64,000 nucleotides of DNA from Plumapathes pennacea (Eukaryota; Cnidaria; Anthozoa; Antipatharia; Myriopathidae): NCBI GenBank assembly GCA_964036295.1, contig OZ038466.1:8830001-8894000 (forward strand), written 5' to 3'. Shown here piece by piece: positions 1 through 64,000 of this stretch. The notes below the pieces were generated by a model. The model did not search any database, had not been told where the DNA came from, and saw only the letters and a list, made by a program, of their open reading frames with translations. Every line of letters starts with the position of its first letter. Position 1 is the first letter of the stretch. Both the position numbers and the translations under genes were made by a program.

Positions 1-3000
1 GGAAGATGCATAAATGTAAGGAAGATGCATAAATGTAAGGAAGATGCACAAATGTAAGGAAGATGCATAATTGTAAGGAAGATGTATACACGTACGGAAG
101 ATGCATAAATGTAAGGAAGATGCATATATGTAAGGAACATGCACAAATGTAAGTAAGATGCATACATGTACGGAAGATATATAAATGTAAGGAAGATGAT
201 ATATGTAAGGAAGATACATAAATGTAAGGAAGATACATACCTGTAAGGAAGATGCATAAATGAATGGAAAACTCATAAATGTAAGGAAAATGCATAAATG
301 TAAGGAAGATGCATAAATTAAAGGAAGATGCATGAATGTAAGGAAGATGCATACATGTGAGGAAGATGCATACGTGTACGGAAGATGCATAAATGGAAGG
401 AAGATGCATACATGTAAGGAAGATGCATACATGTAAGGAAGATGCATACACGTAAGGAAGATGCATAAATGTAAGGAAGATGCACAAATGTATGGAAGAC
501 GCATACATGTACGGAAGATGCATACATGTAAGGAAGATTGATACACGTCAGAAGATGCATAAATGTAAGGAAGATGCATATATGTAAGGAAGATCCATAA
601 ATATAAGGAATATGCATACATATACGGAAGATACATAAATGTAAGGAAGATGCATACATGTAAGGAAGATGCATAAATGTAAGGAAGATGTATAAATGTA
701 AGGAAAATGCATACATTTAAGGAAGATGCACAAATGTAAGGAAGATGCATACATCTACGGAAGATGCATACACGTACGGAAGATGCATAAATGTAAGGAA
801 GATGCGTACATGTATGGAAAATGCATAGATGTAAGGAACATGCATAAATGTACGGAAGATGCGTAAATGTAAGGAAGATGCATATATGTAAGGAACATGC
901 ATAGACGTAAGGAAGATGCATAAATGTAAGGAAGATCCATACATGTAAGGAAGACACATAAATGTGAGGAAGATGCATACATCTACGGAAGATGCATACA
1001 CGTACGGAAGATGCATAAATGTAAGGAACATGCATAAATGTAAGGAAGATGCATAAAAGTAAGGAAGATGCATACATGTACGGAAAATGCATAAATGTAA
1101 GGAAGATGCATACATGTAACGAAGATCGATAAATGTAAGGAAGATGCATACATGTAAGAAAGATGCATACATGCAAGGAAGACGCATAAATGTGAGGAAG
1201 ATGCATACATGTACGGAAGATGCATTTATGTAAGGAAGATGCATACATGTAAGGAAGATGCACAAATGTAAGGAAGATGCATACATCTACGGAAGATGCA
1301 TACACGTACGGAAGATGCATAAATGTAAGGAAGATGCGTACATGTATGGAAAATGCATAAATGTAAGGAAGATGCATACATGTAAGGAACATGCATAAAT
1401 GTAAGGAAGATGCATAAATGTAAGGAAGATGCATAAAAGTAAGGAAGATGCATACATGTACGGAAAATGCATAAATGTAAGGAAGATGCATACATGTAAC
1501 GAAGATCCATAAATGTAAGGAAGATGCATACATGTAAGGAAGATGCATACAGGTAAGGAAGTTGCATAAATGTAAGGAAGATGCATACATGTAAGGAAGA
1601 TGCACAAATGTAAGGAAGATGCATACATATACGGAAGATGTATCAATGTAAGGAAGATGCATATATTTAAAGAAGATACATAAATGTAAGGAACATACAT
1701 ACCTGTAAGGAAAATGCATAAATGAATGGAAAACGCATAAATGTAAGGAAGATACATAAGTGTAAGGAAGATGCATAAATGTAAGGAAGATCCATACATG
1801 TAAGGAAGATGCATACATGTAAGGAACATGCATAAATGAAAGGAAGATGCATAAATGTAAGGAAGATGCATAAATGTAAAGAAGATCCATACATGTACGG
1901 AACATGCATAAATGTAAGGAAGATGCATACATCTAAGGAAGATGCACAAATGTAAGGAAGATGCATACATGTAACGTAGATACATAAATGTAAGGAAGAT
2001 CCATACATGTAAGGAACATGCATACATGTAAGGAACATGCATAAATGTAAGGAAGTTGCATAAATGTAAGGAAGATGCATAAATGTAAGGAAGATGCATA
2101 CATGTACGGAACATGCATAAATGTAAGGAAGATGCATACATGTAAGGAAGATGCGCAAATGTAAGGAAGATGCATACATGTAGAGAAGATGCATAAATGT
2201 AAGGAAGATGCATATATGTAAGGAAGATTGATAAATGTAAGGAAGATACATACCTGTAAGGAAGAGGCATAAATGAATGTAAAAGCCAAAAATGTAAGGA
2301 AGACGCATAAATATAAGGAAGATGCATACACGTAAGGAAGATGCATCAATGTAAGGAAGATACATACGTGTAAGGAAGATGCATAAATGTACGGAAGATG
2401 CATAAATGTAAGGAAGATGCATATATGTAAGGAAGATGCATAGATGTAAGGAAGATGCATAAATGTAAGGAAGATCCATACATGTAAGGAAGACGCAAAT
2501 ATGTAAGGAAGATGCATACATGTAAGGAGCATGCATAAATGTAAGGAAGATGCATAAGTGTAAGAAAGATGTATGAATATAAGGAAGATGCATACATGTA
2601 CGGATGATACATGAATGTAAGGAAGATGCATACATGTAACGTAGATACATAAATGTAAGGAAGATGCATAAATGTAGGGAAGATCCATACATGTAAGGAA
2701 GATGCATACATGTAAGGAACATGCATAAATGTAAGGAAGTTGCATAAATGTAAGGAAGAAGCATAAATGTAAAAAAGATGCATACATGTACGGAAGATGC
2801 ATAAATGTAAGGAAGATGCATACATGTAAGGAAGATGCGTAAATGTAAGGAAGATGCATACATGTAGAGAAGATGCATAAATGTAAGGAAGATGCATATA
2901 TGTAAGGAAGATACATACCTGTAAGCAAGATGCATAAATGAATGTAAAAGCCAAAAATGTAAGGAAGACGCATAAATATAAGGAAGATGCATACACGTAA

Positions 3001-6000
3001 GGAAGATGCATCAATGTAAGGAAGATGCATACATGTAAGGAAGATGCATAAATGTAAGGAAGATCCATACATGTAAGGAAGACGCATAAATGTGAGGAAG
3101 ATGCATACATGTACGGAGGATGCATAAATGTACGGAAGATGCATAAATGTAAGGAAGATGCGTACATGTAAGGAAAATGCAAATATGTAAGGAAGATGCA
3201 TACATGTAAGGAACATGCATAAATGTAAGGAACATGCATAAATGTAAGGAAGATGCATAAATATAAGGAAGATGCATACATGTGCGGATGATACACGAAT
3301 ATAAGGAAGATGCATACATGTAACGAAGATGCATAAATGTAAGGTAGGTGCATACATGTAAGGAAGATGCATACACGTAAGGAAGATGCATAAATGTAAG
3401 GAAGATATGCAAATGTAAGGAAGATATACACACGTACGGAAGATGCATAAATGTAACGAAGATACATACATGTAAGGTAAATGCATAAATGTAAGTAAGA
3501 TCCATACATCTAAGGAACATGTATAAATGTAAGGAAGATGCATACATGTACGGAAGATGCATAAATGTAAGGAATATGCATACATGTGAGGAAGATGCAT
3601 AAATGAATGGAAAAGGCATAAATGTAAGGAAGATGCATAAATGTAAGGAAGATGCATACATGTAAGGAAGATGCATAAATGTAAAGCAAATGCATAAATG
3701 TAAGAAAGATTCATACATTTACGGAAGATGCATAAATGTAAGAAAGATGCATGCATGTAAGGAAGATACATAAATGTAAGTAAGATGCATACATGTTAGG
3801 AAGATGCATACATGTGAGGAAAATGAATAGGGAGAGACGAGAAGAGAAGAGGGAGACACGTATGGAAGATGGATACATCTAAGGAACATCCATACACGTA
3901 AGGAAGATCCTTAAATGTAATGAAAAGGCATAAACTAAATAATGGTTTATACATATACGGAAGATTCATACATGTAAGGAAGATTCATAAATGTAACGAA
4001 GATACATGCATGTAAGGAAGGTGCATAAATGTAAGGAAGATGTATACATGTAAGGAAGATGTATACACGTATGGAAGATGCATATATGTAAGGAAGATGC
4101 ATTTACGTACGTAAGATGCATAAATGTAATGAAGATACATACACGTATGGAAGATGCATGCATATTAGGAAGATGCATACACGTAAGGAAGATGCATAAA
4201 TGTAATGGAGATGCATACAATAAAGGAAGGTGCATCATGTAAGGAAGATTCATACGTGTAATTAAGATGCATAAATTTAAGGAAGGTGTATACATCTAAG
4301 GAAGATCTATACACGTAAGGAAGATCCATAAATTTAAGGAAGATGCATGCATGTAAGGAAGATGCATAAATGTAAGGAAGATTCATACATGTAAGGAAGA
4401 TGCATAAAAGTAAGGAAGATGCATATCTGTAAGGAAGATGCATACAAGTGAGGAAGATGCATAAATGTAAGGAAGATGCATAGATGTAAGGAAGATACAG
4501 ACATGTAAGGAAGATACATAAATGTAAGGAAGATGCATAAATGTGAGGAAGTTGGATGCAGTAAGGAAGATACATAAATGTAAGGAAGATGCATACATGT
4601 AAGGAAAATGCATACACGTAAGGAAGATGGATACAGGTAAGGAAGATGCATATATGTAAGGAAGATGCATACATGTAAGGAAGATGCATACATGTAAGGA
4701 ACATACATAAATCTAAGGAAGATACATACATGTCAGGGAGATGCATAATTCTAAGGAAGATGCGTACATGTAAGGAAGATGTATAATGTAAGGAAGATGC
4801 ATACATGCATGGAAGATGCATAAATGTAAGGAAGATGCATACATGGAAGGAATATGCATACACGTACGGAAGATGCATAAATTTAATGAAGATGCATACA
4901 CGTATGGAAGACGCATACACGTAAGGAAGATGCATACGTGTAAGGAAGATGCATACATGTATGGAAGATACATACATGTATGGAAGATACATACATGTAT
5001 TGAAGATGCATAGATGTAGAGAACATGCATATTTCTAAGGAAGATGCATACATGTAAGGAAGATATATAAATGTAGAGAAGATGCATAAATGTGAGAAAG
5101 ATACATACACGTAAGGAAGATGTACAAATGTAATGGAGATGGATACAGTAAAGGAAGATGCATGCATGTAAGGAAGATGCATAAATTTAAGGAAGATGGA
5201 TACATGTAAGGAAGATGCATAAATGTAAGGAAGATGCATACATGTAAGGAAGATGTATACATGTACGGAAGATGCATAAATGTAAGGAAGATGCATAGAT
5301 GTAAGGAAGATACGTACATGTATGGAAGATGCATAAATGTAAGGAAGATGGATACAGTAAGGAAGATGCATAAATGTAAGGAAGATGCATACACGTAAGG
5401 AAGACGAATACTCGTAAGGAAGATGCATAAATGTAAGGAAGATGCATACCTGTAAGGAAGATGCATGCATGTAATGAATATGCATAAATCTAAGGAAGAT
5501 TCATACATGTAAGGAAGATGGATAATTGTAAGGAAGATGCATACATGTATGGAAGATACATACATGTATGGAAGATGCATAGATGTAGAGAACATGGATA
5601 TTTCTAAGGAAGATGCATATATGTAAGGAAGATGCATGCATGTAAGGAAGATGCCTAAATGTAAAGAAGAGGCATAAATGTGAGGAAGATGCATACATGT
5701 AAGGAAGATCCATACATGTAAGGAAGATGCTTACATGTAATGAAGATGCATACACGTACGGAAGATGCATAAATGTAATGAAGATGCATACACGTAAGGA
5801 AGATGCATACATGTAAGGAAGATGCATACATGTATGGAACATGCATACATGTAAGGAACATGCATAGTGTTAAGGAACATTCATACTTCTAAAGAAGATG
5901 CAGACATGTACGGAAGATGGATACATGTAAGAAAGGTGCATATATGTAAGAAAGATGGATACATGTAAGGAACATGCATACATGTAATGAAGATGCATAC

Positions 6001-6930
6001 ATGTATGGGAGATAGATACAAGTAATGAATATGCATACATATAAGGAAGATGCATACCTGTAAGAAATATGCATACACGTAAGGATGATGCATAGACGTA
6101 AGGAAGATTCATGTATTTAAAGAAGATGCATACATGTAAGGAAGATGTATACTTCTAAGGTAGGTGCATATACGTAAGGAAGATGCATACACGTTGGGAA
6201 GATGCATACTCCTAAGGAAGATGGGTATGTGTAAGGAAAATGGATACACGTAAGTAAGATGGATATATGTAAGGAAGATGCATACTTCTAAGGAAGATGC
6301 ACACATGTAGGGAAGATTCATACATGTGAGGAAGATGCATACATGTAAGGAAGATGCGTACATGTATGGAAGATGCATACATGTAAGGAACATGCATAGA
6401 TGTAAGGAACTTCATATTTCTAAGGAAGATGCATACAAGTATGGAAGATGGATACATGTAAGGAAGTACATACATGTAAGAAAGATGGATATATGTAAGG
6501 AACATGCATACATGTAACGAAGATGCATACATGTAAGGAAGGTTCATACATGTATGGAAGATGGATACATGTAAGGAAGATACATACATTTGAGAAAGAT
6601 GGATATATGTAAGGAACATGCATACATGTAACGAAGATGCATACATGTAAGGAAGGTGCATAAATGTATGGAAGATGGATACATGTAAGGAGGATAGATA
6701 CATGTAAGAAAGATGGAAACATGTAAGGAAGATGCATATACGTAAGGAAGATGCATACACGTAATGAAGATGCGTAAATGTAAGGAAGATGCAAATATGT
6801 AAGAAGATGCATACGTGTAAGGAAGATGCATACATGTAAGGGAGATGCATACATGTAAGGAATATACATATGTGTAAGGAAGAAATATACATGGAAGGAA
6901 AATGCATAGATGTAAGGAAGATGCATACAT
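1..6930. repeat. 19-bp minisatellite array, about 360 copies
   Basis: The array is a near-continuous tandem repeat with consensus GGAAGATGCATAAATGTAA, or CATACATGTAA in its second half. It runs from the window edge to about 6930, where unique sequence begins. Marked variants recur at exact multiples of 19 bp. One variant starts at 751, 979 and 1283, spacings of 12 and 16 units. Another, at 2281 and 2946, is 35 units apart, and one at 6484 and 6598 is 6 units apart, so larger blocks have been duplicated. A non-repeat purine-rich patch of about 37 bp interrupts the array at 3822-3858. The unit has no stop on the minus strand and 19 is not a multiple of 3, so all three minus frames stay open for long stretches. 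These frames are a by-product of the repeat, not genes. Because the next exon downstream starts at a splice acceptor, the array probably lies in an upstream intron of the PUS7L-like gene. Confidence 0.97.
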
Positions 6931-7117
6931 TCAGCCTGGATTCCACTTATTTCTATTCTTCCATGATTAAAATGCTTTAAACATGTAATATACTGTAGCA
7001 CATAGACAGTATTTAATCAAGCAATTCTTATCCTAATTATTTTGTAAATTAATTAATTTACACTTTTAATGGAAACACTGTTTTCAATTTCCTCTTCATA
7101 TGAATTTCGCTTTTCAG
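6931..7117. other. unique AT-rich intronic spacer
   Basis: This short non-repetitive stretch lies between the 19-bp array and the first recognisable exon. It ends in a pyrimidine-rich splice acceptor, ttttcag at 7111-7117. I see no coding potential or promoter signal here. Confidence 0.6.
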
Positions 7118-7320
7118 TAGTGTACAACATACTCCAAGCATTGAAGCTTTACTTGACATGTCTTATTTATACCTACAGTATCCAAGGCTAGCTCACCCCA
7201 GCAGAGATGAAGCCTTGGAAGTATTGAATAGAGAACTAGGTACTTCTCAGGTTTTAAGATTGGAGGAACTTGCTGAAAAAGTCTGGCAGGCAAAGGGAAG
7301 TCAAGAGATACTTAACCTGG
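7118..7320 (+). CDS. PUS7L: PUS7L-like gene, N-terminal exon
   Basis: This exon follows the acceptor at 7117 and ends at the donor gtgagt at 7321. In frame it reads through a segment containing EALEVLNRELGTSQVLRLEE. That corresponds to the poorly conserved N-terminal helical region that precedes the pseudouridine synthase core in PUS7L proteins. It ends one base into a codon, which the next exon at 10916 completes. The 3.6-kb intron that follows contains the 59-bp G-rich array. Confidence 0.7.
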
Positions 7321-10300
7321 GTGAGTACAAATAAGGGAGTGTTTTGCAGTTTTAGATATTAAGCACATTTTTTGAAGATTGAAAGCTCGGGAAGGCCTGC
7401 AGTTGACATAAGAACTGAAAATGCGTTCAACAGACACACAAAACAATGGTTTAAGGTCAGCAAATCATTACATTCCTGTGCATAAGTTTTATTTTATATT
7501 TGGCACTTGTGTTTTAAAGTTATTTTACTCCAATAAACTGTACCTTTTGATATCTGTAAGTGTAGAAAGATCTACTTTGAAGTTCTAACATGCCATGTAC
7601 ACTTTATAAACCAACTGAATTTTCAACTACATTGGAAAGGACTGGCCCCACAACCTTGCATGATTATTTCTCAATTAGGCGACTTGATTTATTCAAACAC
7701 TGTATGTCAACCTCATTCTAGTATGTTTGACTTAGGATGATAGCTTTCACAAGTGATTTTCACAGATTAGGTAGCATTGAATTCAAGATGGCTGCTGAAT
7801 ATGCAACTATAAAAAAATGTGAAGATTATATTAAAGCTTTTTGATTGACCAATTCTGTTTTAATAAACAGCCTAAATTTAGCCACAAGAAAAAATTTTAA
7901 AAAATTTCACTGATTGCACATGTCCACCTCTTTTCACTGAAGAGATCATCTAATGGTGGGACAGGATCTCAGGTAGGATCCTGGGTGGGATGGCGGGACT
8001 TGGTCCCAGGCGGTACCCACCTGGGATGTTCCATAATCCCGGGTAGCATGGTAGGACTGGGTCCCAGGTGGGACCATAATCCCGGGTGGGATGGCAGGAC
8101 TGGGTCCCAGGTGGGATCCCGCCTGGGATGTTTAATAATCCCGGGTGGGATGGCGGGACGGGATCCCAGGTGGGATCCCGCCTGGGATGTTCCATAATCC
8201 CGGGTGGGATGGCGGGACGGGATCCCAGGTGGGATCCCGCCTGGGATGGCAGGACTGGGTCCCAGGTGGGATCCCGCCTGGGATGTTCCATAATCCCGGG
8301 CGGGATGGTGGGACGGGATCCCAGGTGGGATCCCGCCTGGGATGGCGGGACGGGATCCCAGGTGGGATCCCGCCTGGGATGTTTAATAATCCCGGGTGGG
8401 ATGGCGGGACGGGATCCCAGGTGGGATCCCGCCTGGGATGTTCCATAATCCCGGGTGGGATCCCGCCTGGGATGGCGGGACTGGGTCCCAGGTGGGATCC
8501 CGCCTGGGATGTTCCATAATCCCGGGTGGGATGGTGGGACGGGATCCCAGGTGGGATCCCGCCTGGGATGGCGGGACTGGGTCCCAGGTGGGATCCCGCC
8601 TGGGATGTTCCATAATCCCGGGTGGGATGGCGGGATGGGATCCCAGGTGGGATCCCGCCTGGGATGTTCCATAATCCCGGGTGGGATCCCGCCTGGGATG
8701 GCGGGACTGGGTCCCAGGTGGGATCCCGCCTGGGATGTTCCATAATCCCGGGTGGGATGGTGGGACGGGATCCCAGGTGGGATCCCGCCTGGGATGTTCC
8801 ATAATCCCGGGTGGGATGGCGGGACGGGATCCCAGGTGGGATCCCGCCTGGGATGGCAGGACTGGGTCCCAGGTGGGATCCCGCCTGGGATGTTCCATAA
8901 TCCCGGGCGGGATGGTGGGACGGGATCCCAGGTGGGATCCCGCCTGGGATGGCGGGACGGGATCCCAGGTGGGATCCCGCCTGGGATGTTTAATAATCCC
9001 GGGTGGGATGGCGGGACGGGATCCCAGGTGGGATCCCGCCTGGGATGTTCCATAATCCCGGGTGGGATCCCGCCTGGGATGGCGGGACTGGGTCCCAGGT
9101 GGGATCCCGCCTGGGATGTTCCATAATCCCGGGTGGGATGGTGGGACGGGATCCCAGGTGGGATCCCGCCTGGGATGGCGGGACTGGGTCCCAGGTGGGA
9201 TCCCGCCTGGGATGTTCCATAATCCCGGGTGGGATGGCGGGATGGGATCCCAGGTGGGATCCCGCCTGGGATGTTCCATAATCCCGGGTGGGATCCCGCC
9301 TGGGATGGCGGGACTGGGTCCCAGGTGGGATCCCGCCTGGGATGTTCCATAATCCCGGGTGGGATGGCGGGACGGGATCCCAGGTGGGATCCCGCCTGGG
9401 ATGGCGGGACTGGGTCCCAGGTGGGATCCCGCCTGGGATGTTCAATAATCTCGGGTGGGACGGCGGGACTGAGTCCCAGGTGGGATCCCGCCTGGGATGT
9501 TCCATAATCCTGGGTGGGATGGCGGGACTGGGATCCCGCCTAGGATGGCGGGACTGAGTCCCAGGTGGGATCCCGCCTGGGATGTTTAATAATCCCGGGT
9601 GGGACGGTGGGACGGGATCCCAGGTGGGATCCATAATCCCGGGTGGGATGGCGGGACGGGATCCCAGGTGGGATCCCAGGTGGGATCCCGCCTGGGATGG
9701 TGGGACTGGGTCCCAGGTGGGATCCCGCCTGGGATGTTCAATAATCCCAGGTGGGACGGCGGGACTGAGTCCCAGGTGGGATCCCGCCTGGGATGTTCCA
9801 TAATCCTGGGTGGGATGGCGGGACTGGGATCCCGCCTGGGATGGCGGGACTGAGTCCCAGGTGGGATCCCGCCTGGGATGTTTAATAATCCCGGGTGGGA
9901 CGGTGGGACGGGATCCCAGGTGGGATCCATAATCCCGGGTGGGATGGCGGGACGGGATCCCAGGTGGGATCCCAGGTGGGATGCCGCCTGGGATGGTGGG
10001 ACTGGGTCCCAGGTGGGATCCCGCCTGGGATGTTCAATAATCCCAGGTGGGACGGCGGGACTGAGTCCCAGGTGGGATCCAGCCTGGGATGTTCCATAAT
10101 CCCGGGTGGGATGGTGGGACGGGATCCCAGGTGGGATCCTGCCTGGGATGGCAGGACTGGGTCCCAGGTGGGTTCCGCCTGGGATGTTCAATAATCCCGC
10201 CTGGGATGGCAGGACTGGGTCCCAGGTGGGATCCCGCCTGGGATGTTCAATAATCCCGGGTGGGATGACGGGACTGTGAAACATCCCAGATGGGATCCCG

Positions 10301-13300
10301 CCTGGGATGTTTGATAATCCTGGGTGGGAAGGCGGGACGGGATCCCAGGTGGGATCCCGCCTGGGATGTAACATAATCCCGGGTGGGATGGTGGAACGGG
10401 ATCCCAGGTGGGATCCCGCCTGGGATGTTCGATAATCCCAGGTGGGATGGTGGGACGGGATCTCAGGTGGTATCCCGCCTGGGATGTTCCATAATCCCGT
10501 GTGGGATGGTGGGACTGGGTCCCAGGTGGGATCCCGCCTGGGATGTTTCACAGTCCCGGGTGGGATGGCAGGACAGGATCCCAGGTGGTATCCCGCCTGG
10601 GATATTCCATAATCCCGATTGGGATGGTGGGATGGGATCGCAGGTGGGGTCCGACCTGGGATGTTCCATAATCCTGAGTGTGATGGCGGGACGGGATCCC
10701 AGGTGGGATCCCGCCTGGGATGTTCCATAATCCTGGCCGGGATCTCAGGTGGGAGAAACTCGGGATCCCGGGTGGGATTGGCGGGATCCTACCGCTTTTT
10801 TACCTTGGATCACATTTTTGCCAAATAAATGTAGGAATAATGTGTCTTGAAGTGTTACAGCTAGTGTAACAGCTGTAGTATAGACTGTACTTCAGTCCTG
10901 GATGCATGTTTGCAGGGGCCATCAGTGAGAAGTCCAGGCGTGCAGTGGTCCATTTGAACTGCAGGATATCATTTCCTTTTCTGAAGACCAGCACAGTAAG
11001 AAACAAGGAGGTAATTTAACAATCATATAGCTTTTTTGGTTGATTTCTATGGACGATCTATTACATTTTATTATGTGATTGATATTTTTGTTGCCAGTGA
11101 CCCAAAATCAGCCAGACTGTAGACAGGTTGCATTCAGTGACCAAGTGATTCTAATCCTCTTTCCTTGAACCTTCTTGGTTTGTCTGTTGTTCATTTGGCT
11201 CCCTATTTTTACTCCACTGAAACTTGCTGTGTTTGACTGCTTTGTATATGAAGTCTCCAGGATTTATAATATATTTTACTCCACTGTTTCAAAGAATGGA
11301 CAGATAGAAGTCCTTGTGGGTAGAGATCCTGTGTATTGGGAGTTTCTTGGCTTGTTGGATGACAGAGAGAAAGTGGACATGTAAGTTGGTTATTAATTAG
11401 GAATGTGGTTCGACCTTTACAATGCATGTGTTCCCTATCTACAATTTGTACATGGTGGGTTTCTATGACGATCTTCAAATCAAGGCAAACTTCACATATT
11501 TGACGTAACTGATTAGTTTAATAGGACTGGGAAAATGACAGGTTCTTCTCTTGCTTGGGTTGAAGCTGATTATACAAGCAATCCTTCCAACACTACTCAT
11601 ACATGCACATCTTGTTAAGGAAAGACAGAAATAATTTGGCTCTAGATTGATACACTTGCGTTCAACTTGTCTCTCAGGTTCATTAGCTTTGCCCACTGTG
11701 TCAACAAGAGATCTCCTGCATCCTATGACTTGTCAGTCAAGAAGGACAAAGAACACAGGACACAAGTGGGTGCATAGTGATAATTATGTTTAATTTTATT
11801 GTCATTCTGTGGAACAAAATATGGATTGCTTAGCTTGTTCTGTAGGTCCACAGGCTGATCGCAAAGCACTATGGATCATTCTTGGAGACCAAAACATTTA
11901 CTCCACGAGTTCAAGTATGTAGGCAGAAGAAGGTGCAGTCTAGTGGGGGTAGTTACATCCAAGCCAGAGTGCGTGTAAAGCTGCCCAGGAAGACGACACA
12001 CCCTACTTCTTCATCCCAGGTGAGCATTTCCATAGTGTGGCTAACCCTGTGTGTTGAAGTGTTTCTAACCCTATTTCATTTCATTTCCTTTCCTTTACCC
12101 ACAGGCCTCACAGGATCACACAGGGTTTGTCATGTACAAGAGAAACCTGGTAAGGAAGGGTATTGTAGAATATACTGTTGTTTTAATTTTTTTGCTATGG
12201 CACAGTTTCTTCTCATATGATAGAAAATGTCTGAGTATGGTCGACCATAGCCATGATTTATGTCTGGTCATTGTCGATCATGATCAAGAAATATTGTTGA
12301 TCAAGTTCAAGATGATGGTTGACCATGGTCAGGAAACATGTCTCATGGCTAGAATTTATGTCTGACCATGGTCAGCCAATGTCAGAAAAAATGTCCGACC
12401 ATGGCCAAGAAATATTGCTGACCATGTTCAATTATGGTCAGAGCGTTTTGTCTGCCCATGGTCGACTAAGGTCAGGATTTATCTTTGGCCATAGCAAGGA
12501 AACATGTCTGAGTATGGTCGACCATGATCAGGATCATTTCTGACCATAGTTGACCACGGGCAGTAAACATTGCTGACCATGTTCGACCATGGTCAATATT
12601 TATGTCTAGTCATGGATGACCATGATCATAAAACGTCGCTAACTATCTTCAGCCATGGTTAAGATTTTTGTCTTAGAATGGTCGACCATGGCCAGGAAAC
12701 ATGTCTGACCACTGTCGACTATGGTCAAGATTAATGTTTGACATGGTCAGGATTTATGTCTGACAATGGTTGCCCGTGGACAACAAACATCACTGATCAT
12801 GGTCGACCATGGTCAAGAAACATCGTAATCATCTTCAACCATGGTCAGGAATTTTGTCTTAGAATGTTCGACCATGGCCAGGAAACATGTTTGAAGTCAC
12901 CGTTGGAAAGGTACAAAAGAAGAGGAGATGTACATTTAGGATTTGGGACATTTATAGGAAGGGATACAGGAAGAGACATACTGTAAGGGATATAGAAAGA
13001 AATGGGACGTGGGAACAGTTAAAGGAAGGACTGTATAGGGAGGGACATTGCAGTGGGACACTGGAAGGGCTACATAGGAAGGGAAAAAAGGTGTTTTTGC
13101 GAAGGGACATGATACAAGGTTTGCAGGAGTTTCATTTTGCGGATTGGCGTATTTTGCGGGAGAATAATTTCGCGATTCAGGCTGGGAACTTTTTTTCCCG
13201 ATTTTTGATTCAGAAACGGCATTCAAAAAAGATGAAACAGAATCTTGTCAACTTTTGTTTCTTGTCAAGTTATGGTAATGCTGCAACGACACTGGCTGAC

Positions 13301-15276
13301 GTCTATGATTGTTGAAGGTGACACGGTAATGACGTAGCAACAAAATCAAACAAAAGGGATAACCCTCTCTACCATATTGTTTCAATACGCACGTTTGCAT
13401 AGGAAAGTGAATTTGGTATTTATTTGACTGGAGGGAGTGAATTATTTCGGAGAACTAGTGTGCGAGAGTTTTGTTCCGTGGGGCGGAGGCAAAATCGCAG
13501 ATCCTGCTAAAAAATTCATTCGGGAAGGGATATATAAAAAAGCGTTTCGGAATGGGTATAAGAAGGGATATTGGAAGGGACATTAAATGGGAAACAGGGA
13601 AAGCGAGTTATACAGTGTCTTTTATTGATGAATTCTATGTTATGTTTTTTTTTGCATTAGGAGACTCTGGAAGCTATCCAGCGTCTTGCACAGTGTCTGT
13701 CTACACACCCATCAGCCTTTAGTTATGCTGGGATAAAGGACAGTAAAGCCGCCACAACACAGTTTGTTGTAGTCAGAGGAATCACTCCTGAACAGTGAGC
13801 AGCTTTTTTCTAAGTACTTTATTTGCACATATTCTTTGAGAAGCGATTTGATTTATTCCAGGATAGGGTTAGCGATGTTAATCCGTAAAACTCTTTGGTT
13901 TGGAGCTGACTTGGGTAGATGTGTATCGGGTTCTTTTTAGGTATTATTCCGGAAAAACCCAATCGAACTTAACATTGTGCGAGGTTTGTTTCTATCCTTG
14001 GTGTTTAGATATGGGTATGTGTCTTCCGTTTAAAAGTCATTTTGTCTGCCATTTCACCTTAGGTTACACGCTGTGAGAGACCACCCCTCCCTTGATGGCA
14101 TCACGACTGGTAACTACAGAAGAGGTGCCACTCCTATTAGAATGGGGCAGCTGTCAGGAAACCACTTTGTTGTTATTATCAGGGAAGTGACCTGGTGAGT
14201 GACAAATGCTTAATGCTCTGTGCCTCGTTTGAGTGCCTTGTAAAGGCCACCCAATGCACTGACTAACTGAGACCCTCTAACTTAGAAGTGATAACATTTG
14301 CACCAAATAGAAACCGTTTTGTGGTACCGCTTTATTTTAAATAGCTCTGTTGTTGATCTACATTTCACGAATCCAAGCTTGTATACTCCGTGAACAAGAC
14401 TAAGTTTGAATAGTAGGTTGATTGTGATCGTCCGGGTTAGTCACAGGAAAAAATTTTGAAAAACCATTATTGGGTATTTGAATGGTAAATCCTAAATTCA
14501 CAGCCAAAAACCCATCATTGGGAAAACAGAACTATACCCATTAATGGTTTTGTATCAAAACCATTAATGTAAATTCATTTCCCATTCTGTGTTTTGGATG
14601 AATACCATTTATGGTTTCTCAACCATCTTTGGTGGTTTTGATGTATTTCCCATTAACAGTTTGTTGTTAGTTAGAATGGGCTATCAAGCAATGCCACGAA
14701 TGGTTCCCCAGTTTCTCAAGTGTTTTTGTTTGTTTCCCATTATAAGTATTCCCATTATCGTTCATGGGTATTCATGTGATACCCATTTATGGTTTTCCGA
14801 TTTCTGGAGTGGGTTTTGTGTGTTTCCCGTTATGATATTCCAATTATCATTCGTGAGTTGTCATTTGATTTCCATGGATGGTTTCTTACCAAAAAAGTAG
14901 TATGAACCATATATGGCCCTGATATGGGTTTATATGGAAAGATATGTGAACAAAATATGGATCTTACATAGTGTTTATATGGCCATGTTCAATCCACATA
15001 GTTAATGTGTTTATAAAATAACTATGATACTTTGCGTGTTCTGGTTGGCTAAAACCATGTAAGATATGAGAGTATATTACAGGCTGATGTGACACATGAT
15101 GTATTTTATTGACTAATTGTTGTATAAAATAAATATATAACGCGTTCCCATGTAATATAGTCTCATCTAAACACTTGGGAAGTTGTGAGAACACCAGAAT
15201 AGATAGGGAAGGCCACTTGGCGGCCTCGTTGTTTACCTGCGCTACTCTCATGTTCTTTCACTTTCTGCGTGTTTAG

Positions 15277-15352
<76 letters not shown>

Positions 15353-18300
15353 TAATAATAATACTGATGATGATGATGATGATAATAATAATAATAATAT
15401 AATAATGGTTTAATGAAGCATTTCTACAAAGTAGCTCTACATCTTCAACATAATGAAATAAAAGATAAAAGATACATAGTAAATACTATATATACATAAT
15501 GTGCACAGCGTAAAAGTGAATAAAAACATCCTAATTATTTACCTATTCAAGCCTTGCACTTGCTTTGCTCGCTAATAAATAAATAAAAAACTCTTAATGA
15601 AGCTATATTGCACAGGAGTGTGTTATATATTTCAAGCTCTTGTACATTATTGGATTGATACATAATTTAATTAGATTAATGACCAGTCGTTTTGGTGCAT
15701 CCCTTGTATTGACTGGAAGGGATGCACCAAAATGACCGGTCGTTTTGGCGCATCCCTTCTAGTGACTGGAAGGGATGCACCAAAATGACCGGTCGTTTTG
15801 GTGCATCCCTTGTATTGACTGGAAGGGATGCACCAGAATGACCGGTCGTTTTGGTGCATCCCTTGTATTGACTGGAAGGGATGCATCAAAATGACCGGTC
15901 GTTTTGGTGCATCCCTTCCAGTCACTAGAAGGGATGCACCAACACGACCGGTCATTTTGGTGCATCCCTTGTATTGACTGGAAGGGATGCATCAAAATCA
16001 CCGGTCGTTTCGGTGCATCCCTTGTATTGACTGGAAGGGATGCACCAAAATGACCGGTCGTTTTGGTGCATCCCTTGTATTGACTGGAAGGGATGCACCA
16101 AAATGACCGGTCGTTTTGGTGCATCCCTTGTATTGACTGGAAGGGATGCACCAAAATGACCGGTCGTTTTGGCGCATCCCTTCTAGTGACTGGAAGGGAT
16201 GCACCAAAATGACCGGTCGTTTTGGTGCATCCCTTGTATTGACTGGAAGGGATGCACCAGAATGACCGGTCGTTTTGGTGCATCCCTTGTATTGACTGGA
16301 AGGGATGCATCAAAATGACCGGTCGTTTTGGTGCATCCCTTCCAGTCACTAGAAGGGATGCACCAAAACGACCGGTCATTTTGGTGCATCCCTTGTATTG
16401 ACTGGAAGGGATGCATCAAAATCACCGGTCGTTTTGGTGCATCCCTTGTATTGACTGGAAGGGATGCACCAGAATGACCGGTCGTTTTGGTGCATCCCTT
16501 CCAGTCAATACAAGGGATGCACCAAAATGACCGGTCGTTTTGGTGCATCCCTTCTAGTGACTGGAAGGGATGCACTAAAACGACCGGTGAAAGGGATGCA
16601 CCAGAATGACCGGTCGTTTTGGTGCATCCCTTGTATTGACTGGAAGGGATGCATCAAAATGACCGGTCGTTTTAGTGCATCCCTTCCAGTCACTAGAAGG
16701 GATGCACCAAAATGACCGGTCGTTTTGGTGCATCCCTTATATTGACTGGAAGGGATGCACCAAAATGACCGGTCGTTTTGGTGCATCCCTTGTATTGACT
16801 GGAAGGGATGCACCAAAATGACCGGTCGTTTTGGTGCATCCCTTGTATTGACTGGAAGGGATGCACCAAAATGACCGGTCGTTTTGGTGCATCCCTTCTA
16901 GTGACTGGAATACAGTCAATACAAAGTAATTTTTCAAAACTGGAAATTATTAATGTCAAAAATTAATCATTAATGGGTTTTTTTTGTAAGAATGTGAATT
17001 TAGCAAAACCCGCTAATAGTTGCAGTAATCCATTAATGGTTTTTCAGAAAACCACATTAATGTGTCACAACTGATGTAAACATTCTTGTGTTTTGAAAGC
17101 CATGCATGGATTTTGTTGGATTCCCAACATGTATTTCCAACAATTGCCATGAATGGTAATTTTTCAAAACTGGGAAATTATTAATGTCAAAAATTAACCA
17201 TTAATGGGTTTTTTTGTAAGAATGTGAATTTAGCAAAACCCACTAATAGTTGTAGTAATCCATTAATGGTTTTTCAAAATTTTTTTCTGTGAGTGTAGTC
17301 TCCAGGAAGACTATTGTTGGTGATTGACGTTGTTTCGACTCCCTGAGCGGAGGTCATCTTCAAAGTAAACTGTCTCAAAGAACACCGACTGAAACTTACA
17401 CGACTACAACATACCAAAAACCCGCAACCGACCAAAACCGGATGCTTACGCAAGGGTGCGTTGGAACCGCCTCCTGGAACTCTGAAGATGACTTTCACTT
17501 AGGGAGCCGAAACGCAAGTCACCAACAACAGTCTTCCTGGAGACTACTCTAACCGGACGATCACAACCTACTGTTCACACTCCTGGGTTCAAACCATTTG
17601 CCATAAGTCTGAACGTGATAGAATTGCTAGTACTTGCAAGAACTAGTTTTAAAAGTGCGTCGGCCTGGAAATGAGACCCGGTGGGGAACTCCCATATAAA
17701 AAAGGACGGAGATTCTAGTCGTACCTCTTAGAGGTCAAAATCACGGGTGTTGGTACCGCTTAGGGTGCTCAACATCAAACGCTGACATTTTTATGTGAAG
17801 TCGTACCGTTTAGGGGTCGGGTGTCAGTCGAATGAACTTTTTTGGTTTGAAAACAGCAAGGGATAAAGGTCTTCATGATATTATCTTTATTAGAATTAAA
17901 GGCATCGAAACTTTAAATTCTTGGTATGCCTTTATTGGTACTTTTTAGGAGTAAAAATAAGCTTCGAGGGTCTTGCTTGTGTTTACTAGTCTTGTTTCAA
18001 ATATTACAGTAAACCTGGTGTCAGTTGTGAAGATGCTATCGAGGTAAGGACACCCAGGTTGCTTGTTTAGTATTCTTGCCGGGTTGGGGGACTTTCTTTA
18101 GAGTGTTACAGCAGCTAAAAGACCTTTATTGCAACATCGTATTGTTGCAAATCGCAATTTGAAATTTTCTTGTGTAACATCACCTGTAAATTGGTGAAGA
18201 AAGCCCAAATGCAAAAGAATCAAATTTGTCGTCAAATTTGTGATACAAGCGCAAGAGAATGAGAACTTCTCCATTTTCTTGTGCTTGCGCTTGCTTTACA

Positions 18301-21181
18301 CTTATTTACCGACTTATAGTGCACACAGCCGCCTGTTTGTTTGTACACTAAAATTGCATCAGAAGTAACGTTGCCGCATGTTTTCCTTCAGGAAGCTGTC
18401 TCCAGCGTCAGGTGTAATGGTTTTGTAAACTACTTTGGTTTCCAGCGATTTGGTGCAGAAAATCGCTCTGTGAACGCTTGTGACATTGGGTTGGCGATGT
18501 TGAAAGGAGACACGGTACTTATAGTTATCTGTTCCTCTTTGTGACCCTGCAGTTTGATAATTTCTGGTCTGTTTATTTATTTTTTACCGCCACAGATGAA
18601 GGCTGTTCAGTTGTTGTTGACACCATCAGGAGACGATCCACTCGATCCGGTTGACAATGCAAAGAGGTAACTACTGGTTTACAGTACTGGTTAACTACTG
18701 GGTTACTTTGGACAGCTTTAGTTACTAGTTAGGACAGCTTTAGTCAGTGGTTACTTTGGGCAACGTTTTTAGTTTAATAGCTGACGACATCTTTGCTTTT
18801 AGTAATTGGTTTGTTGCGTGGTGTAAAATCTATGACCGAAACTGCATAAGTAACAGCAAGATGCACGTATATCTTGAGCTGAAAGACGACCGTTCCGCGA
18901 CCTTTCGAGAGTTTCGTCGGTTGCGACCAGCTGATTTGTGATGTTTGTCTTGATATTATTGTTGTTCCTGCTACAGATACTTCCAGCAGACAGGCGATGT
19001 GCCCGGGACATTAGACAAGATGCCCGTGTACAAGACTCGCGAGAGGATGGTCCTAAAGTCGCTGCACCGGCATGGAACCGACTCTGTGAGCACCATGAAT
19101 GCATTTATTCATCAACGAAAGGTTTACGAGGATATGTTAAACGCCCTGAAAAATGGCTCAGCTTTTGTTTGTTTGGAGTGTTAGTCAGTACCTCAGACCA
19201 AAAGACGAAGGTGTAACGAAGTCCAAACGAAGGCGTTTAGAATATTCATGTTTATAGAATCACCTTCACTTGGATTTACTGTTTATGGTGGCACAGAACA
19301 ACACAAGTTTATTTCAAGCAATTTACAGAATGAAGAGTTCGACAGAGCAAAAGTTTGGGTCCATTTAGATTCCGAAATGTAGTGCTTCAGAATGCTCTTC
19401 CCGGGAGCTGCTATTGGGGGTAAAGAAAAGCGAACATTTGTTTCAACTAATTTTGTGCTTTTCTTCCCAGGACGGCTACACTAAGTCACTGATGAACATA
19501 CCCTACTCCATGCGCCTGCTGTACGTGCACAGTTACTGTAGCTTGTTGTGGAATCACTTGGCCTCGTATCGTCTACAACGATATGGCAGTACAGCGGTCG
19601 TGGAGGGAGACCTCGTGTTGGAGAAATCCCCACGCCCTGATGGCGCGCAAGGCAACACAGTGTCGACCGCTGGAGATGCGACCGCTTGCTCAACTGATAA
19701 TCACGCTGGAACTGTGTCGGTTGTTAATCATGGTGTGGAGGGACGGTGCGTGCGAGCGGTCGACGCGCGAGATCTTCAGGAGAAGAAGTACACTGTGCGA
19801 GATGTGGTGCTGCCTCTGCCAGGCTACAATGCTCAGTATCCAGCCAATCATGTGGGCACGAGGTACAATGGATTCTTTATGCAAACATTTTAGTCAGGTC
19901 CACTCAAAAAAGCATTAGAAACTCACACTGAATTATAATCCTCCTCAAGCAGTCGTTTGGCAAGGACCGCACCAAATGCATAGAACAACTTCCCCAAAGC
20001 GGGGCTAGGAAATTTTGACATCTGGGTAGCGTTCTTTGCCCCCTACCGACTTGGTAGACTTTCTCTTTTCCAGAAAAGTTACGCTTTGATACGTGTGAAA
20101 GCAACGGTATTTGCATTTGACACCGAGAAGAATGTTAAGTCCAGGGCTAGAGTTTCCTGAATCCGGGCTACCACACTTGTGTTACCTGATGTTACCATGG
20201 CTACAACCTCGTTCCCAAGGGAAAAGGTCTCCTAGTTTGAGTCAAATTGACATTGGCAGTGAAAGGTTACGGCTGATGTTTCGATTTTTGTTGCTTCTCC
20301 ACAGGTATGAAGAGAGACTGAAAGCAGATGGGTTAACAACAGAGAATTTCAGGTCAGCAACTGCAAAATGTTGTGCTTAAGATCCTTGCTATTTACACTC
20401 CGGTTAATGAATTAACCAATCAACCCCAGCCCCAGCCCCAAATGTTTATGCTTATGTCGCCACTGTCACACTCTTGTGCTATGCTTATACTTCCACTTAT
20501 TCTTGCATTATACGTGTAAACCAGGACATCAAGCCAATTTTCCTTGCAAATTGCAATGCAACTCCATTGCGAGACCAGTTGTATAGTAAATTGCGCATGT
20601 AATACTCCCTCGTTGCAACTTTTCTCGCAACGAAAACTTAAATTACGAGCTGCTGGGGGAGTCGTGAACGTTTTCCTCGTGTGGCAAGATCTCAGGTTCA
20701 GTGACTGTTTTGCTGTTGTAGAATGAGAAAACTGGGACTGAACTTACCAGGAGCTTACCGGAAGTTAATTGCGTTTCCAAAAAACCTGCATTGGAAGTGG
20801 CTGAAGGCGTCTAGAGTAGAAAACAATTCCTCGACAGAACTTGAGACAGAATCGGGACAGATCAATTCTCGTGAGATCAGCTCGTGTGAGAAGGAAGGCG
20901 CTGGAAGGCTTCAGTACCCGGCTTGCGATGGTAATGGTCAAAAACGAGGAAGAATACCGGAGGACGATTGTCGGCTTGCAAGTGAGGATTTAACGATAAA
21001 ACGTTTGAAAACGGCGGGCGATGCTGGGGTGAAAGCGGATTTCGTATCGTGTGCGACGTCTCGCGGAATTTCTGATTTAAATTGTTCCTCGTACCAAAAG
21101 AACAGCGACGTTGAAGTGTCATTTACGTTGGAACCCTCCTCTTACGCTACTGTGTGCATGAGAGAGCTGATGAGGAGATGA
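7118..21181 (+). CDS. PUS7L: PUS7L-like tRNA/mRNA pseudouridine synthase, TruD family (5' end outside the window)
   Basis: Fifteen exons join in frame with GT/AG borders: 7118-7320, 10916-10995, 11295-11380, 11678-11765, 11846-12019, 12105-12149, 13661-13794, 14063-14194, 18010-18043, 18392-18514, 18596-18666, 18977-19121, 19471-19862, 20305-20352 and 20722-21181. They encode about 737 residues up to a TGA stop. Family signatures read in order are AGIKDSKAATTQ with the catalytic Asp, LSGNHFVVIIR, FVNYFGFQRFG, DPVDNAKRYFQQTGDVPGTL, IPYSMRLLYVHSY and a C-terminal SYATVCMRELM. From family knowledge, TruD/PUS7 enzymes convert uridine to pseudouridine in RNA. The C-terminal segments resemble vertebrate PUS7L more than PUS7. 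The start codon and first exons must lie before base 1, since the first exon seen opens at an acceptor. The frame is unbroken, so the gene looks functional. The exon borders at 10995 and 11295 are the least certain. Confidence 0.9.
7953..10792. repeat. 59-bp GC-rich minisatellite array in a PUS7L intron
   Basis: The array is made of 59-bp units and part-units built from GGGATCCC, CCCGGG, a GTGGGATCCCGCC core and an AT-rich linker TTCCATAATCCC. Two higher-order periods are visible. The block at 8145-8751 recurs at 8752-9358, exactly 607 bp later. The block at 9582-9877 recurs at 9878-10173, 296 bp later. Most units carry GGGTGGGATGGCGGGACGGG on the plus strand, four G-triplets with loops of 1, 5 and 2 bases. 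That is a canonical G-quadruplex pattern on the non-template strand of the gene. The long open frames on both strands are products of the repeat. Confidence 0.96.
12226..12893. repeat. degenerate CCATGG-rich tandem repeat in intron
   Basis: The sequence consists of diverged units built around GACCATGGTCGACCATGGTC followed by an A-rich part such as AGGAAACATGTCT, with spacing of roughly 35-70 bp. Units have drifted by many substitutions, so this array is older than the neighbouring 59-bp and 53-bp arrays. It lies in the intron between exons ending at 12149 and starting at 13661. Confidence 0.8.
12938..13110. repeat. degenerate purine-rich GGGACAT repeat
   Basis: Imperfect units of the type AGGAAGGGACATA recur about every 17-25 bp here and again around 13518-13600. 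The remainder of the intron up to 13660 shows no gene. Confidence 0.5.
13661..14194 (+). CDS. PUS7L: PUS7L-like gene, catalytic exons
   Basis: The exon at 13661-13794 encodes HPSAFSYAGIKDSKAATTQ. In it, the Asp of the KD pair is the family nucleophile, equivalent to Asp80 of E. coli TruD. The exon at 14063-14194 encodes GQLSGNHFVVIIREV, the second conserved TruD motif. The phases agree: the first exon leaves two bases, CA, and the second supplies G. Both catalytic motifs are intact, which argues that this is an active gene and not a pseudogene. Confidence 0.88.
15007..15170. repeat. dispersed repeat copy (TTTATAAAATAACTATGATAC family)
   Basis: The segment beginning TTTATAAAATAACTATGATAC is matched in reverse complement around 59900-59960, where the same words plus an ATTGG/CCAAT motif occur. 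A sequence shared by two sites 45 kb apart in opposite orientation marks an interspersed repeat family. Confidence 0.6.
15276..15407. repeat. (AAT)n microsatellite with a short GAT segment
   Basis: About 130 bp of almost pure TAA/ATA triplets are interrupted once by (GAT)n at about 15365-15382. The run lies inside the composite intronic element. Confidence 0.97.
15681..16909. repeat. 53-bp hairpin satellite, about 23 copies
   Basis: Each 53-bp monomer is a palindrome with the arm TTTTGGTGCATCCCTT, an 11-base loop, the arm AAGGGATGCACCAAAA, and a GACCGGTC palindrome joining it to the next unit. Two loop sequences occur, GTATTGACTGG and CTAGTGACTGG. Each is also found as its exact reverse complement: CCAGTCACTAG near 15918, 16341 and 16684, and CCAGTCAATAC near 16500. 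An eight-unit block repeats after 424 bp (15741 and 16165). One truncated unit lies at about 16585-16600. The open frames across the array follow from the repeat and are not genes. Confidence 0.97.
16927..17279. repeat. direct repeat of about 120 bp, two copies
   Basis: The segment beginning ttttcaaaactgg with AATTAACCATTAATGGG follows at 16927-17049 and recurs with few differences at 17156-17279. The two copies are separated by about 105 bp. They flank part of the right end of the composite element. Confidence 0.85.
17295..17555. repeat. foldback element with AGTCTCCAGGAAGACT termini
   Basis: The left arm GTAGTCTCCAGGAAGACT and its inner sequence GTTGGTGATTGACG are matched in inverted order by the right arm ending AGTCTTCCTGGAGACTAC. 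The element is about 260 bp with arms of about 70 bp. It has no coding capacity and looks like a miniature inverted-repeat element. Confidence 0.8.
20722..21181 (+). CDS. PUS7L: PUS7L-like gene, terminal exon
   Basis: The exon starts after ttgtag and completes a codon left by the exon ending at 20352. It opens with NLPGAYRKLIAFPKNLHWKW, matching the conserved C-terminal segment of the family. It closes with VSFTLEPSSYATVCMRELMRR and the stop TGA at 21179-21181. Between these conserved ends lies a charged, Ser-rich stretch of about 90 residues with a KKR/KRLK-type basic character. It is probably a disordered insertion specific to this lineage. Confidence 0.85.
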
Positions 21182-22335
21182 CATTCAAGATGGAGACATG
21201 CGGCATGTTAGTGATCTATGTGACCACGTGCTAGCTACAAATTCTCCTAACTATTCACGAAGAGTAGAGAGAAGTGATGGGCCAATCAGCTTTTGTTTGC
21301 GTAAACTATCAAGTGGCAAATTCTCCATACTGTATCATAAATCTCTGGTGACAGATTGAAGGAGAATACTGAAGTTGATCACTACTGGGAGTGAAAGGGT
21401 TAAATAGTGAAGAAATAGTAATCCTATCATTTTCCTGCACCTGAATCTCTTTCTCATAGAGTGGTGTACAGACGTGCAGCGGCATAAACAGTGACAGCAG
21501 TTAGGAGCAGAGTCATGTTAGCTGGCTCAATGTAATGTATTTAAGAGGTTTTCAGCTGTAAATTCGAGCAGTGCACGCTAAAAGTCTGTACCAGAAAACG
21601 AAGCACTATTTCTGTGATTTATGTCGATTTCCTAGTTTGACTATGTAAGATGATCATCTATGAGTAAAATCGAAAATAGTCAAGAAACGTAAGGGAAGAT
21701 GTAAGTGTTTTTAGTTGCCTTCCTAGCTCAAAATATACAATAATACGTGCGTTGTCATTGCAAAATATGAGTTTGATAGGAATATTTGTCCTCTTGTTTC
21801 TTGGAGAGTTTTGTGAATTATCTTCCAATGTTGCAGTAAAAGATGCCTGGCATCAAGATCTTTAACCCTTTTACTCCCAAGAGTGATTAACTTCAACTTT
21901 CCTATTTCAGTCTCCCACCAGAGATCTACCATAAAAGTATGGAGAATTTTACATTTGATACCTTGCTCAAATGACAGCTGATTAAAACATAAATTATCTT
22001 TTCATCACTCATACATTTTCTTATTTTGTGGTTGGGAGAATTTGTATTTTGAGCTTTGGAGTTAAAGGGTTAAGGAAGTGGCGAAAAATTCTCAATTACA
22101 AATAAATTGTTTTAGTACAAAAATTGTTTCAGTTTACCGTGATAATTACTCGAATTTACAGCGGAAACCCTCTTAATATGTGGTTGCCAATTGTTACATT
22201 TCATTCTGAAGAGGCGGACCCGGGTGGGGGAAGAGGGATTGTAGATCAATAGGTTACATCTTGATCGACTAATCAACAAAGTTTTGATTAGGAGCAGCTG
22301 GGTTGGGTTGGTCGGATTTAGTTCGTGGGCATTTT
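21182..22335. other. intergenic region with repeat fragments
   Basis: I see no gene here. An end of the TTAACCC repeat family lies at about 21385-21403, and a complete copy is listed separately at 21862-22073. No clear polyadenylation signal could be tied to the upstream gene. Confidence 0.6.
21862..22073. mobile_element. TTAA-flanked MITE, TTAACCCTTT family
   Basis: The left end TTAACCCTTTTACTCC is matched in inverted order by GGAGTTAAAGGGTTAA at the right end, giving an element of about 210 bp with TTAA on both sides. Further ends of the same family are seen near 21403, 40698, 54935 and 62681. No coding sequence is present. Confidence 0.75.
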
Positions 22336-22460
22336 CCGGGAAATCTAACCGTTTTTGATTGGTCAGAAGCGGTGAAGTCTTCACAAGAGCGCCGTGAGCG
22401 CGGGAAATCTAACCGTTTTTAATTGGTCAGAAGCAGTGAAGTCGTCACAAGAGCGCGCGC
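22336..22460 (+). promoter_or_regulatory. duplicated E2F-like / inverted CCAAT promoter module
   Basis: A segment of about 64 bp is present twice in tandem. Each copy contains CGGGAAATCTAACCG followed by ATTGGTCAGAAGC; ATTGG (inverted CCAAT) lies at 22358-22362 and 22422-22426. The second copy carries GCGCGGGAAA, a close match to the E2F consensus. It is followed by a GC-rich (GCGCGC) stretch and lies about 400-600 bp before the first spliced exon of the next gene. E2F plus CCAAT boxes are typical of cell-cycle promoters; applying that to this gene is inference. Confidence 0.5.
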
Positions 22461-22838
22461 GTGCGTGGGTGCGTGCAACAAGTACGTGTGACGGAACTGC
22501 GTGCATGTCGGTTTGTTGTCCATGACAAGGATTTTGGGGAAACTTGGACTTAGCCCCGTACTACCAGATTTTAAATAAATACTGTTGAAAGGTTAGTGTT
22601 TTATACGAGCATTAGCATGTTTCCTTTAATTCCCGAATGTTGCCCCGTTTGATGCTTTCTGTTGTGCAAGCATTGCGCGCGCGTTTCATACGCGTCATTT
22701 TGACGTTTTCAGACAATTCGCGAATCTCTGTTTGTTTGTTTGTTTGTTTGCAAACAAACCAATGGCTTACTGACACGTATTTCAACACGTCATTTGCCCA
22801 AACGTCTTTGACGTTCAAAAGTTTTCATTTGATTTCAG

Positions 22839-22873
22839 GCGAATCGGCTGTTGATTGAAGGAGTCAAAACCTG
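22839..22873 (+). other. 5' untranslated exon of the 1332-residue protein gene
   Basis: A short exon is bounded by gatttcag and gtaagt. Joined to the exon starting near 22950, it places an in-frame TGA upstream of the ATG at 22990. That supports 22990 as the true start. Confidence 0.5.
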
Positions 22874-22989
22874 GTAAGTGTTTCTGCCAGTCATACTAAT
22901 TTAATCTACTATTCAAGACTTGTGTAACTAAAAAATATATTTAACTTTAGATTAAAAAAAAAAGCACCGGGACAAGCAAAAAAGCGAAA

Positions 22990-24448
22990 ATGACTGCGAA
23001 GGCCGATCAGGAATCCTCCTTGGATCTGAGCCAGCGTCAGGTAAGAGAGAGCACAGATTGTACCATACTGTAAGTCGTTAAAATGGACCGGTTTTATTGA
23101 ACAAAAAGAAAGCAACGTCAACAATTCACCGACTTGTATCTTTGCAAAGTAATAACGCAGCTCTCGGTCAGCATGCTGGAGACAAAGCTGATGAAGTGGT
23201 CAGCTGAAGTTAGCGCTGTGGGCAAACATGGGGCCTTGCCTGGTAGTTCATGTGCTGCTAACTAACTAATCCTGACGGGTTCTTAGGTGTCCTGCTCATC
23301 GAAGAAGCTATCTGTATGTGTGACTGTTGTCACTTTTACACTTTATACTTCTTTTCATAATACGAGGATTGCATTATCCACAGGGAAGGAGTTAAGGAGT
23401 GCTAATGTAAATGCAAGTCCGTGCAAATGGCTGGCCAAACGAAACGCAAGTCCGCGCAAGTTTGAAAACTTGCATCGACTTGTTTCGACTTGCGATACGT
23501 TTGGCCAGGGCTTAAGCTGTAAGCGCTGCAAGGCAATGTTTCCATTGGGTCTTCAACTGTACTTAAGACACTTCTTTACTCCAGCAGACGTCCGACAACC
23601 AGCAGTCACAAACTATCGACAGCTCCACACAGACGACTGCGAAAATTATAGAAAGGTTAGTAGTAACACTTAAGGCCATGTCAAGCAAGGCAATCATTTT
23701 TGCAACTTGCAACTTGCAACGCAACAAAAATTACGAGAAAAGTTGTTGGAAATGTTGAAGCGTCCCGTATTTTTCTCTATGCTGCTCGGTCATATTGCAA
23801 CGTGTGACATTTACTCTGCAACTTGTCTCGCAATACTGTCGTCAGCGTTGCGAGACAACTTGCAGGGAAAATTGCCTCGTGTGACATGGCCTTATCATGC
23901 ACGAAGAGTTGAAAAGTGTAGAATATACTAGTTGAACCCGATTCTATAGCAACACAAAAATCAAGCACATTAAGGCTGCGCTACTTTGTGACGCAGCACG
24001 TTGAAGGACGCGTAGTATATTTGTAAGCTGAGCTGGGGAGACAATTAGCGCTGTAGTATATGAAGTGTGTGAAACGTTGAGGCAGAAGCGGATATCATTG
24101 TCATGCTCTCACATCATCGGCACCATTACAGTCAACTCCCTCTTAACGGACATCTCTGTAAGATGGACACCTCTTTAAAATGGATATCCGATAGGAGCTA
24201 CAGTCAAAGCTCTCTGGGCGGACACTCTCGTAAGCGGACAGCTCTACTTACGGACGCCTGTACGAAACCCCGTTTGAACTCTAGCTCAGTCAAACTCTGC
24301 ACATACACATTTTCGACAGTTCCAGTTACGGACACTTTTTCTGCTTCCCAAGGGTGTCCGCTTACGGGAGCTTCAACTGTACTTTATATTGTTCTAAATT
24401 CTTGTCTATAATGCATGAGAACATTTGGTTTGAGGTTTAAGAATAACC

Positions 24449-24484
<36 letters not shown>

Positions 24485-27400
24485 TTTTTCCGCCGGTCCA
24501 GATACACTCTTACTCACATGCCAACCTGCATTCATTTCACGGAACCAAATTTGCAAGAACAAAGGGCAATTCCCAGAATACATGTACCCATGTGTGATTG
24601 CCTCCTGAAAGTCATGCTGGGATACGATATGTCCGAGAGAGACGAGGAACGAGTGCAAGCTTTTGAGGACTGCTGCGTGACTGTGAGTGTTATCGACCAA
24701 AATAAAGCGGTGAGTATGCCGCTGAAAAACTTAAGAAAACTACTGGACACCCAAGAGTGGACTAGGATCCAAAGAGCCAACGAAGAAGGGACTGAGAATA
24801 GTAACACAAATGGGGTCCGCGATGGACCACTGGAGACTGGCACAAGGGGCCCACAGACTTTCGGTCAGACGGCCATAAGTCGTTCAATCAGTGATCGACA
24901 GCCTGGGCCCACTGACACGGCTAAATGCAACACAGCGGAACCACATATTCGTGACCAGTTGGAAGTGATGGAGATAAGCGGCGACAAATCAGATAACGCA
25001 CTTGTGAGGCATTTATCACAACATGCTTTCAAAAAAAGCGAAGATAGTGGAGCTACAGGGAAAGTCGTGAAGGAGGGCGCGACCATTGGCAAACTGGATA
25101 CAAAAACAAAGGACTTCTTGCCAGGTAAACTGATAAAAAAAAACTCAGATGGACGTTCTACTCGTGCCTAGCACCAAATCACGCAAATGAGAAGTTGTGA
25201 TATAGGACTTCATTTTCTTAAAGGCCGATTTTCACTAGTGAAGTAAGCGGAGACGGAGAAGGAGACGGAGACGTAAGACACTTGCGCGCGTGTGAAAATT
25301 AGCGAACGGAGACGGAAGCGGAGAAGGAAGCGGTGAAGGAAGCAGAACGGAAGGTTTTCTTTTTCTTGCGTCTCCGTCTCCGCTTACTTCGGTTACGTTC
25401 ATCTCCGTTCGCTAATTTTCACACGCGCAAGTGTCTTACGTCTCCGTCTCCTTCTCCGTCTCCGCTTACTTCACTAGTGAAAATCGGCCTTAAGAGTTTG
25501 CTTTGAAAATTAGCTTGTGGCAACTTTTGCAACTACTTCCGTTCCAAACGTCAACACAAAGAACGCAACTTGATAATTGACTTGGCTCACATTGAGCTGT
25601 TTTCGGATAACTGTCGAATATGATTGTGGTTGCTTTAGGTTTGCGTTTACTACGCTTTCTGATTGATCTAAACAACTTTAGCAGCATTCTTGGCCAATCA
25701 AGAGCAAAAGCGATGTTCTCATTCAAGAAAGCAAGTGGTGATAGCGTGTTCTCGCACGTCTGATTGGTTTCCTGTTCAAAGAAAAGTCAAGCGCGGATTA
25801 CTTTGTTCTGATTGGTTGAAAGTGTTTCTGTACAGCCTCTGTGATTGGCGGTGTACTTACCTTGGTATTGGTTTTCGACAGTCATCCGAAAACTGCTATA
25901 TTATTACTACTAAGACTGCAAAACCTATATTACTGCTACTTATAATAACTTATTGTAGTCGCGAAACGCTTTATCAGTAGCTAACGGTGAAGTACATGTT
26001 AGAATAACAGAATGCTACTGGTGGTAAATGTGCAATGCGTGCTTTTCACAGGTCCAACGTGCTCATCAGCCCAAGGATTAGAATCTTTTTCCGTGGGGAC
26101 CCTCTCACAGTGTTTGACTCGCCAACGAAATTTCAACACCACAGCGGAGCTGACAGAGCACTTTTCAGGTCCTTCTGGGACACACGGCTGTGCCAAGTCA
26201 ACCGAACCACCCCTGCACCGAAAAGAGCTTCATAAAGACGCTATTGCTCCCGTCACTTTCCCTGTGATTGCTGATAAAGCACAATTGTATTGTTGTGACA
26301 AAGAACTGCCAATTGTAGAAACGTTAAACTCAGCGAAATCAGACCGGGAAGTGATTAGTGTTGGAACAGATGACGGCCAAGGAGTCAGTAGTGCAAGCAG
26401 TAGCGGAACTGAAAACGAGGATGTTACCGCCCATTCTATATCAGCCGCACTTACAGCGACCTCAACCAATCAGATCGTGGCATTATCCTCACCAGGCCCT
26501 TGCAGGGTGAGCTCCTCCCGCACTGCTTCTGTTCTGGACGAGTCGTTCATACAACTTTTGAGCAAAGTAGGTTTAGCCTTGTTTCACACAGCAAGCACTC
26601 TCAAAACTCCAGCCATGCTGCAGAACGTCGGTGATTCAAGTCACGCACGGTGTGTCACTCAACAAAACCAAGCCCCCGGACAGTCGTTCATTCAAGAGCT
26701 CGGAAGTGTCCCAGATCAGACACAGGCTATTGTCGCGCAACATGGACGACCTTGTATCATTGCAAAATCAAGAAAGGCTGATGTCACACAAATGGAGGAA
26801 ATTGTCACGTCACTAGGACAGTCTTCCGCCACTCCAGGACAAGGTTTTGTCACGCAAATAGGGGAAATTATCAACCAAGTACAAAAATTTGTCACGCAAC
26901 GGGGACAGAGTAATGTTTCGCAGCAAAAGCAGTCGTCCCTGAGGCACAATCATGTAGACGTAGTGCAAACAGTTGATTCTTGGAAAGCTCGAAAGCCGAT
27001 GTCGTCTGGGCAAATGGTTGCGACGCCACTCGAAGAAGTCACCTCAGCCAGTCAGTTGAAGCGGCAAGGCGCTGATGTTGCACAATCTGAGCCCAGCGTT
27101 GCTCCTTATTCGCCAGCTTACATTGGACAGTTACACCAAGCAATGGACCAAGCGCAGAAACTGCAACGGCAGGAGGAACTGAACCGGCGCCAGGTAGTCC
27201 TTCGAAGCGTCGATTTGGGATCAGTCGATGCTACAGATTGCCTGGAAAAGTCGGCAGAAAGAGAAAGCCCGAAACCTCTTCAACACAGAGCCATTCTTTG
27301 GAAACAAGCCTCTGCCTCACATGCTAGCGTCATCGTTCCCTCCGAGATAACACCTATCCATTCCTTCAAAAATCTACCGTCCGCTGCCACTTCAGTTGCT

Positions 27401-29278
27401 CCAATCCAACTATCAGGGAGAGATGGAAACACAGTCCTTACAGAAGTAAGAAGCCCACATTACGCGACACTACCACATGCCAAGCACGTGTTGGGCACGT
27501 GCACCGCCACACACCCTGTTCACATGACGGTGACGTCCTCGCGCGTGCCACCTGTATTCCCTTTGCCTCCAGCAGAACATGCTGCGGCATTAACCAGTGG
27601 AAGTACAGAGAGCGTATTTGTGTATGAGAGACTACCCACGGGAGCAGTACGCTATTTACAGCCTCCCTTGAAGCCACTTCGCTTTTTGTTGCCTAAGGGA
27701 CATTGGTACCCGTCGCTTTCCACGGTATCCGGTTCTATGCAGCCTGAAGTGCCTGATTTGCACCTTAAATCAACCCAGACTTCCACTTTGTGTTTTTGTG
27801 GAGCTCCTGGCTACATGCCGACAACACAGTCGTTCCCCGCCTACTTTACTCAACAACACAGCCAAGTTTTGGATTCCCTGTCAGGGGGAGCTCGGCCACA
27901 AGCACCTCTCTTGAACCTGCCGACTGGAATCCAATCTCAAGGTACAATTCTCTCTCCTAGTGTACCTCAACAGCACCTCGCTCCTGGCCCCTTTCTTGCC
28001 CAGAGACATAGTCAGCAAACCTTTGTTCTGACTGGGACGGAAGCCCAGGGAAAAATAATACATGGGCCACAACAACCTGGTCCCCTTCTCGCTGGAACGC
28101 AAACTCAAGTATCGACACTGCATCTGAGTCAACGTAAACAGCAAATCATGGTTGGGCCCCCTCTGGCTGGGATACAAAATCAGGGGCCTAGTGAGCTTCA
28201 ACAGCGGCCACATGCGGGGCTTCTCCTTGCTGGGACACAAGCTCAAGGGTCGACGCTGCATCCGAGTCAACCTAAACAGCAATTCACATCTAGGCGCCTT
28301 CTGACTGGGATACGAAATCAGGAGTCCAATGAACTACAACAGCGGCCTCATGCTCGACCCCTTCTTGCTGGAACCCAAGCTCCAAGAACGATAACTAGTC
28401 TCACTGAACATGAACAGCGACCCACATCCGGTCCCTTTAGCGGTACGACGCGAGTTCAGGGGAATAAAATCCGCCCTACGTCTGGACCTGTTGTTACTGC
28501 GAGACAGCTTCAGGAGACTACAACTCGCCCTTCGATACTTCGTCGGACTCCTAAAGTGGTTCACGCACGAGGGTCTTTTTGTGGTCATTCAGATTCACGA
28601 GATAGAGGATCGAAACATCTTCACAGCTGTCCACGAAACAAGCCACCAGTGTGCCTTCCCATTGGAGCACATCACCAGATGGATGTGTGTCGCTCGACTC
28701 GCACACCAGTGCACAGACATGACGTAACGTCGCATTATTCAAGTCCTCATGCAAGATCTCCAGTGCGCTTACCTGCACAAACGTCACTACCGGCTGCCTG
28801 TCACACTCCAACTGATCTACGCAGAAGGCAACTCAACGGCCGAGCCGTCCATAGTGTAGTGCATCCTCAATGGTCGAAACAGACGCACGACTCGATCACA
28901 TGTACCTCTGCCAAAGGACTACGTCACGAGAATTCGTTGAATGGTAGGGATAGACCAGAATTCCAAGACACCAAGTGCTCGTTCGTGACGTCACAAGCTT
29001 ACACTCCGGGCACTTCCCTGGCAAGCTGGTCTGCAAGTCCAAGTCTAAGCCCGCGCCTAGACTTAGCAACTGAAACCTGCCAGTCTTTAAGACCACTACC
29101 TTGTGATGTGACACGTGATAGACACGTGGAAACCACGTGCGTGAAGCGTGAACGTGAGCAAGACTTTCATGCGCAGCGTGTCTTGATCTCTGCTCTGAAA
29201 AACGGTAAGACAAGCCGCAAGCGAAAAGCAAGTGGAAAAGCTGGCAACTTTCAGAAGAGGGTCCGGTTTGCTCTTTAA
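22990..29278 (+). CDS. unrecognised 1332-residue Gln/Ser/Pro-rich protein
   Basis: Five coding exons join in frame: 22990-23040, 23287-23313, 23585-23655, 24502-25124 and 26052-29278, totalling 3999 bp. Residues 1-50 are Ser/Gln/Thr-rich. Residues about 50-125 are the most protein-like part, with hydrophobic runs and Cys residues (RYTLTHMPTCIHFTEPNL, MCDCLLKVMLGYDM). The giant last exon is low in order. It has Gln-rich repeats (VTQ, GQS) and, at about 875-1085, degenerate repeats of about 28-34 residues around LLAGTQxQG. The C-terminus has a basic nuclear-localisation-like stretch, KTSRKRK, and ends QKRVRFAL, which fits the RVxF docking motif for protein phosphatase 1. I do not recognise the family. 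A nuclear, cell-cycle-related role is inference from the promoter and these motifs. Confidence 0.75.
23671..23894. mobile_element. MITE with TAAGGCCATGTCA termini
   Basis: The left end TAAGGCCATGTCA is matched by TGACATGGCCTTA at the right end, and inner segments rich in TTGCAAC/GTTGCAA also pair. The element is about 224 bp and starts 15 bases after the exon ending at 23655. Related GTTGCGAGA/TTGCAAC words occur at about 20545-20640. Confidence 0.75.
24117..24381. mobile_element. non-autonomous element with GTAAGCGGACA repeats
   Basis: Ends of the form ACAGTCAACTCCCTCTTAAC and, inverted, GTCCGCTTACGGGAGCTTCA bracket internal repeats of CTCGTAAGCGGACA. Similar GTCCACTT sequence lies around 37255-37305. 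No frame is present. It lies in the intron before the exon at 24502. Confidence 0.55.
24449..24490. repeat. (TTG)n microsatellite and T-tract at a splice acceptor
   Basis: About eleven GTT triplets followed by eight T residues lie directly before the acceptor ccggtccag at 24493-24501. The run forms part of the pyrimidine-rich tract of that splice site. Confidence 0.9.
25218..25493. mobile_element. TTAA-flanked MITE with long inverted repeats
   Basis: TTAA at 25218-25221 and 25490-25493 flank a 268-bp element whose arms of about 95 bp are nearly perfect complements. They contain CACTAGTGAAGTAAGCGGAG and GGAGACGGAGAAGG words. The element lies in the intron between 25124 and 26052. It resembles piggyBac-type MITEs in target site only; no transposase is seen. 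Confidence 0.8.
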
Positions 29279-30104
29279 AATATCTTGAGTTGAACACTGA
29301 ACATTGTAAGTACCGAAAGTCCCAATGCCAGCGAATGGGCAAGTTGTCGCATGTTTCGTTGATTTCTGAATGTACAAAGCTAGACGATTTTCTTGTATTT
29401 TTTTCCTTGCTAAGACGTCGACGAGGCGAAGTTTGTAGTTTTCTCAAGCAGGTCTTAGGGTACATTTTTTTGTTTGTTTTTCTTCGTTTGTGGTTTGCCA
29501 AAGCATGATAAAGTAAAATGTGAGAACAGATTATACAATTGTCTTGTACTCTGTTTAGAAGTATTTGAAACAAGAGCTAGAAAAGTAAAAACACATAGAG
29601 ACGCCACACACGCGAACACATACACACATGCGCGCGCGCTCGAACAGAAGCAGGTGCATACGTCACACACGCTCGTGCATACAGTCTTGTATCGTGAGTT
29701 GCCAGCATTGTTTCACTGAATTCGAAACTCCAACAACGAAGTAATGCTTTGTGCCGCCTAGGTTTCTATAACCTTTCCCAAACAAAAAAATTAACCCTAA
29801 TTAAGGTTCCAGCCTCAAGTAGCCAGCGACCCGCGCGCGCACACACACACACACACGACTCCATGGCAACACCTAACTGAAAGCTCATAACTTCCGAGAG
29901 TATAAAGGGAACGGTTACGCGTTTTAAGTTCACAACCAAAATCTCTAAGAACCTAAGATAAGGCTTGCGTTGAAAGAAAGACCGAGGTGACCAAGGGCTT
30001 TGTTTGTTGAATAGCCACCAAAACGAAAGACAGAAAAGAAAAGAAAACTTCCTTGTCATCTTGACTTTAATTCCAAGCCTATTCTTTTTGCTGTCGCCGT
30101 TTTC

Positions 30105-30298
30105 AGCCTGGTTTACATGAGCGACACAAGCACATAGTCCTTATTGTTCCCAGTGAAAACAGGTTTGACGGAAGCACAAGGATCAAAACAGTTTGATTCC
30201 TTGTGCTTGCATGCGTTTGTGCTTGCACTTGCGTCGAAGGACCTGTTTTCACTGCGAGATAAGGACTCTTGTGCTTATGTGGCCCATAAAAACCAAGC
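30105..30298. mobile_element. inverted-repeat element (CCTGTTTTCACTG family)
   Basis: The ends gcctggtttacatgagc and ggcccataaaaaccaagc pair imperfectly, and inner CAGTGAAAACAGG pairs with CCTGTTTTCACTG. The element is about 190 bp with CTTGTGCTTGC words. A related sequence occurs at about 63320-63515. Confidence 0.65.
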
Positions 30299-30917
30299 TT
30301 TAGGAACCGTTCTACTTTTACAACGGTTGAACTGTCGTACCCGCCAGCCGACTTGAAGCAAGTAATAAATGCAACAAAACTGACACGCATTTTCCCCAGC
30401 TCAGGCCACGGCAGCCTGGCACTATTGGGTATGATTACTGACCAGCTGCGGGCGCGAGTTTTTGGCGGCCATTTTGAAAATATCAAGAAATTAAAATACA
30501 AGCTGGTAGCGTGAAACGTAAGTAGATCTTATATTTCAGTGACATTGGACGATGCAAATATTTAGACTGTACTTTGTTGGAAACCGATTTCTTTTACATT
30601 TTAATATAGCTTCTGAGAGTACTTGACATTTGTTTCTCTTGTATCTGTGTTCAGTTTCTGCATGGATGTGTGTCTTTAAAGCATTCAAAAATAAATACGT
30701 TATGCGCTGAACATAACTTACAGATCAAGGTAAAAATATACGACCTATAAAGCACTTTTCAACACTGTTTTCCAATACTGACATTGCTGCTACCTTGCAT
30801 TGCAGGGTATAATTAAATAGTCACAGAGACTATGAAGCAACACACTATTGCAGACAGGTTACTTGAGATCAAGTAAGGCATGACTATTATTATATAAACA
30901 ATAAACTGCTTTTGGCT

Positions 30918-31022
30918 TTGGAAATATGCACGGATAATTGTCCGAGGATATTACAGTATCTGTTCTGAGTGAGCTTCGAGGAACATAATGTCCAAGGACA
31001 ATATCCGTGCATATTTCCAATT
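30918..31022. repeat. short palindromic element of about 105 bp
   Basis: GGAAATATGCACGGATAATT is matched by an inverted copy ending ATATCCGTGCATATTTCC. Arms are about 33 bp with a loop of about 35 bp. Confidence 0.8.
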
Positions 31023-31334
31023 GATAGATAGACAGACAGTTGATTTGTACCTTGATAAATAATAATAATATCTTGAATAGTCATCAGGTGGGTCCAGATA
31101 CCCAATATATCTATCCCCCCTCCCCCCCCCTGGGATCTATCCTCTGTTATGTTGATAATAAGGCAAGAGTTGCATCTTTGACTCAAAGCCATGACGTTTC
31201 TTGATCAACTCCATGTCATAGGGTCTCATCACTCTACCCTGGCTGAAATTGCTGCTACTATACTTTGAGTGAATGAAAGTCTAACAGCCACTGTCCAGAC
31301 TTTGTCACACTCCAACTAATATGCAGCCAAAGAA

Positions 31335-34300
31335 TTACGTGAATGGATTTGTCCACAGTGTGCTGAGTCCAGTTGCTTCCTGCAAAAGGAACAAAGCACA
31401 ATAAGATTAATGAATACATAATAAAATAATTAGTCTGACAAAATGTAATATTTATAAATTTATAGTATGGGACCCAGGTATGTACCTTCTTGACACATGA
31501 CTCTCCAAGTTTTTCCAGTGTGAGTGGTGGCAATATTGAAACAACACTGAAAATATGCAAAAAGAAATTAATTAACAGCTACTTTGTGAGCAGGGAACAA
31601 CAGGTAAAACTATACGGCAGTATAAATGACCACACACATTTCTCACATGAGGATAAAGAGCTTGGTATTTGGTAGCTTACACTATTTTGATTATGGTCAC
31701 AATATTATGCAAGAGTTAATGATTGATGTCAATGCATCACAAGAAAGATGAGTAACATAATAATATTATAAATACAGAGAACTAAATATCACAAATATTC
31801 AAAAAGACTCACTTTTGTCTCAGAACAGTTGGTTCATCAAAGTCACTCAATGCCTGACTGTACATGCTTGACCCTGCACTGTGAATTACTCTCTTTGAGC
31901 TTTTGTGTGTGTTGTGACTGCCCAGTCTAGAATGCCGCTCTGCATAAATATTAGATCAAAGTATTGATACGTATACTGGAATTATATGCATGGTTGATAT
32001 AATAAAGAAGGATAAAAAAGGACAAGACAAAAGATCAAACCTAATGATTATGAACAATAATACATAGTATAACAGAACAGAATTCACCAAATGAATAAAT
32101 AGATGAATTCAACAAATTGATGCCAGTCTTTTATTTGAAATGTAAGTGTTCTTACATGTTTGTTCTCTTTATTTTGATCAGAAAAATTATCCAGTCACAA
32201 AACATGACTAAATCTGCTATGTATAACTTACAGTACTGATAATTTTTAGTGACAGAACCATTTTCTTTACGAAAAATTGACTGAATCAATTTATACATAC
32301 AGTCAGTAATCCTTGTATTTTTTTTTTTTTTGCTGTACCTTCTTTTTTTGGCAGTCTTTGCAGTTGTTTCTGCATTGTTCCAACCATTGTGGGCATATCA
32401 TGATCTTCTGCGTGGGACTTTTGTAATGCCATGTAAAGAATTCAAAGATCAGTAATGGATTAGACATGACACTGAGAATCTAATGACACTTGTTGTTTAT
32501 GCACTTTATCCTGTGTGTCAAATTATGTCACTAGACAACTACTGTTTAGTACATAAACCTAATATATATATGTATAGAGGATATTACACGGCGGCGTGAA
32601 GATATGAATTTTATTTTCGAGTGGTAAAATATTGTTTTTACCACAAGAAAATAAAATCCATATCTTCAAGCCGCCGTGTAATTTTCTTTTTATTATATTA
32701 GACACAAGTGTTTTACGAGAAATTGCACAAACAACCATGCAAAAGCGGGAAATGATGCCAACGATATCCTCACTAGTGAGGATATGGAAAATACGCCACT
32801 CAGGTCCTGGATGTAGTTTTGTATGGATTTTACGCACGGTATATTTTCCAGTAAAACACTCACATCTATATAATAAATATATAATACCTTCAGGTTTATA
32901 TGAACTGAATGCTAATACTCATCTAATTTTATAATCATTGCATGAATGTTTTAATATTCAGTATTTTTGTATATAATTATGTATGGTACAGTATGCGAGG
33001 GTGCATAGGTGCTATATTGTGCCTAAAAATTCTTGTGAGGATAAATAATTAAAGAACTTACTAGCAATTCATGAACTGAAGAGGTTGCAGCAAAAGATTC
33101 AAAGCTAAACTCTTTATTCCTGTCCATTAGCCTGCACAAAGAAAACAATGTACAGTTTTCAGTACTAGGATGTGCACTACACAGTAATCTACAGTCTGGA
33201 CAATAATCAACATCTTCAATCATGACTTACAGTACATACATTTTTTACATTAAATATAGTAAGTCAGAAACTGGGGCAAAAAGTTGGATTACCTCTGCGT
33301 TGCAGCTCTATTTGCACTTGCATGCGAATACATTGTGTTCAGAGTTCTTCTTGTTGTTTCTCTTTCATTCAGTCTTCTTTGGACCTCTTCTGCTTTCCTG
33401 ACCTGTAGCAAACGTAATGTGTTTTTATATATATCAAAATTAAGTTCATGATTAAACTTTTAAAACATTGCTTATATTTTATTGTGACAGACCCAAGCAA
33501 TGTGTCACTGTTAGTTGATACACTGTACAATGTTTTCCTAGCACACATAATCAGTCAATAGATAAACATGATTTTGCACAGCCTCATACCTCCTCAGGGT
33601 CAGGTTCACGTTCTCCAAACTCTAATCGATATGCCGCCAATGGTGGAAAATCAACCTGAAAAATACATAAATTTCAGTGTGGGATCCTTGCTAACATAAA
33701 TAACATTGACACAATAATATGAGATAGCACATGTATATGAACTGCAGATAGAGAATGACAGTGAAAGTGACCTTTGCAGTTATGAAGCAACTTAAGCAGT
33801 TGCAAAGATAGCCTGCCAGGAGAAAAAAAAGTTTTTTCCCTGCTATCTTTGCAACTGCTTATTAAGTTGCTTCATAACTGGGTCACTAATTCACTGTCAT
33901 AAAATACATTGTACCGCAGTGTACAGTACAGACAAATGCCTCAGGGACCATGTAACAGACCAGAATAGGCTGGAAAACCTTCTATTTTATAGGGAATAGC
34001 TCAGCAAGGTACAGTATTGGGACAAAATGTTATTTTCACAATATTTGCAACTTTAAACAAATAACTAAGACACCTTTGGAAATTTCTGCTCTATGAGTGT
34101 GGCCCTTGAAGGCTTTGTCTTGCTGGACTTTCTCCCAGACTTTGCAGATCCAGTGACTGTTTCTTTTCCATTTTCACTGTCAGCAACACTTGGAGAGGGC
34201 TGTCAAGAACATTAAGACTCCAGTATTATGCTAAAATGGTATGAAGTTGACAAAGATTGCATGATCAATGTTGTTTATGATAGTGGTGGCCAGTGGCCAA

Positions 34301-37300
34301 CACTATGAAACAACTACAGTACGAGAATACTAGATAATTCCAAGATATCCTGATCCTGGAGAAATTAATACCTATCACCACCTTCAGCTATAATACTAAG
34401 AGGCAGCACCATTTGACAACATTCAGTACTCACAGTCATCAACTGCCTGTGGCCATGCATTGTGCTCTGCCAGTGATCTGCTTTGGTAGTGTCCTTGCCG
34501 GGGCTATGGTCAAACTGAACTTTTTTCTCATTCTGCCCTTGCTCCTTCTTTTTGATTGGCCACTCTTTACCATACTGCTTTTTGATTGGCCACTCTTTGG
34601 CATAATGCTTCACATCTTCCCAGGACAGTTGGCCTGTAAATGGTATAAAAATAATGACAGATGACCATACAGTAACTTGAACCCTGGATAAACTGGATAA
34701 CTGCTAACACAAATATTAATTGCTGGATCCATTGAGGACTTACAGTTCCCAACTATTACAGTTCAAAGTTCAAACTGCTGTTGTAACTCTGCCCGCCTCG
34801 ATTAGCTTGTGCTACCAGCGGTGCAGTGTTTTCAGAAATGTATTCTGTAATGTAATATGAATAAAAAAGTGTGTGTGAAAAAAGTGTGTGTGCTGACTGC
34901 CAAACACACTTACCTTCTTCCATAACTTTTTCCAAATTCCCATCAGCTGTGATATATTCCCAGAAGTCTTGCACATCATGTAGTTTTTCTAAGAAACCTT
35001 CTTTTCTGAGTTGATTCTCTAGACTGATAACCTGTAAATGTGCACAAGAGAGTCACTTTTAATTCGTGTGCAGTGAGCAGATCCACAAAAACTGCCAACA
35101 TAATTGCATTAATTAAGGATTACATGTCCTGACAGCTCACACTAGAGAGTAAAAATTGAATATTGAACTATTAGCAGCTGTAAGAATAATTAATTCTGAT
35201 GATCAACATGGCTCACTTTCCTACAAGAGTGCTTGGGAGAATTTGTGTTCTATCATGAAATTTAATTTCTTACAGTGTGATGGAGCCAAAGGGTTGCCAC
35301 TATTGCACAGTCAAGCAATCTTTTTTTCAAATTTAAAGGGGTCCTCTCAACCACAATCCTTTGTGCACTGAAATCCTTGAAATTGAAAGATGAATAGCAA
35401 TCCATTTCCATCCGACTTGTTTGAGAAGAATTTTTTTTTTAATCTAAAAGTGCTACTAACCTATTTTTCTTCTGCTTAATTATATTCTTTTTTTTTGGGG
35501 GGGGGGGGGGGGGGGTATGGCCTTACCTTGTAATACTCTGTATGCTGTACTCTTCTTTTGAATGTTTCATCATTCAAAACTTCTGATTTTGGTAATCTCA
35601 CAGAAATCTTATGTCTTTGTTTTTCCTAGTGGAATCAGTTATCATACATGTAAGTCATAACAACACAAAAGCAAATAACTGTAAAATATATAGAGGATAA
35701 TACATGGGCACACAGATATATGAATTTTATCTTTGAGTGTTCATCTGGATATCCCACAAGTGAGCGAAGCGATGAGCATGAGAAGATAATTTTCATATTT
35801 CCAAGCATCCGTGTATTATTCTGTTTATTTCATAAACTCTGGTGTGATACAGAGATTTCCACCCTTAAAGTGCACATAAGCCCAAAAATGATATCTTTAC
35901 AATCGAATCTACATGACGGAAGTATGTTGACTATTAGAATAAGTCTGTGTTTTAACGCTGCGCCTTTGAGTTATAAAGGTTTATATTTTGAATATGGTAA
36001 TGACGTGACGTCAAAGAAGGAACAATTTATTATACAAAATCTTGTTGGCAGAGATAATTGACATTTTATCAACGTCCATTTTATATTTGAATTCTGTGTA
36101 AATGATTTTACCAAATACTTTGTATGAATCTGGAAACAGTTCCAATCACGAAGAGAAAGAAATAACATTGAATTACTCCTTTGACGTCACGTCATTACCA
36201 TATTCGAAATATAAACCTCTATAACTTATAGGCGCAATGTTGAAACACAGAAATAATCTAATAGTCAACTATTCACTTTATGTAGAATTGATTGTGAAGA
36301 TATAATTTTTGGGCTTATGTGCACTTTAAGAAATGAGAAAACATGCAAGATCACTGCTTGGCTGATATCAATACACATAAAAATACGATACTTTTTTGTG
36401 TGCTCAGATTCAACATTTCTCAGTGGCGAAAATCTCTGTATCTCACCAGAGTTTATGTAATAACAAAGATATAAAAATTAGTATTTTATACAGTATGAAT
36501 GGACATAAGGAAGGTGAACAAATTAACCTCTTGGTCTTTGGCCTTTTGTTCCTCATCCAACATCTTCATCCTGTTTTCCCGCAGTTGTTTTCTCTGCAGC
36601 TGAACCTTCCCTTCTAATGCTTTTTTATACACTGCTTTATAATGGTCCCGTAGCTGCTGAAGATCTTCAATAATTTGATCATGTTCCTATAGATTATGTA
36701 AAAAGACATACTCAGATACTGTACACTATAAATTTTTCCATAAGTCTTCATCTGTGTTAACTCAGTAAAAGTTGATTTCATGGACCAACTGTAAGTAAGC
36801 CTACTTGGCTAATGTTATATAGTACCGGTAGTGTATATTGTGTACATTGACAGAGACATTGATTTGTATAAAATGCAAGGATTGCATTCTTTTGGGACTA
36901 TCCCACCTATTCCTATTCCAGAATAGCCAGTAATCATGTTATTTTGGGATCAACATATTCTGATTCCAGAATAAACTGAATATAGTATAGTATTCCATCC
37001 ATTCAGCTGCTGCTGATAGTGGAATGGATGAAATAGAATTTGGAATTAACATAATAGTATATATCCTATTGACAGTAATCATGTTCTTTTGATTTTTTTT
37101 TTTTGCCATATTTTGACAGGTCAGCTATTCTGTTTTCAGAATAGTGCAAAGTCTGAGGCAGACACTCTCAGGACTAGCATTTAGTGTCTGCCTTGGAGAG
37201 AGTTCAGTTACAGACAAACAAAAGAAAATTAGCAAGGACCAAATCTGCATGCTGTCCACCTTACACAGGTGTCCACTTTAGAGAGCTGTCCACTTAGAGA

Positions 37301-37735
37301 CAGAGATAAAATAAAAGGGTATTTCTATTCTGGAATATAGGTTAATTATTTAGTCGCGTTGTGTAATATATTGGTTATCAGATTTCCTCATCTTCAAGTC
37401 TTAATAAACAATCAATTTGCCCAAATGAGTCTATTAATTTGTCTCCTATTGATTAGTGATAAATAATTATAGAATTTGATTCTCTTGATCAAAGTCCCAA
37501 AAGAATGCACTCGTAATTAAAAGTCTCTTTATTAATTGCAACACCAATAATCACTCAGTGAGTCGAGGGGTATACTGTGATTAATCCTTCCTTCCCACCC
37601 CAGCTAGGCCATGATCAACTGCTTGAACAAGCTGTGTACCTCATCTCTGAATCTGGTGCCCTCTTCTGCATCTTCATCTTTCTCCCTCGCTGGTGATGAC
37701 CTCAGTTTACGTCTTTGCAGTTTGTCACCTTTCAT
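31335..37735 (-). CDS. unrecognised 451-residue coiled-coil protein, 13 coding exons
   Basis: In transcription order the exons are 37640-37735, 36528-36686, 35527-35625, 34914-35031, 34434-34633, 34074-34199, 33590-33655, 33293-33402, 33062-33131, 32339-32417, 31813-31939, 31486-31546 and 31335-31379. All phases agree and total 1356 bp, ending in TAA. Residues about 30-120 are a strongly charged coiled coil (for example IIEDLQQLRDHYKAVYKKAL). Residues 145-160 contain DFWEYITADGNLEKVMEEG. Residues about 165-184 hold a 10-residue tandem duplication of KEWPIKK. The middle is a Ser/Lys-rich linker. Residues 267-350 contain a conserved-looking block beginning VDFPPLAAYRLEFGEREPDP and further charged helices. 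No catalytic motif, signal peptide or membrane segment is seen. I do not recognise the family. The weakest splice sites are the donor at 37639 and the acceptor before 32417. Confidence 0.78.
32583..32682. repeat. 100-bp palindromic element in intron
   Basis: TTACACGGCGGCGTGAAGAT is paired with an inverted copy ending in ATCTTCAAGCCGCCGTGTAA around a short loop. A diverged relative with the ATGAATTTTATCTTTGAGTG word lies around 35695-35825. Confidence 0.8.
33755..33900. mobile_element. MITE of about 146 bp in intron
   Basis: ATGACAGTGAAAGTGACC at the left pairs with GGGTCACTAATTCACTGTCAT-like sequence at the right. The inner arms GCAGTTATGAAGCAACTT and AAGTTGCTTCATAACTG are also inverted copies. 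No frame is present. Confidence 0.8.
35497..35515. repeat. poly-G run of 19 bases
   Basis: A T-tract is followed by 19 consecutive G residues, just downstream (minus sense) of the exon ending at 35527. The length may be unreliable because homopolymers are prone to sequencing error. Confidence 0.9.
35865..36329. mobile_element. TTAA-flanked MITE carrying CRE-like sites
   Basis: TTAA at 35865-35868 and 36326-36329 bracket a 457-bp element with ends AGTGCACATAAGCCCA and TGGGCTTATGTGCACT. Its inverted arms are about 165 bp. Each arm contains a full TGACGTCA palindrome (36006-36013 and 36182-36189). It lies in an intron of the coiled-coil gene. Confidence 0.82.
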
Positions 37736-38736
37736 ATCATGCTATTGTCTTCAGCTTTTACTTCCAGTGCCGAGTCTCTCTACTTTTCCATTGTTCCTAC
37801 TTGAAAGTGGGCAGATAGTTGCAAGATGTCGAACAGCTGTTCACCTACGATCGAATACAACTGTAAGATTTATAGACACTTAGTGGCTTCATATCATATA
37901 TACGTCCCTTTTTCAGGCAAACTCCTTTCAACTACTCAGCTGTTTGTAGTAAAATCTCAGTACAATAGTATAAAACGGACAAAACAGGTAACTCTTGCGA
38001 GCGAGTCACCAGGGTTGACAAAAATGAATGAATCGGAGGACCGAGAGTTTTTTTGTAAACATCGGTGGGAGAGTGTGTTCCTGTCGACTTCCAAGTATAA
38101 CACAGTAGTTTTGAGATAGTGACAGCTGTTTGTTAGGCTAAAACTTTTCTGCACAGGAGAGAGCTGAGAGATTGATCGGTATATTCCTCCCGATCCACGC
38201 ACAACAATAGTTACCACGTCGATCGCTGTGATTTCTTGCTCCTTAGCTCCACTAAAGTGTCAACATCAAGAGTGGCCAATTAACCGGACTAAAAAAGCAC
38301 GATATTTGAGAGGAAAAGATCGCGAAAACTGATAGATCTCTTGTTTACTATCAACTTCTGTTTCCACGCTTTCCCCAGTGCCTTTGAAACTGCGTGCGGA
38401 TTGGTTAATTTTTTACCAATCAGAAGCATAGCTTATCTCGCTAGTCACCATGTCCTTTCGCTTTTCGCCGTTGTGAGAGTCCAGGCTTGGCATAAATTCG
38501 AGCATAATTTTCGAGCATAATTCACTACTATATAACTAATTCAAAATACTATTCTACTAACTTAATTCCGCAACTTTGAGCATAATTTGAGCAATATATG
38601 AAAAGAATTAGTAAGAAAAAGCCATCCGTTAAAGTTGAAGAAAAATTAGTAAAACAAATTCAAAACAAAACGAAAACATCTTGTGATTCGCCCAACATTC
38701 GCTAAAACGCACCCGCATCACACGAATTTGGGAGAG
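37736..38736. other. upstream region of the coiled-coil gene
   Basis: This region should hold the 5' untranslated part and promoter of the minus-strand gene, but I could not place a transcription start. ATTGG/CCAAT motifs occur near 38399 and 38420. No exon of another gene is supported. Confidence 0.4.
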
Positions 38737-39700
38737 ATAACTGGGAGTAGTAATCCGGAGTGGTAATCGGGAGTCAAAATACAGTCAGTTTTCGACCATC
38801 TCAGAATCGCATGCAACTTTCAGGAAACGTTCCTCACACTATGCGGACGGTTGCTACATATTATTTATAAGATTTATCCCGCGAATTGCGAGAAAGTAGA
38901 GCAAATTCTCGACTAATTAAAACATGACACCTTTCGAAGCTTTAAGCGGCTGTGATGCTATATCTCGCCATCTGTGCTATAGCCTTAGTATTTTGTCAAA
39001 ATCCGGTCATTTTTCGACCATCTCAAAATCGCAAGAAACTTTCAAGAAACGTTCCTGAGACTATGCCGACGGGTTTTGAATAGTTTTTGTAAACTTTTAG
39101 CGCGCGCGTTGTGAGAAATTGGAGCAAATAATGCACTAATTAATTCATCAAACCCTTCGAGGAAAGGAGCCAAATTTAAGCAGCTATATCTCGCGAACGG
39201 ATTAAGATAGATACAGCAAATGTATTTAAAAAGTCTTGTTACAGTCCAAGCAAGGCTTCCTGAAAGTTTCAAGAGTTTTATATTTTTGACAAAAAACCCA
39301 GTGCTACAGCCTTAGTATTTTATCAAAAGCCGGTCATTTTTCGACCATCTCAAAATCGCATGAAAATCTCAAGAAACGTTCCTGGGACTATGCCGACGGG
39401 TTTTGCATAGTTTTTGTAAACGTTTAGCTCGCGCGTCGTGAGAAATTAGAGCAAATTGGAGCAAATAATGCACTAATTAAAAACATCACACCTTTTGAGG
39501 ATAAGAGCCAAATTTAAGCAGCTATATCTCGCCAACGGACGAAGATAGATGAAGCAAATGTATTGCAAAAAGTCTTGTTATAGTCCAAAGAAGGTTTCCT
39601 GAAAGTTTAAAGAGTTTTCAATTTTTAACAACTCACAATTACCACTCCCGATGACCACTCCAAATTACCATTGCCGATTACCACTTTTGATTACCACCCG
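38737..39700. mobile_element. non-autonomous element with internal tandem repeat of about 320 bp
   Basis: Ends rich in GAGTGGTAATCGGGAGT (about 38741-38775) and its complement ACTCCCGATGACCACTCC (about 39642-39660) bracket two and a half copies of a unit. The unit begins near 38793 (short copy), 39009 and 39331 with TTTTCGACCATCTCAAAATC and contains GCGCGCGTTGTGAGAAATT. No reading frame is seen. Confidence 0.6.
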
Positions 39701-39856
39701 ATAACCAACATTTTTTGATTGTTGATAATTCAGTCAAGCAATTCTACTTGAGTTTCCGATGGTACATTTTACTCTGTATATCCTCGACTGAAGATACGGT
39801 TAAAGATAGTGTGGTTATTTCCCGCTGTCCCCTGGCCGCTGTCCCCAGGCCGCTGT

Positions 39857-40100
39857 CCTTCCCGCTGGTACGATCGAACTCCATCGTACCAGCGGGAAGG
39901 ACACATCACATTTTCCACGGTTTAATTCGCCTCAGTTGTCTAAAATCACCATCAAAGGAAGATATGCCACTTGATTTTATTGAAGATACACTTACTCTTC
40001 ACTTAAAATGATCCTCGACTAAAATAGTCGAGTTATTTCACTCTGTCCTTCCCGTTGGTACGACACGATTACACCGTACCAGCAGGAAGGACTCGTCACA
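39857..40100. repeat. duplicated hairpin CCTTCCCGCTGGTACGAT
   Basis: At 39857-39902 a perfect hairpin pairs GTCCTTCCCGCTGGTACGAT with its complement around a loop of about 6 bases. A diverged second copy lies at 40046-40091. The 3' flanks of both also match (CACATTTTCCACGGTTTAAT against CACATTTTCTACAGTTTAGT), so the unit is a tandem duplication of about 190 bp. Confidence 0.8.
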
Positions 40101-40418
40101 TTTTCTACAGTTTAGTTCGCCACGAGGTTCAATATGTATTATAAACGTCTGAACTATGATGAAAGGAAGCGATGTTATTTCACTTCACTCAATAAGGCTT
40201 GTTCATTTCATCGTTCGATCAAATACACAGAAGTCGACAGTCATCTTGGATTTACCGACATCGTCCGATTCTCGGTCGTGAGGCGATCGGGTCTAAACCC
40301 GTTTTCAGTCTTGCGCGGCTGTCCTTCCCGTGCTTTCCATTATGTAAAACCATATATATTGACTTACATGAAGGATACCGCAGAATGATTACATCGCGGG
40401 CGCGCAATACTTGACAAA

Positions 40419-40516
40419 ATGGCGGACATAATTAGGTTTAAACTGAAGGTCAAGATTTCCCCTAATATCTGCATTGTTAGCGACAATGTCATCACCAGGG
40501 ACTCGAATACACATAG
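40419..40516 (+). CDS. possible first exon of an unidentified gene
   Basis: An ATG in good context (ACAAAATGG) opens 32 codons starting MADIIRFKLKVKISPNICIV and ends at a donor gtaaaag at 40517. A GC-rich stretch precedes it. I could not find the next exon, so this may be a real 5' exon with distant partners or chance. Confidence 0.3.
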
Positions 40517-41764
40517 GTAAAAGTGTCACGCTGTCTGCAGTATGTCCAGCAAAGAAAATAGTTGCTCATGAACTCACTGGGCTCGCATGAGGACGGACCA
40601 AGGGGTCAGGAATGAAGGTGAGTTTTTGCTTGACATATTTTCCTTCCTATATGCCTGGGAGAATTAATCACTCTTGGAAGTGAAAGGTGAAAGGGTTAAG
40701 AGTGAATGTCTGTCAGAATTGATCAAACGGCCGGCACATATAATTTATAACTACATTTGATTTCCCTCGAAGTTTTGTGTCTGAACAATCCTTATATTGC
40801 TTCTGAAGTCCACAGGAAGGGAAGCATGTATTACAATTCTTGCCGCTTAGATTTTCAAATCCCAGAGAAAATATGTTGTGCGCTTTAAAGTAGCCTGAAA
40901 AATTGCTGGTAATCCTGGGCATTTTTCTGATATTTTGACGACCATCTTCGTACTGATTTACGAACTGGTCAAAACATTAACAGAGTGTTGGGCTTCGTTA
41001 ACGTGATTTCGACAACTGGTGCGATTGTTGTGCGGAAGGATAAAACCATGTTTTAGTTATACTAATTTTTGCTACCGTTGACATTTACTGGAATAACTGA
41101 GAGAGATAGAGTCTTTCAGATACAGAATGTGACATTCACAGACTGCAGATTGATTTCAAGCAATGTCCAGTAATTGTTTCATCCTCTCTTTGTTGCCCGG
41201 TCAGGCAACCATTGCACTGAATTTACTTGCCCGACCAGAACTTAGCATTAATGCTGGGTAAAAGTAAGGCTTACTTTTTTCATATAGGCTGATATCATGC
41301 CAAGCCTAATGAGTTTATCCTATGAAGATCTAAGAGGATCTTAACCAGATCCTACCAGTATCTAGGATTATGTTATGTTTTCTATCCTGCAAGATCCTTG
41401 TTATATTTTCTTGTAAATGGCTGAAGAAAAATAAGACTAATGTTCGTATTTCAAAAGTCTTGTAATGGTTTCTCTTTCAAAGGAAAACCAAACATGATTT
41501 CCTTTGGTATTTGATTGTTTAAAACTGATTTGGACAGAATAGACTTGGTGTACTTATTCTGGTTTCGATTTTTGACCGTTAATTGAAAGTGGTTCTATGT
41601 TCTCAAAATCACTTCCATTTTTCGAAATTTGTAATGATTTGTTTTGATTTGTAATTAGATATCATCAGTATGCAGTATCTGAGTTGTAAGGTAAATGTGC
41701 ATGTACATTTATGGGGAATCAATTAGTTGTGATATCATGGCTGAAATTTTTATGCCAATTACTT
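40517..41764. other. non-coding region, nothing recognised
   Basis: Apart from a TTAACCC-family repeat end near 40665-40698, I see no gene, array or clear element in this stretch. Confidence 0.5.
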
Positions 41765-41940
41765 CCTGGTGGCCCTGTTTAGACTGGCCAAATCCCTAAA
41801 CATATATAGGTCAACCGCCCTCCTAAATTCTAGAAATTGACACATTCATGCTGAGGAGTGATTTTTTGTTTAGAAAATCAGTGATTTTAGAACCATTTTC
41901 AGGGCCCTTGAAAATGACACTATTTCATCAACAAACTCAC

Positions 41941-42014
41941 CTGTATTTTGCAGTTCTCCCACCCTCTATTACACAGTGTCCGCACAGTGAAGATGCGTCT
42001 GTTGCTGACACATA
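41941..42014 (-). CDS. candidate duplicated exon, copy B
   Basis: The 74-bp frame between acceptor CTTTTCTAG and donor GTGAGT encodes VSNRRIFTVRTLCNRGWENC followed by KIQ. It is homologous in sequence, splice sites and reading phase to the exon at 42729-42808. The flanking 41765-42030 and 42567-42826 also align, so a segment of about 800 bp was duplicated. No other exons of the gene were identified. Confidence 0.4.
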
Positions 42015-42384
42015 CTAGAAAAGATTTTGCAACTTAAAATGTTACATTTCAGCCAATATATTATAGCCAGATTTTATCAGCCCCAAGCAAAGTCTTTATA
42101 ACTCAGATCATGTGCCTTAAAATGGTAAAGTCTGTGTGTTCACCAGTGTGCAGCACTGTCTAAATAAAACTTCAAGAATGCAGACTTTCAGGGAAACCAA
42201 CAATGAAATGCTCAATGAAATGACAGGAGTTTTGTGCTTGATACACTATCGTACAGTATTTGTTGTCAATATCATTACTGAAATTCAACCAGTTTTTATG
42301 CTAATCAGAACTGCACAATGTGCTGGTAAGCTGAAGCCACAGAATAGGGCACAAAGGCCACAGTGGTAGCAAGCATTACCCCTT

Positions 42385-42500
42385 GATCTACCAAAAAAAA
42401 TTTTTTTTCTGAGCCCAAGTAATAGCAGCCATGGACAGCTGTTTCGGCCTTATTAGGCCTCGTCAGCATGGCATAGCTATACATGGGCTCGGGTTCCCAC
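42385..42500. repeat. dispersed repeat with TTTCGGCCTTATTAGGCCTC core
   Basis: A segment containing a GGCCTTATTAGGCC palindrome and CCATGGACAGCTG sits between the two duplicated exon segments. I believe it belongs to an interspersed repeat family from its style, but only one copy is in the window. Confidence 0.4.
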
Positions 42501-42728
42501 ATTGAGGTAACAAGCTGTAAAATCGTAAGGCTTGAGGGATGTGGCTCAGTTTTTATGCTGATTAGTTCCTGTTGACCCTGTTTAGGATAGCCAAAATCCC
42601 CCAAAATATACTGTATGGGTCAATTGCCCTCCAAACCTCTAGAAAATAGTAAATTTGTGCTGAGGGGTGATTTTACTGTAGAGCTGTCCGAAGGTCCACT
42701 CTAAATGACATTGTTTCAACAAACTCAC

Positions 42729-42808
42729 CTGATTTTTGCAGTTGTCTGACCAACTATTCACGGTGTCTCTTAGTGAAGATGCATGTGTTATAATTGTACT
42801 TTCACGCA
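42729..42808 (-). CDS. candidate duplicated exon, copy A
   Basis: The 80-bp frame between acceptor CTTTCCTAG and donor GTGAGTTTG encodes RESTIITHASSLRDTVNSWS followed by DNCKNQ. Like its partner at 41941-42014 it begins two bases into a codon remainder and ends in phase 0. Joining both in series would therefore break the frame. This suggests alternative use, or that one is decayed. The family is not recognised. Confidence 0.4.
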
Positions 42809-42826
42809 CTAGGAAAGATTTCAAGT

Positions 42827-44398
42827 GCAGTACTGTACTAAATACTTTTAATTATAGTCAATAACGACTTTTTAATCTTTTCTTTTAATAAATGCCAGGG
42901 CTCATAAATTTAGTGTGAGGTTTCACACCAGGCTCATTCTCAGCTAAAGTGGCCAATCACTGTCTCACAACTTTGGTACCGAAAGAAATTTTTTCTGATG
43001 TTTTTTAGGTTTCTACTCTCTTAAGAAAGCTCTGCACTATAGCAAGTAAATTAGTAAAAGTTGCCGGAGGCAAAGCACCAATAATCTTGAACTATGGACC
43101 ATCAAGTCACCAAGAGTAGGCGAAAAACCCCTGTCTTACCGACATATTTTCATGGAAACATCATCAATTCCTTTTTTCATTCTGTGGATAAGAGGTAGTT
43201 TGTATTTTCCCTGCCGGGCTTGTATGGCAATAGTTTGTTTCAAACTTGAAAATCACTGCTGAATTTCTATTTGCTGAAGCATTAAGGACTGATATATACG
43301 TGTCTCACAATTTTGTAACATAGTCGTTACCATCGAATAGAGATGTCAATATTTTCGCTGTTTGTACTGTCTCGTTTATCCTTCAAGTATTTAATGGTTT
43401 ATAGTTTATAGATTTATAAAATACCACAACTGGTTCTACTCATTTTTACAAATTTTTTTAATATTAGCGATTTATAAGAGGTACTCAAAAGTGAAATTTT
43501 TTTCGTGTACCATAAGATACCATGTTTCTCTCAGATGCTTATTGGTATGTGCATTTTCTTGTACAATAGTATTAAGTGCAAAACTTCTGTCATTCATTGG
43601 GTATCTCAGTGCTGGTTTTCCCTGTATTCTTGTGATTTTCTGTGACAGTGCTACACACTGGTGAACTTGCAGACTTTGACATTTCAAGGCATAATCTGAG
43701 TTATAAGGATGTTTTTTTGTGGCAGATAAAACTTGGAGCTATATCTTGGCTAAAATTTCCTGTTATTGACTATAGTTGTGGGAGGCTTGGCCTGAAAGAG
43801 GTCCCTTTTCAAGCCTCAGTTATAAGAAAGGGTATAGCAAATAATGCTTTTTGGTATTTTTATTGGTTGAAAGAGTGGCTAGTGAAGGGAAAATTGTATG
43901 ATAGGGGTAAGCTGTAAATTCAATTGAGGGATTCGCAAAAATGGTGTTGCGGAATTACTGCATGTGGTTTTTCTGGGCATAATTCTGAAGCAGTACATCA
44001 ATATAGTGGATGCAGTCTTAATTTTCTGAATATTCTTTCCCTAATAACTTCATAATGAAGAGCAATCAGCAAAGCTGTCTGACCCCTCCCCCTCCCCCTC
44101 CCACCACTCCACCCCTGGGGAGGGGGGGGGGGGGGGCACTTTGGGTGGGGGTGTGCCGCCCGGTCCTGAAAACCCTTACCCTAATTTCAGACCAAAATAC
44201 CTGATTTTCTATACCCTATTTCAGACCTGACTCCAAAAATGTATACCCTATTTCAGGCCTGACTCCAAAATGTATACAGTTCTTTTCATTCATTGAGCAT
44301 CTTAGTGTTGCTCTTCCGTGAAAGTCTGCGTTCGACAGCGATCCATAGTGATGAATTCTCGGACTTCAATATGTTTGTGCATAATCTGAGTTACAAGG
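42827..44398. other. repeat-derived region left of the retrotransposon
   Basis: Two related stretches (about 43590-43740 and 44280-44398) share CATTCATTGGGTATCTCAGT-like and CATAATCTGAGTTATAAGGA words. A G/C homopolymer-rich tract lies at 44082-44160. Short repeats of TACCCTATTTCAGACCTGAC occur at about 44200-44280. No gene is supported; the frame at 43642-43917 has no splice or homology support. Confidence 0.5.
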
Positions 44399-44402
44399 AC
44401 TT

Positions 44403-44691
44403 TGTGGGGAATTTCTGAGAAGTAGTTGGCCCTGATTCACAATTCCCAGTGACACTGAAGAACTCACCACGATGTCAACAGTTTATTTTTCTCACAACTC
44501 GCTCGCTTGAACAGACTCGTCTCGCTTGAACAGACACGAACACGTGTGTAAACTACCTTCTGATTGGCTAACTAATTTTAAACGAAATACCAAAAGTCTG
44601 GAGAGTTCTAGAAAGGTCTGTGCACGCAAATAACAACTGTTTTGTAACGACCGAAATTAACACGAAAAACTGCGGCTTAAGATTCTTCACA
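44403..44691 (-). repeat. 3' LTR of BEL/Pao element
   Basis: 289 bp, identical to the 5' LTR. On the minus strand it contains AATAAA (44482-44487), a CCAAT box (44561-44570) and a direct repeat of GTCTGTTCAAGCGAG. Confidence 0.97.
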
Positions 44692-44704
44692 CACTCCCCC
44701 TATT
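44692..44704 (-). other. polypurine tract
   Basis: On the minus strand AATAGGGGGAGTG lies directly against the 3' LTR, the expected place for the plus-strand primer of an LTR retroelement. Confidence 0.75.
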
Positions 44705-44741
44705 AAAGTGGTTCCCAACTTTAATATTGACAAGGAATAGT

Positions 44742-47700
44742 TCAGTCGTCTTCGTTCTCATTAGCAACCACGCCCACTAGGCGATTTACTGCTGCAATCT
44801 TCGCTTGTCGACCATGGCCTATGGCTCGTTGATGCTGGTTCTGGTTGTCCCCACCGGCATCATCATTAGACTCGGGATCGTCACTGGCGCCACTTATCTC
44901 AAGGTCAGCCACCAGCTGCAGGGGTCTCTCGACAACGTACCCCTTGCCCGTTCGTATCTTGTAGCCTCTGGTCACCCCATCCTTTCCAACGATGGAGTCC
45001 ACGATTCGCCCGATCTTCCAATTCGCTCTGTACTTCGTTGTGTCCTTGATCAGAACAACTGAGCCCTTGCTCATCGTCACTTGATCCTTTGCTGCAGTGC
45101 CCGTGCTGAAACGCTCTTGTAAGGCATGAAGATACTCATTCAGCCAACGTTTACGAATATTATCTCGACATGCCTTTAGATATAGTAACCGTTTGGTCAT
45201 CTTCTCTCGCTCGTCGCCCATATCGACGGTATCCTCCTCAAGGAAACGAGCTGGTTGTCCGCGTAGCAGGAGGTTTGGAGTGATCACCGGCTGCTCAAAT
45301 TCTCCCCCGATGTAGCACAAAGGTCGGTTGTTCATGAAGGACTCCACGTCTAGTAGAACGTCTTCAAGTTCCTCAAATTTCAACAGCGCTCGTCCAATTG
45401 CTTTGGACAGACAGTTCTTCATGATGCCAATCAGTCTCTCGAAGAATCCGCCCCACCATGGAGCGCGTGACAAGTTGAATCTCCACTCAATGTCCTTCGT
45501 TGCCAGGTAGTTGAAGAGATCATCATCTTTCCGCAGTGTCGACAACCACTGTTTCGTTGCTTGGAAAGTCTTAGCGTTGTCACTCACCATTAGGTTCGGT
45601 GAGCCTCTTCGGGCAATAAACTCTTTAAGACCTCGTTTGAACTCGCCTGCTGTCAAGTTGCTGCAAAGTTTGAGGTGTACTGCCCTCGTGCTGGCACATG
45701 TAAACAGTGCAATGTATGCCTTGCTTGTTTCGTGCTTCCCAGATTTGCACAGAAGCGGTCCAGCAAAGTCCACCCCAGTGGCGTGAAACGGCTCTGTAAA
45801 TTCTGTTCTGAAGGTTGGTAAGGCTGAAGTGGTTGGGGCACTAAGAACTTTTGCTCGGTACTTCTTACAGTAGTTGCAGGTATACCGTATGCTCTTTACC
45901 AGCGATCTCAGCTTAGGGATCCAGTACTTCTGTCGAACTTTGCTCATTGTTGCAGCAACTCCCCCGTGTAGAGTGTGTAGATGGCAATGTTCAGCGATGC
46001 GTCTCGCTAACGCAGATTCCCTCGGAATGAAAACAGGAGTGTAGCCTTGAATTCTTTCGTAGCACCTCATTAACCCGTCTTCATCTGTCGCAAGTTTTAG
46101 GCCTGAAGTCATGTCACTTGTTCTTTGAGTGATCCGAATCCAGACATTCTCTGCCTCCGTGATCTCGGTTTTGCTGAGTGGCACGTTTTGTCTCGCCTTG
46201 TTGTTGATTGGTTCATCTGTCTTTCTGCAGCAATCTATGAAGCGTTTGACGTACGAAGTTATGCGCAGAAGCCTCCAAAACGTGAACTTGTCCAAGAGAT
46301 CCCCTGCCCAGCTCTTTAAGGTTTCTTGTGCCGCGTCTTCCGTCAGCAGCATTGCTTCTTTCTGACGCCTTTCTGACTTGGCTTCACCCGTCTCTAAAAT
46401 CGCTGGTTGCTCTGGCCTGTTCGACGCATCCGAAAGCCAGATGGGCCCCTTCAACCACATTGATTTGAGCTTGTCTGGCACTGACCCTCGGGTTCCAAGG
46501 TCGCTTGGGTTTTCTGTTGTAGGAACATGTCTCCACGCCGCATCTGTCAGCTCGCCGATCTTCTTGACTCGATTGCGCACGAAGGTTGACCACTCCCCAC
46601 GATTTGCCAACCAGCACAGCACAGTGATGCTGTCCACCCAGTTGTGGTAGGCTGTGATTGGGAAGGACGTTAACGCCTTGCTCACGTTACTTTGTAGTTT
46701 CGCCAAGGTGTGTGCTCCGATCAGTTCCAGTCGTGGAATGCTCATCTCTTTAGGCGCGACTCTTGCTTTAGCTACCAGTAGGTTCTGGTCGACTGGCGTC
46801 GCGTCCTGGTATGCCACGACATACAGTGAAGCACAAACAGCAATCTTGCTGGCGTCTGAAAATCCATGGATCTCAAAGTGCGTTCGGTGGGCTGTAAACA
46901 CGCAGCGCGGGACGGTAATGGTTGAAGCTCGCCGCAAGCTGTTTACCCACGCTTCCCATTTCCGTTGAACATCACTTGGAATCTCGTCGTCCCAGTGTAG
47001 TTTTAGGAGACAAACTTCACTGAAGATTAACTTCGCAGTGATGGTGACTGGAGCGCTCAACCCAAGTACATCATAAATGCTGTTGATAGTAGAAATCATC
47101 TTCCGTTTTGTCAATGGCTTGGCCGTCTTCAAGCATGACTCGAGGTTGATAGTAAGTGTGTCTTCCTTTTTGTTCCACTGAGTTCCAAGGATTTTGATGT
47201 TGCTGTTTTGTCTGTTCCCAACCAAGCTCTTGGCGTAAGTCTCTTCCCCTTCACGGTTTCCCTCGCTCACCGTTAGCTGCCCTACGTTGCTGTGCCACTT
47301 GTGAAGAGAAAAACCGCCCTCTGACAGAATTTTGGTAGACTCTTCTTTGAAGATCGCTGCTTCTTCTTCTTCCGTATCTCCTCCCCCTTGGATGTCATCG
47401 ACATACGTGTCCTCCAACAGTGACTGCGTTGTCGCTTTGTACTCCGCCTCGTAGTTCCTGACGTGCTTCTGAAGTGTTGCGCCAAGGATATATGGACTCG
47501 ATGTAGCCCCAAATATCACTCGTGTGAATCTGTACTCAGTGACGTTTCGATCTCTGAGGTTGTCGTACCACAGGACTCGTTGTGCATCTCTGTCTTGGTC
47601 GTGCACTCGGATTTGCAGGAACGCCTTCTGAACGTCTCCAGTGACGCAGAACTTTCGCATTCGATTCCGTAGAAGGATATCGAACAGGAGTGGCTGCAGT

Positions 47701-50150
47701 GGTGGTCCTGTCTCTAAACAGTCGTTGAGGGAGGGGGTTTGGGGGTTGGCTCTCGAGGAACAGTCATACACAATCCTCATCTTCGTTGTCTCCGCATCTT
47801 CTCGAATAACGGCTTGATGGGGCACATAGTGCACAACCTCCCCCGTTGGATGGGTGGGTATTTGCTCGATAATTCCATCACTCATCTGCTCCCGCATTAT
47901 CTGGTCATACTCGTGTAATCTCCCAATCTTCTCCAGCTTTTTCGTCGTACTGTAAAGTCGGGCGGTAGCCAGGTTCTTGTTGATTGGGAGCGGAACGTGG
48001 TCCTTTTTCCACGGCAATTTCGTTTCGTAGTACCCGCTTTCGGTCTGGTTTAGCTGTTGTAGGAAATCTTCATGCATCACCGCGTCTCTTCCTGTACCCG
48101 CGTCCGCAAGTCCGAGAACGTCCAGTGAGCACAACTTCTCAAACTCTTCCTGGCCAGACCTCAGAAAGAACTGCTTCTCCGTGCAATTTTCTGTTGTGGG
48201 CTGTCGGCCGTAAATCGTCCAACCGAGCATCGTGAATTCGGCGCCTGGGTCTTTATCTGGGATGGTTCCTAAGACTTGAGGCTCTGTCGTCCGTACTCTT
48301 TGGTAGTCAGCTGCTCCAAGAATGATGTGAACTGGCATTGAATCGCTTCTTGTTTCTTCCTCACTAAAGATTAGTCGTCTGAATCGGCCATGCTGTTTCT
48401 TTAACGCGCGAATGTTCGGGTTAGGCAGGTAAGTGAGTACATCCTTTCCAGCATTGAGGCACTCGACATTGAACTGGAAACCGTCGATCGCAAGAGACTG
48501 TATGTTGATGTCGTACACCTCGATGTTCCTCCTTATGGTCCCGAACATTTGCTCGATGCAACGTTGCTCTTTTCTCGCAGGTTTCAGGTGAAGTTTGGTT
48601 ATGACGTCAGCACACACGTAAGAACTTCCGGCACCCGAGTCAAACATCACCCGAAATGTCTCCGTTCCCACTTTGGCGAGCACTGTTGGATGCAATGTGC
48701 TTGTCTGCTTCAGAAGTGAACTCAAACCCTTCTCCACTTTAGAATTTTGAAGTATGTCGACAGTTGATTTCTCCTTGTCACAAATAGAGGTGTGATGCTT
48801 TCCTTGGCAGTTTTTGCATCCCCTCGATCTGCATTGAGATGCCCTATGTCCAATTGCTGTACAATTATAGCACCTCTTGTTTCTCTGCAGTGTCGCTCGT
48901 CTTGCGGCAAGGTCAAGCACCCTCGTGCAGTTGGGGCTGAAATGTTCATCCGAGTTACAGTACACACAAGTAAATTTGCGGTTCTGCTTCCCCAGCTTCG
49001 GCTCTTCTGAGTTTCCTAGAAGCAATTTTTCTTTTCTCCCTAGATGATGTCCCGGGGCGTTATCTCTCTTTCCATCATCATCACTGGTTCTCAGCGGATT
49101 TCTTTCCACATACTTTCGAAGGTTCTCGACGAGTTGCTCCAGACCCCATTCTTCCCAGGCGTCATCCTTCTGCACGATCACTTCTCGAACAGGACCCAGT
49201 TTGTCCATCAGTGTGTAGATCATGCTCTGGGCAGTGGTCAATTTCTTCATCGTAGTAAGAGTGCGCACTACCCTGGCCAGCTTGTTGTAGAACTCGTGTA
49301 CGTTGCGCAGCTTGTGAATGCTGGTGATGGCGGGAAGTTCTTCCAATTCTTTTATCAGGGCTTTGTGTACTTTGACGTCCTTCCCATAGGTCTCAACGAG
49401 AATTCGTTTAGCCTCTTTGTATCCTTCCTCAGTGTGCGGGAGTCCTAAGATGTCCTCCTTGGGTTTCCCTTTCACCAGCTCTAGCAAGTAATTAAACTTA
49501 CTAATTTCCGCGATTGACGAGCCATCCACTTCTACCGTAAATTGGTTCCAGAACCGTAACCAGTCTTTGTAGTCACCAGTGAAGGGAGTGATGGTGTACT
49601 TCTGTAGCTTTACGGATTGCGCTGTGGATTTCGTGGGTTTCTCTGTGTTTTCCTTTCCGATACGTTCGGCTTGGCTCTCCCCTATTTGTTTCTCGAAGTC
49701 AAGCTTTCTCATGTACCACTCCTCTTCCCGCTGTTGTTGTCGTATAGTGGCCTCCTCGATTTCCTTTTGTTGTTGTAACCTGTACTTGGTCTGCTCCTCG
49801 TTGATCTTCTGTTGAATATGCAGTTGTTTATCAAGTGTCACTTGTGCTTCTTTCACCGCAAGTTCTTCCAGTCGTTTCTTGATTTCAAGACGTACCCCAC
49901 GAAAGGGTTGTATTTTTCCCTTTTGATCTGCCGTCCACTTTTTAATGTACTCCAAATCCTTGTCTGATTCGAGCAGATATTCAGCTGTCTCGTCCTTACA
50001 TTTTTCCAAACGCTTGATCAACTCTCCAATCTGTTCGTACGCGATTGACACCTCCTCTGTATCTTCACTAGTCGATAGTTCCTGTATTTCCTCAAGTTTA
50101 AGATCCGCTATTGCAATTTGTTTGTTGAACTTCTCCTCCGTATAAGCCAT
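44742..50150 (-). CDS. BEL/Pao gag-pol polyprotein, about 1802 residues, intact
   Basis: A single uninterrupted frame runs from ATG at 50150 (context AAAAACATGG, start MAYTEEKFNK). The open frame extends 11 codons further upstream without an ATG. The N-terminal third is a charged coiled coil followed by a gag-like region. Cys/His zinc knuckles lie at about residues 400-460 (CYNCTAIGHRASQC). The aspartic protease motif FDSGAGSS is at about 503. The reverse transcriptase YVDD box is at about 915. The integrase zinc-binding HCHLHTLHGG is at about 1388 with CNYCKKYRA after it. The integrase core acidic residues lie in GVDFAGP, SDNAKTF and FFERLIG (about 1461, 1522 and 1570). A C-terminal KGSVVLIKDTTKYRANWKIG segment is typical of Pao elements. 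No stop or frameshift was seen, so the element may be autonomous. Confidence 0.96.
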   Translation of the reverse strand: MAYTEEKFNKQIAIADLKLEEIQELSTSEDTEEVSIAYEQIGELIKRLEKCKDETAEYLLESDKDLEYIKKWTADQKGKIQPFRGVRLEIKKRLEELAVKEAQVTLDKQLHIQQKINEEQTKYRLQQQKEIEEATIRQQQREEEWYMRKLDFEKQIGESQAERIGKENTEKPTKSTAQSVKLQKYTITPFTGDYKDWLRFWNQFTVEVDGSSIAEISKFNYLLELVKGKPKEDILGLPHTEEGYKEAKRILVETYGKDVKVHKALIKELEELPAITSIHKLRNVHEFYNKLARVVRTLTTMKKLTTAQSMIYTLMDKLGPVREVIVQKDDAWEEWGLEQLVENLRKYVERNPLRTSDDDGKRDNAPGHHLGRKEKLLLGNSEEPKLGKQNRKFTCVYCNSDEHFSPNCTRVLDLAARRATLQRNKRCYNCTAIGHRASQCRSRGCKNCQGKHHTSICDKEKSTVDILQNSKVEKGLSSLLKQTSTLHPTVLAKVGTETFRVMFDSGAGSSYVCADVITKLHLKPARKEQRCIEQMFGTIRRNIEVYDINIQSLAIDGFQFNVECLNAGKDVLTYLPNPNIRALKKQHGRFRRLIFSEEETRSDSMPVHIILGAADYQRVRTTEPQVLGTIPDKDPGAEFTMLGWTIYGRQPTTENCTEKQFFLRSGQEEFEKLCSLDVLGLADAGTGRDAVMHEDFLQQLNQTESGYYETKLPWKKDHVPLPINKNLATARLYSTTKKLEKIGRLHEYDQIMREQMSDGIIEQIPTHPTGEVVHYVPHQAVIREDAETTKMRIVYDCSSRANPQTPSLNDCLETGPPLQPLLFDILLRNRMRKFCVTGDVQKAFLQIRVHDQDRDAQRVLWYDNLRDRNVTEYRFTRVIFGATSSPYILGATLQKHVRNYEAEYKATTQSLLEDTYVDDIQGGGDTEEEEAAIFKEESTKILSEGGFSLHKWHSNVGQLTVSEGNREGEETYAKSLVGNRQNSNIKILGTQWNKKEDTLTINLESCLKTAKPLTKRKMISTINSIYDVLGLSAPVTITAKLIFSEVCLLKLHWDDEIPSDVQRKWEAWVNSLRRASTITVPRCVFTAHRTHFEIHGFSDASKIAVCASLYVVAYQDATPVDQNLLVAKARVAPKEMSIPRLELIGAHTLAKLQSNVSKALTSFPITAYHNWVDSITVLCWLANRGEWSTFVRNRVKKIGELTDAAWRHVPTTENPSDLGTRGSVPDKLKSMWLKGPIWLSDASNRPEQPAILETGEAKSERRQKEAMLLTEDAAQETLKSWAGDLLDKFTFWRLLRITSYVKRFIDCCRKTDEPINNKARQNVPLSKTEITEAENVWIRITQRTSDMTSGLKLATDEDGLMRCYERIQGYTPVFIPRESALARRIAEHCHLHTLHGGVAATMSKVRQKYWIPKLRSLVKSIRYTCNYCKKYRAKVLSAPTTSALPTFRTEFTEPFHATGVDFAGPLLCKSGKHETSKAYIALFTCASTRAVHLKLCSNLTAGEFKRGLKEFIARRGSPNLMVSDNAKTFQATKQWLSTLRKDDDLFNYLATKDIEWRFNLSRAPWWGGFFERLIGIMKNCLSKAIGRALLKFEELEDVLLDVESFMNNRPLCYIGGEFEQPVITPNLLLRGQPARFLEEDTVDMGDEREKMTKRLLYLKACRDNIRKRWLNEYLHALQERFSTGTAAKDQVTMSKGSVVLIKDTTKYRANWKIGRIVDSIVGKDGVTRGYKIRTGKGYVVERPLQLVADLEISGASDDPESNDDAGGDNQNQHQRAIGHGRQAKIAAVNRLVGVVANENEDD

Positions 50151-50267
50151 GTTTTTCAAGGCTTCCGTTCTTTGAATTCGCACAAGTAAACATTCACCAC
50201 TCGCTGCACGTACCTTTTACTCCGTGAAAGAAAGTATAAGTAATCGCTCCAAAAGTAGTCCTGGCAG

Positions 50268-50275
50268 GGTCGCCA
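50268..50275 (-). other. candidate primer-binding site
   Basis: On the minus strand TGGCGACC lies 8 bases inside the 5' LTR. TGG is the expected complement of a tRNA CCA end, and CGACC could pair with a tRNA-Arg acceptor stem. The match is only 8 bases, so the tRNA identity is tentative. Confidence 0.45.
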
Positions 50276-50283
50276 CCTTCCAG

Positions 50284-50572
50284 TGTGGGGAATTTCTGAG
50301 AAGTAGTTGGCCCTGATTCACAATTCCCAGTGACACTGAAGAACTCACCACGATGTCAACAGTTTATTTTTCTCACAACTCGCTCGCTTGAACAGACTCG
50401 TCTCGCTTGAACAGACACGAACACGTGTGTAAACTACCTTCTGATTGGCTAACTAATTTTAAACGAAATACCAAAAGTCTGGAGAGTTCTAGAAAGGTCT
50501 GTGCACGCAAATAACAACTGTTTTGTAACGACCGAAATTAACACGAAAAACTGCGGCTTAAGATTCTTCACA
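50284..50572 (-). repeat. 5' LTR of BEL/Pao element
   Basis: 289 bp, starting TGTGAAGAATC on the minus strand and identical to the copy at 44403-44691. It carries a CCAAT box (50442-50451) and a heat-shock-element-like TTCTAGAA (50487-50494), and should hold the element promoter. Confidence 0.97.
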
Positions 50573-50576
50573 ACTT

Positions 50577-51003
50577 CGTATGAAGCTGCGAAAATCTGGC
50601 CATATCCTGGCCAAAATGTGACCATTTTAAACGCGAAGTCTTTCCTAGTTTGTATCAGAAACAGGTGCAACCTTCCTGTAAGGCACTGCAAAAAGATAGT
50701 CAGAGAATCATAAAACTCAGGGCGTGGCACTATTTGAGTAGGACCAGGGTATGGGTGCGACTGGCACGTGTAGTACGGCTGAGAAAGAGAAGCGGCGAAC
50801 CCTTCCGAGGCGGATATGCTCTGCTTTTGGTCTGTCGCGTGCAGTGTCGTTGTGTAATGCAAAATAATGTTATGCCAAAGAACTGCCTGGCAGTGCTATG
50901 CTAATCTATGCCACTCGAATGTAAGGATTTTACATTCCATGTGCACGCGCGCCAACTCACGAATTTGCATTTTTATTCATCAATTTGAATCTGAGCTGAG
51001 CGG
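50577..51003. other. repeat flank right of the retrotransposon
   Basis: Continuation of the sequence interrupted by the BEL/Pao insertion. No gene is supported. Confidence 0.5.
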
Positions 51004-51005
51004 AC

Positions 51006-51740
51006 ATGTCGAACGAAAGTTTAGGTTTTTCCGGTGAGTATTGCTTGGTTTATGGATAAATGTTGCTGTTCCTAAGCTAAAGTCAAACTGCTCTATGCCT
51101 CGTGAAAGTATTTCTTGCCAAACAGCCTCCTGGGTCTTGTATTTATCCTCGCCTGAAGACCGTTAGTAACAACACGTGTTCTTCGTTTCCGCAGAGCTTT
51201 ATTGACGAACAGTTCAAACCAGAGGAGTTCATGGAAGGTCTGCCTTTTTGGTGAGTGGTAATTGCTTCAACTTGTGCAGTACACAAACGAAATACATGTC
51301 AATGAACAATTTGCGAGAAATTCGCGTTTGAATGTATTCTTCTTCGATCGAACTAAATTCAGAAGAGCTCGGTCCTGTTTTCGTTCGTGTGTTATTTTTA
51401 TTACCAATGAAATAGTGTAACTTTAGGTTAAAGCTTCTATTGGTTCGACAAGAATAGAGTTCGACGTCTACAAACAACAGTGAGATTCGTGGTTGGACTC
51501 GGGTGGTTTTTATGAAAAGCGTTGGTGTCCCTTGCATATTTTCTTCGTCTTTTGTTTCAACTGGATTGCATTTTAGTGACGATATATTTTTTCTCCAGAG
51601 ATCAAGTTAGAAGTCCCAAAAACACTAGTGGTATCTTTGTGGAACTCTTAGACTTCACGCTTCCCTATGTGGACTCGGTTGGCAATTTCACAAGGACTTT
51701 TGTTGCTGGAAAGTCGTCTTTCTGTGACCTCAGACATGAA
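51006..51740 (+). other. possible short spliced transcription unit
   Basis: An ATG at 51006 opens MSNESLGFS and meets a donor gtgagt after 28 bases. Acceptor/donor pairs follow at about 51195-51250, and an acceptor lies at 51599 before a frame ending at 51745. A frame containing SFIDEQFKPEEFMEG at 51194-51240 looks protein-like, but no splice choice joins it in frame to the first exon. It may be a non-coding RNA gene, a decayed gene or a misread. Confidence 0.2.
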
Positions 51741-52002
51741 CGTTGAAGAATAATTCAAGTCGTTGTATTCTTGGTCATTGGAACTGTATGGAGACAGGTT
51801 AGCTAATTTTGTTTTTGTTTTTATTAGAATGAGCTTTCAGAAATAGTGAGATGTTCGATATTTTTGCGCGCATATTTTCAACCTGGTAAAACCCGACTTT
51901 TTCATTGATAAAATTTGTGCGTGAATTAAAACGGATAGTTTCTCTTCAAACCCGTCTTTTTGAATTCCTTTGGAGTTTTGGTTTGTACCAGTGAAAGCTT
52001 TA

Positions 52003-52577
52003 GGTTCGTGTGCATTGTAAGACTTTACGAAGACTTGTATCTTGTACGCAGAAGACTTGTATCTTAATCGCAAAATATTCTTTGTAGGATTTTACGAAGA
52101 CTTGCATTTTGAACGCAGAATACTCGTACGTCGCTAGCCGTGTAGGACTTCTATCTCGAGCGAAGTCTATTTATACATTGCTTATCGTGTGCATTGTAGA
52201 ACTTTACAGACTTGCATTTTCAACGCAGAATACTCGTACGTCGCTAGTCGCGTGCATTGTAGGATTTTACGTATCGTATTCTGAGCGCAGAATATTTTTT
52301 CGTCGCTGATCGGGTACGTTGTAGGATTTTCCGAAGACTTGCATTTTGAACGCTACGTGTCGTATTTTGAGCGCAGAAAATTTAAACGTCGCTGACCGTG
52401 TACATTGTAGGATTTCACGAAGATTTGTATCTCGATCGGAAAACATTTATACGTCGCAACTCATGTGCATTGTATTTTTAAGAAGACTTGTATCTTGAGT
52501 GCAGAATATTTATAAATTGCTACTTGTGTACATTGCAAGATTTTACGAAAACTTGTTTTAAACGCAGAATACTCTAA
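52003..52577. repeat. left 65-bp satellite array, about 9 degenerate units
   Basis: Units of the form GTGCATTGTAGGATTTTACG, AAGACTTGTATCTTGAGCGC, AGAATATTTATACGTCGCT recur with many substitutions and some deletions. The same unit, inverted, forms the array at 55605-56845. Confidence 0.85.
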
Positions 52578-52719
52578 CGTTCAGCAATCTATTAGCTCTT
52601 CTAAGCTATTTCTAAGCAGTTGCGCTCTTCTCTGTAGGAATATTTGACGGTACTTGTAAAATTAATTTTAATATGCGAGTGCGAATAAAGATTGTCTCGT
52701 CTTGTCTTTAATTTATTGT

Positions 52720-52956
52720 CCATGTAACCATGGACTGACATCACATTAAATTTTCCATGTAAGGCAACTGTGACTATCAAAGCGTATCATTACATGTTTA
52801 TTCTTGCACGCGTAAAAGCCATTACAATCCCAAGCCAAGCCAATCCCTGCTTGATATTTGCACTGCATGAATAAATATGATATTTAATGAACACTTTTTT
52901 ATGGTCATGGTCACCTTACATGGTAAATTTAATATGATGTCAGCCCATGGTACACA
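52720..52956. mobile_element. MITE of about 237 bp
   Basis: The left arm CATGTAACCATGGACTGACA with CATTAAATTTTCCATGTAAG is paired with inverted GTCACCTTACATGGTAAATT and CAGCCCATGGTACAC at the right. Arms are about 53 bp. Confidence 0.75.
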
Positions 52957-53404
52957 GCAAACTTTGCTGACGTCACAATTCCGACTCTTTAAATTTGAGG
53001 TCGCTACAGGGTGGTTGGATGGGCGGTAGTCGATGGGTGAGCGACATTCAACTAGCTGAGCGAATAGGGGGGTTAGGGGGCTTGGGGAGGATTTGTATAT
53101 AAAGTTTTTAAAAACTTTTCTTTCAAGATTTTTTTTTTCAAGAAGATTATTTTGAACTTTTTATTAGCTTGTTCAAGAAACTTTTACAAGATTCTTTCAA
53201 GATTTTTTTTTTCAAGAAGATTATTTTGAACTCTTTATTAGTTTGTTCAAGAATCTTTACAAGATTGTACACTACCTGTGCTATACAAAGTATTACTGCT
53301 ACTAAACTGCTAAACTCTAAGAAGAACTGTTGTGGTCAGTTCTTTACTAATGTACACGTTTACAACTACTCTGGAGGACTAACTTTCAACTACCTTCTTT
53401 ACAG

Positions 53405-54215
53405 CTTTGGTCGCCGCGGACTTCCTTCTTCGCTTCACGAATGTGCACTTCACAGCAGCCAGAAAGAGAAGATGTCTTCGCCGCGGACTTTGTTCTTCGC
53501 TTGACTAATGTGTAATTCACAGTAGCTGGAACAGAAGATGCCTTCGCCGCGGATTGCCGTCTTCGCTTGGCGAATGTACACTTCATAGCAGTCAGGAACA
53601 GAAGATACCTTCGCCGCGGACTTCGTTCTTCGCTTGACGAATGTGTACTTCACAGCAGCCAGAAAGAGAAGATGTCTTCGCCGCGGACTTTGTTCTTCGC
53701 TTGACTAATGTGTAATTCACAGTAGCTGGAACAGAAGATGCCTTCGCCGCGGATTGCCGTCTTCGCTTGGCGAATGTACACTTCATAGCAGTCAGGAACA
53801 GAAGATTCCTTCGCCGCGGACTTCGTTCTTCGCTTGACGAATGTGTACTTCACAGCAGCCAGAAAGAGAAGATGTCTTCGCCGCGGACTTTGTTCTTCGC
53901 TTGACTAATGTGTAATTCACAGTAGCTGGAACAGAAGATGCCTTCGCCGCGGATTGCCGTCTTCGCTTGGCGAATGTACACTTCATAGCAGTCAGGAACA
54001 GAAGATTCCTTCGCCGCGGACTTCGTTCTTCGCTTGACGAATGTGTACTTCACAGTAGCAGAAACAGAAGATGCCTTCGCCGCGGATTGCCTTCTTCGCT
54101 TGACGAACGTGTACTTCACAATAGCAGGAACAGAAGATGCCTTCGCAGCGGATTGCCTTCTTCGCTTGACGAATGTGCACTTCGCAGCAGTCAGGAACAC
54201 AAGATGTCTTCACTG
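53405..54215. repeat. central satellite: 200-bp higher-order repeat of three 66-67-bp units
   Basis: Units share CTTCGCCGCGGA, TTCTTCGCTTGACGAATGTG and CACAGCAG...GAACAGAAGATG. Three slightly different units form a 200-bp block seen at about 53450, 53650 and 53850, followed by single units to 54215. A lone diverged unit occurs at 55139-55210. Both strands stay open over long stretches because of the repeat. Confidence 0.93.
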
Positions 54216-54660
54216 AAAAGGAATACAGGTATGGAACACTGTTTAATCGATAAAGTTTACATGTACATGCCAAAATACTGAAGTATGAAACCGGCTGTGT
54301 CTGTGAGCGAAGAGAAACAAGGCGAATTTGAATATTTTCACGAACAGCCAAAAAATAAAACAATGAGACTAATTACACAAGGAAAAGCGCACGTGCACTG
54401 TTGGGACTGATAAATTTATGCCGTTGGACGACTGCTTCGCTTCTCTTTCAAGTTTCAAACGAAGTGCTGATAATTTGAAGACACAATGTATAATACCGGG
54501 ATGGAATTAGCAATCGAACTTTCGAAAGAAGAGAAACAACAACACGCACAAAAATAAAATTAAGTATGTACTCACAGAAGCACAAAAGGAACAAATGTTC
54601 AAACATTTGTAAATTGCTTGCCGACGATGTTGTCACTCGCTTTATATATGGAGTTCTAAA
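54150..54660. repeat. duplicated segment, copy 1
   Basis: This stretch, with GAACACTGTTTAATCGATAA and GTACTCACAGAAGCACAAAA words, aligns with 55130-55580 over its length with substitutions and small gaps. The copies are about 970 bp apart in the same orientation. Confidence 0.7.
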
Positions 54661-55129
54661 TGTGGAAAATATTTTACTTGCAGCGCTCGTGATCCTGTCG
54701 TGTGCCATTTCAAAGTCAAAGAGAAGATCTTGCATGGCACAATTGGTAAGTAGGAAGCTTAGTACATGTACCTCAGCTGGTAATTGACCATTAAACTTTT
54801 CAGCCAGTTGTTCAATCATGCAACACAGGATTTCTTGTAGCTTCTATTCACTGCAAAGATATGGATCCTGTTGTAAAAAAGTAGCAACATTGAGAGGGAC
54901 AAACTAAACTCGATCTTAAGGTCGCTGTAGAACCCTTTCACTTCCAAACAACGGAATTAAAATTCTCCCAAAGATCCAAAAAGAAAATGTACACATGATG
55001 TAGTGACAATAGATATATCAATCAGCTAACTTGCAAGTAGTTAGTGCTGGTGTTGTACCCTGTACATGAGTAACCTTGCAGAATCTAGAAGGCGTCTACA
55101 CATGAAGGGCTAACTTCCAACTATCTACT

Positions 55130-55580
55130 TACAGCTTAGGTCGCCGCGGACAGTCTTCTTCGCTTGACGATTGAACACTTCGCAGCAGTCAGGAACAGAA
55201 GATGCCTTCACTGAAAACGAATTGAAAAATATAGAACACTAGTTAATCGACAAAGTTTAGATGTCAAAGTACTGAAATAAACACCTGTCTGTCTGTGCAG
55301 CGAAGGGAAGGCAGCGATGAAAGCGGCAGAATAAACAATGCGACTAATTTCACAAGAAAAAGCGAATGCTTCTCTTTCAATTTTGAACAACGTGCTTATT
55401 ACTTGTTGACACAATAATGTCAGTGTTTTTGACATTAGATAAGCAATCAAACTCCAGAAGTAATGGGGGCAAGACATACACAAAGAAACTAAGTATGCAC
55501 TCACAGAAGCACAAATATTAGGAACAAACATTTTTAAATTGCTTGCCGACGCTGTTGTCAATTGCTTCACAAACGGCATG
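55130..55580. repeat. duplicated segment, copy 2
   Basis: Partner of 54150-54660. It begins with a single CCGCGG-containing satellite unit and ends in AAATTGCTTGCCGACGCTGT, matching AAATTGCTTGCCGACGATGT in copy 1. Confidence 0.7.
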
Positions 55581-55604
55581 TTATCTCAGTACCCTACTCC
55601 TGCT

Positions 55605-56845
55605 CCCATAACGTTCACGAGACGCGACGCACAAATGTACTGCGCTGCCAACATTTTTAATAAGTCTTCAAAGAAAAACTATAAAGATGAGTATTCTGCG
55701 CTCGCGAACAAGTCTTCATCAGACCTACAATGTTCACGAGCAGCGACACACGATTTTCCGCGTTCACATGCGACGTAGTCTTCGTCAAAACTAAAAAGAT
55801 CGTGATTAGTGACGTTATAAAAATTCCGCGCTCACGATACATAAGAACTAAAAAATCACAAGTAGCGATGTCTAAATATATTGCACTTTCGATGCAAGCC
55901 TTCATAAGCACCAGTAAATCACGAGACCGACGTATACATATTTGCGCTTTCGATACAAGTCATCATAAGAACCAGAGATTTACGAGTAGCGACGTATAAA
56001 TACTCTGCACTCAGGATACAAGTCTTCGTAGAAACCTACAATGTGCACGAGTAGCGATGCATATTGTGCACTCAAGATGAAAGTCTTCGTAAAAGCCTAC
56101 AGTGTATAACACAAGTAGCGACGTATAAATAATCCGAGCTATGGATACAAGTCTTCGAAAAAGTACAAAGTACAAATATTCTGCGCTCAAGATGCAAGTC
56201 CTCGTAAAAGCCTACAATGTACACGAGTAGCGATGTATAAATATTCTGCGCTCAACATACAAGTCTTGCAGTAAATCGGCGCTCCGGATACAAGTCTTCA
56301 TAAGAAGTACAAAGTTCACGAGTAGCGATGTATAATTATTCTGCGCTCAACATACAAGTCTTACAGTAAAATCCGCGCTATGGATACAAGTCTTCATAAA
56401 AAGTACAAGGTTCACGAGCAGCGACGTATAAATAGTCTGCGCTCAAGATACAAGTCCTCGTAAAAGCCTTCAATGTATACAGGTCGCGACCTATAAATAA
56501 TCCGAGCGCATGGTACAAGTCATCATAACAATTAGAGATTCACAAGTAGCGATGTATGAATACTTCGCGCTTTCACGATATAAGTTTTAATGAAAACTAG
56601 ATATTCACGAGTAGCGGCGTATAAACATTCGGCGCTCAAGATGCATGTCCTCGTTAAAGCCTATTCTGCGCTCAAGATGCCAAGTCTCACAGTAAAATCT
56701 TATAGTGTACACAGACAATGTGACGTATGAATAATCCACGAAGTCTTCATAAAAACTATAAATTCGCAAGTAACTACTTAAAAATATTCCACATTCGACA
56801 GAAGTCTTCATCGAAACAGTAAAAGCTCACGAATAGCGATTAATT
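55605..56845. repeat. right 65-bp satellite array, about 18 degenerate units, inverted
   Basis: Units of the form ACAAGTCTTCGTAAAAGCCT, ACAATGTACACGAGTAGCGA, TGTATAAATATTCTGCGCTC are the reverse complement of those at 52003-52577. Units vary in length and several carry partial deletions. Confidence 0.88.
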
Positions 56846-57510
56846 GCAGTATTTCTGATCTCGCTTTCTCGTGTTAAACGTTTTTTCTATCGTGTATCTC
56901 TGTTCAAGTAGACAATACACTTCTTCCTTTCTTACCTTTATACTTTAGTTGTGTTAAGAAACGGTTCTTCAAGGAAAAACAGCGTTCCTCGTGAAGGCGG
57001 CCGATCATTTATATCCAGTCCCAGTTGCCTTGTCCATTATTTACTTCTCTGAAGTCCTGTACAAAGAAAATTGACTTGAAATGAATTCTCTTATTTTGCA
57101 CAAGGAAGACAGTATAGGTTATTAAAACAGTTTGTTACAAAGGAGTGTAGAGCGCACGCGGGTACATAATATCCTTGACTGACTATGATCAAGAAACACT
57201 TTCTTCTCCTTGGGGGAGGGGAGGGGAGATGACAACTTGGCTCCGGCACCAAAGCTGACGCGAGCAATGCACGTTGGGATCGATGCACGTTGGAATAGAT
57301 GCATTGCCAGAAATCGTGGACAAGATGGCGAACGCGCGTGCGCAATGCAAGCGTAATGGCGTCGATACAGCATAAGAAAATCTATGAGAATGTTCAAATT
57401 TCGCAAATATATCATTATACATATTAGATTTCCACGGTGCCAGCATCTATACTTGATGAAGGTCGATCTAACAACATAAATAACACAAAAGCAGGTACTG
57501 AAACGGAGGC
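56846..57510. other. intergenic, nothing firmly identified
   Basis: This stretch contains GC-rich sequence near 57230-57350 with an AAGATGGCG start-like motif at 57323, but no supported gene. The frames on the minus strand overlap each other without splice evidence. Confidence 0.4.
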
Positions 57511-57741
57511 CTACCCACTTCCCGAGACGAGTGCATTCTCTGCCTGTTTCTCTCCACTTTTCCCATACATTTCCTTATAATCTGCCTCAAATGGCTTCCG
57601 GTATTCGTCAACTAACGGGAGAGCACGACTATGTAGTTCAAGTGCCAGCATCTGAATATGTTCAAGAGTGTTCGATGTCTTCAAATCGTTCGTAAAAGGC
57701 CTGATAATTCCACGCCAAAGCTCTTCCACAGACGTACTTTT
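57511..57741 (-). CDS. candidate exon of an unidentified minus-strand gene
   Basis: The frame from about 57741 reads STSVEELWRGIIRPFTNDLK and continues for about 70 well-composed residues, including HSRALPLVDEYRKPFEADYK. It reaches a donor-like GTAGGC just before the stop at 57511. The composition is protein-like and helical. There is no in-frame ATG, so it needs an upstream exon or an altered start. An ATG at 57771 in another frame (MVADFTINFG) lies just upstream. Neighbouring exons were not found and the family is not recognised. Confidence 0.35.
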   Translation of the reverse strand, partial: KSTSVEELWRGIIRPFTNDLKTSNTLEHIQMLALELHSRALPLVDEYRKPFEADYKEMYGKSGEKQAENALVSGSG

Positions 57742-58713
57742 ATCCGAAATTTATCGTGAAATCGGCCACCATGTTTACATGTTCGACTACGGAGGAAGGC
57801 GAGAAACAGAAGCCCAATGGCTGCACAATCTCACAGCAGCCGCCATGTTTACTTTTCTTCATCTAGCAATGATTTCTGGGATTTAATTTAGCTCCCAGGC
57901 TGCCACGATTTAAATAATTTGCCAGGAGATTTGGACGAGGCGATGTCATGGCTGTTTATACAAGAGGAGACATAGAATGGAGCTTGGAATTCCAGGAAAA
58001 TATTCACATTTATTGTGCTCGCCACTAAAGTGCCAATCACAGAAACTGCCATGCAAACCAGTAATGAATACGAGACATTTGTATGATTACTACATCTCAG
58101 TCCAAAAATTTTGACCACCATTATCTGGATAATTTGTCCAAGTAAAGAATTCTGCAACAGGTATTTTTCTGATGTCATCACTTTGGTACTCTTCGTTTTT
58201 TTTTTCGTCAAGTTCATGTTTATCATATACTCAGTTAATGACACCAGCCCCTGGTCATGTAAACAAATAAGCAAGTGTTTTAACCCATTGCGCCCCAAAG
58301 ATGAAGCCACATATAACAATATAGTTTACCCGCATGCACTGCTTAAATACACACATACATTTTTTATTGAAGCTCCCCAAATGCTTTGTATAATGATCAT
58401 TCAAGATAGAAACTGATTGGCTCAAAAGCCCCAAGTCGCGCGATTAAGTTCATGTTCACAAAACAAACCGCCAAAATGAACACCTTGAATTTCTTGTCAT
58501 ATACAGCCAAGTCAATTTACCTGAAATTTGCCTGTCCCCACTTTAAGTGCGCATTATTCAGTTAGTTTGGAGATCATGACCGCACGAGAAATGGGGCGAG
58601 TACAAGAATGTGGTTGAGGGGGGAGGGGTGCGGTCGAAAAGTACATACGTATCGAGTGGATCAGAAACGCTTCAGAGAAGGAAGAAATTTTCTGATCCAA
58701 TAAGTCGGTTTGG

Positions 58714-58795
58714 ATGATGAATTTCCGCAATGGTTTGGATGATATCGTTTGTCAAGCTCACGGGAACCAATCGAACTTATTTCACAGCATTTTAC
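58714..58795 (+). CDS. possible first exon, 27 codons
   Basis: ATGATG opens MMNFRNGLDDIVCQAHGNQS and seven further codons, ending at a strong donor GTAAGT at 58796. No continuing exon was found; a palindromic element follows 60 bases later. Confidence 0.25.
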
Positions 58796-58857
58796 GTAAG
58801 TTTTTGTTTTGTATTTGCACCGTGATGCAGTGTTTTGTTTTATTTTATTTTATGTTT

Positions 58858-59048
58858 AAGCAATATAACACGAGTTTCCATGTCTATGTACTCTTATATA
58901 AACACGCGGGATGTTGGGAGAACACGAGAAAAAGTTCAAAATCACGAGCCGCTTCGGCGAGTGATTTTGAACTCTTTCTCGTGTTCTCACAACATCCCAA
59001 GTGTTTATATAAGAGTACATAGACATGGAAACGAGTGTCATATTGCTT
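58858..59048. mobile_element. near-perfect 191-bp palindromic element
   Basis: AAGCAATATAACACGAGTTT with CATGTCTATGTACTCTTATA is matched inverted by the right arm to the base AAGC/GCTT. The centre CGAGCCGCTTCGGCGAGTG forms a small loop. The arms are about 90 bp with few mismatches. Confidence 0.85.
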
Positions 59049-59243
59049 TTATAAAATAACGAAGCTTTTATTACCTGAAAGAACTTTATATTGAAAATGA
59101 TCAAGTTCAAGATTCTCCCGAAAACCGTCAAAACGCACGCTCGTCCAATCGGAAAGTCTGTTTCACGGCACTTCGCTTAAGTCAGTCCATGAATGAAAAC
59201 GAACACCACTCCCGTTCACTTGAAAAACTTGACAGGCTGCTAA

Positions 59244-59409
59244 ATGAAGATGAATTTCGCAAGAAATGTGTCGGATATTAGTACCACTGTTTGTCAAGAA
59301 TTCAAAAGAACCGGCGAGAATGTTTTGAGCCGTCAGGTTTCAACTTTCAGGACAACGGTGTCACTCGACGTAAACATGTCTGCACAACAACACTATTCTG
59401 CTGAAGAAG
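59244..59409 (+). CDS. possible first exon, 55 codons
   Basis: ATG at 59244 opens MKMNFARNVSDISTTVCQEF and runs to NMSAQQHYSAEEG at a donor GTACAT. An internal ATG (MSAQQHYSAEE) could be the real start. No further exon was identified. Confidence 0.25.
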
Positions 59410-62400
59410 GTACATTTGTTTGCTTTACTTGAGCATTACTTGAACTCTGCCGGACGACAGTCAACTCCATTGAATTGACTCAACAGCTTTTGTGCCACCG
59501 AGCCGACAGCCGAGACAGACTCATTAGCGAAGACTGTTTGTGCCTTCATCACCATAAACCTACAATTATTCGTGTGAAACTCCGGTGATCTAAGCCATCT
59601 AGTTACTAGCTACGAGCCACAGGAGACGAAGGTATAAAGATTAGAAACTTTAGAGAATGTTCTTTGACTGTGTAATTGTTGGCTTTCTGTCTCACGGTTT
59701 CCGAATTAAATTTCATGCAATATTCGGACAACTTTTCTTCACGCTGCTTCACTAATTGCACATGATTTGCACACGGCTTTACTATTTGCTCTAATAGCCC
59801 ACTGCAGTTTCTGTAACACATGAATCTTTGAAGCAGGGGACGACACGCAGTCTTTTTATTTCAGAATTCGTCATTTCCATGTCTTTGTACTTATTTATAA
59901 AATGGTTTTTTACCAATCAGAGCGCGCGTAGTATCATAGTTATTTTATAAAAAGTTTTTGTATTTTGTTTTTATTTTATTTTATTTCTAGTCTGCAGTCT
60001 GCATTTGTCCGACACCGTATTTTAGGACATCAAACAAGATAACAAGACCAACCTTGCTGAAGACTTGCTTGTTCCTTGCTACTTTTCATGTCCATGTGAA
60101 ACTGTCCACAGTATATAGTCAACAGTCTTTTCATGTTCTTCCCATGGTCCACACCAGCCTCATACTGTACTGTACATTGTCATGGTTGCCCCATTTTTTG
60201 TTGTTGCTCTGCAAATGAAGCGACAGACGCTTTGTTTAGCTCGCCATTATTTTGAAAAAGGCCAGCACAGTAAGTCTAGTAAGGGGCTGTCAACATATGT
60301 TTTCATTTCTTTCAAAATTTATTAAAATATTCTAAAAGCCTGAAATAAGACCACTGTTTCCACAGATCTTAGTGCTACATGAGGATTAAACAAAGGTTGT
60401 AAAGTCTTTTGTGATCAAAGTCAGTACACAGCTTACTTGATGACCAGTCCTCATATTTATCATGTTACCATAGAACATAAAGCAACTCTACAGTACTAAC
60501 ACAGTTTGAAAGTGTGGTTCCTGTATACCCTGTCAGGTAAAGCAACAAAGTTCTAAAATATTGTCTTAACTTCAAAATAAACAGCTTTGACAAACAGCCA
60601 CTCAGAATTATGTCTCGGCAATCATAAAAAATTGCACACTTATTTTGGTTCAGTACATTCAACTTACAGGAAGTCACAACATTGACATCAATGCTTGGAG
60701 GATAAACAAATTAAACCCTACCTAACCCTACCTTTGTTCAATATGTATTTTGAACGTGTTTTTTGGTTCGCTTAGTTTTAGCTGTACTGTATACACGTAA
60801 ATTATTATAAATGTTACAAAGCTTCAGAAATCAAGTTGTTGGCTCATGGCACGACTCTCTAGTTCCCTAGTATATTGTATGCACCAAAAATACCAATGAT
60901 TCTGGCTGCTCTTGCAAAACATTCCAAAAAAAAGAAAATCCCATTTTAGCCCTTACTACACACCAAGACCACATGTCACATTGACATCTGGTGACAGCTT
61001 ATACATATACAGTAGGTGAATGCATCTGCACTTGTTGATTTTGTAGAAAATACTTACTTTCCCCTGCATGAGTCTCTATTCTGTGGTCATGACATCCTCG
61101 CCCCAGGCTGTTCATGAGAGAATAAGGCCTATTACTGTGACAAATTTCATTGCATTTAACAGAAGTTTTTGCTGACATGTTCACTCACCTAAATAAATTA
61201 ATTGTAGTTCAGATATGTTGATCTGAAAAAGAGTGTTTTTGATATTTTGTTTGGTACGGAAAATATTTAAAGTCAAAGTTGGGCGACATGTTTGTTAGGG
61301 AATTTGTTTATGAAATAACTCGGGTTCTAAAATGAAAACAAAAAGTCAGAGACACAATTTTGTAAGTTAACATATTGGTCAATACTTGTGCAAAATTCCA
61401 ACCCAATCCATTGAAACTCACTTGAACTGGAACTTCAAGAAAATGCAACAAAACGTGTTTTTCAGATGCAGAGAAAATCACGCCTGAAGATTTTTGGCAC
61501 CCCAATAGTGCTTGTTGACATAAGTAGCTAATCTGTCAGCCAGATGTCACTTTGATATGCTTTGATGTAAAGCAGTGTTGTGTAATCTAGCCCAAGACCT
61601 CATCCTTCAGCAGTTTTTTGCTCAACAAACAGTAGATTTCTTCATGGTTTCGCTTTGACAAATCACACACGCAATACTTGTGTTTTGCCAGATTTCATGT
61701 AATATGTCGGTGTTATGAAACGCATGAGTTGACGAGTGATGACAGGTTGCAACAGCGGCTATTTTGATCAAAATTTTCGTTTGAGCCAATTTCTCAAGGG
61801 GTAAAACAGAAAATCAAAAAAGGACAACAAATTCGGGCAGATATGTTGAAAATAGATCACAACACAGAAAAAATTTCTTTTGAAAAATTTTCACTGAATG
61901 TCTCCTGATATCTTAAGAGTTGGCATCTCTGTGTGCAGAGTAGCAGGAAAACCTGTCTTAAAAAGTGCTTGGCCAAGCTTACCCTGAATGAAAGCATGAT
62001 CAAATAGGATTGAACACTACACTTATTGGTACTCTGATTGAAGGTTATGTCAGCATAATTGGTTCGGGATATCTGAAGGGAAACAGGGCTTCCCCCATGA
62101 TGCTTAAACACTACTGTACTGGGTGGATAAGGGGATAACTGGGACAACTAATAAACAGGACTTATGAATAAAAACCAGGGAAAACAGAATATGTTTGATT
62201 TCTATGTCAATTGTGAAGAAACAATTATTGGTCCTCTGCCAGTGTGAGCTAATATTATTTCTATCTTGAACAACAGGAAAAAAAAATCACTTTGAGAGAT
62301 ATTGAGTTCCTAACAATTGGTCGTATTTCTCAAGTTGCATTCTGCCCCTATTTCAAGGGGAAGCACAAATCCTTTCTGACGAAAACGTATCCGTCAAATA

Positions 62401-62414
62401 ATATAGGTGCTATT
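59410..62414. other. gene-poor region
   Basis: It includes a dispersed repeat copy at about 59880-59960, homologous inverted to 15007-15060. Otherwise I see only AT-rich sequence. A degenerate zinc-finger-like frame at about 61060-61184 (-) was considered and not accepted. Confidence 0.5.
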
Positions 62415-62681
62415 TTAAAGAGACCCTCTCACCGTAGATGCTTAGCGCGCCCAGTGACTGACGGCAGCCATTTTCGTATCTTACGAAAATGACGGATTCC
62501 TTTTTTTTTTCTGCGTTTCATCGCGAAATAAATCAACATAAACTCAGAGAGTGTATTAAATTCGGCAATCAGCGACAGCCAGATCAATCAGTAATAACGT
62601 GGGTGCCTCAGGAAAGTCGAGCTCCGGATGGAAATATAAACATGGGCGCGTAAAGCATCTACGGTGAGAGGTTCTCTTTAA
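62415..62681. mobile_element. TTAA-flanked MITE of 259 bp
   Basis: TTAA at 62415-62418 and 62678-62681 flank ends AGAGACCCTCTCACCGTAGA and, inverted, TCTACGGTGAGAGGTTCTCT. The arms extend about 32 bp through GCATCTACGG/CCGTAGATGC and GCGCGCCC. The interior has no frame. Confidence 0.8.
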
Positions 62682-63030
62682 CCCTTTCATTACCAGGAGT
62701 GGTCAAACACAGGGCACAGAGAATATAAGGAATAAAGAAGATGTCACTGAAGCAACAACTCACCTTCATTCCTGCAAACTATATTGGTATGATGTATTTG
62801 CGAGGATCCTTTGTCGCTGTTTGTAGCAGAGTCTGTCCTTATGAGCGGCTCGTGTTTTCGCTTCACCCAAAGGCGGTGGTGTCACACTTTCACCCATAGT
62901 ATATTTGAGGTTATTTTCCCTGGTAGTAATTGTCCCTAACCATGCAGATTGGCCGTCGATTCAGTTGTGCCCGATTTCCTAGGGAGAGCCTGGGAAAAAG
63001 CGATGTACAGTCCCTCTTTCCCTCCTCACC

Positions 63031-63118
63031 AGGCTGACTGACCGAGCGGTTAGCGCGTTTAGGTGGACTGAAACCGAATGGCGACATTGGCAGTTTGAAA
63101 CAGCCGTGGGGGATAGCT
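63031..63118 (+). pseudogene. tRNA-like sequence or SINE head
   Basis: TGACCGAGCGGTTAGCGCG resembles the A box and D-arm of Ser/Leu-type tRNAs. CAGTTTGAAACAGCC, about 45 bases later, resembles a decayed B box and T-arm. No intact acceptor stem or anticodon arm can be folded, so this is probably a tRNA-derived SINE or pseudogene. Confidence 0.35.
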
Positions 63119-63744
63119 TAATATAAAAACCTAACCACATCATTCACATTTTTTTCCATTTAAATACTCTGCAAAGCGATTTTCAGGTTAGACCTACGAA
63201 TTTTTGCAGAGAAATCCTCGTTACAAGGCAATAGACTGGGCTCTTTATGGCAGTTGTTCTTGCTATCCCGCCAAGCACTGTCAGAATATCAGAATAAAAA
63301 GTTTTTAATATAGACAAACACAAGTATAAGGACAAGCACAAAAGACCTTATTTCACCCTAAAAACAGACTCGACGCAATCGCTAGCAGAACCAAAACAAT
63401 CACATCATTATTTTCGACGGTCATGCGAAAACGGCTCTAAAATATTGTGATCGTTTTGCTTGCGCTTGCATAGATATACTGTTTTTACAGTCAAATAAGG
63501 ACCTTGTGCTTGCGGTGAGAGCGAGTTAATAAAATTACACGGGAATGACTTCCACGAATCCAAATAACATAAATAAGACGCACAAGTCCTATGCATTAGA
63601 AACATTTTTCCAAAGTTTCACGGACCCGGTGCTGAAAAAGCTAGCTCCTGACTGAGTTCAAAACAGAGCCGGTCTTTGCACTGAAATTTTTAACGACAGA
63701 TGAAGCATAAACACGTGACAAATATGAATCATAGATTGTCATTT
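63119..63744. other. repeat-rich spacer
   Basis: Inverted words of the CTTGTGCTTGCG/CGCAAGCACAAG type between about 63310 and 63520 match the element at 30105-30298. No gene is seen. Confidence 0.5.
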
Positions 63745-64000
63745 TCACTGTTGAAAATTTTTACAGAAGCAGTATTTCCTCAAAAATGGTTTCTTGTCGA
63801 TGATGCACTTCGGTTGATCTCCATAAAGATTAATCCTGCTCAGTTCGCCAACCACTTCAAATTTATCTTTGACGTAGGTGACCGATACTTCAAACACCGC
63901 ATTCCCGGGAACAGTACGAAGCTGAACTTGATACATACAGTCCACAATAGGCACCGGACCATCAGCAAACTTTTCCACTCTGTGTCGATCGGCGGCGCGT
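63745..64000 (-). CDS. C-terminal exon of an unidentified, Cys-containing protein (cut by the window edge)
   Basis: The minus-strand frame enters from the right edge and encodes about 83 residues, ending in TGA at 63745-63747. It includes VEKFADGPVPIVDCMYQVQL, KDKFEVVGELSRINLYGDQ and CIIDKKPFLRKYCFCKNF. Alternating hydrophobic residues suggest beta strands, and five cysteines suggest an extracellular or secreted domain. I do not recognise the family. The start and upstream exons lie beyond base 64000. Confidence 0.6.
   Translation of the reverse strand, partial: RAADRHRVEKFADGPVPIVDCMYQVQLRTVPGNAVFEVSVTYVKDKFEVVGELSRINLYGDQPKCIIDKKPFLRKYCFCKNFQQ

What the first reader, a model, noticed from the sequence alone, without database searches (positions are those of the whole stretch)
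15681..16909. Hairpin satellite whose loops occur in both orientations
Seen directly: each 53-bp monomer has arms TTTTGGTGCATCCCTT and AAGGGATGCACCAAAA around an 11-base loop. Both loop types, GTATTGACTGG and CTAGTGACTGG, also appear as exact reverse complements inside otherwise unchanged monomers. At about 15918 and 16341 the following GACCGGTC junction is inverted as well (CACGACCGGTCATT in place of ATGACCGGTCGTT). At 16500 and 16684 only the loop is inverted. The simplest inference is repeated inversion by recombination or template switching between the arms, so the array works as a passive multi-state inversion cassette. I know of no described satellite with this property.
Basis: partly seen in the sequence, partly recalled or inferred. 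Interest (0 to 1): 0.72.

Follow-up and report, generated by a model that had tools for sequence, protein, structure and literature searches.

The report
Transposon-borne hairpin repeats, occasionally inverted
A 53-base hairpin repeat inside a small mobile DNA element has a few copies whose loop is turned round; this is rare, mostly inherited by block duplication, and fits a known copying error at inverted repeats, not an active switch.

Summary
Window 15681-16910 holds 22 full 53-bp hairpin monomers plus a cut one, and 4 loops (from 15918, 16342, 16501, 16686) are exact reverse complements of the others. The inference of a flipping cassette is not supported.

The array sits in a 2,850-bp transposon copy (14442-17291; 32-bp terminal inverted repeats, AGT on both sides) of a 290-Mb eukaryotic assembly. 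I collected 1,123 monomers in 32 arrays; they hold 551 of 553 genome-wide exact hits to one loop type. Of 1,112 loops given a direction, 1,086 follow their array's majority and 26 (2.3%) do not; 20 of 32 arrays have none. Common arm variants stay on their own arm.

In the window, three of the four turned loops (5, 13, 19) sit in three copies of one block, and an 85-bp exact inverted match puts the fourth in a turned copy of the same two-monomer piece. Two or three past events suffice. The whole array is also reversed relative to its near transposon end, unlike 21 of 21 other ends with an array within 425 bp.

Best explanation: rare template switching or short inversion between hairpin arms, spread by block duplication.

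The parts
14442..17291 (-). Non-autonomous TIR DNA transposon copy, 2,850 bp, that carries the array
   Evidence: 32-bp inverted termini, 30 of 32 bases alike; AGT on both sides
14439..14441 (.). 3-bp target-site duplication AGT, left copy
17292..17294 (.). 3-bp target-site duplication AGT, right copy
14442..14473 (+). Left TIR (type ending ATTATTGG); the first 244 bp of the element are shared at 98.8% with both ends of L010 and the left end of L029
16913..17291 (-). Right end of the element (TIR ending ATTAATGG plus about 350 bp with two sub-repeats); in sibling copies the array starts here
15681..16910 (+). 53-bp hairpin satellite array: 22 complete monomers and one cut monomer
15906..15958 (+). 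Monomer 5: C-type loop inverted (15918-15928), following junction in the reversed form
16330..16382 (+). Monomer 13: same loop and junction state as monomer 5, 424 bp away in a block copy (257 bp exact)
16489..16541 (+). Monomer 16: T-type loop inverted (16501-16511), both junctions forward
16674..16726 (+). Monomer 19: C-type loop inverted (16686-16696), both junctions forward; preceded by an 83-bp exact copy of the stretch before monomers 5 and 13
16331..16415 (+). Arm 1 of an 85-bp exact inverted repeat (monomers 13-14)
16491..16575 (-). Arm 2 of the 85-bp exact inverted repeat (monomers 16-17)
16898..16922 (-). Hinge between reversed array and right end: on the - strand GTATTGACTG-TATT-CCAGTCACTAG, where siblings run on as GTATTGACTGGAAGGG

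Best explanation
The array is the internal tandem repeat of a non-autonomous TIR transposon. Each 53-bp monomer is almost a perfect palindrome (arms, loop and junction), so any left arm can pair with any right arm of the array. Rarely, replication or repair switches template at such arms, or a short inversion occurs between them; one loop, or a run of loops with their junctions, is then written in reverse. Unequal exchange and block duplication copy the turned loops afterwards. In the window about two or three such events, plus one reversal of the whole array at a GACTG/CAGTC hinge, account for what is seen. Shown: the turned loops, the inverted and direct block copies, rarity in this assembly, the transposon context. 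Inferred: that the event was template switching and not reciprocal inversion, the number and order of events, and how the whole array came to be reversed. The arrays have no shown function; extra binding sites for a transposase are a possibility that the Tetris paper raises for similar elements.
For: Turned loops are exact reverse complements. 85-bp exact inverted match between monomers 13-14 and 16-17, and 51 bp between 17 and 19; the string C-type loop plus CACTAAAA occurs only in this array among the fetched loci, once in each direction. Direct block copies of 257, 148 and 83 bp exact. Elsewhere single-loop patches with both junctions unchanged (L013, L014), a two-loop patch (L021) and a four-loop patch (L018, exactly inverted over up to 166 bp relative to forward copies in the same array). 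Three tested pieces fold as hairpins with z -8.0 to -8.7. Transposon: 41 TIR ends at up to 3 mismatches, control 0; 11 copies paired by position and direction, 7 of 11 with a perfect 3-bp duplication. Literature: template switching between short inverted repeats causes arm homogenisation and spacer inversion, the latter seen only with arms over 9 bp, and reversible (PMC8604942, abstract and passages seen).
Against: Arm homogenisation, the other expected trace of template switching, was not found: 1 compensated variant against a shuffled mean of 1.7 (the test has little power at so low an expectation). Reciprocal inversion is therefore not excluded. The (1 loop, 1 junction) patch at monomers 5 and 13 cannot come from one arm-to-arm inversion; it needs two steps. 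In L018 the AGTG arm variant of monomer 19 stands twice on the left arm beside a forward C loop, so 19 may be a separate loop-only turn and not a plain block copy. No reads or other individuals were available, so an assembly error in the array cannot be ruled out.
Confidence: 0.8

Rival explanations
1. Passive multi-state inversion cassette: loops flip often and reversibly in place by recombination between their own arms.
For: Loop-only patches exist in the window (16, 19), L013 and L014. At what looks like the homologous monomer, with the same neighbours on both sides, L014 has a turned loop and its duplicate locus L015 a forward one, in sequence 98.7% alike. L018 has the arm variant of window monomer 19 beside a forward loop.
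Against: Direction is 1,086 to 26 where frequent flipping would approach equality. Arm-specific variants stay put: R5A 94 against L5A 8, R2C 80 against L2C 6 among majority-direction monomers. The L014/L015 loops also differ by a base (T type against A type), so it is not a clean flip. Window events collapse to two or three.
Confidence: 0.07
2. Purely structural origin: the element once had arrays pointing inward from both ends (foldback form, as in L029 and L010). Deletion and exchange between the two opposed arrays mixed monomers of both directions; no flipping at single hairpins was needed.
For: L029 and L010 are palindromic copies with opposed monomers (449 of 492 and 721 of 790 bases, comparison capped at 800 bp). 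Loops point inward at 21 of 22 ends with an array within 425 bp; the window's right end is the exception, and its left end, 1,252 bp away, sees the array as inward. L009 holds two opposed arrays with 273 bp exact inverted identity.
Against: Loop-only patches with both junctions unchanged (window 16 and 19, L013, L014) need exchange within one hairpin. The L013 and L014 arrays have no inverted exact match of 60 bp or more.
Confidence: 0.25
3. Assembly or consensus error: the array was put together with some monomers in the wrong direction.
For: Monomers are near-identical and short; no reads were available.
Against: Turned loops carry arm variants and sit inside longer exact inverted blocks; the assembly has 24 contigs and resolves arrays of up to 100 monomers.
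Confidence: 0.06

Closest known systems
Tetris foldback transposon with TIR-220 tandem repeats, Drosophila virilis (PMC4079207; abstract and passages seen)
   Same: Non-autonomous TIR element; tandem repeats of variable number inside the terminal repeats; ends shared with another element family; foldback form, as in sibling copies L010 and L029.
   Different: Here the repeat is 53 bp and a hairpin, and some monomers hold it inverted. The window copy has only 32-bp TIRs. No sequence comparison with Tetris was made.
Spacer inversion and arm homogenisation by template switching at short inverted repeats, yeast (PMC8604942; abstract and passages seen)
   Same: Loop between perfect arms replaced by its exact reverse complement; arms over 9 bp; reversible in principle.
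   Different: There hairpins in yeast genes; here hairpins in tandem, with multi-loop patches and block duplication. Arm homogenisation was not found here.
Small hairpin-loop inversions of chloroplast genomes (passage in PMC12928735 that cites an earlier study; search listing)
   Same: 5-50 bp inversions between 11-24 bp inverted repeats that form stem-loops, called flip-flop there.
   Different: Organelle genomes; here nuclear repeat arrays in a transposon.
CACTA/EnSpm (tnp2) superfamily (recalled features)
   Same: CAC-initial TIRs, 3-bp target-site duplications, larger copies with ORFs related to a tnp2-like transposase.
   Different: Termini CACAG, not CACTR (recalled rule); Pfam matches only below cut-off.
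Helentron-borne satellite-like arrays, Pacific oyster (PMC7492417; search listing and start of abstract only)
   Same: Dispersed short tandem arrays carried by a non-autonomous mobile element.
   Different: Rolling-circle element, no TIR or 3-bp duplication expected (recalled).

Membership tests
Non-autonomous TIR DNA transposon with internal tandem repeats | Inverted termini shared by dispersed copies | tested here: met
   41 ends at up to 3 mismatches, control pattern 0; window TIR 30 of 32
Non-autonomous TIR DNA transposon with internal tandem repeats | Target-site duplication of fixed length | tested here: met
   Perfect 3 bp in 7 of 11 paired copies, window AGT/AGT; L011, L029, L020, L031 fail at 3 bp
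Non-autonomous TIR DNA transposon with internal tandem repeats | Ends shared with larger coding copies | tested here: met
   Window left end 91.7% over 303 bp with the right end of L036 (15.9 kb); window right end 94.6% over 240 bp with its left end; ORFs
Foldback element (Tetris-like) | Long TIRs that contain the tandem repeats at both ends | tested here: not met
   Window TIR only 32 bp; met by sibling copies L010 and L029
CACTA/EnSpm | 3-bp target-site duplication (recalled) | tested here: met
   7 of 11
CACTA/EnSpm | Termini CACTR (recalled) | tested here: not met
   Termini CACAG
CACTA/EnSpm | tnp2 transposase in the autonomous partner | tested here: inconclusive
   L036 ORF: DUF4218 E 0.028; 44%-identical 862-aa genomic relative (L049): Transposase_21 E 0.0022, both below cut-off; other L036 pieces no tnp2 match; the whole-genome PF02992 search lists 23 matches, none inside L034-L035 or L036-L037, but scores only the best candidates
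Template-switch spacer inversion | Loop is exact reverse complement between arms over 9 bp | tested here: met
Template-switch spacer inversion | Arm homogenisation | tested here: not met
   1 compensated, 488 single-arm variants in 1,113 monomers; shuffled mean 1.7, sd 1.3, so little power
Template-switch spacer inversion | Ancestor and descendant states seen between individuals | not testable with these tools
   one assembly, no reads; paralogues L014/L015 differ at one loop but not cleanly

The most novel reading that the evidence does not exclude
Tandem hairpins in this transposon act as a natural recorder of template switching: each monomer holds one orientation bit that is rewritten now and then during replication or transposition, so arrays differ in loop states between chromosomes or tissues of one animal.
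Probability: 0.08. Interest if true: 0.6.

Novelty: new member of a known kind. Interest (0 to 1): 0.3.

Why it matters
It shows how a palindromic repeat carried by a transposon collects inverted pieces of one, two or four loops without losing its direction overall, and gives a natural set of over 1,100 near-identical hairpins for measuring how rare spacer inversion is in a nuclear genome. If loop states proved variable within an individual, the arrays would be a ready-made assay for template switching.

Tried and rejected
Rfam scan of the window at gathering scores: no match. Pfam on the forward ORFs 24449-25171 and 26012-29278: none; the 1,813-aa minus ORF is a Pao-type polyprotein outside the element. 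The mechanical ORF at 15759-16379 was not taken as a gene because it lies inside the repeat. Helitron or Helentron membership was considered after and dropped when both TIRs and the 3-bp duplication appeared. Origin of the 53-bp unit from the larger copies: no arm, junction or loop within 2 mismatches in L034, L036, L030 or L031. A PDB sequence search with one L036 ORF gave one chance-level hit, E 0.24. Junction direction as independent evidence of inversion was dropped because it is one CpG transition per side. The first arm test (1 compensated, 490 single, shuffled mean 4.8) mixed array directions and was replaced. Enrichment of turned loops in the window against the other arrays: 4 of 22 against 22 of 1,090, Fisher P 0.0013; by events (2 of 22 against 14 of 1,090, counted by eye) P 0.038; the window was chosen for this feature, so neither is a fair test. 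Genome-wide pattern counts allowed too many mismatches to separate loop and junction classes and were not used. Paper searches for a satellite with turned hairpin loops listed none that I recognised as such; I saw listings only for these. Species was not identified. Coverage limit: completeness (551 of 553) was measured with one T-type pattern only; arrays of other loop types alone could be missing.

Full report
What is there. The window is G000:C5:8830001-8894000, part of a 290-Mb assembly in 24 contigs. At 15681-16910 lies a 53-bp tandem repeat of 22 complete monomers and one cut monomer. Each monomer is a hairpin: 16-base arms (both exact as quoted in 8 of 22), an 11-base loop, and a 10-base junction around GACCGGTC. 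Folded as single-stranded DNA, three tested pieces gave -21, -22 and -23 kcal/mol against shuffled means of -5.5 to -6.3, z -8.0 to -8.7.

It is the inside of a transposon. Comparing flanks of 21 loci (20 fetched plus the window) showed a sharply bounded stretch of about 380 bp beside the array in nine of them. A search with its outer 32 bases, up to 3 mismatches, found 41 ends genome-wide, 0 for the control pattern; I fetched the surroundings of 39 of the 41. The window copy runs from 14442 to 17291, with TIRs alike in 30 of 32 bases and AGT on both sides. Of 11 copies whose two ends I paired by position and direction, 7 have a perfect 3-bp duplication; L011, L029, L020 and L031 do not (L020 has 4 bp, TTTA). 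Four sibling copies (L011, L020, L026, L028) share the window's left 700 bp at 97.7-99.0%, which suggests recent spread. Two larger copies (L034, 12.8 kb; L036, 15.9 kb) share both subterminal regions, lack the 53-bp unit and carry ORFs. One ORF matches DUF4218 weakly (E 0.028) and a 44%-identical genomic relative with an 862-aa frame matches Transposase_21 weakly (E 0.0022), both below cut-off. With the CAC start and 3-bp duplication this points to the CACTA/EnSpm group (features recalled), but the termini are CACAG and the transposase test is inconclusive, so I do not file it there.

How common are turned loops? The fetched loci hold 551 of the 553 genome-wide exact matches to one T-type pattern. 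They contain 1,123 monomers in 32 arrays (split at gaps over 150 bp; 6 of the 32 have 1-4 monomers). 1,112 loops could be given a direction, 11 not. 1,086 follow their array's majority and 26 do not: window 4, L018 5, L029 4, L021 3, L010 2, L039 2, and one each in L013, L014, L016, L020, L022 and L028. Six of the 26 belong to the opposed halves of the foldback copies L029 and L010. 20 of 32 arrays have none; the 6 stubs are among these.

Are the window's four independent? Hardly. Monomers 1-6 and 9-14 are copies 424 bp apart, with 257 bp exact (15686-15942 = 16110-16366), so 5 and 13 are one event. The 83 bp before monomer 19 (16591-16673) are an exact copy of those before 13 (16247-16329) and 5 (15823-15905), so 19 most simply descends from the same block with later changes in one arm base and the next junction. 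Monomers 13-14 (16331-16415) are the exact reverse complement, over 85 bp, of monomers 16-17 (16491-16575); the state [inverted C loop, reversed junction, forward T loop] is therefore the state [inverted T loop, forward junction, forward C loop] turned round. Monomers 17 and 19 share 51 bp exactly inverted, and the string C-type loop plus CACTAAAA occurs only in this array among the fetched loci, once in each direction. Against a plain block copy, L018 twice has the same AGTG arm variant on the left arm beside a forward C loop, so 19 could also be such a monomer with its loop alone turned. One single-loop turn, one two-loop turn and block duplications suffice, with perhaps a third event at 19. 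Number and order are inference.

The whole array is turned as well. At the 22 ends with an array within 425 bp, loops point inward at 21; the window's right end is the only outward one, and the other 12 such ends of its type (ATTAATGG; L014, L015 and L024 are duplicates of one locus) are inward. At the 6 ends with the array farther off, 3 are inward (the window's left end, L020, L028) and 3 outward (L009, L011, L026). At the window's right junction, read on the minus strand, the sibling sequence GTATTGACTGGAAGGG is replaced by GTATTGACTG-TATT-CCAGTCACTAG, a foldback-like hinge. In sibling terms the window's four minority loops have the usual direction and its 18 majority loops the unusual one. 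An alternative is that the window keeps a left-end array that met the right end by deletion.

Mechanism. An inversion between two opposed arms of the array must turn n loops and n-1 or n+1 junctions. Loop-only patches with both junctions forward (window 16 and 19, L013, L014) fit. A four-loop patch in L018 is exactly inverted, over up to 166 bp, relative to forward copies in the same array, though a junction beside it is turned too. Other patches have ambiguous junctions or lie at array ends. Junction direction is weak evidence: it depends on two bases, each one CpG transition from the perfect palindrome; with loci turned to their main direction (so that the shorter opposed array of L009 counts as reversed) the two bases are T..G in 826, C..G in 174, C..A in 39, T..A in 12 and other in 26 of 1,077 junctions. 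Template switching between inverted repeats is known to invert spacers and to homogenise arms (PMC8604942, abstract and passages). Spacer inversion is met here; homogenisation is not: among 1,113 monomers (10 of the 1,123 dropped for loop length or missing arm) there is 1 compensated arm variant against 488 single-arm ones, shuffled mean 1.7, sd 1.3, a test of little power. Common variants keep their side among majority-direction monomers (R5A 94 to L5A 8, R2C 80 to L2C 6). So hairpin exchange looks rare, and reciprocal inversion is an equal candidate.

Is it active? The nearest thing to a change in time is the pair L014/L015, duplicate loci 98.7% alike over 3.1 kb, part of the array included: L014 monomer 17 has a turned T loop where L015 monomer 13, with the same neighbours on both sides, has a forward A loop. 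The base difference means it is not a clean flip, and unequal exchange could explain it. Nothing tested here bears on variation within an individual.

Comparison. Transposons with tandem repeats inside their ends are known, for instance Tetris (PMC4079207, abstract and passages); flip-flop of small hairpin loops is described for plastid genomes (passage in PMC12928735). The sibling copies L029 and L010 are foldback-like (449 of 492 and 721 of 790 bases inverted, comparison capped at 800 bp); the window copy is not. Searches listed no paper that I recognised as describing a satellite with turned hairpin loops; that is a statement about those three listings only. Verdict: a real, moderately unusual repeat, an undescribed member, as far as searched, of a known kind of element, with a known kind of rare inversion.

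Noticed in passing
window 1-6930: 19-bp tandem repeat (GGAAGATGCATACATGTAA), about 365 copies, 81% matches, reaching the left edge of the window.
   Followed up: no
window 7978-10733: GC-rich repeat of 59-bp and longer units full of GGGATCCC-type palindromes; a second quasi-palindromic satellite in the same window.
   Followed up: no
window 44742-50183, minus strand: 1,813-aa open frame with Pao peptidase, DUF1759, DUF5641 and integrase zinc-binding matches and a below-cut-off reverse transcriptase match: a BEL/Pao-type retroelement.
   Followed up: no
L014, L015, L024 (C6:21.1, 20.3 and 22.3 Mb): Three copies of one locus, transposon end and array included, L014 being 98.7% and 98.8% like the others over 3.1 and 2.5 kb, with arrays of 40, 36 and 9 monomers.
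   Followed up: partly
L036+L037 (C8:6105936-6121829) and L034+L035 (C2:13591794-13604581): Large coding relatives with the same TIRs and 3-bp duplications but no 53-bp repeat; their ORFs are much alike. A third locus with the same ORF (99%) lies at C5:12515118, about 10 kb from a TIR end at C5:12525713.
   Followed up: partly
L009 (C11:1753103): A right transposon end stands directly against a second array of opposite direction (58 and 19 monomers, 273 bp exact inverted identity), so one element may have landed in or beside another's array.
   Followed up: partly
window 53411-54211: 67-bp tandem repeat with a 200-bp higher-order unit, 4 copies at 95%.
   Followed up: no
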